DNA of 20,078 nt, taken from the IMG/VR virus record IMGVR_UViG_3300044568_001077, positions 1 through 20,078 of that record; one strand, 5' to 3'. The position numbers were made by a program, and so were the translations under genes. Shown piece after piece: positions 1 to 20,078 of this stretch. The stretch comes from a virus. The notes beneath the pieces are model-generated. The model was not told the DNA's origin. It saw only the letters and a program-made list of their open reading frames with translations, and ran no database searches. Position 1 is the stretch's first letter, and the number at the start of each line of letters is the position of its first letter.

Positions 1-2056
1 TTGTTAATGGACTAATATTAACATTTCCTACACCAATTTGAGGACAAGATTCGATTAATGAAGTAATAACATTAAACCATTCACCATCTGTTGGATAATC
101 AAGTATACCCTCACTTGTATAAAAAACTTCAGATTTAACACAATCACCCACAGTAGTTCTCGCAGAGAATGTTGCCCCGGTTAAGATACAATTAGTATAC
201 CCATATTGAGTATTATTATATGTAATTAATTCATCATACCCTTCGTAAAAATATTGTCTTATACTTGACTCAATAATTATAGGCTCAGTAAAACTTCCAT
301 TACAAACATTATAATATCCTGTAGACCCTAACTCAATTGTACCACCAATAGGTTTCATTTTTCTTTTTGAACATCCCGCACTATCAACAATTCTAACCTC
401 ATAATTCCCCGGAGATAAATCCGGAATAGTCATTACCGTAGTACCAACAGTATCACCATCAAAATATAATGTAAAAGGAGGTGTCCCATTTGTTATAAAG
501 GCGGTAAGAGAACCATTATTATTAATAGAATCAACACCCAACAAATGAAAATCAATAGTATTTGAACTATCAATAGTAAAAGGGGTTGATTGATAACATA
601 ATAAGGCATCAGTAACACTTGCAACATAATCACCTGAATATACATTATTAAACGTATATGATGTGAGTGATGTTGTGATTGACTTTCCATTAATCTTGTA
701 TATGTAAGGTGGTGTACCACCCGATGTAATCTCTAATTTAACCGACCCATTACTACCATTACAAGTAGTCCCTGTAGTCGTAACAGTTAAATCATACACT
801 ACGGTATTATTAATTGTATAAGACCCTGTAAATACACAAGCAGCAGAACCTGAATCTGAAACGGTTAATGTATAAGTCCCCGATGATAAATTATCAAATT
901 TCCAAGTAGAACTGCTAGAAGGTATTTGACTTATAGTATCACCAATAGAATTAATTAACGTATAAGTATATGGTGGCATACCACCAAAAACGTTAATAGG
1001 TCCGATAACCCCGGTTAAATCATTACATTTAGAATTTTTAGTTTCTACAGACACGGTTGAAACTCCCATTGGAACTTGTAAACTAACTGATGAAGTAAAA
1101 TTACATAACCCCGCATCAGTAACTTGTATTGTAAAAAGACCTGAACTTAATCCTGAGAAAGTCACATTCCTATCAAATGTAATATTTGTAACTCCATTTG
1201 ACGCCGAATAATAAAATGGTGGTGTACCATCAAGTATTACTATAGTAACTTCTCCATCACTACTAAAACACGTTGGTTGAGTAACATACGTAGCCCCAAA
1301 AGACACAGGAGTTATTCGTCCAACAAAACCACTTTTACTTACACTACATCCTGTGCTATCAGTAACAATTACACTATAAGTCCCTGAAGGTAAATTAGAT
1401 ATAGAATTCCCAATACTACCATCAGACCATAAATAAGTGTATGGTGGATTACCTGTTAATCCTGAAATTAACATTTTTCCGGAATTAACTGAACATCCAG
1501 CATCATCTACAATATAGAACCCATAATCAATTGTAGTTGATTCTTTAACTATACAAGTTTCTGATTTTCCGGTACAACCACCACCGTCATTCGCAATCAC
1601 ATAATAAATACCATATGGTAGAGTTGTAAAAATAAATTCATTAGTATATGATTCTGCCGAAGCAACAAATCCCGTAGAAGCATCATATAAATTAAATGAT
1701 GGTGTTCCGTATATACTGCTAGTAGACGCAGTTATTGAACCGTTATTCCCACCACAAAGTGTATTTTCTACACCTATTATTGAAACACACGTCCCACTCG
1801 ATATAAAAATATTTACAGGCAGAATCGTGTTAATTGGTGAACAACTATCTATGATGTTAAACGTATACGTTCCCGCGGACAAACTTGTTTGACTATAAGT
1901 TAGACCACTCGCCCCTAAAGATGTTGTCCCGGTAAACGGTGATACCCATTGAATCGAAAAAGGTTCGGTACCAACGATATCTACGATAAATCCACCTGAA
2001 TTAGTATTAGTACAATCTCCGGTTATACTAGCGTTATATGTTAAATCACAAGCCAT
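1..2056 (-). CDS. SprB-repeat tail adhesin / fibre-like protein (partial, 3' end outside window)
   Basis: An open frame starts at ATG 2056-2054 and runs off the left edge without a stop, giving at least 685 residues. Residues about 15-570 are seven degenerate tandem repeats of roughly 60-75 residues. Each has a small-residue Gly-X-Pro-Pro-Tyr/Phe turn (for example GNPPYTYLW near 202 and GGTPPYIY near 446), a GTY-type strand and a closing TD.xGC element. This is the signature of SprB-type repeats (Ig-like/PKD-like folds) found in Bacteroidota surface adhesins. Most repeats open and close with a Cys (C188/C237, C263/C318, C344/C407, C432/C487). Residues 571-685 are a different, non-repeat domain. 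No signal peptide is visible. It lies 37 nt after the gpI-like baseplate gene, the usual place for a tail-fibre gene, so I infer a virion adhesin that contacts the host surface. The repeat assignment is by eye; the role is inferred. Confidence 0.75.
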   Translation of the reverse strand, partial: MACDLTYNASITGDCTNTNSGGFIVDIVGTEPFSIQWVSPFTGTTSLGASGLTYSQTSLSAGTYTFNIIDSCSPINTILPVNIFISSGTCVSIIGVENTLCGGNNGSITASTSSIYGTPSFNLYDASTGFVASAESYTNEFIFTTLPYGIYYVIANDGGGCTGKSETCIVKESTTIDYGFYIVDDAGCSVNSGKMLISGLTGNPPYTYLWSDGSIGNSISNLPSGTYSVIVTDSTGCSVSKSGFVGRITPVSFGATYVTQPTCFSSDGEVTIVILDGTPPFYYSASNGVTNITFDRNVTFSGLSSGLFTIQVTDAGLCNFTSSVSLQVPMGVSTVSVETKNSKCNDLTGVIGPINVFGGMPPYTYTLINSIGDTISQIPSSSSTWKFDNLSSGTYTLTVSDSGSAACVFTGSYTINNTVVYDLTVTTTGTTCNGSNGSVKLEITSGGTPPYIYKINGKSITTSLTSYTFNNVYSGDYVASVTDALLCYQSTPFTIDSSNTIDFHLLGVDSINNNGSLTAFITNGTPPFTLYFDGDTVGTTVMTIPDLSPGNYEVRIVDSAGCSKRKMKPIGGTIELGSTGYYNVCNGSFTEPIIIESSIRQYFYEGYDELITYNNTQYGYTNCILTGATFSARTTVGDCVKSEVFYTSEGILDYPTDGEWFNVITSLIESCPQIGVGNVNISPLT
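347..2014 (-). repeat. Seven tandem SprB-like protein repeats
   Basis: Repeat units in the encoded protein lie at about residues 15-88, 100-172, 186-246, 262-328, 343-416, 431-497 and 506-570. The DNA shows a recurring element on the plus strand reading roughly ggtggtgtacca (near 704, 1209 and, degenerate, 972), which encodes the Gly-Thr-Pro-Pro-Tyr turn. The units are strongly diverged, so this is an old duplication series and not a recent DNA repeat. The last unit (506-570) has lost the opening Cys and keeps only the closing one at C562; the first two units have lost the double proline (GTEPF, GTPSF). Confidence 0.75.
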
Positions 2057-2093
2057 TAATTATTTGTAAGTTATTCTAAAGTTTATTTTTATA

Positions 2094-5000
2094 TTATTCT
2101 TGACAGGACATAGTAAATTGTACACCCACCCTTATTTGTATTTTATCTATTATTGGTTTTGAGGAACAATTAATATTCCATATCCTAACTTTTGTTGGTG
2201 GGTCTCCCATATTTTGACCATCACTATATTCATAAGCATAATCATAACCTAAAGAAATTAACTGTGCTAAACTATCATCCAACGCAGTTTCCCAAAGAGA
2301 CACACAAGGAGAGCTACTATTAGATGTTTGAGTAACAGGTTCAGTACCACACGAAATAGAGTTATACCCTGTACCATTAAAGAACGGATATTGGATAATA
2401 TTAGACCCATTTATATTTATGTCAACAAACCATTCACTATTAGTCGTATTAACATTACACGATGCCGCCAATACAACACCAGACGCAGGATTTAACCAAT
2501 TATTAATTACACTTGCAAGAACATTGTTAAAGTTACCAAATTCTAAAACACTATCCGGATATCTATCACACAATTTTGACCAAACATTACAATCACTTAA
2601 ATAAATACTACCCGTAAATTTACAAGGTTTACAAAGAATTGGAACTAATTCACAACCTCGTTGTCTTCTCCACACAAATTTTTGTCTATGAAAAATAGAG
2701 TTCTCCAACTTAACACCCGTATTCCAAATAGTACTTGCAGGTATCATTTGTTCCACTAAACGAATCCAATAATCACCCATACCACTTACATACTCAATCA
2801 TTGTTTTGTATGTAAAGTTATCATTTTGAACCCCCACTAAAGATTCTGATTGTAAATAATTCCAATAAATTGACGATAATGTCGGATAACCACTTGTTCC
2901 ACCATCGGTTGCGTATTGTCTATTTCTAACATTAATAGTGTTTTTCCAAAATGTTTGAGCAAATTCAAAAAATGTTTGTTTTCTTGGTTCAGGATTAATT
3001 ACTGTTGAATCAACTCCCCCTCTATGTGGATATGCCGATATCGGGTCAGGATTACATCTTGTTGGTGCAACATACCCCAAACCTTGATTAGCAATTGGGA
3101 AATTATATTCTCTTGACATATACCAAACATCGTAAGACAACCCTTGTCCCGGATTCAAATATAAATCAACGTTTTTTACGTTAATAACTAAATCTTCACT
3201 ATCAGTAGTATATAATGAATTATACCCACCATCTAAATTACTTCTACTACCAATTTCAGTATCAACCCAAGTTTTATTATTATCTATAGCCGAACTTAAA
3301 GTATACCCTAAATTAGTAAATGGGAATGATTTATAAACATTTAAATATTCTTGTCCATAGGTAAATGGAGCCAATTTGGTTTGGTAGTTTGGATTTGAAC
3401 CTGTAAAAACACTATTAGTTAAATCAGGTTGTTCAGGTGACCTATGTTTTGGTGTTGACTCAAACCATCCACTACCCATTTGATAGTAATAGGTTTCAGA
3501 ATTAACCGGTGATTTAGGATAACCACTATCACTAATCGGATAATCACTTTTAGTTAAATCAACACTTTCAAGAACTGAGGTTGTTGTAAACCCTGAATAT
3601 TTAACCCCCTGAATAGTAAAAGTATATCCCCCATCTAAAGTAGGTAATGTTCTATTATACGTACCCCCTGATATACTAGCATATTGTGAGTTAAAATCTG
3701 ATATATTAATTTTTTGGTCAGCCAAATAAATATATTCATTAAACTCAACTAAAGCATCCGGAGCACCAATTAATCTCATTAAAGTTTCAATAGATTTTCT
3801 AGTTCCTTTTGATTTGAATAAATAAGCCGAATTAAGAACTAAATTTTTATAATATTGGTAATTTAATTCATCAGGTGTTTGGGATTGTCCCACCCCACTA
3901 AATGCGGATTTATCTACATTTTTTTGACCAAAAACCGACCCTAAAAAGTCGTCATTAGTTATCGGTGACATATTTGTTGACCATCCTAATGTTTGAGATA
4001 AATTCTTCAATAATTGTGACGGAATATCATTACCGGTATTATAATTAACCGAGTTCATATACGCTAAACCATTAATGAATTTTTTAGTCTCATCAAAACT
4101 TCTACCATATATTTGTAGTATCTTTTCAATCTTTTGGTCTGACGTATCAAATTCTTTAAGAGAATCTGTAGTTAAAAATCTTGACACTAGATTAGTTTGA
4201 TATCCATCAAAATTAACACTAATTTCATTTAATGTTGTAAGATAAGTTGTGAAAGAATTTGTTAAAATATCTAAATTCCAACCACCATATAAAGGCCAAG
4301 TAACTAATTTATTTTGAATATAAAATGAACCATCATCATTTTCATTTGGTACCTGAAAAGTCGCAGTGTAAATTGGTACTACATTTCTATTTAACAAGAA
4401 TCTTTGAACCTCATCTAAATCTTCATTAAAAACTCTATTAACTTGGTAATCATTTGGTCTAATAACTAAATCATCATAAGTTTCCGTTAACCCTGAAAAA
4501 ACATTACCATTTATGTATAACGTAAGAGTCCCCGTAGTTAATGATGTTGTCGGTATAATATAAGTAACATCATAACCAATACCACCTAAAAATAAGGAGT
4601 ATTTAGTAAATTCTTTGGTCATATTTCTCAATGGAGAAACTTGAACTTCCCTTAACTCTAAATTTCTTGTAGCATTAACTGTAAAATCAACATCAAAAGG
4701 GTTTCTAATTCTTGAAATATTTAAATCAATACTTGTTTCGTTAGTTATTGGGTCATAAGAAATATTTGTTGCAGTTGCACCCGTTAAATAGTTTTCATCC
4801 ATAAAGCTAACTTCTAAAGCTGCCGGGAATTTACTAATAATGGTTTCAACAGACGTTGAGATTCTCTTAACCATTGAACCATATGAAGTAAAATTAGTTA
4901 CTTGAGTTAAATCAAAATTAGGATAAACTTTAAAATTATTTTCAAAAATAGCTCTTGATTGGGCAACACTATTAACACCCAAATTTTCTAAATTAATAGG

Positions 5001-5180
5001 ATTAGAAAACGCACCTGTGGTAAAAGTTCTATTTGATTTTTCAGTAATCCCGGTAGTAAACTCAAAATTACCTTGCGTTAAACCACCTCCAGCAACTAAT
5101 TGGAATCCAACTAAATTATCTGAGAATGTACCCGCACCTGTTGCCGGTTGTGGTGGACACGTAAATTTTTCTGTAGCCAT
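2094..5180 (-). CDS. Large baseplate protein with gpI / gp7-like region
   Basis: A 1028-residue protein whose ATG overlaps the preceding stop as TAATG. Residues about 330-480 resemble the tail protein I (P2 gpI, T4 gp7-like) core. A helical segment (KIEKILQIYGRSFDETKKF, 350-368) is followed near 443-473 by a YYKNLVLNSAYLFKSKGTRK-type motif leading into a short helix and IGAP. The pattern of a long helix, then K(S/T)KGTR, then a helix with a Leu/Ile-Gly end is common in baseplate proteins that bridge wedge to fibre. Near 809-842 is a second notable motif, IPASTIW followed by HRQKFVWRRQRG. After it the tail is Cys-rich, with about ten Cys between 843 and 1027, including CKPC at 850-853. The N-terminal 300 residues look beta-rich and are not recognised. 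The position before the adhesin gene supports a baseplate-to-fibre connector. The family call is moderately sure. Confidence 0.6.
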   Translation of the reverse strand: MATEKFTCPPQPATGAGTFSDNLVGFQLVAGGGLTQGNFEFTTGITEKSNRTFTTGAFSNPINLENLGVNSVAQSRAIFENNFKVYPNFDLTQVTNFTSYGSMVKRISTSVETIISKFPAALEVSFMDENYLTGATATNISYDPITNETSIDLNISRIRNPFDVDFTVNATRNLELREVQVSPLRNMTKEFTKYSLFLGGIGYDVTYIIPTTSLTTGTLTLYINGNVFSGLTETYDDLVIRPNDYQVNRVFNEDLDEVQRFLLNRNVVPIYTATFQVPNENDDGSFYIQNKLVTWPLYGGWNLDILTNSFTTYLTTLNEISVNFDGYQTNLVSRFLTTDSLKEFDTSDQKIEKILQIYGRSFDETKKFINGLAYMNSVNYNTGNDIPSQLLKNLSQTLGWSTNMSPITNDDFLGSVFGQKNVDKSAFSGVGQSQTPDELNYQYYKNLVLNSAYLFKSKGTRKSIETLMRLIGAPDALVEFNEYIYLADQKINISDFNSQYASISGGTYNRTLPTLDGGYTFTIQGVKYSGFTTTSVLESVDLTKSDYPISDSGYPKSPVNSETYYYQMGSGWFESTPKHRSPEQPDLTNSVFTGSNPNYQTKLAPFTYGQEYLNVYKSFPFTNLGYTLSSAIDNNKTWVDTEIGSRSNLDGGYNSLYTTDSEDLVINVKNVDLYLNPGQGLSYDVWYMSREYNFPIANQGLGYVAPTRCNPDPISAYPHRGGVDSTVINPEPRKQTFFEFAQTFWKNTINVRNRQYATDGGTSGYPTLSSIYWNYLQSESLVGVQNDNFTYKTMIEYVSGMGDYWIRLVEQMIPASTIWNTGVKLENSIFHRQKFVWRRQRGCELVPILCKPCKFTGSIYLSDCNVWSKLCDRYPDSVLEFGNFNNVLASVINNWLNPASGVVLAASCNVNTTNSEWFVDININGSNIIQYPFFNGTGYNSISCGTEPVTQTSNSSSPCVSLWETALDDSLAQLISLGYDYAYEYSDGQNMGDPPTKVRIWNINCSSKPIIDKIQIRVGVQFTMSCQE

Positions 5181-6088
5181 TATTGAGTTATATTTGTAAA
5201 GTTTTTACTAAAATCTATATTATTACCTCTGTCTTGTCTAACCTCATATAATAACTCATTAAATTGGTCTCTAATCTCATATAAGTTGTATTGTTTGTAT
5301 ATGTTATTAGCGTTATCGTATAATGTGTAGATACCATCATCAATTGATTTGGTTTGATTACCATATAAAGCAATTGCCAATGTTGAGAAATCGTGTTCTC
5401 CAATTTCAATATCCAAAGTTATTGGATTAAAGAAAGTATTGGTAATAATCACATTTTGATTTGGTTGTCCAATATATGGGGTCGCATTTGGCTTATTTGT
5501 TGGTGCCGATGACGGAGTTAATGTACAGAATAATAAATTTGTATTATTATCACTATATTTGTATCTTATCGCTTTTTGTGATGAGTTTGTTAAATTTTGA
5601 ACAACTGGCTCACAAAAGAATGATGACGTAATAATCCTAAAAAAGTTTGGTATTTTAGTTCCATCAGAATTTAAATATTCAATTCTAAATCCAACTAACC
5701 CCTGATTAACAAATTTATTTCTAAAATTTGCCGGTACAGAATTTAAGTCAAAAATTAAACCTTTAACATTAGGGAGAGCGGATAGAACACCACAATCTAA
5801 TATTGTGGCTCTAATTTGAACGGGTCTAATAAATAAAGTATAAATACCAATTTGGTTAAATTGTTCTGCAGGTAGTTTTAAATTATATAAACCACCTAAT
5901 ATCTCAATACCATTGTTTACACCTGTGGTATCATTATTATAGTAAGGTCTTAAAATAGACAACGCATCCAACTTTGTTAACACAAAATTATCTGTCTCAT
6001 CTCTTGATGGTGTATAATTTAAAATTATCTCAACATCTTCCGGACTTACATCCGCCGGTCTTATTGTTCCATATGTTCCTGTCGCCAT
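5180..6088 (-). CDS. Putative baseplate/tail structural protein, 302 aa
   Basis: I do not recognise a family. The protein is 302 residues, with no signal peptide or membrane segment. Residues 1-50 read like an assembly arm (MATGTYGTIRPADVSPEDVEI followed by a helix with charged ends). The middle is beta-rich with sparse Cys (near 98, 159 and 188), and the C-terminus from about 225 (ITLDIEIGEHDF) to 295 has alternating polar/aromatic strands and a final helix containing YNLYEIRDQFNELLYEVRQD. It is packed between two structural genes, 1 nt after the upstream stop and sharing one base with the downstream start (TAATG), so coupled translation and a structural role are likely. The ATG is used; the upstream bases are A/T-rich with no convincing Shine-Dalgarno sequence. 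Confidence 0.6.
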   Translation of the reverse strand: MATGTYGTIRPADVSPEDVEIILNYTPSRDETDNFVLTKLDALSILRPYYNNDTTGVNNGIEILGGLYNLKLPAEQFNQIGIYTLFIRPVQIRATILDCGVLSALPNVKGLIFDLNSVPANFRNKFVNQGLVGFRIEYLNSDGTKIPNFFRIITSSFFCEPVVQNLTNSSQKAIRYKYSDNNTNLLFCTLTPSSAPTNKPNATPYIGQPNQNVIITNTFFNPITLDIEIGEHDFSTLAIALYGNQTKSIDDGIYTLYDNANNIYKQYNLYEIRDQFNELLYEVRQDRGNNIDFSKNFTNITQ

Positions 6089-6089
6089 A

Positions 6090-7253
6090 TTATATACTAT
6101 TATTTACATTAAAAAATTTATATCCGTATTTGACCAAATCTCCTACGTTGTCAACCTCACCCAATCTTTCAACTCTCTCAAGAGCTGAGTTCTTTCCTCT
6201 CTCAATAAATATATTGGATTGCACTTCTGCCTCGTCAATTATGTTCATTAATAAATCATTTTTTACAATTGGTTGACAAACTAACATATCAGACGTTAAT
6301 CCTGATGATTTTACAACAAAAAGAGTTTTTCCATCCGAATAATCATAGTAATCAATACCATTAATTGTATAGGCAGTATATAATCCATCTGCACTAACTC
6401 CTGAATACGTACCAATCATACCTGTATTCCCCGTTACTTGAGTACCCGTTTTATATAGTGTTGTACCATATTGTTTCAAATCACTTAATGACGATGTCGT
6501 ATATCCCGTAATTAAAAATGGAATATTAGTAATTGGATTAAATAAATTAATATCATTTAAAGTAGCTTCACAACTTGAATCACCACTGAATATGTAATCA
6601 TATGACAATAATGTATTGGACCAATTACCACCCGCCGGTTGAAAATAAGCGGTTCCTTTAGGATTTGAAATTGTTGTACCCGTAAATGGGGGGTTGATTG
6701 TTTTTGTTATTATATTTGTACCCCAAGGACTCATACCTGACAGAGTAATTGTATATGCGGTAGAATTAGTATAATTATGATACATAGATGTTGATGTCAC
6801 CGCACTAACTTGTCCATCACCCCAATCAATCTTGTATGTTGAAAATTCTAAATACTTTTTAAACTCGATGTCGGACGTATTATGAAAATAACACCTATAA
6901 GGATTAATACTATTACCCGAAAAGATAAAATTTAACATCGTATCTTGTTGTAAAACCATCCCATCAAACACCGAATAATATCCGACATCAACAGTAGTTT
7001 CAGTTAACAATATCGGAATAGTTAATCCGGTTAATAATGACGCACCATTAGTACCACCTGACAATACTTCTGTCATTGACGAATACACATAAGAAGTACC
7101 TGTTAAATCAATTTTAAAAGTCTCAGCAGGAATTATACAACATTTGTTAATTATTCCGGTTCCGGTTATTGTACCCGCGTTGTATCTGACGTTAAAAATG
7201 TCTCCACTAATAAACTCAGGCGATATTTTAATACGATAATCTCTTTCAGTCAT
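6090..7253 (-). CDS. Structural protein with PKD-like domain, 387 aa
   Basis: A 387-residue protein, ATG start, 1 nt after the preceding stop. Residues about 125-190 look like a PKD (Ig-like) domain: YKIDWGDG at 140-147, then YHNY at 158-161 and AYTITLSG at 166-173, which is the WGDG...H.Y...YTVTL pattern of PKD folds. The first 110 residues are beta-rich with an adjacent Cys pair (C38-C39). The C-terminus (about 335-387) is different: a charged helix (IFIERGKNSALERVERLGEV) followed by a short GDLVKYGYKFF segment. That looks like a docking element to a neighbouring baseplate protein. PKD domains are common in Bacteroidota surface and phage fibre proteins, where they act as spacers or carbohydrate-contacting modules. 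The exact role in the particle is unknown. Confidence 0.65.
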   Translation of the reverse strand: MTERDYRIKISPEFISGDIFNVRYNAGTITGTGIINKCCIIPAETFKIDLTGTSYVYSSMTEVLSGGTNGASLLTGLTIPILLTETTVDVGYYSVFDGMVLQQDTMLNFIFSGNSINPYRCYFHNTSDIEFKKYLEFSTYKIDWGDGQVSAVTSTSMYHNYTNSTAYTITLSGMSPWGTNIITKTINPPFTGTTISNPKGTAYFQPAGGNWSNTLLSYDYIFSGDSSCEATLNDINLFNPITNIPFLITGYTTSSLSDLKQYGTTLYKTGTQVTGNTGMIGTYSGVSADGLYTAYTINGIDYYDYSDGKTLFVVKSSGLTSDMLVCQPIVKNDLLMNIIDEAEVQSNIFIERGKNSALERVERLGEVDNVGDLVKYGYKFFNVNNSI

Positions 7254-7254
7254 A

Positions 7255-8109
7255 TTACGGATTTATATACTCATACCATTTTATTGAACTTGTCGTCCCA
7301 ACTCTATTATTATTATCCCAAACTTCATATGTTTTTTCATCATAACTTAATCTAACCTCATAGTAGAAATAATCTTCAGGGTTGAATCTGAACTTTGATG
7401 GTATCTCACTTTGAGGTGTATTTGTCATTTTAACGAAAATCCCTAATCTAGCATCAAAAAATTTTGCCGTCATATAAAATTTACTAATGTCTAAGAATTT
7501 TGTGTTTCTTAACCAATATAAAAAGAACCCCTCTTTGTCACCAACATAATCTAATTTAAATGACGGTATTTTAATATTAACAGATGGTTTATATGAACTA
7601 GTTATTCCTGTAACGGTATATCCTTGTTGAACAGGGATTATTACCGTAAAATAATTAGTTTGAGTAATGGTATCTTTACTATCATAAAAATCCAATTTGA
7701 AAAAAGATTTAGTAAATGGTTTAACATAATAATATATATCTATAACGGTAAACCCCTCAGGGATATAACTAGTCACCCAATAACTTGAATTAGTTGTTGA
7801 ATTTTGAACATCATTTGACGGGTTAGCCGGAACCAAATAATCTATTCCCCCATCACTATTAGTCGTTGGTATACCAAAAAAATGAAAATCATATTTAATA
7901 TCCGTTTTTGTTTCGTTATCGTATGGTGCGTGAGCAAACCTTAAAATCTCAAAATCCCCCGGAAATCCAATTACGTCCTCAATAACATTTTGTTGATATT
8001 CCTCAACAGCACTATCTTGACCAAGAAAATCCCATTTAATTTCAATTGGTATGTTGATATATTTGTCGTCACCTTTTGGTAAGGTAAATTTATAACTATT
8101 ATTATTCAC
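7255..8109 (-). CDS. Putative baseplate structural protein, 284 aa (GTG start)
   Basis: Function not recognised. The start is GTG at 8109-8107 inside the last codons of the upstream gene (TGTGAATAA), giving an 8-nt overlap. An in-frame TAA at 8121-8119 leaves only ACG, ATT and GTG as candidates, so GTG is the only canonical choice. The protein has 284 residues, with no membrane segment and almost no Cys. The N-terminus is Lys/Asn-rich. The second half (about 185-284) has a dense aromatic beta pattern with FFLYWLRNTKFLDISKFY, then KFRFNPEDYFYYEVRL, then a WYEYINP end. Such aromatic beta-strands are usual in phage baseplate and fibre subunits. Tight coupling to both neighbours suggests it is made in step with the 633-aa protein and assembles with it; that is inference. 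Confidence 0.6.
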   Translation of the reverse strand: MNNNSYKFTLPKGDDKYINIPIEIKWDFLGQDSAVEEYQQNVIEDVIGFPGDFEILRFAHAPYDNETKTDIKYDFHFFGIPTTNSDGGIDYLVPANPSNDVQNSTTNSSYWVTSYIPEGFTVIDIYYYVKPFTKSFFKLDFYDSKDTITQTNYFTVIIPVQQGYTVTGITSSYKPSVNIKIPSFKLDYVGDKEGFFLYWLRNTKFLDISKFYMTAKFFDARLGIFVKMTNTPQSEIPSKFRFNPEDYFYYEVRLSYDEKTYEVWDNNNRVGTTSSIKWYEYINP

Positions 8110-10003
8110 AATCGTCGGTTATTGGTTGAGCCGCTCCATAAAGAGTAGCGTAATTATGTAAAGTACTTTCTATATAATTAGTTCCTTCAGGTATTATTCT
8201 AAAAATATAATTATTATATGGGTAATGTTTTCCATTCAAAAATGGAGAGTCAACACCATTACCACTACCATCTTTAAAACCATAGGTGTATAAATCTCTC
8301 CAAATAAACGAATTATAAGTTGTTGAGAAATACGAATAATCCGGAACATCCGCAATATTTGTAATACTCCCTGTTTCAATGTAATCTGAAAACGCTCTAA
8401 TTCTCATTGGTCTATTTGGTTTGTAATAATAACCTAATTGATTGTTATTATTATCTAGTAAACTCATATCAAACACATCTGAATTAAATGTGAACTTATG
8501 ATACATTTCAGAAATAATTCTTTCTTTTTGTTCATAATCATTCCACTCACAATAATTACCATTTATTGTATCACCACTTTTAAGTGATTTAAGATATATG
8601 AAATCAATATTACCATTATTCACAAACCCATAAGGAGTGTTATAATATCCTATTGGGTATGGGTTATTATTTGAATCCACAAAATTTGACTCAACATTAT
8701 TTCCTTCCCACCAAGGTTGTGGAGTATTAAACTGATTATCTACCGGTGATAAATTAAAATCGAACCCTTGTTTTAACCCTACATCATTACCATTATTGTC
8801 AACACTTCCAAAAGTTAATCCAAAATAACCTTTCCATATTGTGGTAATATATAACTCACTAATTGGTCTTTTTTGATTATCACGTAACTCACTCACGTCA
8901 ATATCTTTATTAAAAGATAAAGTATATGATTGAGAATTTTCTTTAATAGAAGTTCTCTTTACATTATTTGGTGTATAAACAGGACTTTCAAATTTCTTTT
9001 TAGTCCCAAATATATTTTTTTCAAATCCGGCATTAACTAAAACAGCGTCATTAACATCTGTAATTATTTTATGTTGAATTACATAATATTTAGAGGTAGT
9101 GTCATTAGGATTTTCATAATTTATAATTCTTTTAAACGTACCCGTATCACCTTCAATAAAAATTGAAGGCGAATACCCAATATTAAAGATATTAAAAATA
9201 TATTCTTCAGTACCCGGTAACCCATCACCAAATGAGAACACTTGGAATGTATTAACATACCCACCACTTAACTTAATTTTAACAAATTCCGATTCCGATA
9301 ATCCGTGTTTAACAGGGCATTTAAACCTAATAATTGGGTTACCACCTTCTAACAACGGATTTGGTGTAACACCATTAGCAATACTAGCCCCGGTACTATC
9401 ATCAATTTTAACATAAAAAGGAATTCCATCAACAGCGTTCCAAACTAACGAAGGTGTTAAAAGATTTGTCCCATCATAATAATTCATAACCTTATCTATG
9501 TTCTTATATGGATAACTAACAAAATGATTCCAATTATAGGTTGACGCACTTCTTGCAACAAAATCTACGTGAACCATAGGTGCCGCTCCGGGTATTGTTG
9601 AAGGTATTGGAAGGGTATATCCCGACACACTATAGTCACTTCTAATAAAATCAAACTCATCATACTGAGGAAACCCTTGCCACGAAACTGCGGTTGGATT
9701 TACTCCACATTGTTTTAATGTTAACGCAGTCTCGTTAATATAATATAAATTATTTTCTAGTGGTTCATAGTTTGTTGACCCGGTATATGAATTATTAAAT
9801 AAGACTTGAAACTTACAAACCGGTCTAAATGTTGTTGATTTTTGTCTTTCGTCATTAAACACCTGAGCCAAATTAACATCAATACTTCTATCAAATTCTT
9901 GTAAATTTTTTGAGTTTTGAACTAACGGTGTTGGGACAGATAAATCAGTATTTGTTGATGTTTTATATCGTAACGACCCTAATACTATTCTTATATCATC
10001 CAT
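8102..10003 (-). CDS. Putative tail/baseplate structural protein, 633 aa
   Basis: A 633-residue protein with an ATG start, 1 nt after the stop of the 1884-aa gene. No family is recognised with certainty. The sequence is rich in Asn, Tyr, Ser and Gly with no signal peptide and no membrane helix, typical of an extended virion protein. Near residues 223-275 there is a segment IIRFKCPVKHGLSESEF followed by FQVFSFG and EEYIFNIFNIGY. It resembles the HGL-type beta motif seen in many phage appendage proteins (a strand, the HGL turn, then a strand ending in an aromatic). The N-terminus (1-65) is a mixed segment with VCKFQVLF, possibly an attachment arm. It is in the central block of coupled structural genes. 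Other possibilities include a wedge-periphery or short-fibre adaptor protein. Confidence 0.6.
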   Translation of the reverse strand: MDDIRIVLGSLRYKTSTNTDLSVPTPLVQNSKNLQEFDRSIDVNLAQVFNDERQKSTTFRPVCKFQVLFNNSYTGSTNYEPLENNLYYINETALTLKQCGVNPTAVSWQGFPQYDEFDFIRSDYSVSGYTLPIPSTIPGAAPMVHVDFVARSASTYNWNHFVSYPYKNIDKVMNYYDGTNLLTPSLVWNAVDGIPFYVKIDDSTGASIANGVTPNPLLEGGNPIIRFKCPVKHGLSESEFVKIKLSGGYVNTFQVFSFGDGLPGTEEYIFNIFNIGYSPSIFIEGDTGTFKRIINYENPNDTTSKYYVIQHKIITDVNDAVLVNAGFEKNIFGTKKKFESPVYTPNNVKRTSIKENSQSYTLSFNKDIDVSELRDNQKRPISELYITTIWKGYFGLTFGSVDNNGNDVGLKQGFDFNLSPVDNQFNTPQPWWEGNNVESNFVDSNNNPYPIGYYNTPYGFVNNGNIDFIYLKSLKSGDTINGNYCEWNDYEQKERIISEMYHKFTFNSDVFDMSLLDNNNNQLGYYYKPNRPMRIRAFSDYIETGSITNIADVPDYSYFSTTYNSFIWRDLYTYGFKDGSGNGVDSPFLNGKHYPYNNYIFRIIPEGTNYIESTLHNYATLYGAAQPITDDCE

Positions 10004-10004
10004 T

Positions 10005-13000
10005 TTAATTTACAATATTACTAGTGTTTATCCATTTTGTTCTAAATCTATCAAATGCGGATGCTCCTCTTTTAAGACCAAAATAAAAGTGGAATGGTGC
10101 CCCTGTAGTCACCTGTTCAGGACCAGGATTGTTTTTATCCCAATATTGTACAAGTGCAGTAATTGAACCATTTTGCATTGGAGTCCCTCCCGGTGTTGAT
10201 GGTGTTAAACTATTCCCATTGGTAACCGCGTATATATACCCTTTTAAATAATTATTTTGTGAGGTATTATAACTTCTAAAGTATCTCGATGGTGGTGATA
10301 ATCTATCTAAAGATTGATATTTTGACGAATAAATTGTACTATAATCCCAATCATTAGATTCTCCTCCAAAAATACTATTTTTACTACCTGAGGTCGCGTC
10401 AATAGTCCATTGAGACAACGGAACTAATTGAGAATAAACCGGGAAATTGCTAAAAGTACAAAAACTTGCGGTTGTCCCAATAGGGTTTATAATAGTTCTC
10501 TTTGGTGTAACATAATCTCTAAGTTGTGTATCTGATGAAAAGAATATTCCCAAAGAGTTATCACAATCAAAGAAAATTGGGTTTTGAATCGCGGGGTCAA
10601 CTAACGCAGACCCTGTACCTGTACCTGGACCTGTCGCAACAAATAATGTATTAATAGCGTTACTTGTGGCACCAATTGAGGTAAAATTAGTTGGGTTAGA
10701 AGGCGTACCATCTGACAATATCTTATATTGAATACCTGTAACAAAACCACCCGCACCAACTACTGTTGGTGAATCAGGATAATTAGATGATTGAAATGAC
10801 GCCACACCTAACTCAGAATTAATAGAAATTAATTGAGCGTAGTCAGCGTCAATCAAATATCTACCGTCCCTATCATTTTGAAAATATGCGAAAATATTAA
10901 GTGCCCCTAACGCATTTTCTAAAAAGTTATTATCCATAAATCTACTTACAATAAATAAATTTAATATTTCATCTACGTGAGAATATGTTGATGTTTCTAA
11001 CTTATTTACTAAATAACCGTCGTACTCATCTGACATAACCAACTCTTGTAAAAACGCCGACCTAGGACCTAAATCCATAATAGTAGTAGGAAACTTCAAT
11101 GGACCACTAAATTCCCCTGAACTAGGGTTATACGGTGAACATCTATAATAAAAACTTCTTGACGGATTATGATACATTACAACATCGTTACAATATCTAG
11201 CGATAGGTGCATTTGGTGGATTAGCCGTAGGAGAACTAAACCCTCTCACTTCATTTTTAAATGCAAAAGCATATAAAACACCATTAACCCAATTATTATT
11301 AAATCTATGCGAGAAGACATTTCTACACGCACCGAGCATTACCATATTTCGTGCAATCCACTCAAACATTAATTCCCAATCTCTTAATAATGAAATGAAT
11401 ATAGTTGTTATAAAAATATAACATCCACCCTCAAAAATTGTTTCACCATTAAATTCTAAACAAGGGTTTCCTCTTGGTCTTATTAATATAGTACTATTAA
11501 CCGGAGATTTTTGACATCCGTAACACTCTAAATTAACAGAACCTTCACAAGTAAATGTATTAATAACTTGATTTATTTTTGGGGATTGATTTAAATCTTC
11601 CCTTACATCATCTAAAGACCCGTTTCCAACAGAACCACTTGGTCCTGCAACCGAATTTATACCAATAACACCTGTTTCAGGTATTTGATACATAGCAAAC
11701 TTACTATTCTTTTGTAATACACGTCCATTACAACAATATTCTTCAACATTTGTACTTGTAGGTAATCTATCACCTCTCATAACAATTTGATTATTTGTCA
11801 TACCCGGAAATGTAGTCCCAACACTACCTAATGTGAAATTCATAGTGTTCGCAGTTGTAGCATAAATAGGTGAATAATAATAACTATAAACTCTTGGTGT
11901 TTGAACATTAGCACAACAGAAAATCAAGGAACTACTTTCAGACGGTCCTGTCGGTATAAATTGTTCCATATGTAACATTGACGACCCTTCAACAATTTCA
12001 TTAGGGATATACCCCTCATTTCTACCGGTAGTCGAATAATATCTTGTGGTTCCCGTATTTAATGTCATCCAAGGTAAGTTACTTCTATTACAGTCACGAT
12101 TCACCCCACAAGTTCCATTACGAGTTAATTTAAAAGTCGGATTTCTTGACCACGCCAAGGTAAAACCATTAGCAGTTCCAACTGATATTCCGTGAAATGG
12201 GTCGGCATTTGCTCCAGCACCAATTGGAGGTGTTTGAGGTTTTGGAGTAGCCTCGTCATCTCCCGAGTTAGGCGTTCCATTAGTAGGTTGTATATTATTA
12301 CAACTTGGTTTATATTGTGACGTTATTGAACGATTATCTAAACTAGAATAATAACTAATTAAATTTGAATTAAACCCTGAAAATCTTGAAGTTTTTTGAG
12401 TCCAAGTTGTCGCAGTTAAACCATTAGTATATCCTGTAACATAATCCCAAGTTTCTCGTTGATTATCACAATAAGAAAATGAATTAAAATATAATTGTTG
12501 ACCATTTGCATAAGTATTTTCACTATTAACATTTCCACCAACCGTTACTGAATTACCCCCAACCCAAGTTTGACCTATAACAAAATTTGATGTACCACCA
12601 CTTGGTAATGGTGTCCAAGCTGGAAGTGGTATTGTAGACGCTCTTTCAGTTGAGGAGTGACTAATATTTATAAAACTACCCTGAATAGGTATATTCATCC
12701 TATAAAACCCCTTTATTTTTACCGCACTTTCTGAACTATACCCAAAAAGTTTACCTACACCATATTCAATCGGTATTTTAGAGGTATAAGGGTCAACACC
12801 TCTATTTAATATTACGACGTAATTATCGTTAACATATCTAACATAATTTATTGACTTTAATACTTTAACACCAGGTAATAATTGTCCCGGAATCGCTCCA
12901 ACAAAATCAATATACCCTCTACCACCATATTGATTGCTATTAGTATTATTATACATTTTAAAAAAAGTGGTGTCGTTTGCAAAATATTTTTGATTTAATG

Positions 13001-15659
13001 AATTAGGTAAGAAATCTGGTGATGTAGGGGTTAAGCACATACCACTAAATGAACTATAAGTCATTCCCGTAATAACTTGGAAGTATTCGACATCAATTGG
13101 AAATTTATGAATATTTGTGGTCGATGTTGCTGTTATCGTAACGTTATATAATGGTGATTGGGTATTTCCATTACCGTTAGGGTTTGCATAATTAACTCTA
13201 ATTTGTGTATTACCGGTATATGTTGTACCTGTAATAGCATTATTATTAAATTTATTTTTAATACCTCCCGTTAAATTTGGGTCTTTAGTATAAGATGGAT
13301 TTTGGAACGATATCATTTGACCCGTAGCAAATTTCTTAGCAGTAGATTTATCACATAATATTACAATAGTATTATCATAATGCACATTAGTTTGACCTGT
13401 TTGAAAATTAACAGAAATTCTATTAACTCCACCTCCAGGATTGTTTGCCGTTTGGTCAAAATATTTTGCTTTAACATTAAATAAATTAATTCTATCTGCA
13501 AGAGGTAAACCATTAGTAAACCAATCCCATTCGTTCGCCAAAGTATCTCCACCCGAACCTGTAGTCAATATTTCTGATTGGAAATAAGGAGCCCCAATAG
13601 TGGATGAACCGTATTGACCATCATAGGTATACCCCGCAAAATCATTAGCTAAAATAGTTTTTAATTGACCATTAAAACCTGTTGGATTTGTCTCCGCATT
13701 ATATGACGGTAATCTAAATCCCGAAAAAGTCGATACAGGGGCTAATATTAAACCATTATTTAATGGAGAAATTGGTCTTGGGTCAGAGAATATTGTTGGA
13801 CAAGGTTGTAATTTATCCTCCTCATCAGCAGGTGCACCATCAGGGTCAGGTTCTTCATTAATTGGTTGACCTTGATTACAAGAACATAAATCACAATCCG
13901 GATATGTTAAAATTGGGACTTTAATACCTTTTAAATCAATTTCCCATAATTTTCGTAGAATATAATATAATAATATCGATAAAATTAAATAAATTACTAT
14001 CATTGCTGCGTAACCTGCAATCATACCTAACGCGTATGGTACACACCCTATAATTAATAAAGCGTAATTAACAATACTCGCTAAACACCAAACTATTAAC
14101 CCAGGTATTACAATAATTCTCAACAACCATATTACAAAATATAAAATGTGTAATAGAAGTATTAACGCGAAAAAAACAGGTGTTAATATGATACTAAAAA
14201 ACATAAAAATTATGTAGATTATATCAAACCTAAAATTACCATCATTTGTTGGGAATTTATTGTTTTCACTTTCACACGACTCTTCTAAAATATTTTTAAT
14301 ACCAATATATCTTTCAGTACCACTACCTTTTTTATGATTATCAATAAACTCAGAAACAGTATAAACTTTATTATACTGCATCATATAAAATTTATCTTCA
14401 CAATTTATTGCGTCTTGAATCATTTGTTGGTCACCATAATCCGCCCAATCTACACTAAAAGCGTACGATTCTACCTGAAATGTTGAATATTCTCTAATAT
14501 TAGGCACTAAATAATAAGCTCGTTTTGTTATATCAGATAATGATGGTGATTGAGCCCATTTAACTTTAAAACGATACTTCGCCTTAGTTGGAATTCCAAC
14601 TTCAGGGTCGTTAGATATAACCTGTTCACCAAACTCATTTGTGGTGTAGTAATCCATATTCATCGGAACATCAATTAACCAAGTCCCGTTTTCATCAATA
14701 ACTTTACCACCACCTTCTAAACTGAAATTTTCAAGAATAGGTAAACCATTAGAATCTTGTAGAATTGTTTGTCTAATTGCCAATATTTCCCCCGGTCCCG
14801 CAACTAAACTACATAAATGACCCGACCTGTTAGTTGGTTTACAATTAGATTTTACAGCATTTGTATTAGAATCAGAAATAATTGACCCCATAAAAACAGA
14901 CGTTGGTCTAATATCAATTTTTGATTCACTACTTAAATCAAAATCAGTTCTTGTAATACCTAAATTACAAATTTCGGGTTGTCCCCATAATGGGTCAACC
15001 TCAATAGATTTAATAAGATTAATGATTTGTGGTAATTCACGTAAGTTATTTGATGATTTAAAGTTAGTCCCTGAAACTTGAGCCTCAGTCGCTAATCCCA
15101 TTCTAATCAAATCTTGTGGTGATAATGAAAATTCACCGATATCAGATAAGTCAACATCCATTACAATAGTATGAGACCCTACCGGAACTCCAAATATCAT
15201 ATAATCCCCACTTTCGTTGGTTACCGCGTTATATTTGTAGTATTTGTCATAAACATCAATTAAAGTTGGATTTGTTAAAACATCTTTTCTTGTAAAAAAT
15301 GTTCCGGTTGGCACGTGAGCACTATATGATTGGACATATGGTAATAAATTATATCTATAACCATCATCATTATTATCCAATAATGTTTTATAAGGGTATA
15401 ACTCCGATATGATTGGGTTTGTTTGGTCCACACTATCAATAGGAATAAAGATAGAAACTTTAGCGTTTGGAAGACCAAAACCATTATTAACACTAACACG
15501 ACCAACAATCACACCGTAGTCAGAGCATTGTCTTGTGTAGATATCACTTTGTAAAATTTTTAAGGATAGAATCTCTAAATATTCGAATTCTTGTTCAACT
15601 AATACCTTCAAAGAAGTATCAACACCGACCTTCGTTCTTATTCTATATGATTTTGACAT
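10005..15659 (-). CDS. Giant virion-like protein with carboxypeptidase-regulatory-like domain and multi-pass hydrophobic region, 1884 aa
   Basis: The largest gene here, ATG start. Residues about 47-170 look like a carboxypeptidase-regulatory-like (beta-sandwich) domain: GVIVGRVSVNNGFGLPNAKV at 49-68, and NESGDYMIFGVPVGSHTIV at 148-166, the paired signature of that fold. Residues about 479-568 are almost uninterrupted hydrophobic sequence (Ile/Leu/Phe/Val/Tyr), enough for three to five membrane helices. Directly after come CDLCSC (589-594) and an acidic Pro/Asp/Glu linker (601-616). The remaining 1260 residues are Asn/Thr/Ser/Gly/Tyr-rich, virion-like, with Cys clusters around 1248-1249, 1309-1310, 1371-1382 and 1400-1413, and a second hydrophobic patch about 1413-1443. 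The C-terminal segment ends in HFYFGLKRG followed by a charged helix. Being in the tail operon suggests a virion component; the membrane segments suggest involvement in membrane contact or passage. No homologue is recognised. Confidence 0.7.
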   Translation of the reverse strand: MSKSYRIRTKVGVDTSLKVLVEQEFEYLEILSLKILQSDIYTRQCSDYGVIVGRVSVNNGFGLPNAKVSIFIPIDSVDQTNPIISELYPYKTLLDNNDDGYRYNLLPYVQSYSAHVPTGTFFTRKDVLTNPTLIDVYDKYYKYNAVTNESGDYMIFGVPVGSHTIVMDVDLSDIGEFSLSPQDLIRMGLATEAQVSGTNFKSSNNLRELPQIINLIKSIEVDPLWGQPEICNLGITRTDFDLSSESKIDIRPTSVFMGSIISDSNTNAVKSNCKPTNRSGHLCSLVAGPGEILAIRQTILQDSNGLPILENFSLEGGGKVIDENGTWLIDVPMNMDYYTTNEFGEQVISNDPEVGIPTKAKYRFKVKWAQSPSLSDITKRAYYLVPNIREYSTFQVESYAFSVDWADYGDQQMIQDAINCEDKFYMMQYNKVYTVSEFIDNHKKGSGTERYIGIKNILEESCESENNKFPTNDGNFRFDIIYIIFMFFSIILTPVFFALILLLHILYFVIWLLRIIVIPGLIVWCLASIVNYALLIIGCVPYALGMIAGYAAMIVIYLILSILLYYILRKLWEIDLKGIKVPILTYPDCDLCSCNQGQPINEEPDPDGAPADEEDKLQPCPTIFSDPRPISPLNNGLILAPVSTFSGFRLPSYNAETNPTGFNGQLKTILANDFAGYTYDGQYGSSTIGAPYFQSEILTTGSGGDTLANEWDWFTNGLPLADRINLFNVKAKYFDQTANNPGGGVNRISVNFQTGQTNVHYDNTIVILCDKSTAKKFATGQMISFQNPSYTKDPNLTGGIKNKFNNNAITGTTYTGNTQIRVNYANPNGNGNTQSPLYNVTITATSTTNIHKFPIDVEYFQVITGMTYSSFSGMCLTPTSPDFLPNSLNQKYFANDTTFFKMYNNTNSNQYGGRGYIDFVGAIPGQLLPGVKVLKSINYVRYVNDNYVVILNRGVDPYTSKIPIEYGVGKLFGYSSESAVKIKGFYRMNIPIQGSFINISHSSTERASTIPLPAWTPLPSGGTSNFVIGQTWVGGNSVTVGGNVNSENTYANGQQLYFNSFSYCDNQRETWDYVTGYTNGLTATTWTQKTSRFSGFNSNLISYYSSLDNRSITSQYKPSCNNIQPTNGTPNSGDDEATPKPQTPPIGAGANADPFHGISVGTANGFTLAWSRNPTFKLTRNGTCGVNRDCNRSNLPWMTLNTGTTRYYSTTGRNEGYIPNEIVEGSSMLHMEQFIPTGPSESSSLIFCCANVQTPRVYSYYYSPIYATTANTMNFTLGSVGTTFPGMTNNQIVMRGDRLPTSTNVEEYCCNGRVLQKNSKFAMYQIPETGVIGINSVAGPSGSVGNGSLDDVREDLNQSPKINQVINTFTCEGSVNLECYGCQKSPVNSTILIRPRGNPCLEFNGETIFEGGCYIFITTIFISLLRDWELMFEWIARNMVMLGACRNVFSHRFNNNWVNGVLYAFAFKNEVRGFSSPTANPPNAPIARYCNDVVMYHNPSRSFYYRCSPYNPSSGEFSGPLKFPTTIMDLGPRSAFLQELVMSDEYDGYLVNKLETSTYSHVDEILNLFIVSRFMDNNFLENALGALNIFAYFQNDRDGRYLIDADYAQLISINSELGVASFQSSNYPDSPTVVGAGGFVTGIQYKILSDGTPSNPTNFTSIGATSNAINTLFVATGPGTGTGSALVDPAIQNPIFFDCDNSLGIFFSSDTQLRDYVTPKRTIINPIGTTASFCTFSNFPVYSQLVPLSQWTIDATSGSKNSIFGGESNDWDYSTIYSSKYQSLDRLSPPSRYFRSYNTSQNNYLKGYIYAVTNGNSLTPSTPGGTPMQNGSITALVQYWDKNNPGPEQVTTGAPFHFYFGLKRGASAFDRFRTKWINTSNIVN
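13956..14228 (-). other. Hydrophobic multi-pass segment within the 1884-aa protein
   Basis: The nucleotides encode residues about 478-568 of the giant protein. The stretch contains IIYIIFMFFSIILTPVFFA, then LILLLHILYFVIWLL, then LIVWCLASIVNYALLIIGCV, then AAMIVIYLILSILLYYIL, closed by RKLWEIDLK. Charged residues are nearly absent apart from two Arg flanking segments, so three to five transmembrane helices are plausible. Domain boundaries are by eye. Confidence 0.8.
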
Positions 15660-15728
15660 TTTTTATCTTTTTAAATAAATAGTTTATACACTATTTTTAA
15701 AAGATAATTCATAATTTTTAAAAATAAA
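15660..15728 (-). other. AT-rich intergenic gap with two inverted repeats
   Basis: A 69-nt gap between the hydrolase and the giant structural gene, the longest within the tail cluster. Read on the minus strand it holds CATAATTT...AAATTATG (15733-15710; 8-bp arms, 8-nt centre, overlapping the hydrolase stop), then AAATAGT...ACTATTT (15696-15677; 7-bp arms, 6-nt centre), then an A-rich leader to the ATG at 15659. The arms are nearly all A/T and lack a following T-run, so I do not call a terminator. A string TATAAACTATT on the minus strand resembles a T4-type late promoter (TATAAATACTATT) but with gaps. A promoter or processing site for the giant gene is possible. Confidence 0.35.
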
Positions 15729-16655
15729 TTATGTCTCGTATTTATATTTTTTCACAAAATCAATAGGGTTTGACTTCATTTCTAAAAAATTATTAACAAT
15801 TTCAATAACATACTTGTTAATTGTATTATCTATGGATGTATGAGTAGTGTCAGGAATATCAATATTAATTACTTTAGTTATTAAATTATTTTTAAATAAT
15901 GACACATTACCTCCTGAATTAGTAAAGAAATACATATTATCAGACCACTTAACTGACATAAAATTTATTGCGTAAGTAACATTATCTTTAATTTGGTAAT
16001 CATAATTGTTATCTAATTGGTTTGCACTATCTAAAAATATGGTTAAATCTACCTTAATATTTTCTTTATTTAGATTATCCAATACCTGAGCAATATTATA
16101 TCCACCAATACTATGTCCAACTAAAACAACTTTACCGGTTGGATTAAATAACCTAAAATATTTGACGGTTTTAAATATTTCTTCGGAAGTTAAATTATAA
16201 TTATTGGTTCCCACATATGTAATAACACTTGTTTCATTAGTTTCTATTTTACTTTCTAATAAACCCAACCCATCTAAATCTCTTGAATGGGTAATGTCAA
16301 TTTGAATTTCATTAGGCCCGGTTACGTCTTTAAATGGGCTTAACGCCCCTTCAGCAACAATAACTAAATTTTTAGTATTTTTATTAAAATAATCTTGAGA
16401 ATATTGAGTTTTTTCTAAAATTCTTCTATGTTTTAAATCATTAAAATCTGACATAATAAAAGAAGATATTACTAATAATAAAAAAAATTGGAATTTTGTT
16501 ATTTTTTTAGTTTGTCTAATTTGATTAAAATAAATTAAAAAAACAATAAAAGAACAAATTAATCTAAAATTAAGGTATAGTCCCGCAACAAACCATTGAG
16601 CCCAAGTTCCGTTATACCCTTTAATTAAAGTTAAAATATCTGTAACATAATCCAT
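15729..16655 (-). CDS. Membrane-anchored alpha/beta serine hydrolase (lipase-like)
   Basis: A 308-residue protein with an alpha/beta-hydrolase catalytic pattern. The strand VVLVGHSIGG (176-185) gives the GxSxG nucleophile elbow with Ser182. IFLDSA gives Asp209, and TTHTSID gives His272, in the usual Ser-Asp-His order. The N-terminus has two hydrophobic helices at about 22-43 and 55-69 separated by a basic loop (QIRQTKKITK), so the enzyme should be fixed in a membrane. The basic loop suggests it is cytoplasmic and the catalytic domain lies on the other face, though Lys/Arg after helix two make this uncertain. Likely chemistry is ester or lipid hydrolysis; the substrate is unknown. It sits between gp6 and the giant gene and is very rich in A/T. 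Its ATG lies inside a hairpin. It could be a moron-type cargo gene, a host-envelope modifier, a lysis aid or a virion effector. Confidence 0.75.
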   Translation of the reverse strand: MDYVTDILTLIKGYNGTWAQWFVAGLYLNFRLICSFIVFLIYFNQIRQTKKITKFQFFLLLVISSFIMSDFNDLKHRRILEKTQYSQDYFNKNTKNLVIVAEGALSPFKDVTGPNEIQIDITHSRDLDGLGLLESKIETNETSVITYVGTNNYNLTSEEIFKTVKYFRLFNPTGKVVLVGHSIGGYNIAQVLDNLNKENIKVDLTIFLDSANQLDNNYDYQIKDNVTYAINFMSVKWSDNMYFFTNSGGNVSLFKNNLITKVINIDIPDTTHTSIDNTINKYVIEIVNNFLEMKSNPIDFVKKYKYET

Positions 16656-16672
16656 CTAAAAAAAATAGATGG
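16652..16672 (-). promoter_or_regulatory. Hairpin sequestering the hydrolase start codon
   Basis: On the minus strand the sequence is CCATCTA, seven Ts, then TAGATGG: a perfect 7-bp stem with a T7 loop. The start codon of the hydrolase (16655-16653) is inside the 3' arm, TAGATGG. In RNA the AUG would be paired, so translation could be low unless the transcript starts inside or below the stem. T4 genes such as e use the same logic to block early readthrough translation; the parallel is inference. It is not a terminator, because no T-run follows the stem. Confidence 0.5.
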
Positions 16673-16686
16673 TTATTATTAAATTA

Positions 16687-18525
16687 TCAAGAGAAGTTAA
16701 CTGTTTTTAAATTTTTAACTCTAATATTAATATCTTTGTTTGGATATTTAATTTGATATGTTTGATTTGGTTGAGCAAAGATTGTCTCATCAATTAATTC
16801 AATTTGTTTAGTCGTACTATCAATATATCTTTGAGATGTTTGTGACGATGAGTATTGACCTCCAACTTGATTAAATACTTGAATATCTGATACTGAGATT
16901 ACCCCGTTTTCACTTTGGATTAATCGTCTCAATTCTGATATATTAACATTCTCACCTAATTGTCTGTTAATTGGTTCAAAATAATCAGAAACAATAGTTA
17001 TTATTTGAGAAATTACCGTACCTTGATTTTGAGTGTTATCTAACACCACATCAATATTAAAACTTAAATCAATAACATTTGCACTTTGTATTGATACATA
17101 ATCATTTATCATACGATAATTTGATAGGTAATTTGCAACATTATTTTTTAAAGTGTTTGAGATTACTTCAGTTAATCGACCTGTTTCATCATAAGATAAC
17201 ATTTGAACAATTATCTTGTTATTATTTTCAGTTATTGATACTTTAGCCGGAGCACCAAATTGAGACGGCATTGTTCTAATTATTGATTCATAATCATTTA
17301 CAGTTACAGCTCTTTTTTGAGCTGAAAAATTATATGATACTAAATTTCTAATTTCTTCTGTTGTTGGAAAGTTAGCCCCACCAATAGCCGCAGTAACATT
17401 AGTACATCTTAATGAGTTAACTACAGTTGTGTTAACACTATCAGACGGTCCATTAACAAAGAATGAAACAGTACCAATTTGAGTAATAGCGTTAACCCCA
17501 ATATTACTACCTACACCACCACCCACTCTATATTGAATGAATATTGTAGTGTTAGGTTTTAACGTACTACCTAAAGCCAAATTATTCGAGTATTTGTATA
17601 AATTCAATTGATATCCGTCTCTTGCAAATTCTCTTAATTGTTCATCAGATGATTGGGAACCTCCACCAAAAGTAACTTTAAGAAACCCTTCAGGTGTAAA
17701 CTCAGTGATAAATTTGTTACTAGTTTGAATATATTTTCCAACTTTAATTCCCGGAGAATCCGAAACTTTAGTAGGGTCTTCTACAAACACTCTGTCCTCA
17801 GCTAACGCGTCCACTTCATACCATCTATTATCTAAACCTAAAAATTCTTGAACTGAAGGTATATTGGTATATTGTGTGCTATCTTTTAATAATACACTAG
17901 TCACACCTAAGACATTTTTATCCGGTAAAAATAGTTCATAAAAAGGTCTAACGTCATTTGGTGTTATAACTTTTTTGAATACTTTTGTTGTTCCGTTTAC
18001 TACGGTTTCTCGTTTAGTAATAGTATAATTTAATAATTTATTATTTGAATCAAAATTAGGTATTTTTAGTCTATTTGGAAATCCTTCACCATTAATTGGT
18101 GATGAGAAATCAATATCATAAACAGTTTCAAAGACTTGACCAGCCCCATTAACCTGAGAACCTCGTCTTAATATACCACAATATCTTAAATCTTCTTTAT
18201 CACCAAAAGCCGGAACCGTAATTGAAAAATCAACTAACGCAACAGATGGTCTCATTCCCGGAACTTTTAACCCGTAAGTTTTTGCAATATTAAAAACTGA
18301 TGACCTTTGTTGCGCATATTGAAGTACCGTCTCTTGAATACTTCTATCTATATTGAATTGTAAGTTATCTGTTACCGCAGCATTTAAATCTAATAACACC
18401 GAAAAAACCGACGCATCATTAAAGTTTTGGATTGTATCCGGATAATACGTTCTAGTAAAGTTAATTAGTTCCGTTCTAATTGATTGGAAATCCCTTGTAG
18501 TGTAGGAAATTTTTTTATTTGCCAT
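16687..18525 (-). CDS. Baseplate wedge protein, gp6 / J family
   Basis: A 612-residue protein of the baseplate J / T4 gp6 family, the dimeric wedge core that forms the inner ring of contractile tail baseplates. The N-terminus has the typical start: YTTRDFQSIRTELINF (8-23), the D-x-S-V-F-x-x-L-L-D-L segment (37-47), then DNLQFNIDRSIQETVLQ and QRSSVFNIAKTYGLKVPG (53-90). The conserved second half has AVTVNDYESII (406-416), followed by APAKVSITENNNKIIVQML and a repeated strand-helix fold to about residue 555. T4 gp6 has about 660 residues, so the length fits. It ends in tandem stops TGA TAA. It follows the gp25 gene by 5 nt, the W-J order of P2/Mu tails. The leader (TATATAAAAATT) has no Shine-Dalgarno sequence. 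Confidence 0.93.
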   Translation of the reverse strand: MANKKISYTTRDFQSIRTELINFTRTYYPDTIQNFNDASVFSVLLDLNAAVTDNLQFNIDRSIQETVLQYAQQRSSVFNIAKTYGLKVPGMRPSVALVDFSITVPAFGDKEDLRYCGILRRGSQVNGAGQVFETVYDIDFSSPINGEGFPNRLKIPNFDSNNKLLNYTITKRETVVNGTTKVFKKVITPNDVRPFYELFLPDKNVLGVTSVLLKDSTQYTNIPSVQEFLGLDNRWYEVDALAEDRVFVEDPTKVSDSPGIKVGKYIQTSNKFITEFTPEGFLKVTFGGGSQSSDEQLREFARDGYQLNLYKYSNNLALGSTLKPNTTIFIQYRVGGGVGSNIGVNAITQIGTVSFFVNGPSDSVNTTVVNSLRCTNVTAAIGGANFPTTEEIRNLVSYNFSAQKRAVTVNDYESIIRTMPSQFGAPAKVSITENNNKIIVQMLSYDETGRLTEVISNTLKNNVANYLSNYRMINDYVSIQSANVIDLSFNIDVVLDNTQNQGTVISQIITIVSDYFEPINRQLGENVNISELRRLIQSENGVISVSDIQVFNQVGGQYSSSQTSQRYIDSTTKQIELIDETIFAQPNQTYQIKYPNKDINIRVKNLKTVNFS

Positions 18526-18530
18526 AATTT

Positions 18531-18989
18531 TTATATATTAATAATTACAAAGTCGCTACTATTAAACACATCATTATTGATGATATAATCAATCTTAACT
18601 TTTGCGGTATGTTCTTTATTTGAGATGTCTGACACACGAAATATTCTTTCATCGTTATCGTTAATGTAACTACCTTTATCTTCATCATCATCAGAAGCTG
18701 CGGTAATACTAATATTAGTTATTCTTATTCCGGGTAGATACACTCCGGCAGCCTCTCTAATTTCTGCTTCAATTTCAGAAAAAGTAGGACCATCTAAAGG
18801 TTCAAAAATAAATTCGTATAACCTTGTCCCAAAATCAGGTAAATAATATCTACTACCTTTTTTTGATAATAAAAGGTGTATTAAGTTAGACCTAATCTCT
18901 TGGTCATTATAATCTGATAAATCTAAATATTTCCCATCAAAAGAATCTCTGAAAGGAAAAGTTAAACCATATGTAATTCCATCTGCCAT
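18531..18989 (-). CDS. Baseplate wedge protein, gp25 / W family
   Basis: A 152-residue protein of the GPW/gp25 family, which joins the sheath and the wedge at the baseplate. The key sequence PDFGTRLYEFIFEPLD (51-66) carries the conserved FGxxL...FEP signature. It is preceded by IRSNLIHLLLSKKGSRYYLP (32-51) and followed by a helix and a beta-rich end with YLPGIRITNISITAA. An acidic insert (DDDEDKGSYINDNDE, about 99-113) sits between two strands of the second half. It begins the tail operon directly after an nrdA terminator and is followed by the gp6 gene at 5 nt. The ATG lies 1 nt after an ACTATAnnTATAGT inverted repeat, with no recognised Shine-Dalgarno sequence. Confidence 0.93.
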   Translation of the reverse strand: MADGITYGLTFPFRDSFDGKYLDLSDYNDQEIRSNLIHLLLSKKGSRYYLPDFGTRLYEFIFEPLDGPTFSEIEAEIREAAGVYLPGIRITNISITAASDDDEDKGSYINDNDERIFRVSDISNKEHTAKVKIDYIINNDVFNSSDFVIINI

Positions 18990-19033
18990 AACTATAAATA
19001 TAGTGTCGTCATTATTTTTTATAAATACCCCTC
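18990..19033 (-). promoter_or_regulatory. Candidate promoter region for the tail operon
   Basis: A 44-nt region between the nrdA terminator and the gp25 start, where a promoter for the tail genes would be expected. On the minus strand it contains TATTTATA and, next to the start, ACTATATTTATAGT (19004-18991), a 6-bp inverted repeat. A TAnnTTT box near 19002-18995 is a partial match to the Bacteroidota -7 element, but it lies so close to the ATG that the transcript would be nearly leaderless, and no -33 TTG is seen. I infer a promoter from position only. Confidence 0.25.
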
Positions 19034-19065
19034 AAAATAAAAAATCACGTCCTAAGCCGTGATTT
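19034..19065 (-). terminator. Intrinsic terminator after nrdA
   Basis: Read on the minus strand: AAATCACG, loop GCTTAGGA, CGTGATTT, then a T-rich run TTTATTTT. The 8-bp stem is perfect and begins 9 nt after the nrdA stop codon (19077-19075). It separates the nucleotide-metabolism unit from the tail genes, so the tail operon probably has its own promoter just downstream. Confidence 0.85.
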
Positions 19066-19074
19066 ATATTCTTA

Positions 19075-20078
19075 TTAAGAACCACATCCGAAACACTCAA
19101 ACTCGGAATCTGAAGGTTTTTGTGTTATATCAACAGTTGGTTTCTCAATTGGTTTTGGTTGACCCACTTTTGAGATATCGACCGCCAAGTGTTTTGCTCC
19201 GGTTGATATCGCTTTTGTTCTAACATAATAACAAAGAGTTTTTAATCCTTTACCCCAAGAATGGAAGTGTGATGACGAAATCTTTGATAATGTCGGATTA
19301 GACATATAGATATTCATCGATTGTGATTGGTCAATGAACGGAGCTCTGTCAGCCGCCATATCAATAAGTTCTCTTTGAGATATCTCCCAAATTGTTTTGT
19401 ACTTTGGAATTAAATGTTCAATTCTTTTAACTTTCTTGTTGTAATTTTTATCCTCAACATCAAGGTAATGGTTAAAGTTAATATTTTGAATAGAACCTTC
19501 ATTCATAATAATTTCATTTTTCAAATCTTCAGACCAAATACCTATCTTTTCAAAATCATTGATTAAATATTTGTTAACAATTAAAATCTCACCCCCAACA
19601 ACTCTTCTGTTAAATAATGCCGAGTGAGCCGGTTCTGTCATTTCAAATGAACCTGTGATTTTAGCTGAAGACGCTACCGGCATCTGAGCCGTGAATAACG
19701 AGTTACAAACCCCGTGGTTAGACACTTCTAATTTAAGTGAGTCCCAATCCCACATTCTACCTAATCCTTCGTAATCTAATCCCCACATATCAAATTGGAA
19801 TATACCTTTTGACATTGGTGAACCTTTGAAGAATTCATATGGTTTATATTCACCTGATTTACATAATTCCATACTTTCAGTAATTGCTGCGAAGTAGATA
19901 GTTTCAAATATTTCTTTGTTTAACTTTCTTGCCTCTTCAGATGTGAAGATATAATCCATTAAGTAAAATACGTCAGCAAGACCTTGTGTTCCAATCGCAA
20001 TCGCTCTTTGTTCCAAACCACCTTTTCTACCTTGTTCGGTTGAATAACTATTGATATCAACAACTTTGTTAAGTGCTC
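19075..20078 (-). CDS. nrdA: Class I ribonucleoside-diphosphate reductase large subunit, C-terminal part (partial)
   Basis: The 333 visible residues are the C-terminal part of the catalytic (R1) subunit; the gene continues beyond the right edge. The frame runs through the edge as ALNKVVDINSYS, so a TTG at 20016 is internal and not the start. Family landmarks in order: QRAIAIGTQGLADVF, FETIYFAAI, GSPMSKGIFQFDMWG, HGVCNSLFTAQMPVASSAK, NRRVVGGEILIVNKYL, AADRAPFIDQSQSMNIYM, then TLCYYVRTKA, which includes the adjacent tyrosines of the radical transfer path. The last residues are CFGCGS, a CxxC re-reduction tail of the type seen in eukaryotic R1, where E. coli NrdA has CxxxxC. The enzyme makes deoxynucleotides for phage replication with an R2 partner not in the window. 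The active-site cysteines that perform reduction lie upstream and are not visible. Confidence 0.95.
   Translation of the reverse strand, partial: ALNKVVDINSYSTEQGRKGGLEQRAIAIGTQGLADVFYLMDYIFTSEEARKLNKEIFETIYFAAITESMELCKSGEYKPYEFFKGSPMSKGIFQFDMWGLDYEGLGRMWDWDSLKLEVSNHGVCNSLFTAQMPVASSAKITGSFEMTEPAHSALFNRRVVGGEILIVNKYLINDFEKIGIWSEDLKNEIIMNEGSIQNINFNHYLDVEDKNYNKKVKRIEHLIPKYKTIWEISQRELIDMAADRAPFIDQSQSMNIYMSNPTLSKISSSHFHSWGKGLKTLCYYVRTKAISTGAKHLAVDISKVGQPKPIEKPTVDITQKPSDSEFECFGCGS

Follow-up and report, generated by a model that had tools for sequence, protein, structure and literature searches.

The window, i.e., the whole 20,078-nt stretch that was analysed (IMG/VR record IMGVR_UViG_3300044568_001077, positions 1 to 20,078), carries on its minus strand adjacent gp25-like and gp6/Baseplate_J-like genes, the arrangement of the wedge module of T4/P2 type contractile phages. 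These are followed by an alpha/beta hydrolase gene, by an open reading frame for an 1884-aa protein, here termed the giant protein, and by five further genes (Table 1). The order gp25 - gp6 - (variable slot) - giant - 633 - 284 - 387 - 302 - 1028, where numbers are protein lengths in aa, is kept in most of 27 neighbourhoods. The first-pass annotation had placed the giant protein between gp6-like and gpI-like genes. The gp6-like assignment holds with both Pfam and phrog_219, with the 308-aa hydrolase gene separating it from the giant gene, but neither Pfam nor PHROGs supported a gpI identity for the 1028-aa protein. The 1028-aa gene does lie downstream, but four genes intervene. The protein displays a weak similarity (E=6e-4) to a 1265-aa protein of Flavobacterium phage immuto.

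Table 1. Features of the giant protein locus and of the related small membrane protein; aa numbers refer to the giant protein
Feature	Position	Strand	Basis or remark
gp25-like baseplate wedge protein	18531..18989	-	PF04965 E=6.3e-9; phrog_261 E=8.6e-14
gp6 / Baseplate_J-like wedge protein	16687..18525	-	PF04865 E=3.9e-8; phrog_219 E=1e-24
Alpha/beta hydrolase, 308 aa, GHSIGG, hydrophobic N-terminal segments	15729..16655	-	Pfam/PHROG searches; gp6-giant slot
Giant baseplate-operon protein, 1884 aa	10005..15659	-	Intact ORF; predicted product
N-terminal region, aa 1-460, conserved; Cna-B / carboxypeptidase-regulatory-like beta-sandwich domains	14280..15659	-	AlphaFold pLDDT mostly 80-94 from aa 45
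Hydrophobic block, aa 474-573	13941..14240	-	Hydropathy, TM-grade 19-mers, conservation
Predicted helix 1, aa 480-539	14043..14222	-	AlphaFold; helical moment peak at 100 degrees
Predicted helix 2, aa 544-573	13941..14030	-	AlphaFold
CDLCSC cysteine cluster, aa 589-594, after conserved P-x-L-x-YP-x-C motif	13878..13895	-	C589, C592, C594 unchanged across 40 close relatives
Acidic linker, aa 602-616, poorly conserved	13812..13856	-	Sequence
C-terminal motif (F/Y)-F-G-L-x-x-G, aa 1855-1884	10008..10097	-	Common to many relatives
Five syntenic genes downstream of giant (633, 284, 387, 302, 1028 aa)	2094..10003	-	Order kept in almost every related locus examined
Small membrane protein (loci L154-L165, L169, L170, L172, L175, L208)			Immediately upstream of giant

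The hydrolase gene is accessory and occupies the gp6-giant slot of only some relatives; within the clade of the window this slot holds the hydrolase or is empty. By eye, the GHSIGG, Asp and His motifs of the hydrolase look conserved in three relatives. At the two ends of the window are a SprB-repeat-type protein that closes the tail operon (2-2056, minus strand) and, directly before gp25, the C-terminal part of a ribonucleotide reductase-like protein (19075-20076, minus strand), ahead of which a putative second subunit gene is seen by eye in relatives. A 1190-aa counterpart of the SprB-type protein, from a 272-kb relative, carries Pfam SprB repeats, and BLAST matches between the SprB-like protein of the window and some sister-clade giants suggest repeat-like C-termini in those giants.

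The giant protein belongs to no named family in Pfam, PHROGs or NCBIfam, a PDB sequence search gave no relative, and tblastn with family members against INPHARED (50,697 annotated phage records) gave no meaningful match, in agreement with the earlier remark that no such family had been described. The same Pfam, PHROG, NCBIfam and PDB sequence searches showed no likeness to gp7 or gpI. The N-terminal region has a weak, below cut-off match to CarboxypepD_reg (E=0.079). Foldseek with aa 1-600, the part that was folded, against the PDB aligned the N-terminal region with beta-sandwich surface proteins of the pilin and adhesin type at low TM-score; gp7 was not among the matches listed. Thus no baseplate role can be read from the fold search. 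The sole family member found in a public named database is A0A8S5LA66 (BFVD; an uncharacterized protein of Myoviridae sp. ctPuP5), a 994-residue model fragment with 36% identity (E=6.7e-47, TMq 0.65). An assembly or frameshift artefact was rejected, since the identical protein is present on two independent contigs and dozens of distinct relatives keep a single open frame.

The first-pass annotation had pointed to about 90 hydrophobic residues at aa 478-568 (positions 13956-14228, minus strand), and the measurements confirm them. The mean Kyte-Doolittle (KD) hydropathy is 2.23 over the 91 residues from aa 478 and 2.41 over the 60 residues from aa 480. None of 2000 shuffles of the giant protein reached either mean, and the 91-residue mean stayed at or below 1.35 throughout; the 19-residue KD peak of 2.81 was matched by 10 of the 2000. 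Chance hydrophobicity was rejected on the basis of these shuffles and of the family-wide conservation described below. Transmembrane (TM) grade was scored by summing the Hessa biological scale over 19-mers without weights, a strict test because polar residues near the ends are charged in full. Three non-overlapping TM-grade 19-mers are found in the block, at 495-513, 521-539 and 546-564, and none in the other proteins of the window. With the KD, octanol and biological scales serving as proxies for TM prediction, the block shows hydrophobic helices of TM grade, a feature of integral membrane proteins.

An AlphaFold model of aa 1-600, computed with 81 diverse alignment rows (mean pLDDT 83, pTM 0.63), shows beta-sandwich domains up to about aa 430, followed by two helices with pLDDT of about 78-96. 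A shallower alignment of 40 close relatives lowered the pLDDT to 47, yet the same helices were obtained. Averaged over 77 non-redundant sequences, hydropathy at aa 479-514 oscillates at 100 degrees per residue, the periodicity of a straight alpha-helix, and a distant clade shows the same 100-degree peak despite a different sequence. The polar stripe of helix 1 over these residues is narrow and conserved, consisting of D479 (71/77), T/R/K493, H504 (75/77) and position 511, and the remaining faces are all strongly hydrophobic. This periodicity with so narrow a polar face is unlike that of a typical soluble amphipathic helix. A two-helix hairpin split at P494 was considered and is disfavoured, since the helical phase continues unbroken across this residue, which argues against a turn there. 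The multi-pass topology proposed earlier is uncertain, the model giving one 60-residue and one 30-residue helix. The CDLCSC motif that had been noted after the block is indeed present, with its three cysteines invariant among close relatives, and so is the acidic linker that follows it; in the distant clade the cysteines after the block are arranged differently.

Pattern scans confirmed by tblastn gave 156 giant-family loci in IMG/VR when the window protein was the query, and more than 550 with a profile of the N-terminal region. Three further contigs with family members are binned in bacterial MAGs. A 2220-aa family protein (locus L150) is encoded by contig CATEWF010000002.1, which is binned as a Mycoplasmatota MAG but is probably a phage contig. 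The block is at the same site in 55/55 distinct close sequences. At least one strict TM-grade segment (one to three) is found in the block of 142 of 163 relatives of 560 aa or longer, always after the conserved beta-sandwich region of about 450 aa, and only 3 such segments lie outside the block in about 207,000 residues of the family. In far relatives the identity is about 25% at residues 480-600 versus 60-85% in the N-terminal region. Thus these residues are among the less conserved parts yet are still hydrophobic, and it is the property that is kept rather than the sequence. In a tree of the N-terminal region, with block columns excluded, the TM state is on both major sides.

The length of the block ranges from 33 to about 95 residues. 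Weaker or amphipathic versions are found in the L173-L192 clade and in L166, L171 and L150, and the block is missing from L151/L153 (747/743 aa), L152 (728 aa; a long branch whose placement in the tree is unsure) and L183 (1177 aa). Such relatives indicate that the core protein can work without the block. Soluble homologues lacking the segment had been named beforehand as evidence against a membrane reading; by their sequences they appear to exist but are rare, being confined to a small minority (L151/L153, L152 and L183).

A second candidate membrane protein is encoded next to the giant gene in the sister clade. In 16/16 sister-clade loci checked, a gene for a small protein of 109-156 aa lies directly upstream of the giant gene at a distance of 0-35 nt, mostly 0-12. 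The protein is Cys-rich, with an N-terminal motif of the M-x-C-x(1-2)-C-K type (MGCNCK type) and a hydrophobic helix that often has a central Pro, and in most members the tail is very acidic. It has no confident Pfam or PHROG family. To the eye, its helix resembles helix 1 of the giant protein in a S-x-x-x-T-P pattern. Short relatives of it precede the giant gene in L150 and L183, and it is absent from the clade of the window. Predictions from sequence thus suggest that the slot before the giant gene repeatedly holds membrane proteins, either the small acidic TM protein or a TM-bearing hydrolase.

Large relatives give an indication of the phages concerned. A tail sheath match is found in 6/7 large contigs, 4 of them above the Pfam cut-off; the 272-kb relative has the sheath C-terminal domain above cut-off together with tail tube, baseplate-hub-like, gp32-like and UvsX-like genes. 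Ribosomal protein S21 (bS21) is encoded by 4/4 contigs larger than 270 kb (272-322 kb). Large phages that encode bS21 have been assigned to freshwater Bacteroidetes (PMC9723584), and the giant-family phages are like these in that one gene. The carriers are best explained as large, uncultured, T4-like contractile-tailed jumbo phages of Bacteroidota, up to 322 kb.

The giant gene is single-copy in 9/9 large relatives examined, and its product has by far the highest hydropathy peak of the 84 ORFs in a 120-kb part of the 272-kb relative. The tape measure candidate, a helix-rich protein of 581-649 aa whose gene follows the tube gene, is free of TM-grade segments in the six genomes examined (maximal 19-residue KD at or below 1.35), and the other structural proteins near the giant gene likewise have no such segment. 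That the giant protein itself is the tape measure was rejected given its beta-sandwich N-terminal region, the position of its gene after gp6 and the presence of this separate candidate. In the phages immuto, LR756508 and Mel-JY01, a profile search found no giant homologue next to gp6, and none of the proteins above 150 aa encoded after gp6 has such a hydrophobic block.

The block is strong, conserved and helical, and a membrane protein recurs as its neighbour; together these points favour a membrane role, and we consider that the block probably works inside a membrane. The membrane contact proposed in the first-pass annotation thereby gains support from a family-wide TM-grade block, two predicted helices, nearby structural proteins free of such segments and, in the sister clade, an adjoining membrane-protein gene. 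The giant protein may tentatively be viewed as a structural protein of the baseplate operon that carries a membrane-inserting module (aa 474-573) on its conserved beta-sandwich N-terminal region. From gene position alone we infer its presence in the virion. As a virion component it would keep the block shielded within the particle; when the baseplate meets the cell the block would insert into the host membrane, where it could hold the baseplate or help to open the membrane, and the polar stripe would lie at helix-helix contacts. Such a use at infection is possible, and we put it forward with reserve.

The block may instead serve while particles are being made, as a hairpin in the inner membrane of the producing cell on which baseplates are built or held; in the sister clade the small membrane protein would be its partner or docking site. 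Co-translational insertion is the usual fate of strong TM segments in a growing chain, the small acidic TM protein gene lies immediately upstream in every sister-clade locus checked, and Cis13, TssN and CisA are precedents in non-phage contractile machines. However, phage particles have to come off the membrane when the cell lyses, and the clade of the window has no small partner, its slot holding the hydrolase or nothing. We regard an anchor during assembly as rather unlikely. A third possibility dispenses with lipid altogether: the helices would pack together or on other wedge proteins to form the hydrophobic core of an oligomer. Helix 1, at about 60 residues (about 90 angstroms), is longer than a bilayer and too long for a single crossing, a polar stripe runs along one of its faces, and some relatives have amphipathic, moderately hydrophobic versions; T4 wedges do use helical core bundles. 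The length of the helix and the weaker variants keep a buried bundle in consideration, but TM-grade hydrophobicity on nearly all faces, a block length that varies nearly threefold and the presence, in the protein of the window, of three segments that are TM-grade on the strict scale argue against it, and it too seems doubtful.

It might also be that the giant protein never enters the virion, being an accessory or assembly factor such as a membrane-bound scaffold removed before maturation. Hydrophobic blocks would suit scaffolds or chaperones. The place of the gene in the conserved gp25-gp6-giant-633-284-387-302-1028 block, its product's large size and beta-sandwich make-up, as is usual for structural proteins, and the one gene copy per genome all speak against such a role, and we consider it improbable.

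If the membrane-inserting reading is correct, a still more speculative view is that this widespread lineage of Bacteroidota jumbo phages docks its baseplates to the host membrane, or opens it, through the wedge layer and not the tail tube, in one clade with a dedicated small membrane partner, and so is the equivalent among phages of membrane-anchored contractile injection systems (CIS). The way in which contractile phages engage and cross membranes is far from settled, and baseplate wedge proteins are generally regarded as soluble. Here, a protein of the wedge operon has a conserved module of membrane type, which hundreds of contigs from uncultured large phages carry and which the searched annotated isolates lack; it offers a concrete candidate and a parallel to these systems.

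The locus resembles the T4 wedge genes gp25-gp6-gp7 in that gp7 and the giant protein share the operon position after gp25 and gp6; T4 gp7 is not known to have such a hydrophobic block. Phage tape measure and ejection proteins with TM segments (such as TP901-1 TMP, PMC5099701; review, PMC8954989) are structural proteins as well, and their hydrophobic segments are reported to work at the membrane of the host. They sit in the tail tube or head, whereas here it is a protein of the wedge operon that has the block, and the probable tape measure is without it. The closest parallels in function are membrane-anchored contractile injection systems. Outside phages, CisA is required for firing of the Streptomyces CIS (PMC12237407). 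In Bacteroidota, the same phylum as the predicted hosts, TssN couples T6SS-iii baseplates to the membrane through TssK by multi-pass helices (PMC10781749); there the membrane part is a separate protein with no evident homology to the giant protein. In the thylakoid-anchored CIS of Anabaena, too, part of the baseplate or tail fibre of the contractile machine bears a TM helix, which anchors Cis13/Cis12 in the membrane, and removal of the Cis13 helix frees the particle (PMC8894136). The Anabaena system is non-phage and its helix is C-terminal in a tail-fibre-like protein; with no known sequence relationship, the likeness to the giant protein is one of function.
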